Origin: Leucobacter viscericola
Lineage (GTDB): Bacteria; Actinomycetota; Actinomycetes; Actinomycetales; Microbacteriaceae
Assembly (NCBI RefSeq): GCF_011299575.1
Contig: NZ_CP049863.1
Span: 124,001-188,000 of the forward strand
DNA: 64,000 nt
Direction of reading: 5' to 3'
Positions 1 to 64,000 of this stretch are shown here, in pieces. Position numbers and translations under genes: made by a program. Each line of letters starts with the position of its first letter. Positions within the stretch are counted from its first letter, which is position 1. The notes under the pieces were generated by a model. It had not been told where the DNA came from. It saw only the letters and a list, made by a program, of their open reading frames with translations, and did no database searches.

Positions 1-153
1 TTTGGCGTTTTGTACGTCGTCCCAGGTCGGCAGGTCAGTCGCCTGCGCGGGAACGGGCGTGAAGTGTGCGGGTGCGGCCAGCGTGATTGCCAGAGCGGCT
101 GCAAGAATTCCGCGCACCCAAAACTTCTTGCGTGCGGTGGTGTGCTTAGCCAT
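1..153 (-). CDS. Secreted protein, N-terminal fragment (possible NlpC/P60-type hydrolase)
   Basis: Only the first 51 codons are inside the window; the gene runs off the left edge. Translation from the ATG at 151-153 starts MAKHTTARKKFWVRGILAAA and continues with a hydrophobic alanine-rich stretch ending near PVPAQA, a typical Sec signal peptide with a basic n-region. The segment after it (DLPTWDDVQNAK) resembles the start of the mature part of actinobacterial NlpC/P60 peptidoglycan hydrolases, but the catalytic domain is outside the window, so the function is inferred from a short match only. The upstream 154-265 stretch should hold its promoter; I could not assign one. Confidence 0.6.
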   Translation of the reverse strand, partial: MAKHTTARKKFWVRGILAAALAITLAAPAHFTPVPAQATDLPTWDDVQNAK

Positions 154-265
154 ATGATCCCAAACGGTAACTCAATTAAATGTCCGGAACGAATCTATCG
201 AGGGTTTGCCGAAAAAACCGTGAGTCAGATTCGCGTTTTCCTGAGAATTTGTCAGATTCGAAGTT

Positions 266-1051
266 TTAGGTGCTGAGGCGGAACAGTGATCTCGAGCCAA
301 GAATGCTGGTTCCGATGACTCCGAACTGTCCCGCATTCAGCAGAAGGCCCTGGTTTGAAGCGGCCACTGACACAACCGCGAGAACAATCGCAGCCGCGAT
401 GAGAGTCCAACTCAGCATTGCCATCCCGATCGACACCGTGCGTGTCAGTAGCGGTGTTCCCCGCGAGGTTGACGGCCGAATCAGTGTGGCAATCGCAAAC
501 GCCACGATCCCGAGGGCGATCGCGCCCAGCACGTCGCTCGGGCGGTGCCAGCCATACGCGAGTAGCTGCCAACCAACAGCCGAGAGAATCGCCGCCCCAA
601 CGAGCGCCACGATGGCACGGATCTTCGTTGGCACTGCCCAAATGATCGCCGCCACGAGCACGGTAAACACCGTCATGTGGCCACTGGGAAAGGTGTTTGC
701 CGCGTCCAGCTCAAAGAGCCCGGGTCGATCCAATAGCTGTAGCTTCAGCAGCTGCGAAGCGAGGATCGCGAGCGCAGAAATGACGACAATGCCCACTGCA
801 CGAACAATGCCGTGCACGATCCAGGCAAGAATTCCAATGGCCAACAGTGCGACACCCACGGAGGGGGTCGACACCAGGTTGAGAGGTGCAGGCGGATCAG
901 TCGTGAACCTGGCGGCCTCGAGCACACTGGCCTCAGCCTCCTGCCCGAGTGCGCTCTGCACGCCAAACACATAAGAGCCGACACCGAGTGCCGCCCAAAA
1001 GAGTGTTGACCAGAGGGCCCTCAGGCGCCTGCTTGTAAGGGCTCCGCTCAT
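266..1051 (-). CDS. PAP2-family membrane phosphatase
   Basis: A 261-residue polytopic membrane protein of the PAP2/lipid phosphatase superfamily, which dephosphorylates lipid phosphates such as phosphatidate or undecaprenyl pyrophosphate at the membrane. Visible motifs are KLQLLDRP (motif 1), FPSGH (motif 2) and WHRPSD (motif 3, HxxxD), separated by hydrophobic helices. The residues that should read SR seven and six positions before the motif-3 histidine read QL, so the conserved motif-3 arginine is not evident. The start at 1051 was chosen because it is preceded by a purine-rich GGGGGAGAGG ribosome site and begins MSGALTSRRL; a longer reading adds 51 residues of unlikely composition. It lies 165 bases downstream of the P450 gene on the same strand. 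Confidence 0.8.
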   Translation of the reverse strand: MSGALTSRRLRALWSTLFWAALGVGSYVFGVQSALGQEAEASVLEAARFTTDPPAPLNLVSTPSVGVALLAIGILAWIVHGIVRAVGIVVISALAILASQLLKLQLLDRPGLFELDAANTFPSGHMTVFTVLVAAIIWAVPTKIRAIVALVGAAILSAVGWQLLAYGWHRPSDVLGAIALGIVAFAIATLIRPSTSRGTPLLTRTVSIGMAMLSWTLIAAAIVLAVVSVAASNQGLLLNAGQFGVIGTSILGSRSLFRLST

Positions 1052-1216
1052 CGCCTCTCCCCCACGCCGTCCTTCTCCCAAAGCTGTGCCGCATGGGGTG
1101 AAGTAATCACGAAGACCTTTCGTCAGCAACGGGGCGGTGGAGTCGTGCAGTCGCTGGCGACGGGCACAAAAATTCATACTACTTGTGGCGTCTGAGTGAA
1201 TCATCGTGAACTAGGG

Positions 1217-2389
1217 CTAACTGAGTTTTCCCAAACGCACGGATTGATAACCGGGAATGAGGACCCGCCGAGACGGCTCGCGGTGTGTGACTGTCAGCGG
1301 GGCACGATGTTCCGCCGCAGCTATGGCGCCCAACACCAAGCGGATCTGTGTCATCGCCAGGGGTGCTCCAATGCAAAAGTGCGGTCCTGCCCCAAACCAC
1401 AACTGTTTGAGTGAGGCGGCTTTTGAAGATTGTGGATCAAACCCCTCAAGCCCCCGGTTGCCCCAGTAGGTTCCGAGGATAACACGATCGCCGGTTTTTA
1501 CCCGCTGCCCACCGATGTGCGAGTCGGCTATCGCGCAGCGGAGCATAACCGGAGAGGGGGTAACAACCCGCAGCGCCTCAGCGATGACCATCTCGCTCAG
1601 CTCGGGCTGAGCAGCAAGACGCGCAAGCCAGCCGCTGTCGGAAAGCAGGCACACCATTCTTGGGATAAAAGCCACAAGCGTCTCTGTTCCTGCAACCACA
1701 AAGGCGCCGACGATTCCGCGAGACTCATCACGGCTAAACCCGAGCGCGCGCATCCTGCCCGGCACGGTTTTCTCGTCGCCTGCGTCGTAGGCTCTGTCTG
1801 CGTGCGCGCTGATGCCCGCAAGAACTTCTCGCGCCCTGCGGAGTTGCGCGGACGACATTCTCGGACGTGTCAGCGTTACAAAGGATGTGACTGACGTGAC
1901 ACTGCGAAAAAACTCATCGTCCGTTGCGCTCTCGGGCAGCCCAACAAGGTTGCTAATGGCGATGCTGGCGTAGTGTCTCGCCTCAGCCACCACATCGACC
2001 GTCTCGCCGCGAACCAGGCGCTCAGTGAGTCTTCGGGTCACCTCACCAAGACTGTTGTTCACCAGGTCATTCACGTAGCTTGGTGTGAAGAGAGGTGCCA
2101 GGCGGCGGCGTAGCTGTTGGTGATCCTTCCCCTCCATGTTGAGTAACACGCTGGGGCCAAGCAGAGGAGTCCAGATGTCAGACGGTGCGCCCTTGCCAAT
2201 CTTAGAAAAACTGTTGGTATCGAGAAGTGTGCTTCGAATCAGGCCGGCATCGAGCACAACGACCCCCAAGCCTGGCACCCGAGTGACGGGTTTCTTGAGC
2301 GCGGACAAGGCAGGAAACGCGAGCGGATGAGCAGCCCGCATGACACGGTCTTCCCACTTGTCTGTGACCGACATGTTCGATCCGCTCAC
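1217..2389 (-). CDS. Cytochrome P450
   Basis: A 390-residue soluble bacterial P450. It shows the I-helix motif AGTET (about 233-237), the ExxR pair EALR (about 271-274) and the heme-binding loop FGAGPHFCIG (about 332-341, Cys339 as thiolate ligand). Such enzymes hydroxylate or otherwise oxidise a small molecule using electrons from a ferredoxin and reductase; neither is encoded nearby. The GTG start at 2389 overlaps the TGA of the upstream condensing-enzyme gene by four bases (GTGA), so it is translationally coupled; an internal ATG at residue 6 is an alternative. It is the last gene of the putative biosynthetic cluster and probably a tailoring oxygenase. The substrate cannot be read from sequence. 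Confidence 0.9.
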   Translation of the reverse strand: MSGSNMSVTDKWEDRVMRAAHPLAFPALSALKKPVTRVPGLGVVVLDAGLIRSTLLDTNSFSKIGKGAPSDIWTPLLGPSVLLNMEGKDHQQLRRRLAPLFTPSYVNDLVNNSLGEVTRRLTERLVRGETVDVVAEARHYASIAISNLVGLPESATDDEFFRSVTSVTSFVTLTRPRMSSAQLRRAREVLAGISAHADRAYDAGDEKTVPGRMRALGFSRDESRGIVGAFVVAGTETLVAFIPRMVCLLSDSGWLARLAAQPELSEMVIAEALRVVTPSPVMLRCAIADSHIGGQRVKTGDRVILGTYWGNRGLEGFDPQSSKAASLKQLWFGAGPHFCIGAPLAMTQIRLVLGAIAAAEHRAPLTVTHREPSRRVLIPGYQSVRLGKLS

Positions 2390-3402
2390 AGTCGAATCAC
2401 CATCACGCCGAGACTGATGCCGCCGGCCAGTCCCAACAACACAACGTTGCTGCCCGACCCGATCTGACCGGACTCGCGAGCACGGTGCAAGTGCAGCGGC
2501 AGCGTTGCCGAGGCCAGGTTTCCGTGCCCGCTCACGGTCTCGATTGAACGGTTCGCAGGAATTCCAAGCCGTTTCAGTACGGCTCGTTGCGACGCAACCG
2601 AAACCTGGTGAGCGGCGAAGAGATCCACATCGTCGAGGCTAAGGTCCACCGCCTTCAGCGCGTCGTGCACGAGATCGAGGCCAACGGAGTCGAACGCTTT
2701 CTGTAGCTCATTGCCGTTCATATCAAAGTAGCTACCACCCTCTGCGTGGGGGTTCATCGAACCGCCCGTGCCGAGTGTACCCACCGGCCAGAATTGGGAG
2801 TGGGCCTGGAAGTGCGTCTCGAGAATGCCCACGCCAGCTGGGTGCTCGGTTGAGATGGCCTCCATAAGGATGGCGGCCCCCGAATCGCTCATCGTGTATC
2901 CCGGGATCGAGCGCACGAACTGGGCCTGATCCTCGATCTGCCAGCGCACGGCGTGAGACGGCTGCTCCCCCGTCACCACGAGCACCCGTTTGTACTGCTG
3001 GGCGCGAATCAGCGAATCAGCGACCTGCATCCCGTTCAGCATGCTGTTGCAGGCATTTTTGACGTCCATCACCGGGCAGTTGAGGCCAAGCTTGTGGGCC
3101 ACAATATGACTCGTGGCCGGTTCGATCAGGTCTTGGCTCGCCGATGCAAAAATCAAGAGATCAGGATCAGGCGATCCCGGTGTCAGCACTTCTCGTGCGG
3201 CCGCCACCGCCAGGTCAGAGGTCTGCCATCCCTCCGGTCGCACGTGCACCTGGTTCACACCCGTTAGACGCCTGATAAGACCCGAAGCAATGTTGACGTG
3301 GGGGTTTGTTGTGCGCAATCGCAGCTCAGACTCCTCTGTGCTGCGGGTGGTCGGAGGAAGGTACACACCAATGTCTGCAATGCGCGATGCGGGAGAATTC
3401 AC
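2386..3402 (-). CDS. 3-oxoacyl-ACP synthase III-like condensing enzyme
   Basis: A 338-residue thiolase-fold enzyme of the KAS III/FabH type, which makes C-C bonds between an acyl thioester and a second acyl or malonyl thioester. The expected catalytic triad is present: Cys118 in VKNACNSMLNG, His265 in FAAHQVS and Asn295 in GHGNLASAT. No acyl carrier protein or fab genes are beside it, and the start of the protein (IADIGVYLPP) fits specialised FabH/OleA-like relatives more than housekeeping FabH; that is an impression, not a test. The start is GTG at 3402. A TAGTCT hexamer sits six bases upstream of it with no clear ribosome site, so a separate leaderless promoter in the 88-base gap after the GT1 gene is possible. 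Confidence 0.85.
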   Translation of the reverse strand: MNSPASRIADIGVYLPPTTRSTEESELRLRTTNPHVNIASGLIRRLTGVNQVHVRPEGWQTSDLAVAAAREVLTPGSPDPDLLIFASASQDLIEPATSHIVAHKLGLNCPVMDVKNACNSMLNGMQVADSLIRAQQYKRVLVVTGEQPSHAVRWQIEDQAQFVRSIPGYTMSDSGAAILMEAISTEHPAGVGILETHFQAHSQFWPVGTLGTGGSMNPHAEGGSYFDMNGNELQKAFDSVGLDLVHDALKAVDLSLDDVDLFAAHQVSVASQRAVLKRLGIPANRSIETVSGHGNLASATLPLHLHRARESGQIGSGSNVVLLGLAGGISLGVMVIRL

Positions 3403-3490
3403 TGCTTTAGACTAGACGACACCGTATGCCGAATCGGTGAGTTCGGGTGAAAGCCATTTGAGGCAGCTGCACCTCGGCGGGTCATTCGCA

Positions 3491-4792
3491 TTAGCCGGTC
3501 TCTGCGACCACGGCCTCCGCGACGGTAGCCGCGCCCGAGGTGGCTGTTACGAGCTCGGCAAATCTGCGCCGTTGTGCGTGTCCCCGCTGCATCGCTTGAG
3601 AGTTCAGCGCACGCTGCACGGCTGCGGGGAGATGGGACAGCTTGTCTACCCGCTCAGCAAGCCCGTGAAATGACAGGCGGGCGGCGCTGTCGAACTGGTC
3701 GTAGTCAACCGGATGAACGATCGTCGGAACAGCTGCCTCGAGCGCCGAATACATCACGCCTGCTCCCCCGTGGTGAACGACCAGGTCGTACCGGCTCAAA
3801 TCACGATATGAGACCGTCGGCACAACCACGAGGTTGGGAGGAAGCGGCTTGACGGGTGAGAGAACAGTTCCGTTACTTCCCTCGCTAAATACGAACCCAG
3901 TGTGTGGTTCCAGCTTTGCCAGCTCGATAACCGCAGCGAGAACTTGCCGCTTATAGTCGGGCAACTGGGTTCCGAAGGTTATAAGAACACGCTGTTCGTG
4001 GCCGCTCAGACTCGTGAGCGGCTCGGTCGTGGGGCCGGGAAGCGGCGTGCTCGGCGGCGGCGTGGCCTGAGGCGGCGTATAGAGCACGGGCCCCGCCCAT
4101 CGCAGGCTGTCCGGCCAGCTGCGCTCAAACTCAAGTTCTTCTAGTCCCAGCGCCCAGATACGCTCGTCGGAGTAAATGACCTCGGAGCCATCAGGTCTGA
4201 AGGGGCGCGTGATGCCAAGCGGAGCAAGCGTTTTTCTGTTCAACCGCACGGCGGCTCGCTTAAACGTGCGGACGCTTGCTCGAAGCGTCGCCTGCCCAAC
4301 TGACGTGAAGTGATTTGTCGCCGGCGTTAAGCCACCCAAATATGACGGTGGCCCCACTCTGGTTTCGAGCACGCAGGGTGACGGCAAACTGGTCCACCAG
4401 CGGGCCCCCACTTCGCGGGCGGCAAATCCTGCGACGGGAACCGTGAAATCCACCAGGGCAAGCTCAGGCGGCTCCTGCGCGTACAGTGCCTTAATGTCGG
4501 TTGAAAAGCCCGCCATGAGGGCGAGATTTTCTCTGAGCTGAGCCAAGAGGCGGCGAGGATTTCCGCGCACCCGCTGAGAAGGATTTGCGATTCGTTCGAC
4601 GGCCGCGTCCTGCCCATGCAGCACCGTCACAGCGGTGAGTCCCGCGGCCTCAATCGATGCGCGTGCGGCCTCCGTGCTTATGACCCGCACAGGACGCCGC
4701 GAGCGCTCCGCGATGGCCACCCCGATTCCAAGGATGGGATGAAGGTGCCCCGCCATGGGAGGAGCAACGACGTCAATCGGTCGTTCGTTCAC
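3491..4792 (-). CDS. GT1-family UDP-sugar glycosyltransferase (MGT/CrtX-like)
   Basis: A 433-residue protein of the glycosyltransferase 1 (GT-B) fold, which moves a sugar from a nucleotide sugar to a small lipophilic acceptor. The N-terminus has the PPMAGHLHPILGIG acceptor-domain motif, and the C-terminal domain has the donor-binding signature VVHHGGAGVMYSALEAAVP followed by HPVDYDQFDSA. A proline/threonine-rich linker (about residues 245-265) joins the two domains. Its start overlaps the end of the upstream small gene by four bases. Acceptor and sugar are unknown; macrolide and carotenoid glycosyltransferases are the closest functional types. Its presence with a GT2 enzyme suggests the cluster product is glycosylated. 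Confidence 0.85.
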   Translation of the reverse strand: MNERPIDVVAPPMAGHLHPILGIGVAIAERSRRPVRVISTEAARASIEAAGLTAVTVLHGQDAAVERIANPSQRVRGNPRRLLAQLRENLALMAGFSTDIKALYAQEPPELALVDFTVPVAGFAAREVGARWWTSLPSPCVLETRVGPPSYLGGLTPATNHFTSVGQATLRASVRTFKRAAVRLNRKTLAPLGITRPFRPDGSEVIYSDERIWALGLEELEFERSWPDSLRWAGPVLYTPPQATPPPSTPLPGPTTEPLTSLSGHEQRVLITFGTQLPDYKRQVLAAVIELAKLEPHTGFVFSEGSNGTVLSPVKPLPPNLVVVPTVSYRDLSRYDLVVHHGGAGVMYSALEAAVPTIVHPVDYDQFDSAARLSFHGLAERVDKLSHLPAAVQRALNSQAMQRGHAQRRRFAELVTATSGAATVAEAVVAETG

Positions 4793-5403
4793 CGAGGGGT
4801 TCCTGACTCTGGAATCGCGCCTGGTTCTGAACGTTGCAGGTCGGCAAGCTCAGCAACGACTACCCGATGAAACTCAGAACTTTCCAGATAATTGAGGTGG
4901 TTCGCCCGGACAACGGCATCGGGGGTCGGGAAAAATCGCCGTGACAGCCAGTCTCGGTCTCCCACAACGGAAACACAGGGAGCCTCCGGGACGCTGCGTG
5001 CGACGGGCCCGTATGCGACAACCCTCACTCCACGCAGTTCATCGGCCGACAATCGAAGATTGCTGAGCAGCTCAAGCCCACAGCTGCCCGCAAGAACGAG
5101 CGTTCGGTCGGCCCTGGCTAACATGTCCAGCACCGGGCGACGCCACTGGGCAGCAAAGCCCTTTTGGCGTGAGACGAGGTATTGGCGGGTGTTGCGAAAG
5201 CTGGCCGTGAGTAATGGTGTCGGCCGCCAGTCAGTTTCAGGCGGCGCCTTGTCTCCGTGCATCGGATACGGGAAGTTGTGGGGCACAATCGCGGTCGGCG
5301 CGATGGGCAGAGACAGTGCGAACTGGCGCTGCGCGGGGCTCAGCACCGATTGCCGAGGGTCACTTTGCCCCGTCAGAAAGGCAAGCTGAAGTGAGTCGCT
5401 CAT
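4789..5403 (-). CDS. Small hydrolase-like protein of unknown function in the biosynthetic cluster
   Basis: A 204-residue protein that I do not recognise as a named family. It contains AGSCG (Ser107 in an [AG]xSxG-like elbow), then VVGDRDW (Asp149/Asp151) and RANHLNYLES (His169). The order Ser-Asp-His and the spacing fit a compact alpha/beta-hydrolase, but the normal HG oxyanion strand at the N-terminus is not obvious. No signal peptide or membrane segment is seen. The start at 5403 (MSDSLQL) is favoured because its ATG overlaps the TGA of the preceding GT2 gene (ATGA); a reading 18 codons longer lies wholly inside that gene. Its own stop overlaps the GT1 start, so it is coupled on both sides, implying a role in the same pathway. 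Confidence 0.7.
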   Translation of the reverse strand: MSDSLQLAFLTGQSDPRQSVLSPAQRQFALSLPIAPTAIVPHNFPYPMHGDKAPPETDWRPTPLLTASFRNTRQYLVSRQKGFAAQWRRPVLDMLARADRTLVLAGSCGLELLSNLRLSADELRGVRVVAYGPVARSVPEAPCVSVVGDRDWLSRRFFPTPDAVVRANHLNYLESSEFHRVVVAELADLQRSEPGAIPESGTPR

Positions 5404-6578
5404 TCGGCCACCGAAAATGTGCCGTCTAGGCGAAGGCGCCAGCGTTGGCCACGCCAAATAATTGTTGGCTTCACCATTGCGTGCATCAGATGCAGTGGTG
5501 TCAGTAGTTCAGCCGTTATCGAGGCAATGGGCCGCCACTGAACGCCGCCTGAAATGCGGCGTTGCAGAGTCGCAATACCCGCGGCGCGCATCATCAGTAG
5601 CCCAAGCACCACACCGAGTGGACGTAATTCACCGCGGAACAGTTTTGCAACCCCGAGCAAAAGGCTCCCGGCAAGTGCGAGGGGCGGCAAACCGTACATC
5701 GCAGCTATGAAGGTTCGTGCACCGGGTGACTCACGAGCAACGAGCACAAGCGCGAAGCGCATCCATCTGTGCATCAGCTCCGTGTAGTGCTGCGCTCCGC
5801 GAACGTCCGTTGAGACATGCTGAGGATAGGGCGTCTGAATGATGCAGCCGCCGTGGTCGTGCAGAAGTCGCGCGAGTGCAAGGTCGTCTGTGAGCTCGCG
5901 CTCAATGGCAGCGAAGCCACCAATTCGCTCGAGCGTCTCACTACGCAGCGCGTAGGCCATACCGTTAATGCTGCGTGGCTCACCTAGCGCCGACAGCGCG
6001 ACGTAGGTGAGTGCCGACGAATTGTTGACGAACTGACTCAGCACCTTTCCTGGAAACCCGGCGGCGTGATCGTACTGCGGCAATCCGGTTGATAGATCGC
6101 ATCGCTCAAGAGCCTCAATAAGTGCAGCTGCACCTTCTGCGGTCAGCTGCGTGTCATCGTCCAACACCAGAAAAGTGCCGGATCGATCCCGAGTTGCCAG
6201 GCCCAGTTTGAACGATTTTGGGCTCACCCCAGTTGGAGCGGGTGGGCACAACACGATGTTTATTTGAGAGTTCGGATTGTCCTTCTGAAGACGCTCGGTG
6301 ACCCGGCGCCCTTCTCTGTCGGCCTCGTCAACGAGCCAAACGAACCGGGCATCGGGCACTATCGAGAGATTGTGCCCGAGTGTGCGTTCCAGCCCGGGAT
6401 CACCGCTCAATATGGGCTGAACGACAGTTACGTCTGAGCAGTGCTTCGCCTCATCTGACCGCTCCAATTGGGGAGCAGGAAAGCGGCGCTTCGCCCGCAA
6501 AGCGAGGGCAAACTTCGCGACGAACGTCACCGCATAGCCGCCGACCATTGCGCCGACCGCCCACCTCGATACACGCAC
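5400..6578 (-). CDS. GT2/GT21-type membrane glycosyltransferase (ceramide glucosyltransferase-like)
   Basis: A 392-residue processive-type glycosyltransferase with an N-terminal membrane helix, a cytosolic catalytic domain and C-terminal membrane helices. The catalytic aspartates are visible as LDDDTQ (140-142) and ELTDD (231-232), followed by LMHRWMRF (about 268-274), the equivalent of the (Q/R)xxRW motif with Leu in place of Gln/Arg. The C-terminal WRGQRWRLRLDGTF is reminiscent of ceramide glucosyltransferases and the hopanoid-associated HpnI. It probably transfers a sugar to a membrane lipid. The start is GTG at 6578, one base after the stop of the reductase gene; the end overlaps the next start by four bases. 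Confidence 0.8.
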   Translation of the reverse strand: MRVSRWAVGAMVGGYAVTFVAKFALALRAKRRFPAPQLERSDEAKHCSDVTVVQPILSGDPGLERTLGHNLSIVPDARFVWLVDEADREGRRVTERLQKDNPNSQINIVLCPPAPTGVSPKSFKLGLATRDRSGTFLVLDDDTQLTAEGAAALIEALERCDLSTGLPQYDHAAGFPGKVLSQFVNNSSALTYVALSALGEPRSINGMAYALRSETLERIGGFAAIERELTDDLALARLLHDHGGCIIQTPYPQHVSTDVRGAQHYTELMHRWMRFALVLVARESPGARTFIAAMYGLPPLALAGSLLLGVAKLFRGELRPLGVVLGLLMMRAAGIATLQRRISGGVQWRPIASITAELLTPLHLMHAMVKPTIIWRGQRWRLRLDGTFSVAE

Positions 6579-6579
6579 G

Positions 6580-7527
6580 TCAGATCCTCATCTCGTTCGC
6601 CAATTGGTTGAGCCCATCCAGGGTAGTCACTTTTGGATCTCCCAGAATCTCTCGCGCTAACGAAATGTCGAACGTCTTTGAATACCCAAAAAGCGAAACG
6701 CCGTAGCGAGTGATTGGTGGTTCGCCGGGCAGACGCAGGGTGCGCCAGACCGCTTCGCACACGCTCGCAAAGGCCATGGCCTGCCTGATCGAAATGTGTC
6801 GAGTGGGAAGCGGAATGCCGAGACGCGTCAGCAAATCGGTGAGCACCTCCCAGAGGTCGACGGGAGTTCCGTTGGTGAGGTTGATACTCCGTCCGACTGC
6901 CTGCGGGGCTGACATGGCGGTCAACAGGTAGTCGACGAGTGTGTCGATATGGATCAGATCGCACTGAACGGGCGTTGCTGGATCCCCCAGGCGAGGAAGG
7001 CGTCGAGCCTGAGCTGCACTCAGGATCCGCGGGAGCAGTGTTGTGTCTCCCGGGCCAAAAACCGCCCGGGGCCGAGTAATCACCCAATCACCCGTGTAGG
7101 CGTGAATGAGCTGCTCGGCCTCCCACTTGGTCTGTGAATACAGGTTCAGAAACTCTGGGCCGGCAGGTGATTCCTCAGTCAGCTGAGTCTGATGCGCGGC
7201 CCGGTAGAAGATGCTTGTGGTTGAGACATGGACCAGGCGAGGCCGACCCTGGCGCTCACAAAAATCGATGATGTTTGCCGTGGCCGTGACGTTTTGCTCG
7301 TGATACTCGCGGGCCGTGCCCCAGGGGGTTGCCCTCGCTGCAGCGTGCACGACTACATCTGGATTCCAGTCCAGCGTAATCGGTTGTGCCAGGTCGCACT
7401 GCCGGTAGTCCCCCATATCGATTTGACGCCTACCGACACCGAGAACCGTGTGATGGCCATCCTGCTGCAGGCGACGCATCAGGGAGCCGCCCACGAACCC
7501 CGACGCCCCCGTTACCAAAACCCTCAT
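6580..7527 (-). CDS. NAD(P)-dependent epimerase/reductase (extended SDR, 3-beta-HSD-like)
   Basis: A 315-residue extended short-chain dehydrogenase. The Rossmann motif GASGFVGG is at 7-14 and the catalytic YSQTK pair (Tyr130, Lys134) is preceded by VHVSTTSIF, which supplies the active-site Ser/Thr. Members reduce ketones, oxidise 3-beta-hydroxyls or epimerise nucleotide sugars. In a cluster with a condensing enzyme and an adenylating enzyme, reduction of a beta-keto intermediate is as plausible as sugar modification; the sequence alone does not decide. Its start overlaps the end of the adenylating-enzyme gene (ATGA). Confidence 0.85.
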   Translation of the reverse strand: MRVLVTGASGFVGGSLMRRLQQDGHHTVLGVGRRQIDMGDYRQCDLAQPITLDWNPDVVVHAAARATPWGTAREYHEQNVTATANIIDFCERQGRPRLVHVSTTSIFYRAAHQTQLTEESPAGPEFLNLYSQTKWEAEQLIHAYTGDWVITRPRAVFGPGDTTLLPRILSAAQARRLPRLGDPATPVQCDLIHIDTLVDYLLTAMSAPQAVGRSINLTNGTPVDLWEVLTDLLTRLGIPLPTRHISIRQAMAFASVCEAVWRTLRLPGEPPITRYGVSLFGYSKTFDISLAREILGDPKVTTLDGLNQLANEMRI

Positions 7528-8978
7528 GCCGTGTGCTCCCCCACCGGACTTGCACCGGCTTCCCCTGACACCGGTTGCAAACGGGTGATCCGACGGAGTT
7601 TTGCCCCTGGCTGCGGCTCAACCCACGGCGCAAATATCAGCCGCGGTGGCTGCGCAAGTAACGTGTTCGCGAGGTTTGTGAGCTCTGCCTGCACCGCGTC
7701 CTCAGCGGCGCGATCTGCATTGAGTAGACGAATCACCGTGCTGGCAGATTGAACCTCTTGAGAAGGTGTTTGTTCTGCAGTTTCCTGCTCGTAACGCCAG
7801 TCGTCGAAGTGCCTTCCGGCGAGAGACATAGTGCGGCGCAGCACGTCAGGAAACACCGTAACCGCGCTGCCCCCAGACGTCGACGGCCACTGCACGACTT
7901 CGTCGGCTCGCCCCTCTACTCCGGCCAGTGCGAGTGCCACACTTCCGCAGGGGCACGGTTCTCCCTCACGAACACGCAGGACGTCGTCTAGCCGGTATCT
8001 GACGATCAACTGAGTCGTGCGTTGCAGATCGGTAATCACGGGGTGAAACCGCGTGCGTTCGGGATCTAACCACTCGGGCTCCACAATGACGCGCTCCTCG
8101 CACATGTGGAGTGTTCCCTGTGAACAGGTCACGGCAAGCAGCCCCTCGGTGGCCTGGTACACCTGTGACACGGGAGCGCCCCAAACCCCAAACATGAGCT
8201 CAGCGTCTGCCGGTTCTAGCACCTCGGCGACTGACACGACCTGGTTCGGCCGGACTCGCAGCCTGCCCTCGCCCTGCGCATCGGCGAGCCTCTTCAGCAC
8301 ACTCGCTGGAGCCACAATGATGTTGGGCCGGGATCTGTTCAGCGCCTCGATATGGGCGTCGATGGGCTCCAGAAGATCACAAAACTCGAAACTGACGCGA
8401 CGCGACGCGACGGACTCGTACAGGTTGCTGTTTGCTCTCAAGAAAAAACTGATGCGCACGGGTTCTGCCCATGGCGTGAGTAGGCGGCGCAAGCTGTCAG
8501 AAGAGAGCACTCGGGCCAGGATCGTTCCCGCCCAGAGTGCCTGCTCGCGTGAACTGACGAGAAATGCTCCTTGCGTGCCAGAGGTGCCGCTTGAGAGGCC
8601 CACCGTGAGATCGTTTCCGATGGTGGGACTAAAATCTCGGTTGCGTTCTGCGGTCCTCGCAACCTCAAGAGCATGCTCCAGCGTCACGCTGCGCGTGTTC
8701 ATGCCGGCGAAGTTCCTGCGAACGTCGGGTTTGCTGATGATCGGAAGGCTACCGTGATGGTGAGTCAGCTCGACGTAGTAGTTTGCACGCGGCATCGAAG
8801 TGCGGGCAAATCTTCGCCACCGCCGATCCTGAAATCGTTTCAGCTGTTGGCGAGTGCGGAATCGGTACCCCCAGCGCGAGCGAACGAACGTGATGACCAG
8901 CATCGCTGAATCGCTCCAAGAGCGGCCGGCACTGGGCGCCTTCTGGGGGGAAACGACGGTGTTGTGTGTCTGACGCAA
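7524..8978 (-). CDS. Adenylate-forming enzyme, F390 synthetase/PaaK-like
   Basis: A 484-residue member of the ANL (acyl-CoA synthetase/adenylate-forming) superfamily related to coenzyme F390 synthetase and phenylacetate-CoA ligase. The AMP-binding loop GLSSGTSGTQG lies near residues 127-137; YQATEG and VRYRLDDVLRV are the usual downstream motifs, and CPCG resembles the Cys-rich turn of PaaK-like proteins. It would activate a carboxylic acid as an acyl-adenylate or thioester, supplying the pathway with its starter or acyl unit. The TTG start at 8978 has a GGGGAG ribosome site four bases upstream; an internal ATG at 8903 (MLVITFVRSR) is an alternative. It lies 17 bases after the TrmH gene, so transcription may begin further upstream. 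Confidence 0.8.
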   Translation of the reverse strand: MRQTHNTVVSPQKAPSAGRSWSDSAMLVITFVRSRWGYRFRTRQQLKRFQDRRWRRFARTSMPRANYYVELTHHHGSLPIISKPDVRRNFAGMNTRSVTLEHALEVARTAERNRDFSPTIGNDLTVGLSSGTSGTQGAFLVSSREQALWAGTILARVLSSDSLRRLLTPWAEPVRISFFLRANSNLYESVASRRVSFEFCDLLEPIDAHIEALNRSRPNIIVAPASVLKRLADAQGEGRLRVRPNQVVSVAEVLEPADAELMFGVWGAPVSQVYQATEGLLAVTCSQGTLHMCEERVIVEPEWLDPERTRFHPVITDLQRTTQLIVRYRLDDVLRVREGEPCPCGSVALALAGVEGRADEVVQWPSTSGGSAVTVFPDVLRRTMSLAGRHFDDWRYEQETAEQTPSQEVQSASTVIRLLNADRAAEDAVQAELTNLANTLLAQPPRLIFAPWVEPQPGAKLRRITRLQPVSGEAGASPVGEHTA

Positions 8979-8995
8979 GCTACTCCCCTACTCGC

Positions 8996-9811
8996 CTATC
9001 TCGTCGCGTAAAACGCAACCGCGCTCGAGGCGGCGACGTTGAGCGAGTCGACACTGTTCATCATCGGAATTGTCACGCGCCGGTCGAGCTGGCTATCGGT
9101 TGCTCGTGTCAGGCCGTGCCCTTCGGAGCCGAAGACCAGGGCGAGCGAAGCGTGGTCCTCCGCGACGAGATCGTCGAGGGTGATCGAGTTTGCCCCGAGA
9201 GACATGCCCGCCACGATAAAGCCCTCATCTTTGAGCAGTTGCATGCCGCCGCGCGGCCAGGGATCGATCCTTGTCCACGGCACCTGAAACACCGTGCCCA
9301 TGCTGACGCGCACGCTACGGCGATACAGCGGGTCAGCGCAACTCGGTGTCACCAGAACGGCATCGACCCCCATGGCGGCGGCATTTCTGAACGCGCTGCC
9401 GACGTTTGCGTGGTCACTCAGGTTCTCAAGCACAGCAATTCTGGAGCGTGGCTGTCGCGAGGCGCGCAGCAGCTCTATCGGATCGCGATCGACGGGCCGC
9501 TGCATCGACGCAAGCGCGCCCCTGTGCATGTGGAAGCCTGTCAGCTGCTCGAGCTGCGCGGACTCCCCCACAAACACGGGCACATCCGGGTAGTCCGCAA
9601 GCATCGGTTCAACCGTGGGGAGCCACTCTTCGAGCAGCAACAGTGAGCGCGGTTGATGCCCAGACCGGAGCGCACGTTCAATAACCTTCGGCGATTCAGC
9701 GAGGTACAGCCCCTCCTCCGGCTCGCGCACGCGCCGCAACGCAACATCGGTGAGCTGCGTGTAATCGGCCAATTCGGGAGCGTTGAGATCGCTGATCCGC
9801 GTCACCCTCAC
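8996..9811 (-). CDS. TrmH/SpoU-family RNA 2'-O-methyltransferase
   Basis: A 271-residue SPOUT methyltransferase that methylates the ribose 2'-OH of rRNA or tRNA using S-adenosylmethionine. All three family motifs are present: ENLSDHANVGSAFRNAAA (motif 1), VFGSEGHGL (motif 2) and IPMMNSVDSLNVAASSAVAFYA (motif 3, trefoil knot). The N-terminal third carries the substrate-binding domain typical of RlmB/TsnR-like proteins. The GTG start overlaps the stop of the upstream hydrolase by four bases. The exact RNA target cannot be assigned. Confidence 0.9.
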   Translation of the reverse strand: MRVTRISDLNAPELADYTQLTDVALRRVREPEEGLYLAESPKVIERALRSGHQPRSLLLLEEWLPTVEPMLADYPDVPVFVGESAQLEQLTGFHMHRGALASMQRPVDRDPIELLRASRQPRSRIAVLENLSDHANVGSAFRNAAAMGVDAVLVTPSCADPLYRRSVRVSMGTVFQVPWTRIDPWPRGGMQLLKDEGFIVAGMSLGANSITLDDLVAEDHASLALVFGSEGHGLTRATDSQLDRRVTIPMMNSVDSLNVAASSAVAFYATR

Positions 9812-10715
9812 GCGGTAACCTCGCTCTTCGAGGAGCGTGAGTGCTCAAGTAAAAACTCCGAGATGAAGGCGACGGCGTCTTCCACCGCCTCGTAGTGTAC
9901 GAGGTGACCGGTGCCGGGAATAATCCTCAGTCGCGACCCGGCAATGCGATGGTGCAGCTCCAGCTGTTTCGGCAGCTGGGTTATGTCGTCTCGCTCCCCC
10001 GCGATGAGCAGTGTCGGTCGGTCAAAGTCTGCGGCGTGCTCAATGACAGTGTTTGACACCGACGCCCGGAATGCCTGCAGGAGAGTTGAAGGGTCTGAGA
10101 ACGTGCTGAAGTACCTGGCGTGCTGCCCGTGGATCCAGGCGCGCAGGTCAGCGTCGCCCGTTTTTGCCATGACCTCGCTCATGCCCCGCACAATCACGGG
10201 GTTGCCGAGCAACTGCCTAGCGGCGCGTTCCGGAAGCAATTCTGCGGCGCGGTAGTAGCCAATCGCCAACTGTGTGAGCGCGGCCTGGGGCCCCTCTAGC
10301 GCCGGCGCCGAGATGGGGTTGATCAGTATGATCCGGCTCGCATCGAGCCCCCCAGAGACCGCAGCCGCCACGACCAGCGACCCGAATGAGTGTCCGAGGA
10401 TCGCAAACCCCTCGGGGGCGACCTCACGGGCAAAGGCACGCAGCCACTCGCCATACAGCTCAATGTTGTGCTCGCGGTTCGGGATCGCGGGAGTTTCACC
10501 AAAGCCGGGTAGATCAGGCACGACCGTGCGCACGCCGGGCAGAGCCTTCGCAACTCCCCGTGCAATCGCGTCGAGGCCGTGGTGATCCCCCGAAACCCGT
10601 GCACCAGGATCAGCGTCGCGGTATCAGCGCCGCCTTCTGCGGCACCGTCAGCACCGTACTGCCAGGCACGAGTTTCAATGCCGAGCGTGGGAACAAGAAG
10701 AGGTGCGTTAGTCAC
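9808..10715 (-). pseudogene. Alpha/beta hydrolase interrupted by a one-base frameshift
   Basis: The protein is split between two frames. Frame one, from a GTG at 10715, reads MTNAPLLVPTLGIETRAWQY and then LILVHGFRG, the oxyanion strand of alpha/beta hydrolases. The remainder, in another frame, reads DHHGLDAIARGVAKALPGVR into TVVPDLPGFGETP and then GHSFGS (nucleophile Ser), AGERDD (acid) and GTGHLVHYE (His). The switch falls at the run of five C's at 10587-10591; a sixth would restore one frame of about 303 residues. All catalytic residues are intact, so either a recent mutation or a sequencing error is possible. It is the first gene of the run leading into trmH. Function beyond hydrolase is unknown. 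Confidence 0.8.
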
Positions 10716-10814
10716 GAAACGATCCTACCGATGGGGGCTGGCAGGCGGCTGCGCCACGTCGACCCAACACGAGCCGCCCGCAGTCGATAACATCAAAGGA
10801 ACGAAAGGACCCCT

Positions 10815-11513
10815 GTGACCTCCTCTACCCCGCTCTGGGCAGCCAATCTTGCGGTGTTCGACACCGAAACAACGGGCGTCGACACCGCCCACGCACGCAT
10901 CGTCAGCGCGACGGTTGCGCTCCTGGGCGCCGAGGGTGAGGTGCTCGAACGCTACGACTGGCTGTTGAACCCGGGTGTCGAAATTCCAGCGGCCGCTCAG
11001 AGGGTGCACGGCATCAGCACCGAGATTGCGCGGGCGAGTGGCATCGACGCTGCGGTGGGTGTTCAGCAGATTATCGAGCAGCTCGCAGAGATGATCGAGC
11101 GCGGGTTCCCGGTGGTTGCCTACAACGCCCCCTACGACCTCACGCTGTTGCGCGCGGAAGCCGCAAGGTACGGCCTGGCTTGGCCTGAGAGCTTCGCTCC
11201 CGTGATCGATCCGCTGATCCTCGACAAGCAATTCGACCGCTACCGAAAGGGCAAGCGCACGCTCGAGGCCGTCGCTGCCCACCACGGCGTGGAAATCGGC
11301 ACCGCGCACGACGCTGGAGACGACGCGATTGCGGCGGGCCGTGTGCTGCAGTGCATCGCGCGCAAGTATGCGGACGTGATCCCGAGTGAGCTGGACGAGC
11401 TGCACGCCGCGCAGATCACCTGGGCCGCAGCGCAGGCCGCGAGCTTCCAGGAATACATGCGAAAGGCCCGCGATCCCCACTTCGTCGCGGAGGGCGGCTG
11501 GCCGCTGCGCTAA
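10815..11513 (+). CDS. DnaQ-like 3'-5' exonuclease
   Basis: A 232-residue DEDDh exonuclease of the DnaQ/epsilon fold. Exo I is DTETTG (about 14-19), Exo II is AYNAPYDL, and Exo III is the HDAGDD segment with the catalytic His and Asp. It likely trims DNA or RNA 3' ends; a stand-alone epsilon-like protein may proofread or help repair, but its partner is not evident. The GTG start at 10815 follows a GAAAGGA ribosome site at 10802-10808. It is divergent from the hydrolase gene and ends before a strong bidirectional terminator. Confidence 0.9.
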   Translation: MTSSTPLWAANLAVFDTETTGVDTAHARIVSATVALLGAEGEVLERYDWLLNPGVEIPAAAQRVHGISTEIARASGIDAAVGVQQIIEQLAEMIERGFPVVAYNAPYDLTLLRAEAARYGLAWPESFAPVIDPLILDKQFDRYRKGKRTLEAVAAHHGVEIGTAHDAGDDAIAAGRVLQCIARKYADVIPSELDELHAAQITWAAAQAASFQEYMRKARDPHFVAEGGWPLR

Positions 11514-11545
11514 GCGGGTGGGCTAGCAGGCAACGAACCAAAACA

Positions 11546-11583
11546 AAAAGGTGGTGGCGATCCGAAGATCGCCACCACCTTTT
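11546..11583. terminator. Bidirectional intrinsic terminator between exonuclease and rpmE2
   Basis: A perfect 17-bp inverted repeat (11546-11562 with 11567-11583) encloses a CGAA tetraloop. The arms begin with four A's and end with four T's, so a U tract follows the stem whichever strand is transcribed. It lies between convergent genes and can end both. Confidence 0.92.
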
Positions 11584-11598
11584 GTGTAAAAGCTTTGA

Positions 11599-11847
11599 CT
11601 AGGCGCCGAAACCCTTGAAGCGCTGGTTGAACTTCTCCACGCGGCCGGCGGAGTCCATGATGCGCTGCTTGCCCGTGTAGAACGGGTGCGAAGCGCTGGA
11701 GATCTCAACGTCGATGACCGGGTAGGTAGCGCCATCGAGCTCGATGGTCTTGTCGCTGCCGAGCGTCGAACGGGTGAGGAACGTCTCTCCCGAAGCGAGG
11801 TCGCGGAAGACGATTGCGTTGTACTCGGGGTGGATGTCGGTCTTCAT
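11599..11847 (-). CDS. rpmE2: 50S ribosomal protein L31 type B
   Basis: An 82-residue L31 of the zinc-independent type B: starts [20 protein letters not shown], contains [28 protein letters not shown], and lacks the CxxC pairs of zinc-binding L31. It is part of the large ribosomal subunit. Type B copies are often repressed by Zur when a zinc-binding paralogue exists; I found no convincing Zur box upstream, and this may be the sole L31. The gene is monocistronic, with a clear terminator. Confidence 0.95.
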
Positions 11848-11974
11848 GAGTGTCCTTATATTCGTGAGAGATGCTGCGATTCGCGCACCGAAGTCTTGCG
11901 GCTTGTCCGCGCCAAGGTTCTACTTTAGCAGAACTCGCCGCAAACATGCTTCCTTATAACGTATTAGTTCTAGC

Positions 11975-12760
11975 TTAGGGCCTAGCGATCGCAGCGTAGC
12001 GACCATCTTGCACCGTCAAACCGAACGGCATGCCGAATGTCGCCTCGAGATTCTCCGCGGTGAGTGTGTCGGCGATCGGCCCTGCGGCCTGGATCTGCCC
12101 GTCGCGCAGCATCAGCACGTGGGTGAACCCGGGCGGCACCTCTTCGACGTGGTGGGTCACCATGATCATCGCCGGAGAGGAAGGCGACTGCGCAAAGCCA
12201 GAGAGCATCTGCAGCATCCGCTCGCGCGCGCCAAGGTCAAGGCTCGCGCTGGGCTCGTCGAGCAACAGCACCTCGGGGTCGGTCATGACCGCGCGGGCGA
12301 TGAGCGCGCGCTTGCGCTCTCCGTCGCTCAGCGTGCCGAAGGTGTTGTCTGCGAGGTTGCCAAGATCCCACTCGGCGAGGATTCGCTCGGCCTGTCGCAC
12401 GTCGATGTCGTCGTAGTGTTCGTTCCAGCGACCCTCAACCGAGTACGCCGCCGTCAGTACGAGGTCGCGCACGATCTCGTTTGCGGGGATCCGGCGCGCC
12501 GTTGCTGACGAGACAAATCCGAGGCGGTTTCGCAACTCAAAAATGTCGACGCGTCCGAGACGCTTCTCCAGCACATCAACAGTGCCGGTTGTCGGGTAGT
12601 CGTTGGCGGTTGCAAGCTTCAACAGCGTCGTTTTTCCCGCGCCATTCGGCCCGAGAATCACCCACCGCTGCGAGTCTTCAACGGTCCAGTTAATACCGTT
12701 CAAGATCGGGCGACGATTGCGAAGGTACGTGACATCGTTGAAGCGCAACACATTGACCAT
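11975..12760 (-). CDS. ABC transporter ATP-binding protein
   Basis: A single ABC ATPase domain of 261 residues. Walker A is GPNGAGKTT, the signature is LSDGE, and Walker B with D-loop is LLLDEPSASLD, followed by the H-loop VTHHVEE. No permease gene is adjacent, and the closest type is the ModF/YlmA-like cytosolic ABC proteins, so the partner is unknown. The start at 12760 (MVNVLRFNDVTYLRN) was chosen because it begins at the first strand of the ABC fold; an upstream extension of 13 residues is possible. It is divergent from serB with a 68-base gap. Confidence 0.85.
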   Translation of the reverse strand: MVNVLRFNDVTYLRNRRPILNGINWTVEDSQRWVILGPNGAGKTTLLKLATANDYPTTGTVDVLEKRLGRVDIFELRNRLGFVSSATARRIPANEIVRDLVLTAAYSVEGRWNEHYDDIDVRQAERILAEWDLGNLADNTFGTLSDGERKRALIARAVMTDPEVLLLDEPSASLDLGARERMLQMLSGFAQSPSSPAMIMVTHHVEEVPPGFTHVLMLRDGQIQAAGPIADTLTAENLEATFGMPFGLTVQDGRYAAIARP

Positions 12761-12828
12761 AGGCAGTAGCCTAACGAGCGGCGCGGCCTCCGTGCGCAAG
12801 CCACCCCGTCATCTCTAGACTGGATCGC

Positions 12829-13467
12829 ATGAGCCTCTCCCCCCTAATCGTTCTCGACTGCGACTCCACGACCATTCAAGACGAGGTGATCGAGCTGATT
12901 GCTGACGTTGCGGGCACCCGCGAGCAGGTCGCCGAGGTTACCGAGCGGGCAATGCGCGGTGAGTTGGATTTTTCGGAGAGCCTGCGCGAGCGAGTGGCGA
13001 CGCTCGCTGGAACCCCAGAGTCCGTATTTGCTGACGCCTACAGTCGTGTGCGGCTCTCCCCCGGCATCCGCGAGCTCATCGCCGAGGTGCGGGATCGCGG
13101 CGGCAAAGTGGGCGTTGTGTCGGGTGGTTTCCACGAGGTGCTGGATCCGATCGCTCAGGATCTGGGCCTCGACTTTTGGCGCGCCAATCGGCTCGAAGTT
13201 GCAGACGGTGTGTTGACCGGCCGCACCGTTGGCCCGATCATTGACGCTGTCGCCAAGGCCGAAGCGCTCGCCGAGTGGTCCGCGGAATCTGGGATCCCGC
13301 TTTCCGCCTCGGTGGCGATCGGTGACGGGGCGAACGATCTCGAGATGATGAAGGTTGCGGCCCTCGGCGTGTCGTACAACGGCAAGCCGGTTGTGCGGGA
13401 TCAAGCAGACGTATCGATCGAAGACGATCTCGCGCGCGTGATCCCGCTGCTCGACCGCCTCGGTTAG
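12829..13467 (+). CDS. serB: Phosphoserine phosphatase
   Basis: A 212-residue HAD-family hydrolase that converts O-phosphoserine to serine, the last step of serine synthesis. The motifs are DCDST (nucleophile and acid-base aspartates, about 10-14), SGGF (motif II), a lysine in DAVAKAEAL (motif III) and GDGANDLEMM (motif IV). It lacks the N-terminal ACT domain of some actinobacterial SerB proteins. Its stop codon overlaps the stop of the convergent gene at 13464-13467. Confidence 0.9.
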   Translation: MSLSPLIVLDCDSTTIQDEVIELIADVAGTREQVAEVTERAMRGELDFSESLRERVATLAGTPESVFADAYSRVRLSPGIRELIAEVRDRGGKVGVVSGGFHEVLDPIAQDLGLDFWRANRLEVADGVLTGRTVGPIIDAVAKAEALAEWSAESGIPLSASVAIGDGANDLEMMKVAALGVSYNGKPVVRDQADVSIEDDLARVIPLLDRLG

Positions 13468-14273
13468 AAGTTATTCAGCATCTCTGTATCGCTCGGGATC
13501 ACGCCGTCCGCGAGCAGTGATGTGCCGAGCTTCTTCAGCGCGGTCAGCGCGACGTTTTGAGGCATCGGTCCGTAGGAGACCCGGGCAACACCCAGGGACT
13601 CGTACTCCGCGGCGCTGAGCGCACCGGGCAGGCCAATCACGCTGATCTTGCGCACCCCGATGCCCTCCACGAGCCGGCGAGTGACATCCGCGTCGAGAAT
13701 TCCCGGTACGAAGACGCAGGTGGCACCCGCGTCAAGGTACGCGCGCCCCCTCTCGATCGCGTCTGCGATGATGTCGTCAAGCGGGCGGTCTCCGCCGCGC
13801 ACAAACGCATCGGTGCGGGCGTTCAGCGCGAACGAAACACCCTCACGCTCCCCCGCTTTCACAACGTCGGCCACGAGCTTTGCAGACTCCGCTAGCGGGC
13901 GAAGCTGGTCCTCGATGTTCGCGCCTGAAACCCCGACGCCGATAGCACGACGAACGGTCTCGCCGGCGTCGCCAAAACCGCCGTCGAGATCTGCCGAGAC
14001 CGGCAGATCGGTCGCCGAGACGATACGACCTACGGCCTCCAGCATGAGGTGGAGCGGAATCTGTTCACCGTCTGCATAGCCGTGGCTCGCAGCGATCCCG
14101 TGCCCCGCGGTTGCGATGGCGCGAGTACCGGGAAGCTCAGCGACCACACGCGCGCTCACGGCATCCCAGACGTTGACGACCCGAAGAACTTCGGGGGCCT
14201 CGTACAGGGAGCGGAGCGTGGTGGCATCTTCTGCGACGGTTGAACGGGTACGTGGGGCAGGAATGTGAGTCAT
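13464..14273 (-). CDS. Isocitrate lyase/PEP mutase superfamily protein
   Basis: A 269-residue TIM-barrel protein of the isocitrate lyase/phosphoenolpyruvate mutase family. Supporting segments are VNVWDAVSARVV, the metal-binding SADLDGGFGD region, ANIEDQ and ALNARTDAFVRGG. The family's usual KKCGH catalytic loop is absent, as in the oxaloacetate decarboxylase-like and uncharacterised branches, so the activity is not assigned. The gene stands alone, convergent with serB and followed upstream by the fabG-like gene. Confidence 0.8.
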   Translation of the reverse strand: MTHIPAPRTRSTVAEDATTLRSLYEAPEVLRVVNVWDAVSARVVAELPGTRAIATAGHGIAASHGYADGEQIPLHLMLEAVGRIVSATDLPVSADLDGGFGDAGETVRRAIGVGVSGANIEDQLRPLAESAKLVADVVKAGEREGVSFALNARTDAFVRGGDRPLDDIIADAIERGRAYLDAGATCVFVPGILDADVTRRLVEGIGVRKISVIGLPGALSAAEYESLGVARVSYGPMPQNVALTALKKLGTSLLADGVIPSDTEMLNNF

Positions 14274-14320
14274 GCCCTCACCCTACGAAGAACCGCCACA
14301 AAGCGGAAGGGGGTTGTGCG

Positions 14321-15031
14321 TTAGTGGCCCATTCCTAGACCGCCGTCGACAGGAATGACCGCGCCCGAAATGTAGGCGGCATCATCTCCAGCGAGGAAGG
14401 ACGCGGCACCCGCGATCTCTGCGACCTGGCCGAAACGAGCGGCCGGGATCTGCGAGAGGTACTGCTTCTGCTGGTCGTCGCTCAGCTCGGCAGTCATGTC
14501 GGTCTCGATGAATCCGGGTGCGATCACGTTGGCAGTGATGTTGCGCGCGCCGAGCTCGCGAGTGAGTGAGCGTGCGAAACCCACGAGAGCGGCCTTCGAT
14601 GACGAGTAGTTGATCTGGCCGGGTGAGCCATAGAGCGCCACAACACTGGAGATCAGAATGACTCGGCCAAAGCGCCCCTTCAACAGCCCCTTGGCAGAGC
14701 GCTTCACGACACGGAATGTGCCGGTGAGGTTCGTATCGATAACACTCGTGAACTCTTCCTCCGACATGCGCAGCAGCAGCGTGTCGCGGGTGATCCCGGC
14801 GTTCGCCACAACAACCTCAACGGCGCCCAGTTCTGCTTCGATCTGGGTGAACGCGGCGTCAATCGATGCCGAATCGGTCATCTCTGCGCGCACCGTGAGT
14901 GATCCCGCCGGACCCTCGCCCGATCGAGCAGTGACGGCGACCTTGTGGCCATCCGCAATCATTCGCTCAGCGATGGCGAAACCGATACCGCGATTGCCGC
15001 CGGTCACAAGAACAACACGGGAGGTGCTCAT
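14321..15031 (-). CDS. fabG: 3-oxoacyl-ACP reductase-like short-chain dehydrogenase (FabG-type)
   Basis: A 236-residue classical SDR. TGGNRGIG (about 10-17) binds NADP, NAG is in VVANAGIT, and the catalytic Ser-Tyr-Lys are in ISSVVALYGSPGQINYSSSKAAL. It matches FabG of fatty acid and mycolate synthesis, which reduces beta-ketoacyl-ACP. The start at 15031 (MSTSRVVLVTGG) follows an AAAGGG ribosome site; the longer reading adds an unlikely 46 residues. It is divergent from the DUF3099 gene. Confidence 0.85.
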   Translation of the reverse strand: MSTSRVVLVTGGNRGIGFAIAERMIADGHKVAVTARSGEGPAGSLTVRAEMTDSASIDAAFTQIEAELGAVEVVVANAGITRDTLLLRMSEEEFTSVIDTNLTGTFRVVKRSAKGLLKGRFGRVILISSVVALYGSPGQINYSSSKAALVGFARSLTRELGARNITANVIAPGFIETDMTAELSDDQQKQYLSQIPAARFGQVAEIAGAASFLAGDDAAYISGAVIPVDGGLGMGH

Positions 15032-15167
15032 GGGAGACCCTTTCTGTAGGAAAAGTGCGACTCTCACCCTATCGTTCGACCACACGATCGGGGTTATGGT
15101 GCGGTGTTTCTTGGGGCCAAGGCCCAGCAGAACGGCGTAGGCTATTCGAGGTACGAAGAAGGAGCGC

Positions 15168-15584
15168 ATGGCCGAGAGCTACAGTGTCACATCGGCGGGA
15201 GTGAACCCCGCCGAGGATCGCACACACCGTATGCGCATGTACTTCATTGCGATGGCGTTGCGTGTTGTGTGTGTGACCTCGCTTTTCTGGCTGCGTGATT
15301 GGTGGGTGCTGCTGGCCGCGGCCGGTGCCGTTTTCCTTCCCTGGTTCGCGGTGATGGTTGGTAACGCGGTGGCCCACAGTGTGGAGCAGCCGGTTGACGC
15401 ACCTGATCCTCTGCAAATTGAGGGAGGAGAGCCTGAGGAACAGGTGGACTCCCCCGCAGACACACTGCTTGTCGTTGACGTGGACCCTGAACGCCGAGGC
15501 TCGGGCGGCGTCGCCGATCCTGAACCGCCGGAATCCCCCGACTCAGATGAGCCACGGCCGTCCGCCCAGGGAATGACCCAGTGA
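15168..15584 (+). CDS. DUF3099 membrane protein
   Basis: A 138-residue protein with two close hydrophobic segments (about residues 24-62: MRMYFIAMALRVVCVTSLFW and LLAAAGAVFLPWFAVMVGNAV), matching the actinobacterial DUF3099 family. The C-terminal half is acidic and proline-rich, probably disordered. Function unknown. It is the first of four overlapping plus-strand genes ending with the cutinase-like lipoprotein. Confidence 0.8.
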   Translation: MAESYSVTSAGVNPAEDRTHRMRMYFIAMALRVVCVTSLFWLRDWWVLLAAAGAVFLPWFAVMVGNAVAHSVEQPVDAPDPLQIEGGEPEEQVDSPADTLLVVDVDPERRGSGGVADPEPPESPDSDEPRPSAQGMTQ

Positions 15585-15826
15585 GCGCCGCGGTGTTCCC
15601 CGGGTTGAGTCTCGGGGGCGACGCTGGCCAGCGCTTTGAGTGTTCGCGGGCCGGGTGTCGTGAGGCAGCTGACTGGGCGATCCTGTGGCGCAATCCGAAG
15701 ATTCACGCCGAAGAACGACGGAAGACCTGGCTTGCCTGTGAGGATCACCTGCCGGTGCTGCGAGAGTTTCTGTCTGATCGTTCGTTCCCGATTGAAGTTG
15801 TGACCGTAGGAGAACTTGATGTCTGA
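15581..15826 (+). CDS. Small putative zinc-binding protein
   Basis: An 81-residue protein starting at a GTG that overlaps the TGA of the DUF3099 gene. Cys21 and Cys26 (CSRAGC) and Cys53/His56 (CEDH) suggest a C-x4-C...C-x2-H zinc site; the flanks are rich in Trp and Arg. I do not know a function; small proteins of this type commonly sit between DUF3099 and SURF1 genes in relatives. The coupled overlaps on both sides support that it is translated. Confidence 0.7.
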   Translation: MSAAVFPGLSLGGDAGQRFECSRAGCREAADWAILWRNPKIHAEERRKTWLACEDHLPVLREFLSDRSFPIEVVTVGELDV

Positions 15827-16682
15827 ACCCACGCAGGTCGGGTGGACGTTTCTGCGGTCGCGCCGCTGGATCGGGTACTTTGCGATGCTGATTGTGTTTT
15901 CTGTCGCGTGTGTGATGCTTGGCAACTGGCAGTTTGAACGCCGCGCAGAAGCGCGCGCTGAGATCGATCGGATCGACAACAACTACGGTGCCCCGGCCGT
16001 TGATCTCGCCGACGAACTCCCAACACTCGAGGCGTTTGACGAGTCAAAGCAGAAGTGGGAGACGGTGTCCGTGGTCGGCGAGTATGTTGGCGATCCTTTT
16101 CTTGCCCGCAACAGGCCAAGCCCCAACGGTGTTGGGTCTGATCTGATTCAGCCGATCCGCACGAACTCCGGTGAGGTGTTTTTTGTGGATCGCGGCTGGG
16201 TGGCCGTCGACGGCAGTGAGGCCACCAGCGTAAAGGTCGAGGATCTGCCTCAGCCCGCCGGAGGCGAGGTCACCGTCGAGGTGCGTCTGCGCGCGGGCGA
16301 ACCAAAGATTCCCGGTCGTACCTCTTCAGGCCGCACGGTCGCGAGCATTGATCTGCATGAGCTGGCGAAGCTGTCAGGCACCGAGGGTGAAAGCTACACC
16401 GGCGCCTACGGAATGTTGATTTCTGAGTCTCCCGCGGGTGAGCACGGCTTGCTCCCCCCCAAACCAGAGCGAGACGAGGGGCCTCACCTCTCGTATGCGC
16501 TGCAGTGGTACGTATTCATCTTGATTGCCCTGATCGGGGTCGGGTTTGCCGCGAGGCAGGAGTACCGCGGACTCAACGCTGGCAGCGGAGCCGTCAAGGA
16601 ACAGGATCGCCGCCGCGCCGAACGTAAGACCCGCAAGGGCCCCACCGATGCTGATGAAGAGGATGCACTGCTCGATGCGTAA
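15819..16682 (+). CDS. SURF1-family cytochrome oxidase assembly protein
   Basis: A 287-residue SURF1 protein with an N-terminal membrane helix (IGYFAMLIVFSVACVMLGNWQ), an extracytoplasmic domain and a C-terminal helix (YALQWYVFILIALIGVGF). The GNWQFERR motif and the PVRTNSGEVFFVDRGWV-like core identify the family. SURF1 helps insert heme a into cytochrome c oxidase, matching ctaA and ctaB further along. The ATG at 15819 is preferred to the in-frame TTG at 15816 because of the GGAGAA site upstream. It overlaps the genes on both sides by eight bases. Confidence 0.9.
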   Translation: MSEPTQVGWTFLRSRRWIGYFAMLIVFSVACVMLGNWQFERRAEARAEIDRIDNNYGAPAVDLADELPTLEAFDESKQKWETVSVVGEYVGDPFLARNRPSPNGVGSDLIQPIRTNSGEVFFVDRGWVAVDGSEATSVKVEDLPQPAGGEVTVEVRLRAGEPKIPGRTSSGRTVASIDLHELAKLSGTEGESYTGAYGMLISESPAGEHGLLPPKPERDEGPHLSYALQWYVFILIALIGVGFAARQEYRGLNAGSGAVKEQDRRRAERKTRKGPTDADEEDALLDA

Positions 16683-17532
16683 ACTTTCTGCTCTCGCTGT
16701 ACTTGGTCTCGCGGGTGCGTTCCTTCTTTCTGGTTGCGCGGCAGAGCTTGACCCGGTTGAGGCACGTGACTCCCTCACCGAGGTGACCGAAGATCCTGAG
16801 CCGCCCGCAACGGCCAGTGAGTACGACGCTAAACTGCACCCCGAGCCCGTTGTGGAGCCGCAGGAGTGCTCGCACTACCTCGTCATAACCGCGAGGGGAA
16901 CGGGTGAACCCTCGAAGGGTCAGCTGCTCTCCCCCGTTGCGAAAGACATTTCAAAGGCCCGTCCGGGTGAGGTGACGACGGAAGACCTCGATTACCCCGC
17001 CGACACCAACGTGAAAGAGGGCGGAACGCGCGGGGTGCGCGTGTTGATCGACACGCTCAACGTTCAGGCCGAGGCGTGCCCCGACCAGGAGTTTGTGCTG
17101 CTCGGGTACTCGCAGGGTGCGATGGTGATCGGAGACACGCTTGCCGCGGCTGACACCCGCATGATCGGCGAAACGACCGGTGCCCTGAACGCGGATGCCG
17201 CGGCGCACGTGCTTGCGGTTGTGATGTACGGTGATCCTCGTTTTGAGGGCAAAGAATCTTTCAACGTGGGCAGTTTTGATCCCGAGCTGGGCGGCATCAT
17301 GCCGCGGCAACTGGGCTCCCTCGACCCCTACGCCGATCGCATCAGCGATTTTTGCGTCGAGGGTGACCTCGTGTGCCAGGCAAGCCTCGCCGCGGGCGAA
17401 TCCCGCGACGCAGTCGATTCTGCCCAGGAGCAGCACGTCGCTTATTACACCAACGGCATGCAAAAAGAAGGAGCCGAGTTTGTCATCGACAAGCTCGGCC
17501 CCAAAGCGAAAAAGACTACGCCAACTCGATGA
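16675..17532 (+). CDS. Cutinase-family lipoprotein
   Basis: A 285-residue secreted alpha/beta hydrolase. MRKLSALAVLGLAGAFLLSGC is a lipoprotein signal with the lipobox LLSGC, so the mature protein should be lipid-anchored on the outer face. The cutinase/esterase motif is LGYSQGAMV (nucleophile Ser), with candidate Asp and His in GDLVC and QHVAYYTNGM, and paired cysteines (ECSHYL, EACPDQ, FCVEGDLVC). The start at 16675 overlaps the SURF1 stop by eight bases. The 3' end overlaps the convergent ABC-F gene by 17 bases. It probably cleaves lipid esters; the substrate is unknown. Confidence 0.85.
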   Translation: MRKLSALAVLGLAGAFLLSGCAAELDPVEARDSLTEVTEDPEPPATASEYDAKLHPEPVVEPQECSHYLVITARGTGEPSKGQLLSPVAKDISKARPGEVTTEDLDYPADTNVKEGGTRGVRVLIDTLNVQAEACPDQEFVLLGYSQGAMVIGDTLAAADTRMIGETTGALNADAAAHVLAVVMYGDPRFEGKESFNVGSFDPELGGIMPRQLGSLDPYADRISDFCVEGDLVCQASLAAGESRDAVDSAQEQHVAYYTNGMQKEGAEFVIDKLGPKAKKTTPTR

Positions 17533-19114
17533 GCTCGAGGTAGTCCTTCGACCAGTGATCCTCGGTCGCGTCAGGCATGATCAGCACGCGCTCGGGGTTG
17601 AGCGCCTCGACGGCTCCCTGATCGTGTGACACGAGCACCACAGCACCCTTGAAGTGTGCGAGGGCGTCGAGGATCTCTTCGCGGCTCGCGGGGTCAAGGT
17701 TGTTCGTGGGCTCATCGAGCAGCAGCACGTTGGCGCTTGAAACCACGAGCATCGCAAGCGCGAGACGGGTCTTTTCACCGCCGGAAAGCACACCTGCGGG
17801 CTTGTGCACATCGTCACCCGTGAACAGGAACGAGCCGAGCACCTTGCGGGCCTCGGTCTCGGTGAGGTGCCGCGACACCGAGATCATGTTCTGCAGCACA
17901 CTCGCCTTCACATCGAGTGTTTCGTGCTCCTGCGCGTAGTAACCGACTTTGAGACCGTGCCCGGCGATAATCTCGCCCGTGTCTGGTTCGTCGACCTGCG
18001 CGAGCAAACGAAGCAGCGTGGTCTTACCCGCGCCGTTGAGGCCCAGGATCACAACCTTCGCGCCGCGATCGATCGCGAGATCGACACCCGCAAAGATCTC
18101 GAGCGAACCGTAAGACTTCGAGAGGCCCTCCGCCATGAGCGGGGTCTTGCCGCAGGGTGCGGGATCCGGGAAGCGTAGTTTCGCGACCCGCTCGACCTGG
18201 CGCACCTCATCAAGGCTCGACAGCATCTTTTCGGCGCGCGCGACCATCTGGTGGGCGGCGGCGGCCTTCGATGCCTTTGCGCCGAAGCGAGCGGCCTGAT
18301 CCTTCAGCACCGACGCCTTCTTCTCGACGTTCGAGCGCTCCTTGCGGCGGCGCTCCTCGTCGGCGGCGCGCTGGCGCAGGTAGAGCTTCCAGCCCATGTT
18401 GTAGGTGTCGATGACCTGGCGGTTGGCATCGAGGTAGAAGACGCGGTTGACGGTCTCCCCCACGAGGTCGATATCGTGACTGATCACGATGACGCCGCCC
18501 TTATAGGTCTTCAAGAACTCGCGCAGCCACACGATGGAGTCGGCGTCGAGGTGGTTTGTGGGCTCGTCGAGGATCATCGTGTCGGCGTCCGAGAACAGGA
18601 TGCGCGCGAGCTCGATGCGGCGGCGCTGACCACCGGAGAGTGTGCCGAGGGGCTGATCGAGGATGCGGTCCGGCAAACCCAGGTTGTGGGAGATCGAGGC
18701 AGCCTCTGACTCGGCCGCGTAGCCGCCGAGCGCGTGGAAGCGGTCGGTGAGGTTGCCGAAGCGCTTCATCGCCTTTTCGGCAACGGCAGGATCGTCGGAC
18801 GCCATCTCTTCGGTCGCCTTGGCCATGTTTTTGGTCAGGGTGCCGAGCCCACGAGCGTCAAGAATGCGGTGGCGCGCGAGCTGGTCGGGATCACCCGTGC
18901 GAGGATCCTGCGGCAAAAAGCCGAGCTCGCCCGAGACCGTAATATTGCCCTCGGCCGGGGGTAGCTCGCCCGAGAGTGTACGTGTCAGCGTGGTTTTACC
19001 GGCGCCGTTGCGCCCGACAAGACCGATTTTGTCTCCGGGATTTACCCGAAATGTGACCCCTGACATCAGGCGACGTGCACCGACATCGATCGCTAGATCC
19101 TCGACCGTAATCAT
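17516..19114 (-). CDS. ABC-F family ATPase
   Basis: A soluble protein of 532 residues with two ABC domains and no membrane part, the ABC-F arrangement of ribosome-associated ATPases. Walker A sites are GRNGAGKTT and GLNGAGKTT; signatures are LSGGQRRR and LSGGEKTR; Walker B motifs end in DEPTNHLD and DEPTNNLD. Charged coiled-coil linker material (RRKERSNVEKKASVLKDQAA) lies between them. It may act as a translation factor or in antibiotic resistance. The start at 19114 (MITVEDLAID) begins at the first ABC strand. Confidence 0.92.
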   Translation of the reverse strand: MITVEDLAIDVGARRLMSGVTFRVNPGDKIGLVGRNGAGKTTLTRTLSGELPPAEGNITVSGELGFLPQDPRTGDPDQLARHRILDARGLGTLTKNMAKATEEMASDDPAVAEKAMKRFGNLTDRFHALGGYAAESEAASISHNLGLPDRILDQPLGTLSGGQRRRIELARILFSDADTMILDEPTNHLDADSIVWLREFLKTYKGGVIVISHDIDLVGETVNRVFYLDANRQVIDTYNMGWKLYLRQRAADEERRRKERSNVEKKASVLKDQAARFGAKASKAAAAHQMVARAEKMLSSLDEVRQVERVAKLRFPDPAPCGKTPLMAEGLSKSYGSLEIFAGVDLAIDRGAKVVILGLNGAGKTTLLRLLAQVDEPDTGEIIAGHGLKVGYYAQEHETLDVKASVLQNMISVSRHLTETEARKVLGSFLFTGDDVHKPAGVLSGGEKTRLALAMLVVSSANVLLLDEPTNNLDPASREEILDALAHFKGAVVLVSHDQGAVEALNPERVLIMPDATEDHWSKDYLELIELA

Positions 19115-19262
19115 GTGTGCGTGCAACTCCTGGGTTTGTGTTTGGGAGCGCATCTCCCGCTAGACAACCTTGCTAGTCTACGTCACTTTAACTTTGTACT
19201 CACGCTGAGCGCTCAAGATTAGTAGGCTTGGGGGCAGGCTACACACAAGAAGGAGTCTCAAG

Positions 19263-19454
19263 ATGAGTTCTGAAGAAGACAAACAACGCGAGGCAGCCGA
19301 AGAAACTAAGCGAAAGTTTCGTGAAGCTCTTGACCGGAAAAAGCAGCAGCAGGGCCGCCCACACGGCATGGCTCACCACGAAGATGGTGGTCAGCAGGGC
19401 AACACTCACGGCTCAGCCAGCCACCAGCGTGAATTCCGCCGCAAGAGCGGATAG
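19263..19454 (+). CDS. DUF5302 small charged protein
   Basis: A 63-residue hydrophilic protein (MSSEEDKQREAAEETKRKFR then a His/Gly/Gln-rich tail ending RRKSG), matching the small actinobacterial DUF5302 family. AAGGAGT lies upstream at 19249-19255. It has no membrane segment or known activity. It ends just before a strong intrinsic terminator. Confidence 0.75.
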   Translation: MSSEEDKQREAAEETKRKFREALDRKKQQQGRPHGMAHHEDGGQQGNTHGSASHQREFRRKSG

Positions 19455-19460
19455 GTAGCA

Positions 19461-19497
19461 AAAAGAGCTCCTCACCAAGCAGGTGAGGAGCTCTTTT
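19461..19497. terminator. Bidirectional intrinsic terminator
   Basis: A perfect 16-bp stem (19461-19476 with 19482-19497) with loop AAGCA; AAAA begins and TTTT ends the palindrome. It separates the convergent DUF5302 and sufT genes. Confidence 0.92.
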
Positions 19498-19507
19498 CGT
19501 TTCGGTG

Positions 19508-19858
19508 TTAGATCGAGAAGCCCAAAGCCCTCATCATGTCCCGACCATCGTCGGTGATGCGCTCCGGCGTCCACGGCGGCATCCACACCCAGTTGATGCG
19601 GAATGCCGTGACGAGGCCGTCGAGTGACTCGGCGATGTCGTTCTCGATCACGTCGGTGAGGGGGCAGCCAGCGCTGGTCAGCGTCATGCTGATAACCAGC
19701 GCGTCGTGCTCCTCGTCGAAGGCGAGATCGTAGATCAGACCGAGGTCGACGATATTCACGCCGAGTTCGGGGTCAGACACGTTCTTGAGTGCCTCAACCG
19801 CCTGCTCGCGGAATTCCGGGTCTATCGACTGCGGAACGGTAGTGGTGTTCTCGCTCAT
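19508..19858 (-). CDS. sufT: SufT-like DUF59 iron-sulfur assembly factor
   Basis: A 116-residue MIP18/DUF59 protein. Conserved parts are DPELGVNIVDLGLIYD, LTSAGCPLTDVI (the conserved Cys) and WMPPWTPERITDDGRDMMRALGF. SufT proteins help mature or transfer Fe-S clusters. It is the last gene of the SUF operon, 16 bases after sufC. Confidence 0.9.
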   Translation of the reverse strand: MSENTTTVPQSIDPEFREQAVEALKNVSDPELGVNIVDLGLIYDLAFDEEHDALVISMTLTSAGCPLTDVIENDIAESLDGLVTAFRINWVWMPPWTPERITDDGRDMMRALGFSI

Positions 19859-19874
19859 GATGACAGCCTACGCC

Positions 19875-20633
19875 TTAAGCCTCAACGAGGAAACGGTCGT
19901 AGCCCTCTTCTTCAAGGCGATCCGCAAGCTCGGGGCCACCCTCTTCTGCGACGCGACCGTTCACGAACACGTGCACGAAGTCGGGCTTGATGTAGCGCAG
20001 GATCCGCGTGTAGTGCGTGATGAGGAGCAGACCGAGGCCGGTGTTGTCCTTCGCGCGGTTGACGCCCTCGGACACAATCTTGAGCGCGTCAACGTCGAGA
20101 CCCGAGTCGGTCTCGTCGAGCACTGCAAACTTCGGCTTCAGTAGTTCGAGCTGCAGAATCTCGTTGCGCTTCTTCTCGCCACCCGAGAAGCCCTCGTTGA
20201 CGTTGCGCGAAGCGAAGGACTCGTCCATGCGCAGGTTCTCCATTGCAGACTTGACCTCCTTCATCCAGGTGCGGATGGCGGGGGCTTCGCCGTCGATGGC
20301 AGTCTTAGCGGTGCGCAGGAAGTTAGCGTTGGTGACGCCCGGGATCTCAACGGGGTACTGCATCGCGAGGAAGACCCCGGCCTGTGCACGCTCGTCGACG
20401 CTCATCTCGAGCACCTCTTCACCGTCGAGCAGGATCGAGCCGCTCGTCACCTCGTAGCGCGGGTGTCCGGCGATCGCGTAAGCGAGGGTGGACTTGCCCG
20501 AGCCGTTCGGGCCCATGATGGCGTGGGTCTCGCCCTGCTTGATGGTGAGGTCAACACCGCGCAGGATCTGCTTTGCACCCTGCTCGGTCTCGACACTGAC
20601 GTGCAGGTCCTTGATCTCAAGAACTGAACTCAT
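19875..20633 (-). CDS. sufC: SufC, Fe-S assembly ATPase
   Basis: A 252-residue ABC ATPase that powers the SufBC2D scaffold. Walker A is GPNGSGKST, the signature is FSGGEKKR, Walker B is FAVLDETDSGLDVDAL (the Suf-typical DETDSGLD), and the H-loop is ITHYTRIL. The start at 20633 overlaps the stop of the Rieske gene by four bases; the upstream in-frame extension of 48 residues lies inside that gene and is rejected. Confidence 0.95.
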   Translation of the reverse strand: MSSVLEIKDLHVSVETEQGAKQILRGVDLTIKQGETHAIMGPNGSGKSTLAYAIAGHPRYEVTSGSILLDGEEVLEMSVDERAQAGVFLAMQYPVEIPGVTNANFLRTAKTAIDGEAPAIRTWMKEVKSAMENLRMDESFASRNVNEGFSGGEKKRNEILQLELLKPKFAVLDETDSGLDVDALKIVSEGVNRAKDNTGLGLLLITHYTRILRYIKPDFVHVFVNGRVAEEGGPELADRLEEEGYDRFLVEA

Positions 20634-20962
20634 GACTGAATCTCTTTCGTAACGTTGGGGTCTATGTACACGTCGCCGTCGTTGATCTCGACGACATAAA
20701 CGGGAACCGGTTCGTAGGCCGGCAGGTTTTGGGGTTGGCCTGTGCACAGCGAAAATGCGGAGCCGTGAGCCCAGCACTCAAGTGTGTCGCCCTCTACAAA
20801 TCCCTCTGAGAGGCTGATCTGGCCGTGGCTGCAGGTGTCACCAATGGCGTGCACCTCGCCCTGTGAATCGAGCACTACCGCAATCGGAACATCATCGATG
20901 ACCACACGAGTGGCCTGATCCTGAACCAGATCGCTAAGCGCGAGCGCCTTCTGTAGCCCCAT
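20630..20962 (-). CDS. Rieske-type [2Fe-2S] ferredoxin in the SUF operon
   Basis: A 110-residue Rieske ferredoxin of the non-heme dioxygenase type, with ligand pairs CSHG and CWAHGS. These are common inside actinobacterial suf operons, probably as an electron carrier for cluster assembly. Its ATG directly abuts the TAG of sufD and its stop overlaps sufC. Confidence 0.92.
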   Translation of the reverse strand: MGLQKALALSDLVQDQATRVVIDDVPIAVVLDSQGEVHAIGDTCSHGQISLSEGFVEGDTLECWAHGSAFSLCTGQPQNLPAYEPVPVYVVEINDGDVYIDPNVTKEIQS

Positions 20963-22150
20963 CTAGATGGAACTCTCAGCGAGCTCAGCCTCGATTGCTT
21001 CCTGCAGTCGGGTCTCAGTCGCTTCGTGACCGATCTTGCCAACCACCTCGAGCAAGAACCCGCGAACAACAAGCTTGCGCGCCTCTTCTTCTGAGATACC
21101 GCGGCTCATGAGGTAGAACAGATGCTCCTCGTCGAAGCGGCCGGTCGCTGACGCGTGGCCGGCACCCTCGATGTCGCCGGTTTCGATCTCGAGGTTCGGG
21201 ATCGAGTCGGCGCGGGTGCCCTCAGAAAGAACCAGGTTGCGGTTCTGCTCGTAGCTGTCAGTGCCTGTCGCATTGCGGCGAATGAGCACGTCGCCGATCC
21301 ACACGGTGTGTGCGCCTTCGCCCTGCAGTGCACCCTTGTAGGTGACGCGGCTGCGGGTGTGGGGGGCGTCGTGATCCATGTAGACCTGGTGCTCGAGGTG
21401 CTGGCCAGCATCGGCGAAGTACGCGCCGAAGGCCTCGCCGTTTGCGCCCTCGTGATCCAGGTGGATCGAGGGGTTCAACCGCACAATGCTGCCGCCGAGC
21501 GAAACCACGATGTGCGTGAATGACGCGTCGCGGCCAACGGTTGCGTAGTGGCTGGCGAGGTGGATCGCCTCGCTCCCCCACTGTTGCACGGAAACGAGAG
21601 TGAGGTTCGCGCCGTCACCGACAACGATCTCCACGTTCTCCGAGAGCTGTGCCGCCCCGGTGTTCTCAACGATGACGAGGCCGCGGCTGTTCGCCTTGGC
21701 CTCGATGATCGTGTGTGCGGCGCGCGGCGCGGCATCGAGGGAGTCACGCGTGATGGTCGCGGTGACGTGCTCATCGCCCGATACGGTGACGAGGTGCGCC
21801 TCCTGGAATGCGCTCCAAGCTGCGGCAGCACCGCGCTCCTCGGGTGTTCCGGCGCGACCAATACGCTCGTCGTCGCGGGAGATCCACTCTTCCGTGATCC
21901 CCGGGATTGATGGCACTGCGACCTTGACGCGAGACCCGTCGAGTTCGCCGTTCAGCAGCGCATCGAGCTTCGCGACCGGCGCGAACTTCCACACAGCCTC
22001 ACGACCGGTGACCTTCTCGAACGCCTCAACATCTGTTGACTTCGGGCGCTCTGAGCGGGTCTGTACCGGAATACGGTTTTCCCAGTCTCCGTCGGAGTGT
22101 GCTTTCAGGCCGTGCTGAGCGGTTTCTTGAGTAGCTTCAGCTGTGGTCAT
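20963..22150 (-). CDS. sufD: SufD scaffold protein
   Basis: A 395-residue beta-helix protein of the SufBCD scaffold. The C-terminal core shows the family signature: [42 protein letters not shown], including the conserved His. It pairs with SufB to receive sulfur and iron. Its ATG shares one base with the TAA of sufB (TAATG). Confidence 0.95.
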   Translation of the reverse strand: MTTAEATQETAQHGLKAHSDGDWENRIPVQTRSERPKSTDVEAFEKVTGREAVWKFAPVAKLDALLNGELDGSRVKVAVPSIPGITEEWISRDDERIGRAGTPEERGAAAAWSAFQEAHLVTVSGDEHVTATITRDSLDAAPRAAHTIIEAKANSRGLVIVENTGAAQLSENVEIVVGDGANLTLVSVQQWGSEAIHLASHYATVGRDASFTHIVVSLGGSIVRLNPSIHLDHEGANGEAFGAYFADAGQHLEHQVYMDHDAPHTRSRVTYKGALQGEGAHTVWIGDVLIRRNATGTDSYEQNRNLVLSEGTRADSIPNLEIETGDIEGAGHASATGRFDEEHLFYLMSRGISEEEARKLVVRGFLLEVVGKIGHEATETRLQEAIEAELAESSI

Positions 22151-23568
22151 TATCCGACGGATCCTTCCATGCCCATTTCAATGAGCTTGTTCAGTTCGAG
22201 GGCATACTCCATGGGCAGCTCACGAGCGATCGGCTCGATGAAGCCGCGCACGATCATCGCCATGCCCTCTTCTTCGGCCATGCCACGGCTCATCAGGTAG
22301 AACAGCTGCTCCTCGCTGACGCGCGAGACCGTGGCCTCGTGGCCCAGCTGCGCGTCATCGGTGCGAATGTCGATTGCGGGGTACGTGTCGCTGCGCGAGA
22401 TGCGGTCAACGAGCAAGGCATCACACACAACCGAGTTGGCGGAGTGGTGCGCGGACGCCTCGATCCGCACCTCACCGCGGTAACCGGTGCGGCCGCCACC
22501 GCGAGCGATGGACTTCGCGAGGATCGACGACTGCGTGTTCGGTGCGAGGTGAATCATTTTCGCGCCCGTGTCTTGGTGCTGGCCGGGGCCAGCGAACGCA
22601 ACCGACAGGGTCTCACCCTTGGCGCGCTCGCCCGTCAGGTAGATCGACGGGTACTTCATGGTGACCTTGGATCCGATGTTGCCATCGACCCACTCCATGG
22701 TCGCGCCCTCTTCAGCCACGGCACGCTTGGTGACGAGGTTGTAGACGTTGGTCGACCAGTTCTGGATCGTCGTGTAGCGAACGCGAGCGTTCTTCTTCAC
22801 GATGATCTCAACGACGGCGGAGTGCAGCGAGTCAGACTTGTAGATCGGAGCGGTGCAGCCCTCGATGTAGTGAACATAACTGTCTTCATCAGCAATGATC
22901 AGCGTGCGCTCAAACTGGCCCATGTTTTCCGTGTTGATACGGAAGTAAGCCTGCAGCGGGATCTCGACGTGCACACCCTTCGGCACGTAGACGAAGGAGC
23001 CACCCGACCAGACGGCCGTGTTGAGCGCCGCGAACTTGTTATCGCCCGAGGGAATAACGGTGCCGAAGTACTCTTCGAAGATCTCGGGGTGCTCGCGGAG
23101 AGCAGTGTCGGTGTCGAGGAAGATGACACCCTGCTCTTCGAGATCCTCGCGAATCTGGTGGTAGACAACCTCGGACTCGTACTGAGCAGCAACGCCGGCA
23201 ACCAGGCGCTGGCGCTCTGCCTCGGGGATGCCAAGGCGCTCGTAGGTCTCTTTGATCTCTTCTGGCAGCTCTTCCCACGTGGTCGCCTGCTTCTCAGTCG
23301 AGCGCACGAAGTACTTGATGTTGTCGAAATCGATGTCAGAGAGATCAGCACCCCACGTCGGCATCGGTTTACGGCCGAAGATCTGCAGGGCTTTCAGGCG
23401 TCGCTGCAGCATCCACTCGGGCTCGTTTTTCAGAGCGGAGATCTCGCGCACAACCTGTTCGCTGAGGCCACGCTTTGCAATCGCGCCCGCCTCATCGCTG
23501 TCGTGCCAGCCGAATTCGTACTGGCCCAAGCCCTCAAGCTCTGGCCGGTCGATCAATACCTCAGGCAT
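22150..23568 (-). CDS. sufB: SufB scaffold protein
   Basis: A 472-residue SufB, the scaffold subunit on which Fe-S clusters form. Landmarks are [67 protein letters not shown] (conserved Cys) and [23 protein letters not shown]. The start at 23568 ([11 protein letters not shown]) has the GAGGAAGGG site seven bases away; an ATG six codons upstream has none. It is the first gene of the operon. No SufR-type repressor gene lies upstream. Confidence 0.95.
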
Positions 23569-23812
23569 GATCCCTTCCTCATTCATTGTCTCGCTGACAG
23601 GGCCTCACGTATTGAGATTAGACACTCACACTTGGCCCTGCAGCGGTGCAGTAGTCTGGTTTGTGGACGGCGCCGGCGCTGAGCGGTGACGTACACCGTT
23701 TTCTGGCTTCGCCGTTCGCAACCACAGCTTCCCATTCTACAAGGTTCCCGCTCAAAACGGGAGGGCTGTCACGCAGTCAGCGTAAAGTGGGTCGCAGCCG
23801 AGAGGAGCACCC

Positions 23813-24754
23813 TTGTCCGCCGCCACTGCCGCAGCTGCTACGAAGCCATCCTTTAAAGAGCGCTGGATGCCTGATCGTGTGACGCATCATGTGCGTGTCC
23901 TTGCGTGGTGGGTGTTCGTAACACAGGTGGTCATTATTGCCACGGGTGGTGCGGTGCGACTCACGAGTTCGGGTCTCGGGTGTGACACCTGGCCCAAGTG
24001 CACCGCGGACTCATTCGTGAATAACCCCGAGATGGGCATTCACTCATACATCGAGTTTGGCAACCGCACCCTCACTTTTGTGCTTGAGATCGTTGCCATC
24101 CTCGCACTCATCGCAGTGTGGCGCTTCCGCAAGCAACGTCGCGACCTGTTCTGGCTGACGGTGATCCCCGTGCTCAGTGTTGTTGTACAGGCCGTTCTTG
24201 GTGGCATCACAGTGTGGAGTGGGCTGAACCCCTACGTTGTTGGGCTGCACTTCTTGGTGAGCCTTGTTCTTGTGGTGCTCGCCGCCTTGCTCGTATTGCG
24301 CGTCTACACAGGTCCCGGGCCGCGCAAACTCGCGGTGTCTGCTCCCCTGCTGCAGATGGCTTGGCTCGCCGCCATCTTTGGTTTTATTGTTGTGCTGCTC
24401 GGGATCCTCACCACCGGTTCTGGCCCGCACGCGGGTGACCACGGTGCCGCGCGTAACGGTCTCGACTCTGAGATTGTGCAGACCGTGCACGCTGTGGCCG
24501 CCTACGGCACACTGCTGTTCACCATCATGACCGCGTACTTGGCGCGCAGCGAGCGTGCCTACTCGGTGGCCCGCTGGGCTGGCTGGTCGATCGTTGTGAT
24601 CATCGCGCAGATTGTTGTGGGTGTTGCCCAGGCTCGCCTCTCGCTGCCACCCATTCTGGTCGGCATTCACATGGTGCTCGCCTGCCTGCTCGCAGCCGGC
24701 GTCTTCTTGGCCCTGGTCGAGACGCGTCAACGAGTGAAGGCGCCCGCGGCCTAG
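23813..24754 (+). CDS. ctaA: Heme A synthase
   Basis: A 313-residue polytopic membrane protein of the COX15/CtaA family, which oxidises heme O to heme A. It has eight hydrophobic helices and signature segments VTQVVIIATGGAVRLTSSGLGCDTWPKC, YIEFGNRTLTF, VGLHFLVSLVLV, TTGSGPHAGDHGA and VQTVHAVAAYG. The start is a TTG at 23813 preceded by GAGAGGAG. It is divergent from sufB; 23587-23812 holds nothing else I can call. It works with the heme O synthase at 25709-26650. Confidence 0.93.
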   Translation: MSAATAAAATKPSFKERWMPDRVTHHVRVLAWWVFVTQVVIIATGGAVRLTSSGLGCDTWPKCTADSFVNNPEMGIHSYIEFGNRTLTFVLEIVAILALIAVWRFRKQRRDLFWLTVIPVLSVVVQAVLGGITVWSGLNPYVVGLHFLVSLVLVVLAALLVLRVYTGPGPRKLAVSAPLLQMAWLAAIFGFIVVLLGILTTGSGPHAGDHGAARNGLDSEIVQTVHAVAAYGTLLFTIMTAYLARSERAYSVARWAGWSIVVIIAQIVVGVAQARLSLPPILVGIHMVLACLLAAGVFLALVETRQRVKAPAA

Positions 24755-24778
24755 CGCTGGTCCCCTGGGGACTCCAGA

Positions 24779-25579
24779 CTAAGCGCGAGCCAGGATCTCG
24801 GCGTGCGGCATGAGCAACCAGCCGTCAGGATCCGCTGCCCAGCGCTTCCAGCCCTCTGAGATGCGCTCAAGAGTCTCTCGATCCGCCAGGCCTAGGCGCT
24901 GCGCGTTGTCGGCGAACGCGGAATCGACCGCGCGCTCAGCCCACATGTCACCCCACCAGGCGCGATCCTCGTCGTTTTCGAACAGCCAGGTCGACGCGGT
25001 GCAAGTTACCTCGGTGAACCCAGCCTCCCTGGCCCAGGACTTCAGGAAGCGTCCGGCAGCAGGTTCGCCACTCACTCCACGATGCACCTTGAGATACAGC
25101 GCCAACCACTCTGCGATCTCGGGGCTGCGCGGTGACCAGATGACGCCCTCGTAATCGACGTCGCGCACAGCGACGGTGCCGCCGACGGCCGCGACCCGAC
25201 GCATCTCGCGCAGCATCGCCACGGGATCTCCCACGTGCTGCAGTACCTGGTGTGCGTGCACAACGTCGAACGTGTCGTCGGCAAGGTCAAGCTGGTAAGC
25301 ATCACCGGTCTCAAAGCTCAGGTTTGAGAGACCGAGTGGTGCGGTGTCGGCCTCTGCCTTTGCAATCACCTCAGCTGAGGCGTCAATTCCGAGCACGGTG
25401 CCCGGTGCAACGATCCGAGCAAAGTCTGCCGTGATTGTTCCCGGCCCCGAACCGATGTCGAGAACACTTGTTCCGGGTGCGAGTAGCGGGAGCAGGTATG
25501 CCGCCGAATTTTCAGCCGTACGCCAGGTGTGGGACTTGAGCACACTCGCGTGATGCCCGTGGGTGTATGCGTCTGCCAT
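24779..25579 (-). CDS. Class I SAM-dependent methyltransferase
   Basis: A 266-residue methyltransferase. Motif I is VLDIGSGPGTITADFA, followed by GIDAS (motif post-I), GDAYQLDLADDTFDVVHAHQVLQH and LREMRRVAAVGGTVAVRD. It resembles the UbiE/ArsM-like small-molecule methyltransferases. The neighbourhood (heme A and heme O synthases) gives no clear substrate. It starts at an ATG at 25579. Confidence 0.88.
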   Translation of the reverse strand: MADAYTHGHHASVLKSHTWRTAENSAAYLLPLLAPGTSVLDIGSGPGTITADFARIVAPGTVLGIDASAEVIAKAEADTAPLGLSNLSFETGDAYQLDLADDTFDVVHAHQVLQHVGDPVAMLREMRRVAAVGGTVAVRDVDYEGVIWSPRSPEIAEWLALYLKVHRGVSGEPAAGRFLKSWAREAGFTEVTCTASTWLFENDEDRAWWGDMWAERAVDSAFADNAQRLGLADRETLERISEGWKRWAADPDGWLLMPHAEILARA

Positions 25580-25632
25580 GACACAAGCTTAGTGTTTCTG
25601 TTTCTGGCTTCGTCCCCGCATCTGCAGTTTTG

Positions 25633-25680
25633 GGGTCAGTTTCTGGTACTAAACCACTGTTTAGTGCCAGAAACTGACCC
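25633..25680. repeat. Long intergenic hairpin, 21-bp arms
   Basis: An inverted repeat between the methyltransferase start and the ctaB end: 25633-25653 pairs with 25660-25680 with one mismatch that is G-U in one RNA sense; the loop is CCACTG. There is no T tract after either arm, so it is not a canonical terminator. It may be a palindromic repetitive element, a ctaB mRNA 3' stabiliser or a regulator-binding site. Confidence 0.85.
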
Positions 25681-25708
25681 GCAAATCCCGGAAGGATCGA
25701 GGGAAAAA

Positions 25709-26650
25709 CTAGAACGGCAGCAGCGGATCGATCGCGATCGCGAGCGAGAGCACCGAAAGATAGGTGATCGAGCCGTGGAAGACCAGCATCGGTTTGCCCT
25801 CTTGGCCGCGGATCGCGTTGCCGTAGAGGCGGTGCGCCTGGATGATGAAGTAACCGCCGGAGACGACCGCAACAACCAGGTACAGCCAGCTGATCCCCGG
25901 CGCGGGGAGCAGCAGCAGGCTCGACGCAACAGTGGCCCACGCGTACAGAATGATCTGCAGGCCTACGGTCGCGCGACCGCGCACGACGCCGAGCATGGGC
26001 ACACCGGCCGCAGCGTAGTCGTCGCGGTAGCGCATCGAGAGTGGCCAGTAGTGCGGCGGGGTCCACAGGAAGATGATGAGGAAGAACACCCAGGCGGGCC
26101 AGTCAAGACTGTTGGTTACGGCAGCCCAGCCGATGAGCACGGGGAAACACCCGGCGATCCCGCCCCAGATGATGTTCTGCTCGCTGTGGCGCTTCAGCAG
26201 CATCGTGTAGATCACGACGTAGAAGAAGATGGCGCCGACAGACAGCGCAGCTGCGAGCCAGGTTGTGGTGAAGTACAGCCACACAACCGAGAGTGCGCCG
26301 AGTACCCACGCAAAAACGAGCGCGTTGCGATCGGAGATCTCACCGGTGACGAGTGGGCGGTTTTTGGTCCGCTTCATCTTGCGATCCATGTCGCGATCGA
26401 GGTAGCAGTTGAATGCACCCGCGGATCCGGCACTCATGGCACCGCCGAGCAACGTCGCGAGCACCAGCCAAAGGTTCGGCAACCCACCCTGCGCAAGGAT
26501 CATGGCGGGTACGGTTACGACGAGCAGCAACTCCATGACGCGGGGCTTGGTGAGCGCAACGTAATTATTTACGGTACGCCAGAAGCTGCGTCGAGGGTGT
26601 TGTGCCGCCGACTGGGTCTGGGCTGAGATCTCGGTGGACATCTCCTCCAT
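25709..26650 (-). CDS. ctaB: Protoheme IX farnesyltransferase (heme O synthase)
   Basis: A 313-residue UbiA-type prenyltransferase with about eight membrane helices that makes heme O from heme B and farnesyl diphosphate. Motifs are [16 protein letters not shown], the aspartate-rich [20 protein letters not shown] (first D-box) and [13 protein letters not shown]. The ATG at 26650 (MEEMSTEIS) or the one at 26641 could start it; the GGAGGAG between them leaves this open. It is divergent from tkt with only about 75 bases between the starts. Confidence 0.92.
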
Positions 26651-26725
26651 GATACCCCGCCTGCCGGTAGGATTGTTGGGGTGTGCGTGGAACGGCGCGC
26701 AGACGTCCCTTCGAGAGGTGAAGCA

Positions 26726-28803
26726 TTGGGAAAAGAATTGCAGTGGGATGAGCTTGACGGCCGCGCCGTCGATACCGCGAGGGTGCTTGCGGCTGACGCG
26801 GTAGAGAAGGTCGGCAATGGCCATCCGGGTACTGCGATCAGTCTCGCGCCAGTGTCGTATCTGCTTCACCAGAAGGTGATGCGCCACGATCCTGCCGACG
26901 CGAAGTGGGTGGGTCGGGATCGCTTCATCCTGTCTGTCGGTCACTCCTCTTTGACGCAGTACGTGCAGTTGTACCTCGGCGGCTACGGCCTCGAGCTTGA
27001 TGACATCAAGTCGCTGCGCACCTGGGGCTCAAAGACTCCCGGGCACCCCGAATACGGTCACACCGACGGCGTCGAGATCACAACCGGCCCGCTCGGCCAG
27101 GGCCTCGCTTCCGCTGTTGGCTTCGCATACGCCGCACGCTACGAGCGGGGACTGTTTGACCCCGAGGCTGCTCCCGGCACGAGCCCCTTTGACCACTTCA
27201 TTTACGTCATCGCCGGTGATGGTGATCTGCAGGAGGGCGTGACCAGCGAGGCATCTTCGCTTGCTGGGCACCAAGAGCTTGGCAACCTGATCGCGATCTA
27301 CGACTCCAACCAGATCTCGATCGAGGACGACACCGACATCTCCTTCACCGAAGATGTTGCGAAGCGCTACGAGTCATACGGCTGGCAGGTGCTCGAGGTT
27401 GACTGGAAGAAGACCGGCAACTACGTCGAAGACATCGCTGAGCTCAACGCCGCGATCGAGGCCGCAAAGGCCGAGACCGCGAAGCCGACACTGATCGTGC
27501 TGAAGACCATTATCGGTTGGCCCTCCCCGGCAAGCAGAACACCGGCGGCATCCACGGCTCCAAGCTGGGCGGCGACGAGCTCGCTGGTCTAAAGCAGGCG
27601 CTCGGGTTCGATCCCGAGCAGCACTTCGAGGTTGCCCCCGAGGTTATCGAGCACACCCGCAAGGCCGTGGCTCGCGGTGCTGAGGCGCGCGCTGAGTGGC
27701 AGGTTTCGTTTGACGCCTGGGCCGCAGCAAACCCCGAGCGCAAGGCGCTGTTCGATCGTGTTGAGGCGCAGGAGCTGCCTGCTGAGGCCGCAGACGTGCT
27801 GCCCACGTTTGAGCCCGGCACCAGCGTTGCGACGCGCTCCGCGAGCGGCAATGTGCTCGCAGCACTCGGCCCCGTGATGCCCGAGCTGTGGGGTGGGTCC
27901 TCCGACCTCGCCGGCTCGAACAACACCACGATCCCTGGTGTGCCCTCCTTTGTACCCGCGCGCCGCTCGACCTCGAGCTGGCAGGGCGACCCTTACGGGC
28001 GTGTGCTGCACTTCGGTATTCGCGAGCATGCGATGGGCGCGATTCTCAACGGCATCCAGCTGCACGGCAACACCCGCAGCTACGGCGGCACCTTCCTCAT
28101 TTTCAGTGACTACATGCGCCCAGCGGTGCGACTCGCGGCTCTCATGAACGTGCCCAGCATCTTCGTGTGGACCCACGACTCGATTGCCCTTGGCGAAGAC
28201 GGACCGACGCACCAGCCGATCGAACAGATGGCAACGCTGCGCGCGATCCCGAATCTCGCCATGGTGCGGCCCGCCGACGCCAATGAGGTTTCGGTTGTGT
28301 GGCACGAGATGCTGAGCCGTCATGCTGGCCCTGCAGGCATCGCCCTGACGCGTCAGAACGTTCCCGTGCTGCCCCGCGGCGGTGACTTCGCTGCTGCCGA
28401 GGAGGCTCGCAAGGGTGCCTACGTGCTCGCGGACTCCCCCACCGATTCGCTCGACGTGATTCTGATCGCGACCGGATCCGAGGTGCAGCTTGCCGTTGAG
28501 GCTCGGGATCGCCTCGCCGCTGAGGGTGTTGGCGCTCGTGTGGTGTCGGCGCCGTGCCTGGAGTGGTTCGCCGAGCAGAGCGAGGAGTATCGCGCGAGCG
28601 TGCTGCCCGCAGAGGTGACCGCGCGCGTGAGTGTTGAGGCCGGGCTGTCCCTCGGCTGGGAGCGCTTCGTTGGCGATCGCGGCCGTTCGGTTTCGATCGA
28701 GCACTTCGGGGCATCGGCCGACTTCGAGACGCTGTTCCGGGAGTTCGGGATCACCACCGATGCCGTTGTGGCGGCCGCCCGCGAGAGTCTGGCCGCGTCA
28801 TGA
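26726..28803 (+). pseudogene. tkt: Transketolase, interrupted by a one-base frameshift
   Basis: The protein is split. The first part, from a TTG at 26726 with GAGAGGTG upstream, reads [20 protein letters not shown] and contains [25 protein letters not shown] and the thiamine diphosphate site AGDGDLQEGV...YDSNQISIED. At 27521-27530 the reading TGG CCC TCC CCG is followed by GCAAG; one more G would give PGKQNTGGIHGSKLG and open the frame that runs to 28803, which holds the pyrimidine and C-terminal domains (STSSWQGDPYGRVLHFGIREHAMG). Full length would be about 693 residues, normal for transketolase. Loss of the only visible tkt in a central pathway suggests a sequencing error, but a true mutation is not excluded. 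Confidence 0.88.
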
Positions 28804-29900
28804 CGAACCCGACAGGTGCGCTGAGCGAGGCTGGAGTCAGTATCTGGTTGGACGATCTGTCGCGCGACCGGATCGAGAGTGGCAGTCTGCGCGAGCTGAT
28901 CGGCTCGCACAGCGTGGTCGGCGTGACCACCAATCCGACAATCTTCGCGGGCGCAATCGGAGGCGGCGTCGGCTACGGCGACCGCCTTGCGAGTTGTGCC
29001 TCCCGTGGACTCAGCGTCGACGAGACGATCGTTGAACTGACGACCGCCGATGTGAGCGATGCGTGCGATGTGTTCGCTGACGTGTATGCGTCGACCGGCG
29101 GTCTTGACGGGCGCGTCTCGATTGAGGTTGCCCCCGGCCTTGCGCGCGATGCCGCGGGAACTGTCGCGCAGGCGCGTGAACTTTGGGCGCGCGTGGACCG
29201 GCCCAACGCCATGATCAAGATTCCCGCGACGGTCGAGGGGCTCGAAGCCATCACCGAGACCATCGCGGCCGGCATCAGCGTGAACGTGACCCTGATCTTC
29301 AGCCTCGAGCGCTATCGCCAGGTCATTAATGCGTACCTCACCGGACTTGAGCGCGCGCGCGCTGCCGGGATCGACCTTTCCAGCATCCGGTCCGTCGCCT
29401 CGTTCTTCGTGTCCCGCTTGGACACCGAGATTGACGCGCGCCTCGAGGCCGTTGGCACCCCTGAGGCGCTTGCGCTGAAGGGTAAGGCCGGAATTGCCAA
29501 CGCGCGTCTCGCCTACGAGGTGTTCGAACAGAGCTTTCGGAGCGAGCGAGCACGGTTCTTGCGATCGCTTGGCGCTCACGTGCAGCGTCCGCTGTGGGCA
29601 TCAACGGGAGTGAAAGATCCCGCGCTGCGCGACACGCTCTACGTCGAAGAGCTTGTCGCTGCCGACGTGGTCAACACCATGCCCGAGGCAACACTCCGCG
29701 CTGTGGCAGACCACGGTGAGGTGCGTGGCGACACAATTACCACGGAGTTCCTCGAGTCGAACCAGTTGCTCAACGCGATTGATGCGCAGGGCATCGATTA
29801 CGTTGAGGTAACCGCAAAGCTTGAAGAAGAGGGGCTGAAGAAGTTCGAGGCCTCGTGGAACGAGCTGTGCGAGACCGTGAAGCAGGCGCTTCAGAGCTAA
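28800..29900 (+). CDS. tal: Transaldolase
   Basis: A 366-residue actinobacterial-type transaldolase of the pentose phosphate pathway. Key parts are [31 protein letters not shown] (the Schiff-base Lys is in IKIPAT), [16 protein letters not shown] [16 protein letters not shown] and [11 protein letters not shown]. The ATG overlaps the TGA of tkt by four bases (ATGA). Confidence 0.95.
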
Positions 29901-29901
29901 C

Positions 29902-31485
29902 ATGACTATTCAACTCAGCATCCCCAGCGTTCTTGACGAACAGAAGCTCTCCCGCAATCTTGCCGCGCTTGTGCGGGATCGCGTAGCCAGTCGTATCTTT
30001 GAGAAAGATGCGACGCTGTGGGGGGATGCTGCCGAAGCGGAAGCGGCGATTCGGCTCGGCTGGACGGACTTTGTGCAGTCAGCCGAAGCCGTTGTTTCTG
30101 AGGCGGAGCAGTTTCGCGACGAGCTGCGTGCACGCGGGGTTGACCGAGTTGTGCTCTGCGGTATGGGTGGATCAAGCCTTGCCCCCGCGGTGATTTGCCG
30201 CTGGGCCGGGGTGCCGCTCGACACCATCGACTCGACACACCCCGCTGTCGTGAAGGCAGCGTTGCAGGGAGACCTCGCCCGCACGGTTGTGGTGGTGAGC
30301 TCCAAGTCTGGTGGAACCATCGAGACCCTCAGCCACCGCGCGGCGTTTATGTCGGCATTTCGCGAGGCGGGTCTTGATCCCGCGCAGCACATGGCCGTGG
30401 TTACGGATCCCGGATCTGCGCTCGAAGCCGACGCTCGTGCGGCCGGGCAACGTGTGTTCCTCGCAGACCCCAACGTTGGCGGACGATTCTCTGCGCTGAC
30501 AGCGTTTGGACTTGTGCCCTCGGTTCTCGCGGGCGCTGATGCACGAGGGCTTGTCGCTGAGGCCCAGGCTGTGCGCGAGCTACTCAAAGCTGATACCCCC
30601 AACAACCCGGCATTCGTTCTCGCAGCTTCGATCATGAGCGATCTGCCCGAGAAATACGTACTCGGCATTGACTCCGAACCCGATGCTCGTTGGGGCCTCG
30701 GGTCGTGGATCGAGCAACTGGTCGCTGAGTCGACCGGTAAAGACGGCAAGGGAGTGCTGCCAATCGCGCTTCCCGAGGATGCCGCCGAGCTGCAGCAGAC
30801 CCCTGCGAACACGCGAATCGTGCGGGTGGGGTCGGGATCGCAGAACCCCGAATCGGGAGCGGCGAACGAGCTGCTGGTCGCCGCTCCGCTCGGAGCCCAA
30901 CTTCTGCTCTGGGAGACCGCCACAGCTGTACTCGGTCGACTGCTAGATATCGACCCCTTCAACCAGCCCGATGTTGAATCGGCAAAGGTCGCCGCTCGCG
31001 CTCAACTGGAGGCTGTCCCCCAGCAGGGTGACACCTCCGCTGTGCCATCCCGCGCGAGTGTCAGTGAGTCGCAGGATCCTGCCGCCCTGCTCGCAACGCT
31101 CCGTCAGAGTGTGCCTGTGAATGGCTATGTGGCGATCCAGGCGTATCTTGATCCGCAGGGCCCGTGCGCGCCGCTGCTGAATGAGCTGCGTAACCGTCTC
31201 GCCAAGGCGATGGGTGTTCCGGTTGCACTCGGCTGGGGCCCGAGCTACCTGCACTCGACCGGGCAGCTGCACAAGGGAGGCCCCGCGCTGGGCGCTTTCT
31301 TGCAGATCACCGAGCAGAATCTCGAGCCGCTTGAGATCCCGGGCTCCGAGAACGGTTTTGACACACTTATCGCGGCCCAGGCGCGCGGGGATCGTGATGT
31401 GCTGAGAGAGCGCGGCCGGACAGTGCTGACACTCGCCAGCTCTGACCCCGCAGCTGGGCTGCGCGATCTTCTAGCTGCGCTATAA
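29902..31485 (+). CDS. pgi: Glucose-6-phosphate isomerase
   Basis: A 527-residue sugar isomerase-fold protein that interconverts glucose-6-phosphate and fructose-6-phosphate. Segments LCGMGGSSLAPAV, VVSSKSGGTIET, VGGRFSALTAFGLVP and YLHSTGQLHKGGP mark the phosphate- and sugar-binding sites. It is the form found next to tal in Microbacteriaceae and relatives, sometimes fused to Tal; here one base separates the tal stop from this ATG. No zwf, opcA or pgl follows; the operon ends in the repeat block. Confidence 0.92.
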   Translation: MTIQLSIPSVLDEQKLSRNLAALVRDRVASRIFEKDATLWGDAAEAEAAIRLGWTDFVQSAEAVVSEAEQFRDELRARGVDRVVLCGMGGSSLAPAVICRWAGVPLDTIDSTHPAVVKAALQGDLARTVVVVSSKSGGTIETLSHRAAFMSAFREAGLDPAQHMAVVTDPGSALEADARAAGQRVFLADPNVGGRFSALTAFGLVPSVLAGADARGLVAEAQAVRELLKADTPNNPAFVLAASIMSDLPEKYVLGIDSEPDARWGLGSWIEQLVAESTGKDGKGVLPIALPEDAAELQQTPANTRIVRVGSGSQNPESGAANELLVAAPLGAQLLLWETATAVLGRLLDIDPFNQPDVESAKVAARAQLEAVPQQGDTSAVPSRASVSESQDPAALLATLRQSVPVNGYVAIQAYLDPQGPCAPLLNELRNRLAKAMGVPVALGWGPSYLHSTGQLHKGGPALGAFLQITEQNLEPLEIPGSENGFDTLIAAQARGDRDVLRERGRTVLTLASSDPAAGLRDLLAAL

Positions 31486-31514
31486 CGCGTTGCGGGGCCG
31501 GTAAGTCGTTTCGT

Positions 31515-31693
31515 CGAGCCTGTGTCCCAGCGCCGAGCTTGCATCCCAGTGCCGAGCCTGCGTCCCATCGTCGAGCCTGTGTTCCAGCGCCGAGCCTGCG
31601 GTTCCTAACTGCGGACTCGGCACTGAGATGCAAGTTCGGCACTGGGATGCAAGTTCAGCACTGAGATGCAAGTTCAGCACTGAGAACTAGAGT
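31515..31693. repeat. 19-bp tandem repeats in two inverted arms
   Basis: Five 19-bp units begin at 31515, 31534, 31553, 31572 and 31591 (each close to CGAGCCTGCGTCCCAGCGC). After a 9-base gap, 3.6 units with the same 19-bp period begin at 31618, 31637, 31656 and 31675 (each close to CGGCACTGAGATGCAAGTT), which is the reverse complement of the first set allowing for changes. The centre can pair as CCGAG...CTCGG with a three-base loop. No unique spacers exist, so it is not a CRISPR array. It fills the gap between pgi and rbpA. Confidence 0.92.
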
Positions 31694-31743
31694 CTCTGAA
31701 CGGCGTACTGCACCGGCTCAGAATGTTGGGGTTCACGGAAACG

Positions 31744-31773
31744 AAAAGACCCCCGCCGAAGCGAGGGTCTTTC
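31744..31773. terminator. Bidirectional terminator between pgi and rbpA
   Basis: The stem pairs AAAGACCC (31745-31752) with GGGTCTTT (31765-31772), continues after one mismatch with CGC/GCG, and closes on a CGAA loop. A and T runs at the two ends allow function on either strand between the convergent genes. Confidence 0.85.
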
Positions 31774-31793
31774 TTGTGAACTGTGCGGCTGTA

Positions 31794-32159
31794 TTACGCC
31801 GTAATCTTGGCCGTACCGCGGCGCTGGCGGAGCTTCAGCAGTGCTGCCTCAAGCAACTCCTCAGCCTCCTCAGGTGTGCGGCGCTCCTTCACATAAGCGA
31901 GGTGCGTCTTGTATGGCTCGTTCTTGAGCAGAACGGGCGGGTTCTCTTTGTCCCTGCCCGCGGGAAGCCCAGTTGTAGGGCAATCGATCTGCTCGGGAAT
32001 GTCTTCTTCAATGATGTCGGCCGCGAAGTAGCGAACCGTCTCATTGCCGAGCGCATCCCAGTATGAAATCTGAACACGGTCTGCGCGAACGCCGTGATCC
32101 TTCTCCCCCATGGGGCCAGATCCGACGCGAGCGCCACGAATGGCGTTACTGCCTGCCAC
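31794..32159 (-). CDS. rbpA: RNA polymerase-binding protein RbpA
   Basis: A 121-residue actinobacterial RbpA, which binds group 1 and 2 sigma factors and stabilises the open promoter complex. The N-terminal MAGSNAIRGARVGSGPMGEKDHG and the core RVQISYWDALGNETVRYFAAD plus EIPEQIDCPTTGLPAG-like DIPEQIDCPTTGLPAG identify it. It is the last gene of the secG side of the glycolytic cluster, 27 bases after secG. Confidence 0.95.
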   Translation of the reverse strand: MAGSNAIRGARVGSGPMGEKDHGVRADRVQISYWDALGNETVRYFAADIIEEDIPEQIDCPTTGLPAGRDKENPPVLLKNEPYKTHLAYVKERRTPEEAEELLEAALLKLRQRRGTAKITA

Positions 32160-32186
32160 GAAATACCTCTTCTATACAGTCGAGCG

Positions 32187-32435
32187 CTAGACCACCGAGA
32201 AACGAGCGAGCAGCCCGAGTCCGATGATCGATACAACCCAAATCAATGACACCACAACGGTGATGCGGTTAAGGTTACGTTCCGCTACCCCCGATGACCC
32301 GAGACTCGAGGTTACGCCACCGCCGAACATGTCGGAAAGACCGCCACCGCGGCCCTTGTGGAGCAAAATAAACAGCGTGAGCAGCAAGCTCGTGATCACG
32401 AGAATGACGATCAGTGCGATCTTGAGGATGAGCAC
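32187..32435 (-). CDS. secG: Preprotein translocase subunit SecG
   Basis: An 82-residue protein with two membrane helices and the family loop LLHKGRGGGLSDMFGGG, followed by GSSGVAERNLNRIT. SecG assists SecYE in protein export. It stands 82 bases downstream of tpiA, the usual actinobacterial position. Confidence 0.95.
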   Translation of the reverse strand: MLILKIALIVILVITSLLLTLFILLHKGRGGGLSDMFGGGVTSSLGSSGVAERNLNRITVVVSLIWVVSIIGLGLLARFSVV

Positions 32436-32517
32436 GAGGTCACCTTTCCTGGGTCGAGGGCGCGATGCGCCGCCTATGAGTATACCGCGACTCCGAGCGA
32501 AGCGGTGCCACGAGTCG

Positions 32518-33387
32518 CTAAGCCGTCACGTGTTTCTTGAATTGGACGATGCGACTGAACTCGTCAACCTTGAGGCTGGCGCCGCCAACAAGGGCACCGT
32601 CGACATTCGGCTGGCGCATAAACGCGGCGATGTTCTGGCTCGCGACGGATCCGCCGTACAGGATTCGAGTGGCGGCGGCGCGGTCGTCGCCGCGAAGATC
32701 ACGGAGCGCCTCGCGGAGTGCACGAGCAACCTCTTCAGCCTGCTCAGGGGTGGCGGCCTGGCCGCTGCCAATTGCCCACACGGGCTCATAGGCGATCACA
32801 AACTCAGCATTCGCGGGAAGCTGTGTAATAGCTGCCTGCATCTGAGCGAGTGGGATCGCGGCCGCACCGTGTGCCTCGAGATCTTCCGAGGTCTCCCCCA
32901 CGCAGATTACGGGCACCATGCCGGCGGCCTGAGCCGCGCGAGCTTTCTCGCCAACGGTTTCGTTAGATTCACCGTGGCCGTGGCGCCGCTCAGAGTGGCC
33001 GACGAGCACGTACTTGACCTCAAGCTTCGCGAGCATGGCAGCGGAAACGTCGCCCGTAAAGGCTCCGGCCTGCTGCGGCGAGACGTCTTGCGCGCCGAGC
33101 GTCAGCGCGAGCTTGTCCGCGGCGAGCAGCGTCTGCACTGAGCGAAGATCGGTGAAGGGCGGGAACACCGCGACCTCAACATCTCCGAAGTCGTGCTTGA
33201 CGTCTTTCAAAGCCCACGACAGTTTCTGCACAAACGCAATTGCCTGGAGATGATCGAGATTCATCTTCCAGTTGCCCGCGATGAGCGGCGTGCGCTCAAC
33301 AAACGGCAGGGGTTCGCGGATCAGCTGCGGCTGCTCCTGCTGTGCGGCCTGCTCTGGCTGAGCACCGGGAATGTTCTGATCGCTCAC
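32518..33387 (-). CDS. tpiA: Triosephosphate isomerase with an N-terminal extension
   Basis: A 289-residue TIM-barrel enzyme that interconverts dihydroxyacetone phosphate and glyceraldehyde-3-phosphate. AGNWKMN (Lys), VGHSERR (His) and [10 protein letters not shown] (Glu), then LYGGSV, are the active-site motifs. About 32 residues rich in Gln, Pro and Glu precede the usual start of the fold ([12 protein letters not shown]). No other ATG, GTG or TTG lies between the GTG at 33387 and NWKM, so the extension appears genuine. That GTG overlaps the pgk stop (GTGA). Confidence 0.95.
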
Positions 33388-34586
33388 GCGAGTACCTCCA
33401 GACCGGGCAGTGTTTTGCCCTCAAGGAACTCCAGGCTGGCGCCGCCACCCGTGGAGATATGGCCAAATTGATCGTCTGCAAAACCGAGCGCGCGCACGGC
33501 GGCCGCGGAGTCACCCCCACCGACAACGGTAAACCCGTTGGTCTCGGTGAGTGCCCGCGCGACGGTGCGGGTGCCCGCCGCAAAGGCCTCCATCTCGAAC
33601 ACACCCATGGGGCCGTTCCAGAAGACCGTTGCCGAGTCGGCGATGATCGCTGCGAAGGCAGCCGCGGTCTCAGGGCCGATGTCGAGGCCGATTCCTGCGG
33701 CGCCGAAGCTGCTGGACTCAATTGCATCAGCTGCGACGGTCTCGTGGGCCGCGTCAGCCGCAAAGGCCTCTGCAACAACGATGTCGGTCGGCAGCACGAT
33801 GCGTACGCCTCGCTGCTCAGCCTGAGCGAGGTAGCCGCGCACAGTGTCGAGCTGGTCCGCCTCGAGCAGGCTTGCCGCAACACTGTGACCCTGCGCTGCA
33901 AGAAACGTGAAGAGCATGCCGCCGCCGATGAGGAGCGTGTCGACCCGCTCGAGCAGGTGCGCGATAACACCAAGTTTGTCGGAGACCTTCGAGCCGCCGA
34001 GTACCACGGTGTAGGGGCGGGCGGGATCGTCGGTCAGTTTACGAAGCACCTCGAGCTCACCGGCGACGAGACGCCCAGCAGCACTCGGTAGCAGTTCTGC
34101 GAGATCGGTGACGCTCGCCTGCGAGCGGTGCACCACACCAAAACCATCTGAAACAAACGCGTCACCGTAGGCGGCAAGCTGGGTTGCGAACGCTCGTCGC
34201 TCGGCCTCGTCTTTACTCGTCTCACCCGGGTTGAAGCGGAGATTCTCGAGCAGCACGACGTCGCCGTCGTTCAGCGCCGCAACGGCCGCTGCTGCCTCAT
34301 CGCCCACGGTCTCTGCGACGAACTGCACCGGTGCACCGAGCAGCTCGGCCATGCGTGATGCAACGGGGCGAAGCGAATAGCGCTCCTCCGGCTCCCCCTT
34401 CGGGCGGCCGAGGTGGCTAATGAGTACAACCTTCGCACCAGCCTCGCGCAACTCGCGAATCGTGGTGAGTGAGGCGCGGATCCTGCCGTCATCTGTGATG
34501 ACGCCATCCGACAGAGGAACATTCAGGTCACAGCGAACAATGACGGTGCGTGACGTGAGCGAACCCAGGGACTCGATGGTGCGCAT
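33384..34586 (-). CDS. pgk: Phosphoglycerate kinase
   Basis: A 400-residue two-domain kinase that makes ATP from 1,3-bisphosphoglycerate. Motifs are [45 protein letters not shown], and the nucleotide-site WNGPMGVFE and GGGDSAAA. The start at 34586 (MRTIESLGS) is preceded by AAGGAG; 26 upstream residues are rejected. It is followed by tpiA and preceded by sodA. Confidence 0.95.
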
Positions 34587-34675
34587 GCGGTGCGGTACTC
34601 CTTGAAGGTGAAAGTGACGGGGAACGCGGCTGTGGGCCGATCCTGAAACCAGAGACCGACCCACAAACGAGGATG

Positions 34676-35293
34676 CTAGATCAGACCCGGGGTCTGCTTG
34701 CGAGCTGCCTCGAAGCGCTTTGCGACATCTTGCCAGTTTGCGATGTTCCAGAATGCCTTCACGTAGTCGGCGCGTACGTTGAGGTAATCAAGGTAGTACG
34801 CGTGCTCCCAGACATCGAGCATCAGCAGCGGAACAGTGCCAGCCGGCAGGTTGCCCTGCTGATCGAAAAGCTGCACAACGTTGGCGCGCTGGCCAAGTGC
34901 GTCCCAGGCAAGCACGGCCCAACCGGAGCCCTGCACGCCCATCGCGGTCGCGGTGAAGTGAGCCTGGAACTTCTCGAAGTCGCCGAAGTACTCGTCGATC
35001 GCAGCGGCCAGCTCGCCCTCGGGGCGCTCGCCGCCCTCGGGTGAGAGGTTGTTCCAGAAAATCGTGTGGTTGACGTGGCCACCGACGTTAAACGCGAGGT
35101 CCTTCTCCAGCTTGTTGACCGCGGCAAGGTTGCCGGAATCGCGGGCCTCGGTCAGCTGCTCAAGAGCAGTGTTCGCACCGGTCACATAGGCCTGGTGGTG
35201 CTTGTCGTGGTGCAGCTGCATGATCTTGCCACTGATGTGTGGCTCGAGTGCGGCGTAGTCGTACGGAAGCTCAGGAAGTGAGTAGGCAGCCAT
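34676..35293 (-). CDS. sodA: Superoxide dismutase (Mn/Fe type)
   Basis: A 205-residue Fe/Mn superoxide dismutase. The metal ligands are visible: His in [10 protein letters not shown], His in [10 protein letters not shown], and Asp and His in [12 protein letters not shown]. The [17 protein letters not shown] [15 protein letters not shown] segment favours Mn or a cambialistic type, not proven. The ATG at 35293 ([11 protein letters not shown]) is chosen over a TTG four codons upstream. It sits between whiA and pgk, where gap is usual in many actinobacteria. Confidence 0.95.
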
Positions 35294-35331
35294 AGGGCGC
35301 TCCAATCTCTGATGTGGACGTGTGTCGTTTC

Positions 35332-35360
35332 AGTCTATGCCCGGGCTCCGACACTGGCAG
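35332..35360 (-). promoter_or_regulatory. Putative SigA-type promoter of sodA
   Basis: On the minus strand TAGACT (35337-35332) is preceded after 17 bases by CTGCCA (35360-35355). The spacing and hexamers fit a vegetative promoter, with the start about 32 bases before the sodA ATG. This would let sodA be expressed apart from whiA. Hexamer matching only. Confidence 0.4.
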
Positions 35361-35403
35361 GAAAGCGTCTTGCGCCCCTGGCGAACGGCAACCGGGAATA
35401 CAC

Positions 35404-36378
35404 TCAGTCGAGTTCGTCGGGCAGGTTTGCGTCGGTGCCCGGGATGCCGCGGGACTCAGCTTCTTTGTCAGCCATCGCAAGGAGGCGGCGGATTCGACCC
35501 GCTACCGCATCCTTGGTGAGCACTGGCTCGGCGCGAGCGCCGAGGTCGTCAAGGCTCGCCTCGCGGTGCTGCAACCGCAGCTCGCCGGCGTACCGCAGGT
35601 GCTCTGGCACCTCGTCACCCAGGATTTCGAGAGCACGCTCCACGCGCGCACAGGCGGCGACGGAGGCCTGCGCCGAGCGGCGCAGGTTGGCATCGTCGAA
35701 GTTCACCAGGCGGTTCGCAGTGGCGCGGGTTTCGCGGGCCTTGCGCAGTTCGTCCCAGCGAGCGCGGGCATCGAGTGCGCCCATCGCCTCAAGCATTTCG
35801 CCGATGACCTCGGCGTCGCGAATCAATACCTTGTTCTGGCCACGAATCTCACGGCTCTTGGACTCGATCCCGATCCTGCCCGCTGCCCCAACGAGGGCCA
35901 TGGCAACCTCGCTGCTCGGGCAGAGAATCTCAAGGCCCGCGGAGCGACCCGGGGCGGTGATGCCGCCGCGCGCAAGGAACGCACCGCGCCAGAGGGCGGC
36001 GAGCTCGGTCGGTGAGCCGGTGGTCAAGCGGTTCGGTAAACCGCGGATCTGGCGGCGGCGCTGGTCAAGCAGACCGAGCTGACGGGCGAGGGTTTCGCCG
36101 TCGAGCACTCGAACGAGAAACTGTGGTGCGCCGGGACGGGTGGCCGTCGGTGGGAGCTGCTTCGCCTCGGAGCGCACGCCGTAGAGCTCAGCGAGATCCT
36201 TGCGAACCCGCTGCACAATCTGGGGGGTGTGAAGTTCTGCCTCAAGAGCGATGCGGCCCGAAATGGTGTGCAGGCCACCGGCCAGACGAAGGATCGTCGC
36301 CACCTCAGCGGTGCGTTCTCCGGTGCGCTGCATCGGAAATCGCACAAGCTCGCTCTTAACCTCGGAGGTAGACGGCAC
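35404..36378 (-). CDS. whiA: WhiA, sporulation/cell-division regulator family
   Basis: A 324-residue protein with the LAGLIDADG-like homing-endonuclease fold and a C-terminal helix-turn-helix, which binds DNA and in actinobacteria links growth to division. Supported by EVKSELVRFP, LRLAGGLH, GAFLARGGITAPGRSAGLEI, and the C-terminal region LRYAGELRLQHREASLDDLGARAEPVLTKDAVAGRIRRLL. The GTG at 36378 (MPSTSEVKSEL) has AAAGGA six bases upstream; a TTG five codons before is possible. Confidence 0.95.
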   Translation of the reverse strand: MPSTSEVKSELVRFPMQRTGERTAEVATILRLAGGLHTISGRIALEAELHTPQIVQRVRKDLAELYGVRSEAKQLPPTATRPGAPQFLVRVLDGETLARQLGLLDQRRRQIRGLPNRLTTGSPTELAALWRGAFLARGGITAPGRSAGLEILCPSSEVAMALVGAAGRIGIESKSREIRGQNKVLIRDAEVIGEMLEAMGALDARARWDELRKARETRATANRLVNFDDANLRRSAQASVAACARVERALEILGDEVPEHLRYAGELRLQHREASLDDLGARAEPVLTKDAVAGRIRRLLAMADKEAESRGIPGTDANLPDELD

Positions 36379-36441
36379 AAAAAATCCTTTCAAGAGCGGG
36401 AAGACTGGGGTGAAGAAAAAAGAAGAAGTATTGAATTGAAA

Positions 36442-37320
36442 CTATTCGCGACCGAGGTCACGGTGACGCAGCGTCACATTGACACCCGGCAGTCCCGCGA
36501 GGCGATCCGCTAGTTCGCGCGCGATCGCAACTGAGCGGTGTTTGCCACCGGTGCAGCCTATAGCAAGAGAAGCGTGGCGTTTGTTCTCGCGCTGGAAGCC
36601 GGCAAATACCGGGGTCAGCGCGGCCACGTAGTTATCGATAAATTCAGCGGCACCATCGCGGCTGAGAACGTACTCTTTGACCTCGGGATCAACGCCGGTC
36701 AGGGCACGAAGCTCCGTCTCCCAGAAGGGGTTGGGCAGGAATCGCATGTCTGCCATCAGGTCCACGTCGGTTGGAGCGCCGTACTTAAAGCCAAAGCTCA
36801 GAACGGAGAGTTGCAGCCCGGGCGTGTTGTCGTCTGAGAACAATTCGCGTGTGGCCGTCGAGAGATCGTGGACGTTGTAGCGCGAGGTATCAATGACCAC
36901 GTCGCTGGAGGCGCGGAGCTCTTGCAGGCGATCGCGCTCAAGGCGGATACCCTCGAGCAGGCTGCCCGCCTCGCCCTGCAGCGGATGTGGACGGCGCACG
37001 GACTCGTAGCGGCGCACCAGAATCTCGTCCGTTGCGTCAAGGAAAACAACACGGACGGTTGCGGTCTCCCGCAGATCTTTGACGGTGTGCTCGATGTCGG
37101 AGTACAGATCGCGTCCGCGCACATCGACCACCGCAACGATTCGCGGGAGTGCTCCCCCGGACTTGTCTGCCATGTCGGCGAGCGTCTTGACCATCGTGAG
37201 GGGCAGGTTGTCAACGACATACCAGCCCAAATCTTCGAGGGTGTTCGCGACGGTGCTTCGCCCGGCACCGGACATTCCCGTGACAATCAGGATCTCCTGA
37301 CCGGATGTTGCCTCGCTCAT
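36442..37320 (-). CDS. rapZ: RapZ-family nucleotide-binding protein
   Basis: A 292-residue P-loop protein: Walker A GMSGAGRST near 15-23, DNLP in VVDNLPLTMV, and a C-terminal domain with FGFKYG, PNPFW and IGCTGGKHRSV. RapZ/YvcJ proteins bind nucleotides and, in enterobacteria, regulate glucosamine-6-phosphate synthase through small RNAs; the role in actinobacteria is less clear. It starts four bases inside the uvrC stop (ATGA). No yvcK-like gene lies between it and whiA. Confidence 0.93.
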   Translation of the reverse strand: MSEATSGQEILIVTGMSGAGRSTVANTLEDLGWYVVDNLPLTMVKTLADMADKSGGALPRIVAVVDVRGRDLYSDIEHTVKDLRETATVRVVFLDATDEILVRRYESVRRPHPLQGEAGSLLEGIRLERDRLQELRASSDVVIDTSRYNVHDLSTATRELFSDDNTPGLQLSVLSFGFKYGAPTDVDLMADMRFLPNPFWETELRALTGVDPEVKEYVLSRDGAAEFIDNYVAALTPVFAGFQRENKRHASLAIGCTGGKHRSVAIARELADRLAGLPGVNVTLRHRDLGRE

Positions 37321-39245
37321 TCGGTCCCCTCCCGATCTAGATCCGATTCGTTTGCTCCATCAAGCTTAGCGGGCGTTGCCTCAGTATTCAGGTGGTTCAG
37401 GATCTGTTCGGCCAGTTTTGTGCCGAGTCCCGGCGCAGCGGCCAGTTCTTCGACCGAGGCACTGCGCAAACGGGCCACCGATCCGAAGTGTTTCAGGAGG
37501 CCCTGAACGCGTTTGGGGCCGAGTCCGGGCACCTCGGAGAGCTGGCTCGCAATTGAGGTGCTGCGGCGCTGGCGCTGGAAGGTGATGGCAAAGCGGTGGG
37601 CCTCGTCGCGAATGCGCTGCACCATAAACAGAGCCTCGCTTGTGCGCGGCAGAATAACCGGGAAAGGATCACCGGGAAGCCAGATTTCTTCGAGGCGTTT
37701 CGCGACGCCGCAGAGCGCGATGTCGGTGATGTTCGCCTCTGCAAGCGCGCGAGCTGCAGCCTTGACCTGGGGCTCGCCGCCGTCAACGATGAGGAGCTGC
37801 GGACGATCACGGTAGATGCCAGAAGACGGTTCGTTGTTCTCGCGGGCGAGGTTCAGCTGAGCCGCACGGCGAGACACCACCTGGTGGATTGAGTCGGTGT
37901 CGTCGCGGGTCTCTTCGATTCTGTACTTGCGGTAGGCGCCCTTCGCGGGGAGTCCATCTTCGAACACCACGAGAGAGGCAACGACGCCGGTGCCCTGCAG
38001 ATGCGAGACGTCGATGCACTCGATGCGCAGCGGAGCCTCGTCCATGTCGAGGGCCTGCTGTAGCTCGGCCAGCGCGTCGGTGCGGGCGGTGAGGTCGGCC
38101 GCACGTTTGAGCTTGTACCTGATGAGGTGCTCTCCGGCGTTGAGCGTCGCGCGATCCATAAGCTGCACCTTGTCACCGCGCTCGGGAATGCGCACGCGCA
38201 CTTTGCCGCGGCGCGGGCGCTTTGCGCTGAGCACCTCTTCGAGTTCGAGGGAGTTCTCTGGCAACTGCGGCACGAGGATCTCGGGTGGGGGTTCGCGCTC
38301 ACCCTCGTAGGCCGACTGGAGCACCTGCTCGAGAAGTGTGCCTGGTGAATCGTCAATCTCGACGTCAACGATCCAGCTTCGTTCGCCCCGGATCCTGCCA
38401 TCGCGAATAATGAACTGGTGAGCGGACGCGGCGAGCTCATCGGCGCGCAGCCCAAAGACGTCCACGTTGGTGTCGAGCCCGAGCACCACGGCGTTCTTTT
38501 CCATGACGTGCTCGACGGCCTGCACCTGGTCGCGCAGTCGGGCCGCGTCTTCGTAGCGCTGGTCTGCTGCGGCCGCGCGCATGTCGACACGAAGCTGCTT
38601 GAGGTGGCTCTGATCGCCTCCCGCCAAAAACGAAACGAGCTCTGTGACGCGCGCGCGGTGATCCTCAATGCTGATCTGCATGGAGCACGGGCCACCGCAG
38701 CGGCCGATCTGACCGGCGAGGCACGGGCGGCCGCTGGTCATAGCGCGCTTGTAATCGGCGTCGTTGCAGGTGCGGATCGGGAACGCCTGCTGCAGCAGGG
38801 TCGTTGTCTCGCGCAGCGCCCACACCTTTGGGTAGGGGCCAAAGTAGCGTGCGCCGCGGATCTTTTCGTTGCGAGTGATGATGAGGCGGGGGGCCTCCTC
38901 GCGCAGCGTGACGGCGAGGTAGGGGTAGGTTTTGTCGTCCTTGAACTGGACGTTAAAGGGCGGCTTGAACTCCGTGATCCAGGTGTGCTCAAGCACCAGG
39001 GACTCAGTGTCGGTCGCGACAACCGTCCAGTCGACCTTCGCAGCCAGCGCCAGCATGCGCTGCGTGCGCGGCTGGAGTGAGTGGAGCGGTTGGAAGTAGT
39101 TGGCTAGGCGGGAACGGAGAACCTTTGCCTTGCCGATGTACAGCACTCGCCCGTGCCGGTCGCTGAAGCGATAGACGCCGGGGCTCGTCGGAATCTCGCC
39201 CTGGGCGGGGCGAAACGATCCGCGATTATCAACTCCCTGGATCAA
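37317..39245 (-). CDS. uvrC: Excinuclease ABC subunit C
   Basis: A 642-residue UvrC that makes both incisions in nucleotide excision repair. In order: GIY-YIG nuclease ([20 protein letters not shown]), a UVR UvrB-contact motif ([18 protein letters not shown]), the RNase H-like C-terminal nuclease ([29 protein letters not shown]), and a helix-hairpin-helix region ([17 protein letters not shown]). It overlaps uvrA and rapZ by four bases each, indicating one operon. Confidence 0.97.
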
Positions 39246-42187
39246 GCCCCCACCTTCACCGGCTGCTTCTCTGTCAGGGCGCGCGCGGTCTTTTCGGCCC
39301 AGCCGCCCAGCACTTCAGCGAGGAAAAGCCCGGTGTAGCTTCCCTCGACCTTTGCGAGTTGCTCGGGGGTGCCCTCGGCGAGAATGGTGCCGCCACCGGA
39401 GCCGCCCTCTGGGCCGAGGTCGATGACCCAGTCCGCGCTGCGGATCACGTCAAGGTTGTGCTCGATCGTGATGACGGTGTTGCCCTTGTCGACGAGCCCG
39501 TTCAGCACAAGCAGGAGCTTGCGCACGTCTTCGAAGTGGAGGCCCGTGGTGGGCTCGTCGAGCACGTAGATGCTGCGGCCGTTTGAGCGCTTCTGCAGCT
39601 CGGTCGCAAGCTTGACGCGCTGCGCCTCGCCGCCGGAGAGGGTGGTCGCGCTCTGCCCGAGTCGCACGTAGCCGAGTCCAACGTCGACGAGTGTCTTCAT
39701 GTAGCGGTGGATCGAGCTGATCGGCTCGAAGAACTTCTCTGCCTCGGCGATGGGCATCTCGAGAACCTCGGAGATGTTTTTGCCCTTGTAGCGCACCTGC
39801 AGGGTCTCGCGGTTGTACCGCTTGCCGCCGCAGGCCTCGCAGGCAACGTAGACGTCGGGCAAGAAGTTCATCTCGATCTTCAGGGTGCCATCGCCCGAGC
39901 AGGCCTCACAGCGGCCGCCCTTGACGTTGAAGCTGAAGCGACCGGGCAGGTAGCCGCGGATCTTGGCCTCGGGGGTCTCCGCGAAGAGTGTGCGGATCTT
40001 GTCGAATACGCCGGTATAGGTCGCCGGGTTCGAGCGTGGGGTGCGGCCAATGGGTGCCTGGTCGACGTGCACAACCTTGTCGAGGTGCTCGAGACCCGTG
40101 ACGCGGGTGTGTTTGCCCGGCACGAGGCGGGCACCGTTGAGCTGGTTGGCGAGCACCCGGTACAGGATGTCGTTGACCAGGGTGGACTTGCCCGAGCCGC
40201 TTACACCGGTAACCGCGGTCATCACGCCGAGCGGGAACGTCACGTCGACGTTCTGCAGGTTGTTGGAGCGGGCGCCCTGCACCTTTAGCTCGCGCTTGCG
40301 GTCGCGCTTGCGACGCTTCTTTGGTGTCTCGATGGAGCGACGCCCCGCGAGGTAATCTCCCGTGACGGACTCGGTGTTTGCGAGCAGTTCGGCGTATTCA
40401 CCGGAGTGCACGACGGTGCCACCCTCAACGCCAGCGCCGGGGCCGATGTCGACGATCCAGTCAGCGGACTCGATTGTCTCTTCGTCGTGCTCCACAACAA
40501 TGAGGGTGTTGCCGAGATCCCGCAGTTTAATGAGGGTTTCGATGAGACGGCGGTTATCACGCTGGTGCAGACCAATGCTGGGCTCGTCGAGCACGTAGAG
40601 CACACCGGTGAGACCCGAGCCGATCTGGGTTGCCAGACGGATGCGCTGGGCCTCGCCGCCGGACAGTGTGCCGGAGGCGCGGGCAAGGGTGAGGTACCCG
40701 AGCCCAACCTCGATGAGGAAGTCGAAGCGCAGACGGATCTCCCGCAGCACCTGCGCGGCGATCTTTGCTTCGCGCTCGGTGAGTGATACCTCGTCGAAGA
40801 AGCGCTTCGCGTCGAGCAGACTGAAGTCGCCGACCGCTGCGATCGACTCTGCATTGACGGTGACCGCCAATACCTCGGGCTTGAGGCGCTGACCGTTGCA
40901 GGCGTGGCAGGGCACCTCGCGCAAGAACTCCGACCAGCGGTCACGCTTGGCATCAGACTCGGCCTCGGCGTACTGGCGCTCGATAAACGGGATGACGCCC
41001 TCGAAGCCTGACGAATACTTGACCTCGCGGCCGAAGCGGTTCTTCCACCGAACGTTGACCTTGAAGTTGTTGCCGTACAGCACGGCCTGCTGCACCTCTT
41101 CGCCGAGCGAATCCCAGGAGGCGTCGAGCGAGAAGTCGAGGTCTTGCGAAAGACCGCGCAGCAGCTTTTCGTAGTACTGGTAGAGGCTCTTGCCCTGGCT
41201 GGTCCAGGGCACAATGACACCCTCGGTGATGGAGAGTTGAGGATCACCGAGCACCAGATCTTCATCAACCGACATGCTGGTGCCGAGCCCTGAACAGGTG
41301 CTGCAGGCGCCAAACGGAGCGTTGAACGAGAACGTGCGCGGCTCGATCTCAGTGAGCTGCACCGGGTGCTGGTTCGGGCATGAGAGATGCTCGGAGAAGA
41401 GCTGAGTGCGATCCTCGGCCTTTTCGTCGCGATCGATGAAATCGATGCACACGATGCCACCGGCAAGCTTGAGTGCGGTCTCTAGAGAGTCGGTGAGGCG
41501 GCCGAGGCCTTCCGGGCTCGCCACGAGGCGATCCACAACGACGGAAATATCGTGCTTGATCTGCTTCTTGAGCGTTGGCGGTTCGGAAAGCTGGATCAGC
41601 TTGCCGTCGACAACCGCGCGCGAATAGCCGCTCGCTGCAAGGTCTTGGAAGAGCTCAACGAACTCCCCCTTCTTTTTGCTGACGACGGGGGCAAGTACCT
41701 GAAAGCGCGTGCGCTCGGGAAGAGTGATGAGCTGATCCGCGATCTGCTGCACGGTCTGTGAGGCAATGCGCTCACCACAGATGGCACAGTGTGGAATGCC
41801 GATGCGGGCCCACAGTAGACGCATGTAGTCGTAGATCTCAGTGATCGTGCCGACCGTTGAGCGCGGGTTGCGGTTGGTCGACTTCTGATCGATCGAGACC
41901 GCCGGGCTCAAGCCCTCGATGAAGTCAACGTCGGGGCGATCCACCTGGCCGAGAAACTGGCGAGCGTAGGCGCTCAGGCTCTCGACGTAGCGTCGCTGGC
42001 CCTCGGCAAAGATGGTGTCAAACGCGAGGCTCGACTTGCCGCTGCCGGAAAGGCCGGTGAACACCACCATCGAGTCGCGCGGGATCGAAAGATCGACGTT
42101 CTGAAGGTTGTGAACCCGGGCGCCCTGCACGCTGATGTGTGCGTGTGTGGCGGAGGAACGGATCGGTGTTGAGAGCTGCGAAGTCAC
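39242..42187 (-). CDS. uvrA: Excinuclease ABC subunit A
   Basis: A 981-residue damage-recognition ATPase with two ABC modules: [14 protein letters not shown] and [14 protein letters not shown]alker A sites, LSGGEAQR signatures twice, DEPSIGLH and DEPTTGLH Walker B ends, and zinc-finger Cys pairs (CAICG, CNQHP-type, CEACSGDG...CEACGGKR). The GTG at 42187 ([12 protein letters not shown]) is chosen because a TACAAT hexamer ends six bases upstream, giving a leaderless mRNA, and the longer reading would run through the LexA box. Length fits the family. Confidence 0.95.
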
Positions 42188-42193
42188 TGTCTT

Positions 42194-42223
42194 ATTGTAT
42201 GGGGTCTTGACTGAAAATTCGAA
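42194..42223 (-). promoter_or_regulatory. Putative leaderless uvrA promoter
   Basis: On the minus strand a -10 TACAAT (42199-42194) lies 18 bases from a -35-like TTCGAA (42223-42218). Transcription would start at about 42187, the first base of the GTG codon, so the message would have no leader. The -35 overlaps the LexA box. Confidence 0.6.
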
Positions 42224-42234
42224 CATATGTGCGA
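42219..42234. promoter_or_regulatory. LexA/SOS box upstream of uvrA
   Basis: TCGAACATATGTGCGA matches the actinobacterial SOS box TCGAAC-N4-GTTCGA with one mismatch (GTGCGA). It overlaps the -35 of the uvrA promoter, the expected place for repression, so uvrA (and uvrC, rapZ) should be DNA-damage inducible. Confidence 0.75.
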
Positions 42235-42286
42235 TTGGTGTGGGGTTTTGTGTGAATCTCTGATTGATGCGGCGTACGCTGTGGTC

Positions 42287-42682
42287 ATGAGCCTGACATT
42301 TGACTTCATCGGAATTGTGACCCGCGATCTTGCTGCATCTCTGGATTTCTATCGTGCCCTTGGACTCGACATTGGTGAGGGGCAAGAGCAGGAGCCTCAT
42401 GTCGAGGTGACGCTGCCGAGCGGAGTCAGGATCGGGTGGGATCCGATCGAGACCATCCACAGCTTTGACCCGGGGTACGAGTTTCCGACGGGCGATCACC
42501 GCGTGGCGTTCGCGTTCCAGGCAGCCAGCCCCGCCGAGGTCAACGAAGTGCACGCTCGACTCGTGGCTGCGGGTCATGCGAGCCGCGTTGACCCCTGGGA
42601 TGCTCCCTGGGGCCAACGCTACTCAACGGTGCTCGATCCTGACGGCAACGCGATCGACATCTACGCGCCGCTCGCTTCTTAG
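42287..42682 (+). CDS. VOC-family (glyoxalase/bleomycin-resistance) protein
   Basis: A 131-residue vicinal-oxygen-chelate protein: [28 protein letters not shown], then [14 protein letters not shown], and the C-terminal [18 protein letters not shown]. Such proteins bind metal or sequester small toxic molecules; no substrate is indicated. It runs divergently from uvrA and convergently towards uvrB. The ATG at 42287 lies 53 bases from the LexA box, so both genes may sense that region. Confidence 0.85.
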
Positions 42683-42714
42683 TCGCCATTGCCGCGGCGC
42701 GCGGCAGGGCTGCT

Positions 42715-44802
42715 CTAGAGGTGCCCGGCCGCGTCCATGCTTCGCAGCTCTCGCTTGAGTTCGGCCACCTCGTCGCGCAGGCGAGCTGCGAGCTCGAACT
42801 TGAGCTCTTCGGCAGCGGCGAGCATCTGTTCGTTGAGATCTGTGATGATCTCTTCGAGTTTTGCCGCGCCCTCCCCGGCGATGGCGCCCGCACGCGCCGC
42901 ACTCTTGCCCTTGGCGCGCTGCGGCGATCCCTTTTGGGAGTGTGCACTAGCGCGTGAGTTCAGCACCTCTTCGGTGTCGGCGGCCTCGCGGGCAAGCATC
43001 GCGGTGATGTCGTTGATCTTCTTGCGCAGCGGCTGCGGGTCGATGCCGTGTTTGGTGTTGTATTCGACCTGGATCTCGCGGCGGCGGTTGGTCTCGTCGA
43101 TGGCCTCACGCATCGATCGGGTGATCTTGTCGGCGTACATGTGCACCTCACCCGATACGTTACGGGCGGCACGGCCGATGGTCTGGATGAGAGAGGTGCT
43201 GGACCGCAGGAAGCCCTCTTTGTCTGCGTCGAGAATCGAAACGAGGGAAACCTCTGGGAGGTCGAGGCCCTCACGCAGCAGGTTGATGCCCACGAGTACG
43301 TCATATACGCCGGCGCGCAGTTCGCTCAGCAGCTCAACACGGCGCAGGGTGTCGACGTCGGAGTGCAGGTAGCGCACGCGCACGCCCGCCTCTTCCATGA
43401 AGGTGGTGAGCTGCTCGGCCATCTTCTTGGTGAGTGTGGTGACGAGCACCCGCTCGTCTCGCTCGGCCCTGATCCTTACCTCTTCGAGTAGGTCGTCGAT
43501 CTGTCCCTCACTCGGCTTCACGATGATCTCGGGATCGATAAGGCCGGTCGGGCGGATGATCTGCTGGACCACACCGTCGGCGAGCTCCATCTCGTACTTG
43601 CCCGGTGTCGCAGAGAGGTAGACGGTCTGCCCCACCCGCTCTTTGAACTCCTTGAACTTCAGGGGTCTGTTGTCGAGGGCGCTGGGCAAACGGAAGCCGT
43701 GGTCGACAAGCGTGCGTTTACGCGAGGAGTCCCCCTCGTACATCGCGCCAATCTGCGGCACGGTGACGTGAGACTCGTCGATGACCACGAGGAAGTCGTC
43801 GGGAAAATAGTCGAGAAGGCAGTGTGGGGCCTCACCCGGTTGGCGCCCATCAATGTGGCGGGAGTAGTTCTCAATGCCCGAGCAGAAGCCAATCTGCTCC
43901 ATCATCTCGAGATCGAAGGTGGTGCGCATGCGCAGTCGCTGCTCTTCGACAAGCTTGTTCTGCTGCTTCAACTCTTTCGAGCGCCCATCGAGCTCGTCGG
44001 CGATCTGCCCCATCGCGCGATTCATGACGCTGCGGCTCGCAACGTAGTGTGACCCGGGGAAGATGGACACGGTTTCCACCTGTTTGATGACGTCGCCCGT
44101 CACGGGGTGAAGGTAGTACAGGGCCTCGATCTCGTCGCCAAAGAACTCGACACGAATCGCGAGCTCCTCGTACATCGGGATGATCTCGACCGTGTCGCCG
44201 CGCACGCGAAAATTGCCGCGCACAAACTCGATGTCGTTGCGCTGGTACTGCATATCGACGAAGCGGCGCAGCAGCACGTCGCGATCCAGGATGTCGCCAA
44301 CCTGCAGCGGCACCATTGCCTCGTAGTACTCCTCGGGCTTGCCGAGGCCGTAGATGCACGACACGGTCGAAACAACGACGACGTCTCGGCGGCTAAGCAG
44401 TGCGTTGGTGGTTGAGTGCCGGAGTCGCTCGACCTCAGCGTTCACCGACGAGTCTTTCTCAATAAACGTGTCGGTCTGCGGCACATAGGCTTCGGGCTGG
44501 TAATAGTCGTAATACGACACAAAGTACTCAACCGAGTTGTTGGGCATGAGTTCACGAAACTCGCTCGCTAGCTGCGCGGCAAGGGTCTTATTGTGGGCGA
44601 GGATCAGCGTCGGACGCTGCACGGCCTCGACCAACCAGGCGGTGGTCGCCGATTTGCCGGTGCCGGTTGCACCCATCAGAACGATGTCGGTTTCGCCCGC
44701 GTTAATGCGGTTTGCGAGCTGTTCGATTGCCTGCGGTTGATCGCCGCTGGGCTCGTACTCGCTAATCACCTCGAATGGGCGTACGCTGCGCGTTGGTTCC
44801 AT
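42715..44802 (-). CDS. uvrB: Excinuclease ABC subunit B
   Basis: A 695-residue superfamily 2 helicase that verifies damage and loads UvrC. Motifs are [10 protein letters not shown] (Walker A), [10 protein letters not shown] (beta-hairpin), VVIDESHVT (DEAH-like box), [32 protein letters not shown], and a C-terminal UVR motif ([39 protein letters not shown]). The start at 44802 ([10 protein letters not shown]) is preferred over a reading ten residues longer. Confidence 0.97.
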
Positions 44803-44850
44803 GGTTTCGAGCCTACTCGGGACCACTGACATTCACGCCGTGAGCGCGGT

Positions 44851-44882
44851 TTGAATACCGGAACTGCTGAACCCAGTAAAAT
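44851..44882 (+). promoter_or_regulatory. Putative leaderless promoter of the SARP-like gene
   Basis: TTGAAT (44851-44856) and TAAAAT (44877-44882) are 20 bases apart, a long spacer. The predicted start coincides with the ATG at 44890, and there is no ribosome site, so a leaderless transcript is likely. Confidence 0.45.
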
Positions 44883-44889
44883 CATCCCT

Positions 44890-47800
44890 ATGCCATTTAC
44901 CCCCGTCCGTGTTGCCGTGCTCGGACCGGTAACGGTAGACGGGCGTGATCCCGGTGGCACCCTGATGCGAGCACTGCTTGTTGCACTGGCGCACGAAGAC
45001 ACAGGCAAGGAAACCGCGAAGAAACCGCGATCCGCTGAAGCCATTGCCGGCGATCTGTGGGGAGACACTCCCCCGCAGAACCCGCGTGCCTCACTGCAGA
45101 GCCTGGTGTCGAGGCTGCGTGCGGTCGGTGGACGCGAACTTATTGTGAGCGGGCCGGCCGGGTACGCACTTGGAGTGCCGAGTGATCTTGGGCTGGCACG
45201 GCACTTAGCCCGGGAGGCCGAGGCGCTCAGCCCCGACGACCTCAAACGTAGGCCCCTGCTTGACGAGGCACTGTCGTTCTGGCGCGGCGATCCCGGCATG
45301 GATATTGGTGACTCCCCGATCGCGCAAGATCTGTCGGAAGCTTCGGTGGTTCTGCGTGCGGAACTCGAGCAACTCAATATCCAGACCCTGATCACCACGC
45401 AACAGGTGAGCGAAGCCATCATCGCCCTGCGCCAACTCGCGGTGACGCGACCCTTTGACGAAGCGCTGCACGCGACCCTGATGCAGCAGCTTGCCGCGCA
45501 GGATCGGATCCCCGAGGCGCTGAACGTCTACGCCGCTCTGCGCGAGAGGCTTCGGGATGAACTTGGCACCTCCCCAGGAAGCGCAATCGGCAGCATCAAT
45601 GCCAAGTTGCTCCAACAGCGTGAGGCCGAGGCTGTATCTGAGACCGCAGTGCCTGTCGTCGCCGAATCCCAGCAACGCATTGGGCTTCCAGCGAGCCTGG
45701 GCCGACTCATTGGCCGCAGTGACGACCTCGCCGCGGTTTCGGGTCTCCTGCAGAAGGAACGTCTCGTCACCATCCTCGGCCCCGGTGGTCTCGGCAAAAC
45801 GAGGTTGTCTCAGGCGGCTGCGGCTGAGGATCATGCCCCCACCGTCATTTTTGTTCCGCTCGCGAGTGTGCGGGACAACACCGACGTGCCCCTTGCAATT
45901 GCAGCGACACTGGGAATCAGCGAGGCAACGGCCAGTAACAAACTCACCGACCCCGCTGCCCGCCCCGACCTTCGCAAGCGAGTGATCGGCCTGCTCGGTG
46001 AGCGACCGGTTCTTCTGGTGCTCGACAACTGTGAACAGGTGATCGAGGGCGTGGCCACCTGGGCGGCCGACATGCTCGCCTCCGTGCCGAGCTTTCGTGT
46101 TCTCGCGACAAGTCGCACCCCCCTGGGGCTTCTCGGGGAACAGGTGTTTCCGCTCGCGCCGCTCACAACTGAACACGAGGCTGGCCGAGAAGGATCGGCA
46201 GTGAGGCTCTTTGTTGAACGCGCGCAGGCAGTGCGTCCATCGGCCGTGCTCGATCCGGTGGTCGTGGCAAGGCTCTGCGAACACCTCGATGGTCTGCCGC
46301 TCGCAATCGAGCTCGCAGCGGCGCGCATTCGAACAATGTCACCGGAGCAGATCGAAGACAAGCTTCAGGATCGTTTCGCACTGCTCAAGAGTGGGGATCG
46401 CAGCGCTCCGGAACGGCACCGTACTCTTCAGGCCGTCATCGACTGGAGTTGGGAGCTGCTGGACAACACAGCCCGTAACGCCCTCGCCACACTCTCCCTG
46501 TTGCCCGGTGGGTTCTCATCGGATACCGCTGCGGGAGTGCTCGACACTACCGAGATCGACGCCGATGATCTCCTCGATAGCCTGGTCGCGCAATCCCTAC
46601 TGGTGGTCTCTGATGACCCCCGCACGGGAGGGGTGCGCTTCCGCATGCTCGAAACCGTGCGCGAGTTCGGACTCGCGCAACTGGCGGGAGGGGGCGACGA
46701 TCCCGAAGCCTGGGAGGCCGTCAATAGATGGGCGCGTGCATTTGCCGCCGAGCACCTGGGTGACCTTTTTTCCTCGGGGAACTACGGTGAGCTGCGTGCG
46801 GAGCACAACAACCTCATCGCGGTGCTGCGGCACGCCCTGACAACGGGCAATGATGCAGACGCCGTACTGATGTTTGCGGCACTGTGCCAGAGTTGGTTTG
46901 TGCGCGGTGCGTTCTCGGAGATGCAGGTCTTCGGCACCCAGATCTTCACAGCGGCGGCGCGCATCGACGAGAGGGCGATCCCCGTTGACGCCCTCGCCAT
47001 CACACTCGCGACCGGCGCGTTTCAGGTCATCGTCTCCGGGGAACCCCTCGCGCTGCGGCTCGTTGCGCGACTGCGAAGGCTACGCCGAAACTACTCCGAG
47101 CTCTCCCCCGTGTATGCCGGAATCGCCGACCTGCTCGGTGCCATGGGATCGGTGCCGAGGATGCTGGCCGAACTCGACGTACTGCGAGCCTCCGACAACC
47201 TCACCGTCGCTGCGCTCGGAGAACAGGCGTACGTGCAGTTCGCAGAAAACAGCGGTGATCCTGAAGGCGCAATGGTTGCCGCCGAACGCAGTTGGGAGCT
47301 CGCCAAGGCCAGTGGATCGCAGTGGCTCGCCGCGATGTCTGCCTCAAGCCTGACACAGCTCAATAGCCAGCTCGCCCGCGCGGAAGAGTCAATTCTGTGG
47401 TGGGAGCGCGCCGAGGCCGACTTCAGAGAGTTCGGCACCGACGAGGGCATGCGGCACGAGCGCTGGCTGCTCGGAGGTAACTTCGTGACGCTCGGCCGCT
47501 TCGCCGAGGCGCGAGAGGTATACACTGAACTGCTGCACACGAGAGACCTCACCGAGGACGGGCTCGAGTATGCCTCGATCGCGCTCTTCGGCCTTGGTGA
47601 GGTAGCGAGGGCCGAAGGTGACCTCGCGCTCGCCGCAGAGCACTTCGAACGCGCGGTGCAGGAGTTTCGCACGAATGAGCAGCGAAACTCACCGTGGTTC
47701 TTGATGGCGCTGGCGGGGCTGATCGCAGCCACCAGCTGCGACGGATCGCTGGCTGTCGAGCGCATTGAATACTGGGTTCAGCGACTCCGCTCGCGCACTC

Positions 47801-48102
47801 TCGCAATGCGGCGGGTGCGGCGGGGTGTGATGGATCAACCGGTGTTTGCTACTGCCCTGGTGGGGTGGTCTGCGTGGGCAATGACACAGGAACCTGCTCG
47901 CCCGAACGCTCTTGAGATGCTGATGCTCGCTCGGCATCTGGGGCCCCGGCAAGACCTGCCGAGTCTGCATCTTGCGCCGCTTCTCGAACGAGCTGAGAAG
48001 CTGTTTGGATCAGAAACGCTTGAGCGCGTGCGCGCAGAGACAGCAATGATCCGCCCCGAAGAGCGGATCGAACGAGCGTTCGCGATCCTCGCCGCCCGCT
48101 AA
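44890..48102 (+). CDS. AfsR/SARP-like transcriptional regulator with BTAD, NB-ARC-type ATPase and TPR
   Basis: A 1070-residue STAND-type regulator. The N-terminal 90 residues form an OmpR/PhoB-like DNA-binding winged helix (LQSLVSRLRAVGGRELIV); about 95-240 is the bacterial transcriptional activation domain (LEQLNIQTLITTQQVSEAIIALRQLA...LRDELGTSPG); about 290-560 the ATPase with ILGPGGLGKTRL (Walker A), VLLVLDNCEQVIEG (Walker B) and ATSRTPLGLLGE (sensor); the rest is helical TPR-like repeats. Such proteins activate specialised-metabolite or transport genes. It is convergent with the DrrAB-like genes, and the phased repeats at 50022-50080 are a candidate target. The ATG at 44890 is chosen over the TTG at 44851. 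Confidence 0.85.
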   Translation: MPFTPVRVAVLGPVTVDGRDPGGTLMRALLVALAHEDTGKETAKKPRSAEAIAGDLWGDTPPQNPRASLQSLVSRLRAVGGRELIVSGPAGYALGVPSDLGLARHLAREAEALSPDDLKRRPLLDEALSFWRGDPGMDIGDSPIAQDLSEASVVLRAELEQLNIQTLITTQQVSEAIIALRQLAVTRPFDEALHATLMQQLAAQDRIPEALNVYAALRERLRDELGTSPGSAIGSINAKLLQQREAEAVSETAVPVVAESQQRIGLPASLGRLIGRSDDLAAVSGLLQKERLVTILGPGGLGKTRLSQAAAAEDHAPTVIFVPLASVRDNTDVPLAIAATLGISEATASNKLTDPAARPDLRKRVIGLLGERPVLLVLDNCEQVIEGVATWAADMLASVPSFRVLATSRTPLGLLGEQVFPLAPLTTEHEAGREGSAVRLFVERAQAVRPSAVLDPVVVARLCEHLDGLPLAIELAAARIRTMSPEQIEDKLQDRFALLKSGDRSAPERHRTLQAVIDWSWELLDNTARNALATLSLLPGGFSSDTAAGVLDTTEIDADDLLDSLVAQSLLVVSDDPRTGGVRFRMLETVREFGLAQLAGGGDDPEAWEAVNRWARAFAAEHLGDLFSSGNYGELRAEHNNLIAVLRHALTTGNDADAVLMFAALCQSWFVRGAFSEMQVFGTQIFTAAARIDERAIPVDALAITLATGAFQVIVSGEPLALRLVARLRRLRRNYSELSPVYAGIADLLGAMGSVPRMLAELDVLRASDNLTVAALGEQAYVQFAENSGDPEGAMVAAERSWELAKASGSQWLAAMSASSLTQLNSQLARAEESILWWERAEADFREFGTDEGMRHERWLLGGNFVTLGRFAEAREVYTELLHTRDLTEDGLEYASIALFGLGEVARAEGDLALAAEHFERAVQEFRTNEQRNSPWFLMALAGLIAATSCDGSLAVERIEYWVQRLRSRTLAMRRVRRGVMDQPVFATALVGWSAWAMTQEPARPNALEMLMLARHLGPRQDLPSLHLAPLLERAEKLFGSETLERVRAETAMIRPEERIERAFAILAAR

Positions 48103-48120
48103 GAGAGCGGCGAGGATCGC
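48082..48120. terminator. Hairpin at the end of the SARP-like gene
   Basis: A perfect 14-bp stem (48082-48095 with 48107-48120) includes the last codons and stop of the gene and faces the convergent drrB gene. No T tract follows, so it may act as a weak or factor-assisted bidirectional terminator. Confidence 0.5.
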
Positions 48121-48128
48121 CGAGCGAA

Positions 48129-48962
48129 TTACGCCTTGCGCATGTAGGCGCGAACGGTGAGCGGAGCGAAGATCGCTACGACTACTGCGGCTCCGAGCAG
48201 CGTGAGCCAGGCGTCTGAGCCGAAGGTTCCGTTGTTCATGAGCTCGCGGGCGGCGTTGACCAGGTGTGTGATCGGGTTGAGGCTGACAACGGTCTGCAGC
48301 CAATCAGGCATCTTGTCGGTCGGTGCGAATGCTCCGGAGAGGAACGTGAGCGGGAAGAGCACAAGCATCGAGATTCCCTGCACGCTTGACGCGGTGCGGG
48401 CGATGACACCGAAGAACGCGAAGATCCAACTCACGCTCCAGGAGCAGACGATCACTAGGAGTGCCGCTCCGATGGTGCCGGTTGCGTTGCCGCCGGGTCG
48501 GAAGCCCATGAGCAGTCCCATCACGATGGTCAGTGTGGTGGCGATGGCGTAGCGAATGGTGTCGGCCAGTAGTGCGCCGGAGAGCGGCGCGATTCGGGCG
48601 ATGGGCAGCGACCGGAATCGGTCAAACACACCCTTGTCCATGTCTTCGCGCAACTGCACGCCGGTGACGATCGAGGTGGTGATGACCGTCTGCACCATGA
48701 TGCCCGGGATGATGGTGGGCAGGTACGAGGGAATGTCGCCAGAGATTGCCCCACCGAAGATGTACACGAACATCACCGTAAAGATGATCGGCTGGAGCGT
48801 GACGTCGAAGAGCTGCTCCGGGGTGCGCCTGATCTTAATGAGCCCGCGTGCCGCCATTGTGAAGGTGTTGCGGAGAGTGAGGCTGAGGCTCGTCGCGTTC
48901 TTCAACTGTCGCTCTGTGCCGGGCACAATGCGGCGACCCTCGAGTGTTGCTGTGGCGCTCAT
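48129..48962 (-). CDS. DrrB-type ABC-2 transporter permease
   Basis: A 277-residue ABC-2 membrane protein with about six helices. The core LFDVTLQPIIFTVMFVYIFGG, PGIMVQTVITTSIVTGVQLREDMDKGVFDRFRSLPI and FAPTDKMPDWLQTVVSLNPITHLVNAAREL are typical of daunorubicin-resistance DrrB proteins. It should form an exporter for a lipophilic compound with the ATPase encoded just upstream, overlapping by four bases. Confidence 0.9.
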   Translation of the reverse strand: MSATATLEGRRIVPGTERQLKNATSLSLTLRNTFTMAARGLIKIRRTPEQLFDVTLQPIIFTVMFVYIFGGAISGDIPSYLPTIIPGIMVQTVITTSIVTGVQLREDMDKGVFDRFRSLPIARIAPLSGALLADTIRYAIATTLTIVMGLLMGFRPGGNATGTIGAALLVIVCSWSVSWIFAFFGVIARTASSVQGISMLVLFPLTFLSGAFAPTDKMPDWLQTVVSLNPITHLVNAARELMNNGTFGSDAWLTLLGAAVVVAIFAPLTVRAYMRKA

Positions 48963-49999
48963 GCGCGCACCTCCTCTTTCTGAGCTGTGTCGATGTTGTT
49001 TGCCGCGGCGATGTTGTCGCCGCTGGGCTCCGAGGCTTCGTCATTTTCGCCTGCGTCGTGCCCGGTGAGTGCAAGGAACACCTCATCGAGTGTTGGTTTC
49101 TGCACGCTCATTTCAGTGAGCTGGATGCCGGCTGAACGGAGGGTGATCAACAGGTCGGTGACACGATCAGGATCGCTCATGGGCGCCGTGATGCGTGCCG
49201 CTTCGGGTGAGACGGTGCCGCGGACCCCGAGCACCTGCTCGATGGCATTGAGTGTTGAAGTGGTATCCGCCGGGTCGCTGATGCGGAGCTGCAGGGACGA
49301 GGTTCCTACGGATGCCTTGAGCGAATCGGGGGTTCCTTCCGCAACGACCCTGCCGTGGTCGATCACGGCAATCCGGTCAGCGAGCTGGTCGGCCTCGTCG
49401 AGGTACTGGGTGGTCAGCACCACCGTCGAGCCGGTGGAGACCAGCTCGCGGATGGTGTCCCACATTTGCCCGCGGGTACGAGGATCAAGGCCCGTCGTGG
49501 GCTCATCGAGGAAGATGAGCGGGGGTTGGGCGATGAGGGACGCGGCGAGGTCGAGACGGCGGCGCATGCCACCGCTGAAGTTCTTCAGTGGGCGCTTCGC
49601 GGCCTCGGAAAGCCCAAAGCGCTCAAGCAGGTCTGCTGCTTTGGCCTTGGCTTCAGCTCGAGAGAGGCCGAGCAGTCGGGAGAAGATCATCAGGTTCTCG
49701 GTGGCCGAGAGTGTTTCGTCGACCGAGGCGAACTGCCCCGTGACACCGATGAGCTGGCGCACAACCTGTGGTTCTTTTACGACGTCGTGGCCGAAGATGC
49801 GGCCAGTTCCGCCGTCGGGCCGCAGCAGCGTCGCGAGCATGTTGATGGTGGTGGTTTTGCCGGCACCGTTTGGGCCGAGGACTCCGTAGACGGATCCGGT
49901 CTTCACCTGTAGGTCGACGCCGTCGACCGCTCGGTTCTGCCCGAACACCTTGACGAGTCCCTCGGCCTCGACGGCCCAGTCGTTCTGTGTTGTTGTCAT
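48959..49999 (-). CDS. DrrA-type ABC transporter ATP-binding protein
   Basis: A 346-residue ATPase: Walker A GPNGAGKTT, signature FSGGMRRR, Walker [17 protein letters not shown]-loop TTQYLDE, and the long C-terminal regulatory domain of DrrA proteins. It would energise efflux with the DrrB partner. The ATG at 49999 has no obvious ribosome site; six CTGTYA-like repeats lie directly upstream, so expression is probably controlled by a dedicated regulator, plausibly the SARP-like protein. Confidence 0.9.
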   Translation of the reverse strand: MTTTQNDWAVEAEGLVKVFGQNRAVDGVDLQVKTGSVYGVLGPNGAGKTTTINMLATLLRPDGGTGRIFGHDVVKEPQVVRQLIGVTGQFASVDETLSATENLMIFSRLLGLSRAEAKAKAADLLERFGLSEAAKRPLKNFSGGMRRRLDLAASLIAQPPLIFLDEPTTGLDPRTRGQMWDTIRELVSTGSTVVLTTQYLDEADQLADRIAVIDHGRVVAEGTPDSLKASVGTSSLQLRISDPADTTSTLNAIEQVLGVRGTVSPEAARITAPMSDPDRVTDLLITLRSAGIQLTEMSVQKPTLDEVFLALTGHDAGENDEASEPSGDNIAAANNIDTAQKEEVRA

Positions 50000-50003
50000 G
50001 GGA

Positions 50004-50080
50004 ACAGTGTTGCGTGGGCCACTGTCACGGGACTGTTATGCCACTGTTACGCGCTGTCACACGCTGTCAAGCCCTGTCTT
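50004..50080. promoter_or_regulatory. Helically phased CTGTYA direct repeats upstream of drrA
   Basis: CTGT begins at 50022, 50033, 50044, 50054, 50064 and 50074, that is at 11, 11, 10, 10 and 10 base intervals. The units read CTGTCAC, CTGTTAT, CTGTTAC, CTGTCAC, CTGTCAA and CTGTCTT. An inverted partner ACAGTG lies at 50004-50009. The array sits in the divergent gap between drrA and the beta-lactamase-like gene. One repeat per helical turn is the pattern used by SARP-family activators, though the sequence differs from their known TCGAG-type heptamers. Confidence 0.75.
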
Positions 50081-50123
50081 CTGCCTCTAGCGGCATCCGC
50101 GTCGTCGTGGTTTTATTATCAAC

Positions 50124-51254
50124 ATGCGCATACAACGAGGTAGAGCAACCAAGATCATGTCACTGGTGGCGGGAACACTCGCGCTCGGTATCGCGCTGGC
50201 GGGCTGTGCAGCTGCGCCGGAGTCAGCGACGCAGACCACTGCTGCGACTCCCAGCGAAAAACAGCTCACCGACACGATCTCAAAGTTTCTGAAGAAGGCC
50301 GGTGTGCCTGGTGCCTCCGTCGTGATCACTGGCGCGAAAGGTGAGGAATACTCGGGCAACTTTGGTGACGCCGTGATCGACGATCCAACGACCGACGCCA
50401 CCCGCTTCGCCTACCGCAGTATTACTAAGGCTTTCACTGGCACGGTCATCTTGCAGCTTGTCGATGAAGGCAAGGTGAAGCTCGATGATCCCGTGTCGAA
50501 GTACGTCGATGGTGTGCCAAACGGCGAGAACATCACGATCCGGGAGCTTGGCAACATGCGCTCGGGGCTCGCGAACTATTCGTCGAACCCGAAACTGGGT
50601 GAGATGCTGAGCAAGGATCCGAGTCGCGAACCCGCTGTTTCGGAACTGCTTGATCTCTCATTCTCGGAGCCCGCGAACTTCAGGCCCGGTGAGAAGTACG
50701 AGTACTCAAACACCAACACGCTGCTGCTGGGTGAAGTGATCGAAAAGGTCACCGGCAAACCGTGGCAAGACGAGGTGAAGAGCAGGATCGAGACCTCGTT
50801 GAAATTGAGCTCCGTTGAGTACGGGTTCACGGATCCAAACCTCGATGCAACCGGCTATGAGGTCGCCAACGGCAAGGTGGTTGAAGCTCTGCCGGTTGTC
50901 GCACCGGGGTGGCTGGGTGCCGCGGGCGCCCTCACTGGAACGGCGAGTGACCTGGCGACGTGGGGCCGCGCCCTCGGCAGCGGATCGCTGATTGACAAGG
51001 CCACCCAGCAGGAGCGCCTTGATCAGTTCGGCTCGACCGAGGATGATCCCAAGAGCCCCGAGTACGACCGCTACGGCTTCACGATGGGCGAGATTGACGG
51101 CTGGGTGGGTCACACGGGAACGGGCCTGGGCTTCCAGGGGCTCGTCATGTACGACGCGAAGTCGGAGCGGGTAATCGCGATCCTGGTCAACGCGACGGGC
51201 GAGGATCCCGACCTGCCAGCGCACCTGTTTAAGGAGATTCTGCCGCTGTACTAG
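50124..51254 (+). CDS. Serine beta-lactamase-fold lipoprotein (D-alanyl-D-alanine carboxypeptidase/esterase-like)
   Basis: A 376-residue class C-like penicillin-binding-type hydrolase. The N-terminus has a basic region and the lipobox LAGC (about 25-28), so it is probably a lipoprotein. The active site is SITK (SxxK), YSN (YxN) and HTG in VGHTGTGLG. Such proteins act as D-Ala-D-Ala carboxypeptidases, esterases or beta-lactamases; which one cannot be told. A TATTAT hexamer lies just upstream of the ATG, so it may be leaderless. It is divergent from drrA and shares the repeat array. Confidence 0.85.
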   Translation: MRIQRGRATKIMSLVAGTLALGIALAGCAAAPESATQTTAATPSEKQLTDTISKFLKKAGVPGASVVITGAKGEEYSGNFGDAVIDDPTTDATRFAYRSITKAFTGTVILQLVDEGKVKLDDPVSKYVDGVPNGENITIRELGNMRSGLANYSSNPKLGEMLSKDPSREPAVSELLDLSFSEPANFRPGEKYEYSNTNTLLLGEVIEKVTGKPWQDEVKSRIETSLKLSSVEYGFTDPNLDATGYEVANGKVVEALPVVAPGWLGAAGALTGTASDLATWGRALGSGSLIDKATQQERLDQFGSTEDDPKSPEYDRYGFTMGEIDGWVGHTGTGLGFQGLVMYDAKSERVIAILVNATGEDPDLPAHLFKEILPLY

Positions 51255-51267
51255 CCTTGCTTCGAAC

Positions 51268-51299
51268 GGTGACGTGTCTGCCGGTGGTGGCACGTCACC
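51268..51299. terminator. Hairpin downstream of the beta-lactamase-like gene
   Basis: GGTGACGTG (51268-51276) pairs perfectly with CACGTCACC (51291-51299). A further CTGCCGGT/ACCGGCAG pair (about 51279 and 51323) allows a competing fold. No T run follows. The rest of 51300-51427 shows nothing I can call. Confidence 0.5.
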
Positions 51300-51427
51300 C
51301 GGTCAGTAACTCGGGTTTTAGACCGGCAGACGTGCGAGTACCGGCTGACATTTTGGATCGGGTCGGTTTGAAACAGATGGCTGGTTAATGCGCCTGTTTC
51401 GGCAAGGGTGTCTCTCTGAAATGTTCG

Positions 51428-52657
51428 CTATTTGGCGGTATCCATCTGTGCGGCATCGAAGCGCCCGGGCAGCGCGAGGTTTCCCACGCCGCTGACGCTC
51501 ACCGACTCAAGTCCCTGCCAGGCCGCTGCACGAGCCAGCAGATCTTGCGCCGCCTCCGCCGTGCGCGCAGGGGCCTTTTCTTCTTGCCAAGCCGCCTGCA
51601 CGAGCAACTCTTTACTCTTGCGATCCGCCTTGAGATCGATGCGACCAGCAAGCACACCATTCACCATCAGCGGCAAGCAGTAGTAACCGTACTGCCGCTT
51701 CTCTTTTGGGGTGTAAATCTCGATGCGGTAGTGAAAGTCGAACATACGCTCTGCTCGCGGGCGAAACCAGACGACCGGGTCAAAAGGCGTGAGCAGGGCG
51801 TCCGGTGCAAGCCGGCTCGGCACTGCGGCATCGCGGTGCATCCAGGCCTGCTCTGGTGTGCCGTTCGCCTTTTGCCAACCGGCGACAGAAACGGGAATGA
51901 GGATCCCGCTCTCCTCAAGCGCCCGCACCGCAACCCGGGCGTCCGCCGTTTTGAGGCGGTGGTAGTCGGCGAGGTCGGCGAGCGTGCCAACACCTAGCGA
52001 TCGTGCGGCCTGCTCGACGAGTTGCCTTTGTGCGTCCTCGCGACTCACCTCAACGAGTGCCGAGGCGGGCAGCACCTGCTCGGCGAGCGCGTACCTGCGC
52101 TGGAATCCTTCGCGTCCGCTCGACACCACATCGCCGCGAGCAAACAGCACCTCAACGGCGTGTTTTGTTTCGCTCCAGTCCCACCACGGTCCGCGCTTTT
52201 CGCGGGGGCCTTCCTCCAGCTCACGCACGAACTGGGGGCCGCCGTCGGCCAATGCCTCGCGCACTCGATCGAGTGTCGGCTGCAGTGCAGCGTAGCGTTC
52301 TTGACCGGCATAGCGATCCCGAAACTCATGCATGCGCCAGCCGAAGAGCGGTCGATCCCCCACCGGAATAAACGCTGCCTCGTGTGCCCAGTACTCCGTG
52401 TACTCGCCGCTGTTCCAGAGATGCTTATCGAGCTGCTCAGAGTCGTAGACACCGTGCCGGGAGAACACCGGCATGTAATGACTGCGTGCAAAGACGTTGA
52501 CAGAGTCGATCTGCAGAACGTGCAGTCGTTCTAGCGCCGGATCAAATGGCCGCCTGGCCCGTAAACGCGCTGATCCGCGAAACCCCTGAGCTGCCAATGC
52601 AACACGGCGTGCCTCTGCGGCACTGAGTGAATTGGTACTCGGGGATTCGCGGATCAT
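51428..52657 (-). CDS. YcaQ/AlkX-like winged-helix DNA glycosylase family protein
   Basis: A 409-residue protein of the HTH_42/YcaQ family, which in E. coli unhooks interstrand DNA crosslinks. Supported by LHVLQIDSVNVFARSHYMPVFSR (with the catalytic-type QxDSVN motif), WAHEAAFIP, TPFDPVVWFRPRAERMF and the C-terminal YGYYCLPLMVNGVLAGRIDLKADR. The start at 52657 (MIRESPSTNS) is chosen because an upstream extension of 40 residues is low in similarity to the fold. Actinobacterial relatives protect producers of alkylating antibiotics; here that is only a possibility. Confidence 0.85.
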   Translation of the reverse strand: MIRESPSTNSLSAAEARRVALAAQGFRGSARLRARRPFDPALERLHVLQIDSVNVFARSHYMPVFSRHGVYDSEQLDKHLWNSGEYTEYWAHEAAFIPVGDRPLFGWRMHEFRDRYAGQERYAALQPTLDRVREALADGGPQFVRELEEGPREKRGPWWDWSETKHAVEVLFARGDVVSSGREGFQRRYALAEQVLPASALVEVSREDAQRQLVEQAARSLGVGTLADLADYHRLKTADARVAVRALEESGILIPVSVAGWQKANGTPEQAWMHRDAAVPSRLAPDALLTPFDPVVWFRPRAERMFDFHYRIEIYTPKEKRQYGYYCLPLMVNGVLAGRIDLKADRKSKELLVQAAWQEEKAPARTAEAAQDLLARAAAWQGLESVSVSGVGNLALPGRFDAAQMDTAK

Positions 52658-52670
52658 AGAGCGAGTCTGT

Positions 52671-53087
52671 TTATGCGAACCAGAGCGAAAGCTCGCGCTC
52701 GGCGGAGAGCGTCGAGTCGGAGCCGTGAACGAGGTTCTGCTGCACCGCAAGACCCCAGTCGCGCCCGAGATCGCCACGGATTGTGCCGGGAGCGGCAGCG
52801 GTCGGGTCGGTTGCGCCAGCGAGTGCCCGGAAGCCCTCGATTACGCGGTTACCCGAGGCGCGAACAGCGACCACGGGGCCCGACGCCATGAACTCAACCA
52901 GCGGCTCGAAGAAGGGCTTGCCCTCGTGCTCTTCGTAGTGCGCCACGAGCAGCTCACGGCTCGCGGTCACCATGCGCAGGTCGACGATGGTGTAACCCTT
53001 CGCCTCGATGCGGCGCAGGATCTCGCCGGTTAGGCCGCGTGCGACACCGTCGGGCTTGACCAGGATCAGGGTTTCTTCTGCAGACAC
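52671..53087 (-). CDS. ndk: Nucleoside diphosphate kinase
   Basis: A 138-residue NDK that equilibrates nucleoside tri- and diphosphates. The phosphohistidine is in NLVHGSDS; other family segments are LILVKPDGVARGL and GDLGRDWGLAVQQN. The GTG at 53087 follows GAGGAGATT. It is downstream of folC and DUF4233, a common actinobacterial order. Confidence 0.96.
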   Translation of the reverse strand: MSAEETLILVKPDGVARGLTGEILRRIEAKGYTIVDLRMVTASRELLVAHYEEHEGKPFFEPLVEFMASGPVVAVRASGNRVIEGFRALAGATDPTAAAPGTIRGDLGRDWGLAVQQNLVHGSDSTLSAERELSLWFA

Positions 53088-53138
53088 GTAATCTCCTCGA
53101 TAATCGAAAGTCAGCGGGGTGTTCCCCGGCTAACAAGC

Positions 53139-53621
53139 CTAGCTTGGGTCTGGGTGCTCGGCGATCCAGGCCGCGCGTTGCCTGTCGAGCTGCGCGCCCT
53201 TGACCATGCAGTACACCCACAGTGCGGTAAACAACACGCCGACCACCAGGGCCATCGGCAACACGATTGCCGACAACAGCATCAGAGCGTGTACCGCCCA
53301 GCCCAGGTAGATGCCAACCTTGCCCCGACGCATCACAGCCAGTGCGACGAGGATCACCACGGCGAGTCCACCACCGAGATAGAGGCCGAGCTCGCGCGGC
53401 TCGGTGATCCCGAGCCCAAAAATTGTGAGGCCGATCAGCACCACAATGATGAGCTCAAAGCCGAGCACGATCGAGGCGAGCGCGCGCTGCGTAGAACGCT
53501 GACCGCTTGCCGCGCCCGAGATGCGCATGGCCGAGTTGTGGGCCATCGTTTCTGAGGGCGACAGCTCAAGCTCTTCTTCTGGTTCGGGATCCGATCCGAA
53601 TCCCGGGTTCACAGCGCTCAC
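53139..53621 (-). CDS. DUF4233 membrane protein
   Basis: A 160-residue protein with an acidic N-terminal tail and about four membrane helices (LASIVLGFELIIVVLIGL, LGLYLGGGLAVVILVALAV, YLGWAVHALMLLSAIVL, LVVGVLFTALWVYCM). It matches the actinobacterial DUF4233 family found beside folC and ndk; function unknown. The GTG at 53621 overlaps the folC TGA (GTGA) and is preferred over a start four codons upstream. Confidence 0.82.
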   Translation of the reverse strand: MSAVNPGFGSDPEPEEELELSPSETMAHNSAMRISGAASGQRSTQRALASIVLGFELIIVVLIGLTIFGLGITEPRELGLYLGGGLAVVILVALAVMRRGKVGIYLGWAVHALMLLSAIVLPMALVVGVLFTALWVYCMVKGAQLDRQRAAWIAEHPDPS

Positions 53622-54988
53622 GCGATCCCCCACCCTTCACTTCGCGAGAACTCAATGGCCTCGCCAGCCAGCAAGACCGACCCCACGACCAGCACGGCCC
53701 GCCCCTCGGCGCGGCCTGCCCAGGCGCGGGCGAGGTCGAGCGCCTCAGGCAGCGATGATGCTACCTCGATCGGGGTGTCGGGAATCGCCTCCGACGCGAG
53801 CTCGAACAGTTGCTCGGCGTCGATGCTGCGTGGCGAACTCACCGGAGTGACTGTGACGTGGTGTGCGATGGGCGCAAGCGCCTCAAGCAGGCCAGAGGCG
53901 TCCTTCTCTTCGAGCACACCAACGACGAGCGCGAGTTCTTCAAAGCTAAACGACTCTGTGACAGCCTCAACGAGCGCGCGGGCCCCGTGAGGGTTGTGCG
54001 CCGAGTCGACGTAGATGATCGGATCGTTGCCGATGAGCTGCAGGCGGCCGGGTGAGGTGAGTTGCCCCAGTCCCTCGTCGAGCACTTCTTCTGGCACGGG
54101 TCGCTCGGAGCCGAAGAACGCCTCCACTGCCGCGATCGCCAGTGTGATGTTCTCTGCCTGGTGTTTGCCGTGCAGCGGCACGAATGCGGGATCATAGGCC
54201 TGACCCGTGGCTCCAACAACGTCGATCTGGCGGCCGCCAACGGCGAGTCGATCCTCGATAAGACGGAAATCGCGACCCTGCACGACGAGGCGCGAGCCAT
54301 TACGCTGGGCCGCCTCCTCGATCTCGATGATGGCGTCGGCGTCTTGCATCGCGGTAACAACCGTGCTGCCGGGTTTGATGATGCCCGCCTTGGTCTTCGC
54401 GATTGTGGCGGTGTCGTTGCCGAGGATCGCGGTGTGATCGAGCGCGATCGGCGTGAACACAGCAACCTGCGCGTCGGCGATGTTGGTTGCGTCCCACTCG
54501 CCGCCCATGCCGACCTCGATGACGGCGACCTCAACGGGCGCGTCAGCGAAGATCGCAAACGCGAGCACCGCGAGCGCCTCGAAGAAGGTGATCGGGCCGT
54601 TGCCCGCTGCCTCGAGCTCGGCGTCAACGACCTCAAGTGGCAGACGAAGCTCGTCCCAGGCTGCAGCCAATACGGTGTCGTCGACCGGTGCGCCGTCGAG
54701 CTGAAAACGCTCGGTGAAGGCGAGCAGGTGTGGGCTTGTGAAGAGGCCGGTGCGCAGGCCGTGAGCTCGCAGCAGTGACTCGATCGCGCGGCTGGTCGAG
54801 GTCTTGCCGTTGGTGCCCGCGACCTGGATCACCGGGTATGAGAGCTGCGGCGATCCTGCAAGTTCAGCCAGTCGGCGCACCGGTTCGATGCGTGGGCGCG
54901 GGTTGGCCTCGCCGACACGCTCCAAAAGCTCGGTGTAGACGCGCTCTGCAGCGGACTGCTCCGCGCCAGCGGGTATGAATTCACTCAT
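53618..54988 (-). CDS. folC: Folylpolyglutamate/dihydrofolate synthase
   Basis: A 456-residue Mur-ligase-type enzyme that adds glutamate to folates. Visible are VAGTNGKTSTSRA (P-loop), the omega-loop TSPHL, VIEVGMGGEWDATN, DHTAILGND and DSAHNPHGARAL. The start at 54988 (MSEFIPAGAEQS) is four bases after the ileS stop; an upstream reading of 69 residues overlaps ileS and is rejected. Confidence 0.95.
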   Translation of the reverse strand: MSEFIPAGAEQSAAERVYTELLERVGEANPRPRIEPVRRLAELAGSPQLSYPVIQVAGTNGKTSTSRAIESLLRAHGLRTGLFTSPHLLAFTERFQLDGAPVDDTVLAAAWDELRLPLEVVDAELEAAGNGPITFFEALAVLAFAIFADAPVEVAVIEVGMGGEWDATNIADAQVAVFTPIALDHTAILGNDTATIAKTKAGIIKPGSTVVTAMQDADAIIEIEEAAQRNGSRLVVQGRDFRLIEDRLAVGGRQIDVVGATGQAYDPAFVPLHGKHQAENITLAIAAVEAFFGSERPVPEEVLDEGLGQLTSPGRLQLIGNDPIIYVDSAHNPHGARALVEAVTESFSFEELALVVGVLEEKDASGLLEALAPIAHHVTVTPVSSPRSIDAEQLFELASEAIPDTPIEVASSLPEALDLARAWAGRAEGRAVLVVGSVLLAGEAIEFSRSEGWGIA

Positions 54989-54992
54989 TGCG

Positions 54993-57900
54993 CTATCCTC
55001 TCGTGCTCTGGCTTGCATCGATCGTGATGACGATCGGTGCCTTGGTGGTGCCCAGTGCGGTCGCCGAAGAGATGAACACTTCGCCGTCAATGCTGCGGTC
55101 GCCGAGCGCGGCGGCCTCGACGATGTTTTCTGTGGCCTGCACCGCAATAGCGAGCGCAAGTGTCTCAGAAGCGATGAGCTCGGAGTGGGACTCAAGTGCG
55201 TCGGCGTACTCTGCCGCTGCGTTCAGTGCGAGCACGATGCGATCGCTGACCTCGAGACCAGCATTCTTGCGAGCCTCCTGCACGGCGCGGATCGCGTCGC
55301 GAGCGATGCCCTCGGCCTCGAGAGCCGGAGTCGTTTCGGTTTCGAGGAGCACGAAGCCACCGCCTGGAATCAACGTGAGTGCTGGACCCGCGGCATCCGG
55401 TCCCGTCGAGCCAGCGACGTTCAGGGTCAGCTCGTACTCGTGCGGCTCGAGCGCGATCCCACCGGCGGTCACAACACCGTCTGCCTCGCTCCAGTCGCCA
55501 GACTTTGCGGCCTTGATGACCTGCTGCACCTGCTTGCCGAGGCGTGGCCCCGCGGCGCGGGCATTCACGGAGAGCGTGTGCACGATGCCGTGATCTGCGG
55601 CGCTCGATTCGGTCTGCTGCACGAGCTTGACCGACTTGACGTTGAGTTCTTCTCGCAGGATGTCGACGAACGGGTTGAGTGCCTCTGGACGCGCGGTCAC
55701 AACGGTTAGCTCGGCGAGCGGCAGGCGCACGCGAAGCTTGCGAGCTTTACGCAGTGAGAGCGCGTGTGAGGTGATCTGGCGCACCTCGTCCATGGCTGAC
55801 ACGAGTTCTTCGTCGCTCGGGAACTCGGCGGCGTTGGGCCAGTTCTCCAGGTGCACCGAACGGCCGCCGGTGAGGCCGCGCCACATTTCCTCGGTGACGA
55901 GCGGTGCCATCGGCGCGGCGACGCGGGCGACCGTTTCGAGAACGGTGTAGAGCGTGTCGAATGCCTGGCGGTTTTCGGGCTTGCCGTTTGCCCCAGCGGT
56001 GCCCTCCCAGAAGCGGTCGCGCGAGCGGCGCACGTACCAGTTGGTCAGCACGTCGGCGTAGGCGCGCAGTGACTCGGCGGCCGAGGTCGTGTCGAGGCCA
56101 GCGAGGTGCGCCTCAACCTCGCGCACGAGGTCGCCGGTCTTCGCGAGGATGTAGCGGTCAAGTGGATCCGTCGAGTCCGTGCGGCGCTCAGCGGTGTAAC
56201 CATCGGCGTTCGCGTACAGGCTGAAGAAGTACCACGTGCTCCACAGGGGCAGGATGAACTGTCGCACACCCTCGCGAATGCCCTCTTCGGTCACGATGAG
56301 GTTACCGCCGCGCACGACGGGTGAGGCCATGAGGAACCAGCGCATCGCATCAGAGCCATCGCGGTGGAACACCTCGTTGACATCTGGGTAGTTCTGCAGC
56401 GACTTCGACATCTTGTTACCGTCGGAGCCGAGCACAATGCCGTGGCTGATCACGTTCTTGAACGCCGGTCGGTCGAACAGCGCTGTGGCGAGCACGTGCT
56501 GCAGGTAGAACCAGCCGCGCGTCTGGCCGATGTACTCAACAATAAAGTCGGCGGGCTGGTGGGTGTCGAACCACTCCTGGTTCTCGAACGGATAGTGCGC
56601 CTGAGCGAAGGGCATCGATCCCGAATCGAACCAAACGTCGAGCACGTCTTCGATGCGGCGCATCGTCGACTTGCCGGTTGGGTCGTCGGGGTTCGCGCGG
56701 GTGAGCTCGTCGATGTAGGGGCGGTGCAGGTCGATCTCACCCTCGGCGTTGCGCGGCAGCTCGCCAAAGTCGGCCTCGAGTTCTGCGACCGAGCCGTAGA
56801 CGTCGACCCGCGGGTAATCGGGGTCGTCGCTCTTCCAGACAGGGATCGGGCTGCCCCAGTAGCGGTTACGGCTGATCGACCAGTCGCGCGCGCCCTCAAG
56901 CCACTTGCCGAACTGGCCGTGCTTGACGTTCTCGGGCACCCAGGTGATGTCTTCGTTGGTCTCGAGCATGCGCTCTTTGATGTCTGTGACGCGCACAAAC
57001 CAGCTGGAGACCGCCTTGTAGATCAGCGGATTGCGGCAGCGCCAGCAGTGCGGGTACGAGTGCATGTAGCTCTGCTCGCGCAGCACTCGCTGCTTCTCGT
57101 TCAGCAGGCGGATCAGTGGACGGTTCGCGTCCATCCAGAGTTCACCGGCGACATCGGGCACCGACTTCAAGAAGCGGCCGCCGTCGTCGAGGCTGATGAT
57201 CGTGGGGATGCCTGCGGCATTACCGATTCGCTGATCGTCTTCACCGTAGGCGGGAGCCTGGTGCACGATGCCGGTGCCGTCGCTGGTCGAGACGTACTCG
57301 TCGACGAGGATCTGCCAGGCGTTTTCGGTCGCCCAGACCTCGGTGTCGGCGTAGTAGTCGAAGAGGCGCTGGTAGCGCACCCCGCCGAGCTCCACGCCAC
57401 GAATGGTGCGGGTCACCGCAGCTTTCGCGTCTTCAGCGGATTCGTAACCGAGATCCTTCGCGTGATTCCCCACGAGGTCCTGCGCGAGCAAGTACTGCGT
57501 TGCACCCGCGACTCCCCCGTCTGCCGCACCCGCTGGGCCCGCTGGCAGGATCGCGTAATCGATCTCGGGGCCAACCGCGAGTGCGAGGTTTGTGGGCAGC
57601 GTCCAGGGGGTTGTCGTCCAGGCAAGAGCGCGGACGCCTTCGATGCCGAGTTCATTGGCCTTCGCTCCCTCAAGCGGGAACGTGACGGTGAGTGAGGGAT
57701 CCTGACGCATTTGGTACACGTCGTCATCCATGCGCAGTTCGTGGTTTGAGAGCGGGGTCTCGTCGCGCCAGCAGTAGGGCAAGATGCGCGAACCCTCGTA
57801 GGCGAGCCCCTTGTTGTAGAGCTGCTTGAATGCCCAGATGACACTCTCCATGTAGCTCAGGTTGAGTGTCTTGTAGCCGTTTTCAAAGTCAACCCAGCGG

Positions 57901-58373
57901 GCCTGGCGGGTGACGTAGTCCTGCCACTCGCGGGTGTACTGCAGCACCGATTCGCGCGCCTTCTCGTTGAAGGTCGCGACGCCCATCTCTTCGATCTGGG
58001 CCTTCTCGGTGATGCCGAGCTGCTTCATCGCCTCGAGCTCGGCGGGAAGGCCGTGTGTGTCCCACCCGAAGCGGCGCTCAACCTTTTTGCCGAGCATCGT
58101 CTGGAAACGAGGGAAGACGTCTTTGGCGTAACCCGTGAGCAGGTGGCCGTAGTGCGGCAGGCCGTTCGCAAAGGGCGGGCCGTCGTTGAAGACCCACTCC
58201 TCGGCACCCTCGCGCTGCCTGATCGACTCGCGGAACGTGTCGTCGGTGTCCCAAAACGCGAGCACACGCTCTTCGATCTCGGGGAACTTCGGCGAGGGCG
58301 TGACACCAAAAGCGGCACCCGAATTCGCGGTGGGCTCGTTTGCTTCGCCAGTTGACTGCTGGGGGTATGGCAT
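54993..58373 (-). CDS. ileS: Isoleucyl-tRNA synthetase
   Basis: A 1126-residue class I synthetase charging tRNA-Ile. The HIGH-type motif is [21 protein letters not shown] is [13 protein letters not shown], the editing domain contains [15 protein letters not shown] and [16 protein letters not shown], and the C-terminal part holds the anticodon-binding domain. Its long form resembles the eukaryotic-type IleRS associated with mupirocin resistance, which I infer from length only. It is the first gene of the ileS-folC-DUF4233-ndk run and is preceded by a T-box leader. Confidence 0.96.
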
Positions 58374-58600
58374 GGGCTTCCTTACGGTTCCGGCTTACTT
58401 CTTAAGCTTCTGCCGGGACGAGCGCTGCCTGACCTTCGTCATCAACACCCGCGGTACCACCCCGCTTGCGCACTCGATCCTTCTCAGGACGATTCTGTGC
58501 GCCTCTTCCTTTGGCTATAACGGGCCGTGCCCGCCTGGTTCTAGTGGGTGATCCCGCGAGTTACCTCGCGGGATCACCGTTCTTCCAGGAACTCCCCATT
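58374..58600 (-). ncRNA. T-box leader of ileS (translational type)
   Basis: On the minus strand the leader contains the T-box core GGGGTGGTACCGCGGG (58463-58448). Upstream is a compact stem I in which CCTGG (58589-58585) pairs with CCAGG (58538-58534) around a 14-bp inner stem with a GTAA loop (58578-58547). A GCGCAC/GTGCGC stem III and a downstream CGTCCC are also seen. The ribosome site AAGGAAG lies just before the ATG and no U-tract terminator is present, so uncharged tRNA-Ile probably frees translation. I cannot place the Ile specifier with certainty. Confidence 0.85.
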
Positions 58601-58652
58601 GATAGTGGATCGTTGTCTCTAGTCAGCGATCTTACCGCATGGAGATGAGGCG

Positions 58653-59513
58653 TTAGTGGCTTTGGCGGTACATGAACGCCGCCATGGCCTCTCTCGTAAC
58701 CGGATCATTCGGGCGGTAGGTTCCGTCAGCGTTGCCCGTGGTGATTCCCACGGCGCGCATCCACTCAATTTCGCGATAGAACTGGTGGTCGGCACCAACG
58801 TCGCTGAAGCGATTCTTTGGAGACACTGGCGGGGTACCTGCCTGGCGGTACATGAAGGCGGCCATCGCGGCGCGTGAAAGTGTTGCGGAGGGGCGGTAGC
58901 TGCCGTCAGCGTAGCCTTTCGAGAGGCCCGCGGCCTTCATCCACATGATCTCCCTGTAGAACTTGTGGCCCGGTTGCACATCAGTGAAGCCCGCCGAGGG
59001 CATCGTGAACGCGGGTCGACCCGCCTGGCGGTACAGGAATGCCGCCATGGCTTCGCGGGTGAGGCTCTCCTGCGGGTGGAACGATCCGTCCGCGTAACCC
59101 GTGGTGAGTCCCGACGACTTCATCCACGTGATCTCGCGCAAAAACTTGTGCGTGTCAGGCACGTCGATGAATGGACCCGTGTTGACCGGTGGAGCTGGTG
59201 GTGGCGGGTTGGTGTTGCCGCCGCCAGTGCTGCCTCCCTCACACGCGACGCCGTCGCCGTCGCGGTCCAGTTTCTTCGAGTAGCCAGGCTGTCCTCTATA
59301 CAGCGGTGCCTTGCCCGCGGCCCGTACTTCGTCGCAATTCTTGTAAGTGACGGTTTTGAGCGGTGCTGTGATCGGGCTTGCCACGTTTGTTGCGGACGCC
59401 GGGGTTGCAGCGAGACCGAGCACAACCGCTGACGAGACGAGAGCGAAAAGGGGCAAACGCAGCACCGACTGGATGCGATTAGGTGCAGTGGGAACATGGG
59501 AAAAGCGCATCAT
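58653..59513 (-). CDS. Secreted Excalibur/SLH-domain protein
   Basis: A 286-residue secreted protein. After a signal peptide ending near ATPASA comes an Excalibur domain (TYKNCDEVRAAGKAPLYRG...LDRDGDGVACE, calcium-binding type), a Gly/Asn/Pro linker, then three SLH-like repeats of about 55 residues each, carrying FxDVxxxHxFxREIxWMxxxGLTxGYADGSFxP and REAMAAFxYRQ. SLH repeats commonly anchor proteins to cell-wall polymers. The start at 59513 (MMRFSHVP) has GAGGAG upstream. It has no catalytic domain, so it may be structural. Confidence 0.88.
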   Translation of the reverse strand: MMRFSHVPTAPNRIQSVLRLPLFALVSSAVVLGLAATPASATNVASPITAPLKTVTYKNCDEVRAAGKAPLYRGQPGYSKKLDRDGDGVACEGGSTGGGNTNPPPPAPPVNTGPFIDVPDTHKFLREITWMKSSGLTTGYADGSFHPQESLTREAMAAFLYRQAGRPAFTMPSAGFTDVQPGHKFYREIMWMKAAGLSKGYADGSYRPSATLSRAAMAAFMYRQAGTPPVSPKNRFSDVGADHQFYREIEWMRAVGITTGNADGTYRPNDPVTREAMAAFMYRQSH

Positions 59514-59594
59514 TGAACTCCTCAATTAGGTGGGGTTGACACCTGGTCTAGAAACAGATGTTGTTCATTGCACACTAGCAGGAGTTTAAAAGCG

Positions 59595-59650
59595 AGAGGG
59601 CGGTTGCGCTTGGAGATGGCCGAAGCCACCTTTAAGCACAACCGCCCTCT
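59595..59650 (-). terminator. Intrinsic terminator of the DUF4234 gene
   Basis: Outer arms 59595-59611 and 59634-59650 pair over 17 bp with one mismatch; an inner TGGC-CGAA-GCCA hairpin closes it. On the minus strand the stem is followed by CGCTTTT, a short U run. Confidence 0.75.
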
Positions 59651-59670
59651 TGTCTGCGAGAGTCCGTGAC

Positions 59671-59982
59671 TCAGTTACCGCGGATTGTTGCGTTGAACTT
59701 GCTCTGCACGATTGCGTCACCAATGACACCGAGCAGGAAGATGAGGAGGAACGCCCCAACCTTGCCCATGCGGCCCTTCGTGAACTCTTCCACGGCAGTC
59801 GCATAGCGCCACAGCCACCAGATGTTTACGAAAGGAATGATGAAGAACCAAGCAGTAGGAACACGGGTTTGGGTGTTCGACGCGTTCATCTCGCCTTTAG
59901 TCTTTACGTACCAAACAAGCGTGTAAATGCCGAACGTTACAAATGGCAGCAGGAGGGGTGCTGCGGGGCTACGAAGCTTCAC
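59671..59982 (-). CDS. DUF4234 membrane protein
   Basis: A 103-residue protein with three hydrophobic stretches (LLLPFVTFGIYTLVWYV, TAWFFIIPFVNIWWLWRYA, VGAFLLIFLLGVIGDAIVQ) and a conserved basic/acidic turn EEFTKGRMG. It fits the DUF4234 membrane family; function unknown. The GTG at 59982 follows AAAGGA about ten bases upstream. Confidence 0.75.
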   Translation of the reverse strand: MKLRSPAAPLLLPFVTFGIYTLVWYVKTKGEMNASNTQTRVPTAWFFIIPFVNIWWLWRYATAVEEFTKGRMGKVGAFLLIFLLGVIGDAIVQSKFNATIRGN

Positions 59983-60058
59983 TAAAACTTATCCTTTATA
60001 GGAGTGAACAAAGCTCTAATTATAACGGATACTTGTGTTGCGTAAATCACGGGTCGGT

Positions 60059-60871
60059 CTAGTCGGCCGGAGTTGTTCCACACCAGCCGGAGATCCTAAT
60101 GCCGATGAGTCCATTGATGGTGTTGCGATCGTGAATATCTGCGTCGGCGGTGGGTAGGTCTTTGCTCGAAGCAATATAGCTGCTGACTCGGTTTGGGTTA
60201 ACGGTGTAACCAGCCTCCCTCCAGGTGTTGAGCACCTTCTTGAGTGTTGTGCCATCATCGTCGCCGGAGACAGCGAAACTTGCGGATGAGCATGAGTCTG
60301 TGACTATTGGAACAAGTTCTGCAGAGGTGGCTGATCCCTCAGGTGTCTTGAGTCCGTCTTGTGAACTTCTGCCGGTTGCCGTAATCATCGTTCGGATCTC
60401 AGCCTCAATCTCGGCTTGGGTGAAGGTCGGTGGGGATCCCTCTTGCCTGTATGACTCCTTTGCGTAGGAGACCTGTCGAAGAGACTCACCATGCTCGGCA
60501 ACGGAATGTAGGTTCGCAAAACCCGTAGCGGAGACAAACACGAGAGCTGCGAGAAGCATAGTTCCGCTGATGATTCCGGTCGAAAGCCAAAGCTTTGAGC
60601 GGTGCCAGGCCGCGAAAGCCGTCGCGACAGCCACCACCGCAATTCCAACCGCCGCCGCGATCACAATCCCGTTGGCGTTCTGCGCTGCACGTGCTGCCGC
60701 GGCGGCCCATTCCTCTTGCCCAGCAAGGTCATCTGGGTTGAACAGTGGGTCGACTCCGACCAACACCGCTGACAGTAGGAGGTGCCCACACAGCGCTAAC
60801 GTGAGCAGAACAACGAAGGCCGCCGCGATTCGCGGCACCTCGGAGGCTATCTGTTTCCAGCTCTTCCACAT
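60059..60871 (-). CDS. Membrane protein of unknown function
   Basis: A 270-residue protein I do not recognise. It has membrane helices at about 15-40, 67-90 and 95-115, then a soluble C-terminal domain of about 150 residues probably outside the cell. That domain has a cysteine in TDSCSSASF and another in GWCGTTPAD that could form a disulfide. No signature motif was found. The Ala-rich loop between helices one and two and the charged C-domain are the main features. Confidence 0.6.
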   Translation of the reverse strand: MWKSWKQIASEVPRIAAAFVVLLTLALCGHLLLSAVLVGVDPLFNPDDLAGQEEWAAAAARAAQNANGIVIAAAVGIAVVAVATAFAAWHRSKLWLSTGIISGTMLLAALVFVSATGFANLHSVAEHGESLRQVSYAKESYRQEGSPPTFTQAEIEAEIRTMITATGRSSQDGLKTPEGSATSAELVPIVTDSCSSASFAVSGDDDGTTLKKVLNTWREAGYTVNPNRVSSYIASSKDLPTADADIHDRNTINGLIGIRISGWCGTTPAD

Positions 60872-60965
60872 GCATCTAACCTCCGGTGTGTACCGCGTAC
60901 AGATGAACGGCCGAGCGTATCAGTTCCCTCTGAGGTTAGAGTGGCGGCGCTGAGTGCGTGATGAC

Positions 60966-62357
60966 CTACTTCGCAGGCCTCTTCGCTTTGAGCCCATGTC
61001 CGAAGATGAGTGCTGTGCCCACGATTCCAAACAGGCCCGCCCAGAACACCAAGCCCTCTGTGTCTGTGCCGGTTTGGGCTAACTCGCGGACCTTTCTTTC
61101 CTGAACCGGTTCATTGACCGTTTTGGGCTTCGGTTGAGTCTTAGGGCTCCCCGTTGTGGACGTCGTGGGTGGACTCTTGGGATCCTTCTCCGTCGGGGTT
61201 GGATTCTCTGGAGTTTCCGGCGTCTCAGGCGTCTCCGGTGGATTCGGTGGATTCGGGGTCACGGGAGGGACAACGACGGTGGGTGGCTCAATGGGTGAAC
61301 ACCCCATGAGCTCGCCGCCGATCCAGGGGTAATTGTGCTGTTCGATCCCGTCTGTGCCGGCTCCCCCGAACACAACATCTCCGGCCGCATACAGGCGCCC
61401 GCTTGTGCTTGTTGTGACCAACACCGAGCTCGACGGAGACGGCACCAGCACGCTTCCGATGAATTGATCCTGGTGTCCAATCGTTACTGAGGTCGCGTCG
61501 GTGAAGTTCCAGAGGATTTGTGATGCTGCCTGCCCAAGCAAGCTGCTCGTGGTGTCATCGATTCTCTGAGTGCCGTACGCCTGGTAGTTCGGCCTGACAT
61601 TCACTGTGTCGCCAGTCACGTTGATGATGATTGGTTCTTCTGCTGGAACCTCGAAGTAGGTGAACTCCCGCGAGGCGTTGAGATCTGCCGCGCTCACTTC
61701 GAACACCTGGCGCCCTGATCCTGAACCGGAAAACCTGAGACGGTTCCCGGTGCGTGTAACGATCCCCGTGGTGGGTTCGGTGGCCAGCTCCGCGGAAAAA
61801 CTCGGAAGCGCCGCGGCCAGGTCACCGTAGTCGCTGGTTGAGGCGTTGCCCAACCGTGTGCTGGTGGTGCCCCCGTTGGTCTGCAGTCTTGCACCAGCGG
61901 AAACCGCAAGGTCGCCTCCGACTCTTACGTTTCCTCCGTTTTCGAGGCCGTGCCCGACCTCCACCGTTCCGAGGGTGACTCCGAGATCACCCTTAACCAT
62001 GAGCATGTCCGATCCCGAAACCGGAGTGATGCCAGACCCAATTCCAACCGTGCCCAGGTTAAACCAGCGCCCGGGAGCAAAATTGACGTTGCCTTCGATG
62101 ACCAGGAGGCCCTCGGATTCCTGGGCTCCCGTCGTGACGCTGTAATCACCGCCAACGTAAACAGCGACGCCTTGGTCGTCAAAGCGATGTCCACCTCCCC
62201 ACAGGCCTGTGCTTTCACTGCCCGGCGGGCACTCGTTGCTATTTGCAAAGGCGGGTGCCGGTTGAGTTGCGGGGATCAGACAAAAGAGTCCTGCTGTGAG
62301 GGCGATGGTCGATGGCAGTCGCCATTTGGGCAGAGTGGAGTTTGCAGTTGAACGCAC
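60966..62357 (-). CDS. Choice-of-anchor A family surface protein with LAQTG sortase signal
   Basis: A 463-residue cell-wall protein. It has a signal peptide (RLPSTIALTAGLFCLIPATQ then PAPAFA), a beta-rich choice-of-anchor A domain (about 60-330) with VAVYVGGDYSV, LVIEGNVNF and RLYAAGDVVFGG, a Pro-Glu-Thr spacer (PETPETPETPENPTPTEK), and a C-terminal anchor LAQTG followed by a membrane helix and KAKRPAK. LAXTG is the site recognised by class E sortases of high-GC Gram-positives. The GTG at 62357 has AAAGGAG upstream; an ATG 31 codons before is less likely. No sortase gene lies in the window. Confidence 0.88.
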   Translation of the reverse strand: MRSTANSTLPKWRLPSTIALTAGLFCLIPATQPAPAFANSNECPPGSESTGLWGGGHRFDDQGVAVYVGGDYSVTTGAQESEGLLVIEGNVNFAPGRWFNLGTVGIGSGITPVSGSDMLMVKGDLGVTLGTVEVGHGLENGGNVRVGGDLAVSAGARLQTNGGTTSTRLGNASTSDYGDLAAALPSFSAELATEPTTGIVTRTGNRLRFSGSGSGRQVFEVSAADLNASREFTYFEVPAEEPIIINVTGDTVNVRPNYQAYGTQRIDDTTSSLLGQAASQILWNFTDATSVTIGHQDQFIGSVLVPSPSSSVLVTTSTSGRLYAAGDVVFGGAGTDGIEQHNYPWIGGELMGCSPIEPPTVVVPPVTPNPPNPPETPETPETPENPTPTEKDPKSPPTTSTTGSPKTQPKPKTVNEPVQERKVRELAQTGTDTEGLVFWAGLFGIVGTALIFGHGLKAKRPAK

Positions 62358-62566
62358 GACGCTCCTTTGGGCGCGAGAAACTATTTGTGGTTGCTGCGCT
62401 GAGATCCCCGATCTCAGACAGAACCACAGGGAAAACGAGTTTGACTCCACACTCGCCAGTGGTAAGCATAGCCCAGCTGTTTAGTTTCTTGGTCAGGTGG
62501 GCGCCTCTCAGTCATAGACTGGGGCGTGACGACTCGTTGAACCCACACTTGGAGGGACCTTCTTTC

Positions 62567-63040
62567 ATGGCTGACAACGCTTTTCCGAAGCCCGAGCTCA
62601 AAGAGCTACCAGAGCGCCACCTCGCGGTTGTTCGCGAGACCGTCACTATGGAAGCGATCCCCGGCCTCTACGACCGTGCCTTCCCGCTGCTGTTCGGGGC
62701 GCTCGGAGCCGCTGGGATCACCCCGGTCGCTGCTCCGATGGGTGTGATCCACGGGGTGCCCGGCGATGCCCTCGATCTATCGGTCGCGGTCCCGGTCGCG
62801 GAGCCGTTTGCCGGCGCCGGCGAGGTAGCCGCCGAGACACTCCCCGCCGCGAAGGTGGCAACGCTGATGATGGTCGGTGACTACAGTCGCCTGGCAGAGG
62901 CGTACGGATACCTCTACGGCTGGCTCGCCGAGAACGGACTTGAGGCAGGCGACCTCGCCTGGGAGCAGTACCTCACCGAACCAGAACCGGGTGGCGACCC
63001 CGCGCTCAATGAAACCCTGATTGGCGTTCACCTGAGGTAG
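62567..63040 (+). CDS. GyrI-like small-molecule-binding protein
   Basis: A 157-residue protein of the GyrI-like/AraC effector-binding domain family, which bind small molecules or gyrase. The fold signature appears as ELPERHLAVVRETVTMEAIPGLYDRAFPLLF, LDLSVAVPVAEPF and LPAAKVATLMMVGDYSRLAEAYGYLYGWLAENGL. There is no DNA-binding part, so it acts alone. The ATG at 62567 follows GGAGGG. It is divergent from the surface protein gene; 62358-62566 shows nothing else. Confidence 0.85.
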   Translation: MADNAFPKPELKELPERHLAVVRETVTMEAIPGLYDRAFPLLFGALGAAGITPVAAPMGVIHGVPGDALDLSVAVPVAEPFAGAGEVAAETLPAAKVATLMMVGDYSRLAEAYGYLYGWLAENGLEAGDLAWEQYLTEPEPGGDPALNETLIGVHLR

Positions 63041-63110
63041 CCCGCGCGCTCGAAAATGAGCGGGTTCGGTGTGCCTCTGCTGCCCAGCACAAATCCCGGT
63101 AAACTAGCGG

Positions 63111-63140
63111 AATTGACCATCAGGCACCAGGGCGTCAATT
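63111..63140. promoter_or_regulatory. Inverted repeat in the valS leader
   Basis: AATTGAC (63111-63117) and GTCAATT (63134-63140) are perfect inverted copies 16 bases apart, upstream of the valS start. A TAAACT -10-like hexamer is at 63100-63105. It could be an operator or leader hairpin; no T-box is present. Confidence 0.35.
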
Positions 63141-63192
63141 TGACCGTCCACCGACTCGGTGCCGTCCACATCGAACCCCACGGAGCACACGC

Positions 63193-64000
63193 ATGAGCGC
63201 GATTCCCGACAAGCCGGCACTCGAAGGCCTCGAATCAAAGTGGGGGGCTGTCTGGGAAGAGCAGGGCACCTACGCTTTCCCCCGTGAGGGTGCGGCCCGC
63301 GAAGACGTCTACAGCATCGATACTCCCCCGCCAACGGCTTCGGGATCGCTGCATGTCGGCCACGTGTTCTCGTACACCCACACTGACACCGTCGCCCGCT
63401 TTCAGCGCATGCGCGGCAAGCGCGTGTTCTACCCGATGGGCTGGGACGACAATGGTCTTCCCACTGAGCGCCGCGTGCAGAACTACTACGGCGTGCGCTG
63501 CGATCCGTCACTCCCCTACGTTGAAGGATTTGTACCGCCACACGACGGTGGCGAGGGCAAGAGCATTAAGGCCGCGGATCAGCAGCCCATCTCGCGCCGC
63601 AACTTCATTGAGCTGTGCGAGCGACTGACCGTCGAAGACGAAAAGCAGTTCGAGGATCTCTGGCGCACGCTCGGGCTCTCGGTCGACTGGAAGCAGACCT
63701 ATCGCACCATCGGCGAGGATTCCCTGCGTGCATCGCAGCTCGCCTTCCTCCGCAACATCGAGCGCGGCGAGGCCTACCAGGCCCAGGCTCCGACCCTGTG
63801 GGACGTCACCTTCCGCACCGCGGTGGCGCAGGCTGAGCTGGAAGATCGGGATCAGCCCAGCGCCTACCACCAGCTCGCCTTCCATAAGAGCGACGGCAGC
63901 GGCGATATCCTCATCGATACGACGCGCCCCGAGCTGCTCGCAGCATGTGTGGCGCTTGTCGCGCACCCCGACGACGAGCGCTTCAAGCCGCTCTTCGGCA
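63193..64000 (+). CDS. valS: Valyl-tRNA synthetase, 5' part
   Basis: The first 269 residues of a class I synthetase that charges tRNA-Val. The HIGH-type motif is PPPTASGSLHVGHVFSYTHTD (about 42-62), followed by GWDDNGLPTERRVQNYYGVRCDP and the start of the editing domain (DILIDTTRPELLAACVALVAHPDD). This GWDDNGLPTERRVQN form is the ValS type found in actinobacteria and alphaproteobacterial or archaeal relatives. The ATG at 63193 begins MSAIPDKPALEGLESKW. The gene continues beyond the window. Confidence 0.93.
   Translation, partial: MSAIPDKPALEGLESKWGAVWEEQGTYAFPREGAAREDVYSIDTPPPTASGSLHVGHVFSYTHTDTVARFQRMRGKRVFYPMGWDDNGLPTERRVQNYYGVRCDPSLPYVEGFVPPHDGGEGKSIKAADQQPISRRNFIELCERLTVEDEKQFEDLWRTLGLSVDWKQTYRTIGEDSLRASQLAFLRNIERGEAYQAQAPTLWDVTFRTAVAQAELEDRDQPSAYHQLAFHKSDGSGDILIDTTRPELLAACVALVAHPDDERFKPLFG

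Follow-up and report, generated by a model that had tools for sequence, protein, structure and literature searches.

The 64,000-nucleotide stretch of Leucobacter viscericola DNA analyzed here (the window) carries seven open reading frames between positions 8978 and 1217, all on the minus strand and at the coordinates that the earlier note had given. In the order 8978 to 1217 they encode a PaaK/F390-type adenylate-forming ligase (7524..8978; 484 amino acids from the first TTG, the true start possibly being internal to it), an OleD-like extended SDR reductase (6580..7527; 315 amino acids), an HpnI-like GT2/GT21-type glycosyltransferase (5400..6578; 392 amino acids), a small α/β-hydrolase-like protein (4789..5403), a GT1-type glycosyltransferase (3491..4792; 433 amino acids), an OleA-type thiolase of the KAS III family (2386..3402; 338 amino acids) and a cytochrome P450 (1217..2389; 390 amino acids). 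The ligase and reductase genes overlap by four nucleotides (ATGA), the reductase and GT2 genes are one nucleotide apart, the GT2 and hydrolase genes overlap by four nucleotides, with the 204-amino acid hydrolase starting at the ATG at 5403 and the longer TTG frame not used, and the hydrolase/GT1 and KAS/P450 junctions are each four-nucleotide overlaps (GTGA). The set had been described as coupled by an overlap or one-base gap at nearly every junction, and this holds for five of the six; the exception is the GT1/KAS junction, an 88-nucleotide gap in the 3402-3491 region. The identical seven genes in identical order recur in three other loci, L064 (Agromyces sp. Root81), L066 and L067; the GT1/KAS junction is a four-nucleotide overlap in L064 and L066 and takes looser values in L067, where gene calls are rough. 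Because of this recurrence, and because the PAP2 and rRNA methylase genes that flank the cluster find no match in any of the three, the grouping is more than chance. Tight junctions are common anyway, being present in 10 of the 36 same-strand neighbor pairs of the window (rough gene calls). Neither an Rfam nor a tRNA scan found anything in the window, and a search for a sigma-70-like promoter in positions 1-11000, which was not expected to be decisive, found none.

The thiolase is assigned to the OleA type by its predicted catalytic residues. C118, H265 and N295 align with the Cys-His-Asn triad of OleA (chains 3fk5 and 3row), and E94 aligns with the OleA catalytic glutamate (Glu117 when residues are numbered as in the tagged X. 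campestris protein). This glutamate is invariant in 14 sequences of the window's KAS type and missing from all eight FabH-like sequences compared, so that a condensing activity of the OleA kind is predicted. The window's KAS type is present in 36 of 398 Microbacteriaceae-level genomes at E ≤ 1e-80. For the reductase the best family match is NF042422 (OleD-type; 181 bits, E 2.8e-53), with the YSQTK and GASGFVG motifs intact; since 181 bits lies under the 580-bit equivalog cut-off, we call it OleD-like only. The P450 matches PF00067 (E 2.1e-14) and retains FGAGPHFCIG with the heme-ligand cysteine, the I-helix acid-alcohol pair in AGTET, and EALR. Retention of the heme cysteine and I-helix pair argues against a pure glycosyltransferase-activator relic, a role for which TIGR04515 gave only 68 of 343 bits.

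The ligase scores 392 bits against TIGR02304 (F390 synthetase-related), above the cut-off of 252, and has no PF00501 match in a Pfam search. Its SSGTSG and KLRRI motifs are intact, and SSGTSG and the C-terminal Lys460 and Arg463 are invariant across 18 aligned ligases. In a Foldseek search with its AF2 model (pLDDT 87.4), the closest solved folds were PaaK-type ligases (E 5.5e-22, TM about 0.5). Both results place it outside the OleC/FadD-like AMP-binding lineage. The fold does not imply a β-lactone product, because the solved PaaK-like relatives include CoA ligases.

The two glycosyltransferases recognized earlier beside the P450 are likewise upheld by family matches. The GT2 enzyme matches PF13506 (Glyco_transf_21; E 6.9e-27) and, below cut-off, the HpnI model (83 bits), and has two hydrophobic segments close to its C-terminus. 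A carotenoid glycoside pathway was rejected, the GT2 match to CruG being only 22 bits and no carotenoid-type enzyme being found among the seven. The GT1 enzyme matches TIGR01426 (macrolide glycosyltransferases; 43 bits) and EryCIII-like_C (31 bits), both below cut-off, and its PDB sequence matches are the rhamnosyltransferase 9ke1 (1.1e-10), YjiC and CalG1. The hydrolase-like protein has no family match in Pfam or NCBIfam. Its Ser107, at the nucleophile position, Asp151 and His169 are invariant in eight sequences, and the top Foldseek match of its AF2 model (pLDDT 86.5), a weak one, is lipase A of B. subtilis (E 8.7e-4, TM 0.45-0.50); from conserved residues and this weak fold match it is predicted to be a small serine-type α/β-hydrolase. 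OleB is a larger α/β-hydrolase of the haloalkane dehalogenase type, and both the absence of a family match and the serine at the nucleophile position speak against placing the 204-amino acid protein in that family. The earlier note counted counterparts of all four OleABCD activities; the OleA-type and OleD-like assignments stand, and the count is three at most, the hydrolase not being counted as OleB.

Which ligase accompanies this thiolase elsewhere? Forty-eight loci carry the window's OleA type, 47 of them informative for ligase type, one being ended by a contig end. OleC is present at 30, an F390-type ligase at 17 (15 non-redundant), and both at none. The exclusion extends to whole genomes: OleC relatives (E ≤ 1e-30) were found in none of the 14 F390-type genomes, the window's included, and TIGR02304 matches above cut-off in none of 25 others (24 OleC-type and that of the cut locus), with both controls detected in each search. 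Thus OleC and the F390-type ligase are mutually exclusive beside one KAS-P450 pair, the P450 adjoining the KAS gene in 47 of the 48 loci, and the earlier placing of an F390-type ligase in OleC's position is supported. This strict alternation suggests that the ligase takes over OleC's step in the pathway. In the KAS tree the F390-type sequences form a single clade (support 94/92), and replacement of OleC by the F390 type is likelier than the reverse, since the OleC sequences fall into more than one clade in the outgroup-rooted tree, a single clade being borderline (AU p 0.053). In this tree the window's KAS is placed apart from those of the other three seven-gene loci, although a single clade is not rejected (AU p 0.256). 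The reductase was exchanged as well: window-type SDRs cluster with E/F-type SDRs (support 99), apart from those of the OleC loci, and one locus, L068, combines an F390-type ligase with an SDR of the OleC-locus kind. Two ligases alternating beside one KAS-P450 pair constitute a natural exchange experiment, which tells which step the uncharacterized TIGR02304 ligases take and yields enzymes for side-by-side testing.

The earlier note knew of no described cluster of this composition. That does not stand: for an Actinoplanes atraurantiacus cluster of OleA, OleC, OleD, a P450 and a glycosyltransferase, PMC7064751 (2020) predicts a glycosylated β-lactone, formed by condensation, reduction, hydroxylation and glycosylation, and OleA activity was tested experimentally there. 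The core idea is therefore already in print, and what is new is the ligase switch to the F390 type; no F390-type ligase in an OleA cluster was described in the titles and abstract openings of the literature searched. Judged by gene content, the Actinoplanes cluster shares with the window an OleA-type thiolase, an OleD-type reductase, a P450, a glycosyltransferase and the lack of OleB, but it has OleC and a single glycosyltransferase, whereas the window has a PaaK/F390-type ligase, a different SDR lineage, GT21-like and GT1 enzymes and a small hydrolase. The same OleA, glycosyltransferase, OleC, P450 and OleD set adjoins the window's OleA type in 24 of the 48 loci. These Microbacteriaceae KAS-GT2-P450-OleC-SDR clusters share the adjacent KAS-P450 pair, in most of them with 52-62% (KAS) and 54-61% (P450) identity to the window; the Streptomyces viridifaciens plasmid pKVP2 has the order KAS-GT2-ligase-P450-SDR. 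Both differ from the window in having OleC, another GT2 family member and another SDR clade. Lipstatin and nocardiolactone are made by oleACD pathways, β-lactone producers without OleB. The window resembles Ole olefin and oleACD pathways in OleA chemistry and OleD-like reduction, and the latter in lacking OleB, but it has glycosyltransferases and a P450 and falls outside the oleACD gene set (OleA, OleC and OleD, no OleB) because OleC is missing; the replacing ligase may work like OleC.

We think it fairly probable that the cluster encodes a hybrid Ole-type pathway, gained as a block, to a glycosylated 2-alkyl-3-hydroxy or β-lactone lipid, in which a PaaK-fold ligase replaces OleC. The product named earlier thus remains the best guess, and both product and ligase reaction are deduced from sequence. 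The thiolase, from its catalytic residues, would perform a head-to-head condensation of two fatty acyl chains, yielding a 2-alkyl-3-oxo acid, which the reductase, by family, would convert to the 2-alkyl-3-hydroxy acid. The ligase, occupying OleC's place in the sister clusters, would adenylate the carboxyl group, after which the neighboring hydroxyl could attack to form a β-lactone or the acyl group could pass to another nucleophile. The P450 may hydroxylate an alkyl chain, the GT21-like and GT1 enzymes may add one sugar or two, beginning at the membrane, and the hydrolase, the least certain part, may trim or transfer an acyl group. The KAS-P450 pair would derive from the OleA-GT-P450-OleC-OleD lineage, and the ligase, reductase and GT2-hydrolase-GT1 genes from another type of cluster, one that centers on a FabH-like synthase. 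In the literature examined, a glycosylated OleA product is only proposed and no isolated one was found. If the ligase does OleC's work, a second subfamily of ligases has evolved the ability to form β-lactones, and OleC-based genome mining would miss F390-type clusters. A bolder version, which we hold only tentatively, makes TIGR02304 a second, separately evolved β-lactone synthetase that displaced OleC together with a reductase swap, fusing two glycolipid pathways; the seven-gene product would be a di-glycosylated β-lactone or 2-alkyl-3-hydroxy lipid, a new structural class, spread among Microbacteriaceae as one block.

A glycolipid without a β-lactone is possible, if on the doubtful side. The ligase would then feed the pathway, or transfer the finished hydroxy acid, activated as its CoA or AMP ester, to a hydroxyl group of a sugar to give an acylated or lactonic glycoside, and the hydrolase, which retains Ser/Asp/His, would be a transacylase or thioesterase. 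TIGR02304 ligases do occur with a FabH-like synthase and SDR and no OleA, and the fold neighbors are PaaK CoA ligases. The ligase's nearest kin outside the group adjoin FabH-like synthases lacking the OleA glutamate and a metallo-hydrolase, so that its native substrate may differ. E-type clusters (L069, L074-L076, from genomes of the same order) share the F390-type ligase and the SDR, GT2, hydrolase and GT1 genes in the same order and have no OleA; unlike the window, they have a FabH-like KAS without the OleA glutamate, a metallo-hydrolase of the AHL-lactonase type and no P450 match. The GT2-hydrolase-GT1 module occurs with OleA in the window and three relatives and otherwise in four loci beside FabH-like synthases. 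What speaks against a lactone-free glycolipid is that this ligase and OleC strictly alternate beside one KAS-P450 pair, which suggests OleC's step. Two adjoining pathways, ligase-SDR-GT2-hydrolase-GT1 for a glycolipid and KAS-P450 for something else, would fit the 88-nucleotide gap and the rough sign of distinct origins in the KAS and SDR groupings, but are very unlikely: the GT1/KAS genes overlap in L064 and L066, and ligase and SDR directly precede KAS-P450 in 11 four-gene loci (9 non-redundant; L060, L065 of Herbiconiux moechotypicola, and relatives). These loci share the window's ligase, SDR, KAS and P450 clades, unlike it lack the GT2-hydrolase-GT1 insert, and have no glycosyltransferase within the test's reach, which leaves glycosylation outside the core pathway. 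Microbacterium, Clavibacter and Curtobacterium are Microbacteriaceae genera. Olefins are reported from these three in PMC7158056, and OleA-type and OleD-like enzymes are present, but an ordinary long-chain olefin (OleABCD) pathway with diverged OleB and OleC is the least credible reading and was rejected, the cluster having no OleB-like family match, a ligase from a different subfamily, and a P450 and glycosyltransferases with no role in olefin formation.

How did the hybrid Ole-type pathway reach this genome? Window positions 2-1053 and 9464-19189 are collinear with locus L121 of a congener, the DNA being about 84% identical. Positions 1054-9463, which hold the seven genes and the 3' portion of the rRNA methylase gene, match no DNA of L121 and are the inferred imported segment. 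The flanking genes, PAP2-family (PF01569; 266..1051, minus strand) and SpoU-type rRNA methylase (PF00588; 8996..9811, minus strand, mosaic), lie outside the pathway: they are absent beside the other three seven-gene loci and are each other's neighbors in congeners. Because 27 of 30 congeners keep them less than 350 bp apart, the seven genes look to have been gained as a single block from another bacterium. GC content is not telling, at 58-63% in the cluster and 58-66% in the next 21 kb; codon use, unlike GC, is a telling sign of import.

The window carries seven minus-strand genes, encoding an F390/PaaK-type ligase (8978-7524), an OleD-like reductase (SDR, 7527-6580), a GT2 glycosyltransferase (6578-5400), a small hydrolase (5403-4789), a GT1 glycosyltransferase (4792-3491), an OleA-type thiolase (KAS, 3402-2386), and a P450 (2389-1217), with family matches for all except the hydrolase. 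The host genome is 3.70 Mb on a single contig. ORF coordinates and family matches bear out the same-strand order proposed in an earlier note; five of six junctions are tight (-4 or +1), and GT1 and KAS lie 88 nt apart.

What type of thiolase is the KAS? The top-scoring solved structures are FabH-type (4dfe, 6e-32), followed by OleA chains (2.4e-24), and because FabH-type proteins outscore OleA, whole-sequence similarity cannot settle the type; the catalytic glutamate settles it. Glu94, Cys118, His265, and Asn295 match OleA chains 3fk5/3row when aligned over the catalytic parts, and in alignments the glutamate is present in 14/14 rows of the window KAS type and in 0/8 rows from other F390-ligase loci.

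A first named-genome scan for this KAS type gave nine loci, and at E <= 1e-80 it was found in 36 of 398 family genomes sampled from a larger group, the window included. Altogether 48 loci were compared, including L056, L066, and L068 from earlier searches and two exact duplicates. The commonest architecture is KAS-GT2-P450-OleC-SDR (24 loci), which recurs without an SDR match in five (one, L088, runs off its contig) and with a second weak ligase match far upstream in L106. AMP-SDR-KAS-P450, where AMP is the F390-type ligase, accounts for 11 (nine non-redundant), and all seven genes for four: the window, L064, L066, and L067. The remainder are AMP-KAS-P450-SDR (L068), AMP-KAS-P450 (L114), and KAS-GT2 followed by a contig end (L097). 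The cluster is a conserved unit. P450 adjoins KAS in 47/48 loci by the same locus test, and a P450 fragment was seen at the 48th in a separate comparison. A second, opposite-strand P450, 30-33% identical to that of the window, lies downstream of many KAS-GT2-P450-OleC-SDR clusters (L084, L087, L100, L102, and others). In L068, a 767-aa protein (8007-10310) between ligase and KAS appears by eye to comprise an ATP-grasp-like and then an acyltransferase-like part.

Beside the same KAS-P450 pair, OleC and the F390-type ligase alternate: OleC is found at 30 loci, the F390 type at 17 (15 non-redundant), and both at none, L097 being cut. Whole-genome searches with an OleC from an L057-type cluster found relatives at E <= 1e-30 in 0/14 F390-type genomes, both OleC controls matching. 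Conversely, TIGR02304 exceeded its cut-off in none of 25 other genomes (24 that carry OleC at their locus, plus the genome whose locus is cut), both positive controls being found; two gave sub-cut-off matches (26 and 21 bits). Most likely, the F390-type ligase takes over carboxyl activation from OleC. Its predicted structure matches PaaK-type ligases, among them NatL2, which forms an ester without CoA; therefore the fold would be capable of the needed acyl transfer. The step may end in a beta-lactone, in an ester, or in a thioester.

The ligase exceeds the cut-off in 17/396 genomes of the order. Three have the seven-gene architecture (window, G439, G298) and G289 that of L068. Four E-type loci (L069, L074-L076) combine FabH-like KAS, metallo-hydrolase, and ligase with SDR-GT2-hydrolase-GT1, the two sets being convergent (L069 4258-11215, L074, L075, L076). 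Six F-type loci (L070-L072, L077-L079) have SDR-metallo-hydrolase-ligase-KAS (FabH-like), several with a GT4-looking gene, judged by eye from the N-terminus only, facing away from the SDR. Two short loci (L031, L033) show SDR, ligase, and KAS, and L073 (G219) neither a KAS nor an SDR match.

The cluster is of mixed ancestry. In the KAS tree, rooted on FabH-like KAS, the 15 F390-type rows form one clade (94/92) inside the OleC rows, a single OleC clade being only borderline rejected (p 0.053); the window KAS sits on a long branch. In a quick tree, 13 window- and four-gene-type SDRs cluster with E and F SDRs (support 99), apart from 25 OleC-locus SDRs and that of L068. Window, four-gene, and L068 ligases form one clade (99/99), with E-type next when rooted on F. 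Because of these three trees, we read the history as stepwise exchange, probably of the ligase first (L068), then the reductase, then GT2-hydrolase-GT1. Window GT2 is 42-44% identical to those of the other three seven-gene loci versus 33-43% for most E-type loci, and the hydrolase 49-51% versus 33-37%; GT1 is about equally distant from both (38-41%).

The 204-aa hydrolase has invariant Ser107, Asp151, and His169 in an eight-row alignment. Its AF2 model is good and best matches minimal lipases among solved structures, only one at E <= 0.001, with TM ~0.5. A sample of 396 phylum genomes yielded, besides the window's own copy, only a single match that was weak and partial. Two hydrophobic segments near the end of GT2 would suit a membrane acceptor.

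The cluster looks like a foreign block. The flanking PAP2 and rRNA methylase genes are <350 bp apart in 27/30 congeners and 1133, 1466, and 2439 bp apart in the others, the last resting on a fragmentary match. Window 1054-9463 has no DNA match in G024, the nearest congener found, with which 2-1053 and 9464-19189 are collinear at ~84% DNA identity; the methylase gene's 3' part is closer to another congener, G011. In codon use, six of seven cluster genes score lower than every one of the 42 other window genes, and KAS lies above four of the 42. GC content does not stand out. No close KAS occurs in 53 congeners (best ~32% identity). Upstream of the methylase gene, an alpha/beta-hydrolase gene (9808-10715, minus strand) occupies two frames (ORFs 10323-10715 and 9808-10533); the same site holds two ORFs in G024 (L121) and one of 305 aa in G011 (L122). 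Elsewhere, a minus-strand surface-protein gene run (58653-62357) encodes SLH and Excalibur domains as well as a putative adhesive domain of ice-binding-like type, and gives a weak tetraspanin-like match; of its three genes, two are as odd in codon use as the seven-gene cluster.

We infer that the pathway runs through acyl condensation, reduction, a ligase step, hydroxylation, and glycosylation to its product. PMC7064751 already proposes the OleC version as a glycosylated beta-lactone cluster; the window cluster is a variant of this scheme, differing in its ligase and its additional glycosylation genes. An OleA-type KAS-GT2-acyl-CoA ligase-P450-SDR set also occurs on the 115-kb linear plasmid pKVP2 of Streptomyces viridifaciens (L119, CP090842.1 46484-61452), in the gene order published for the Actinoplanes atraurantiacus cluster.
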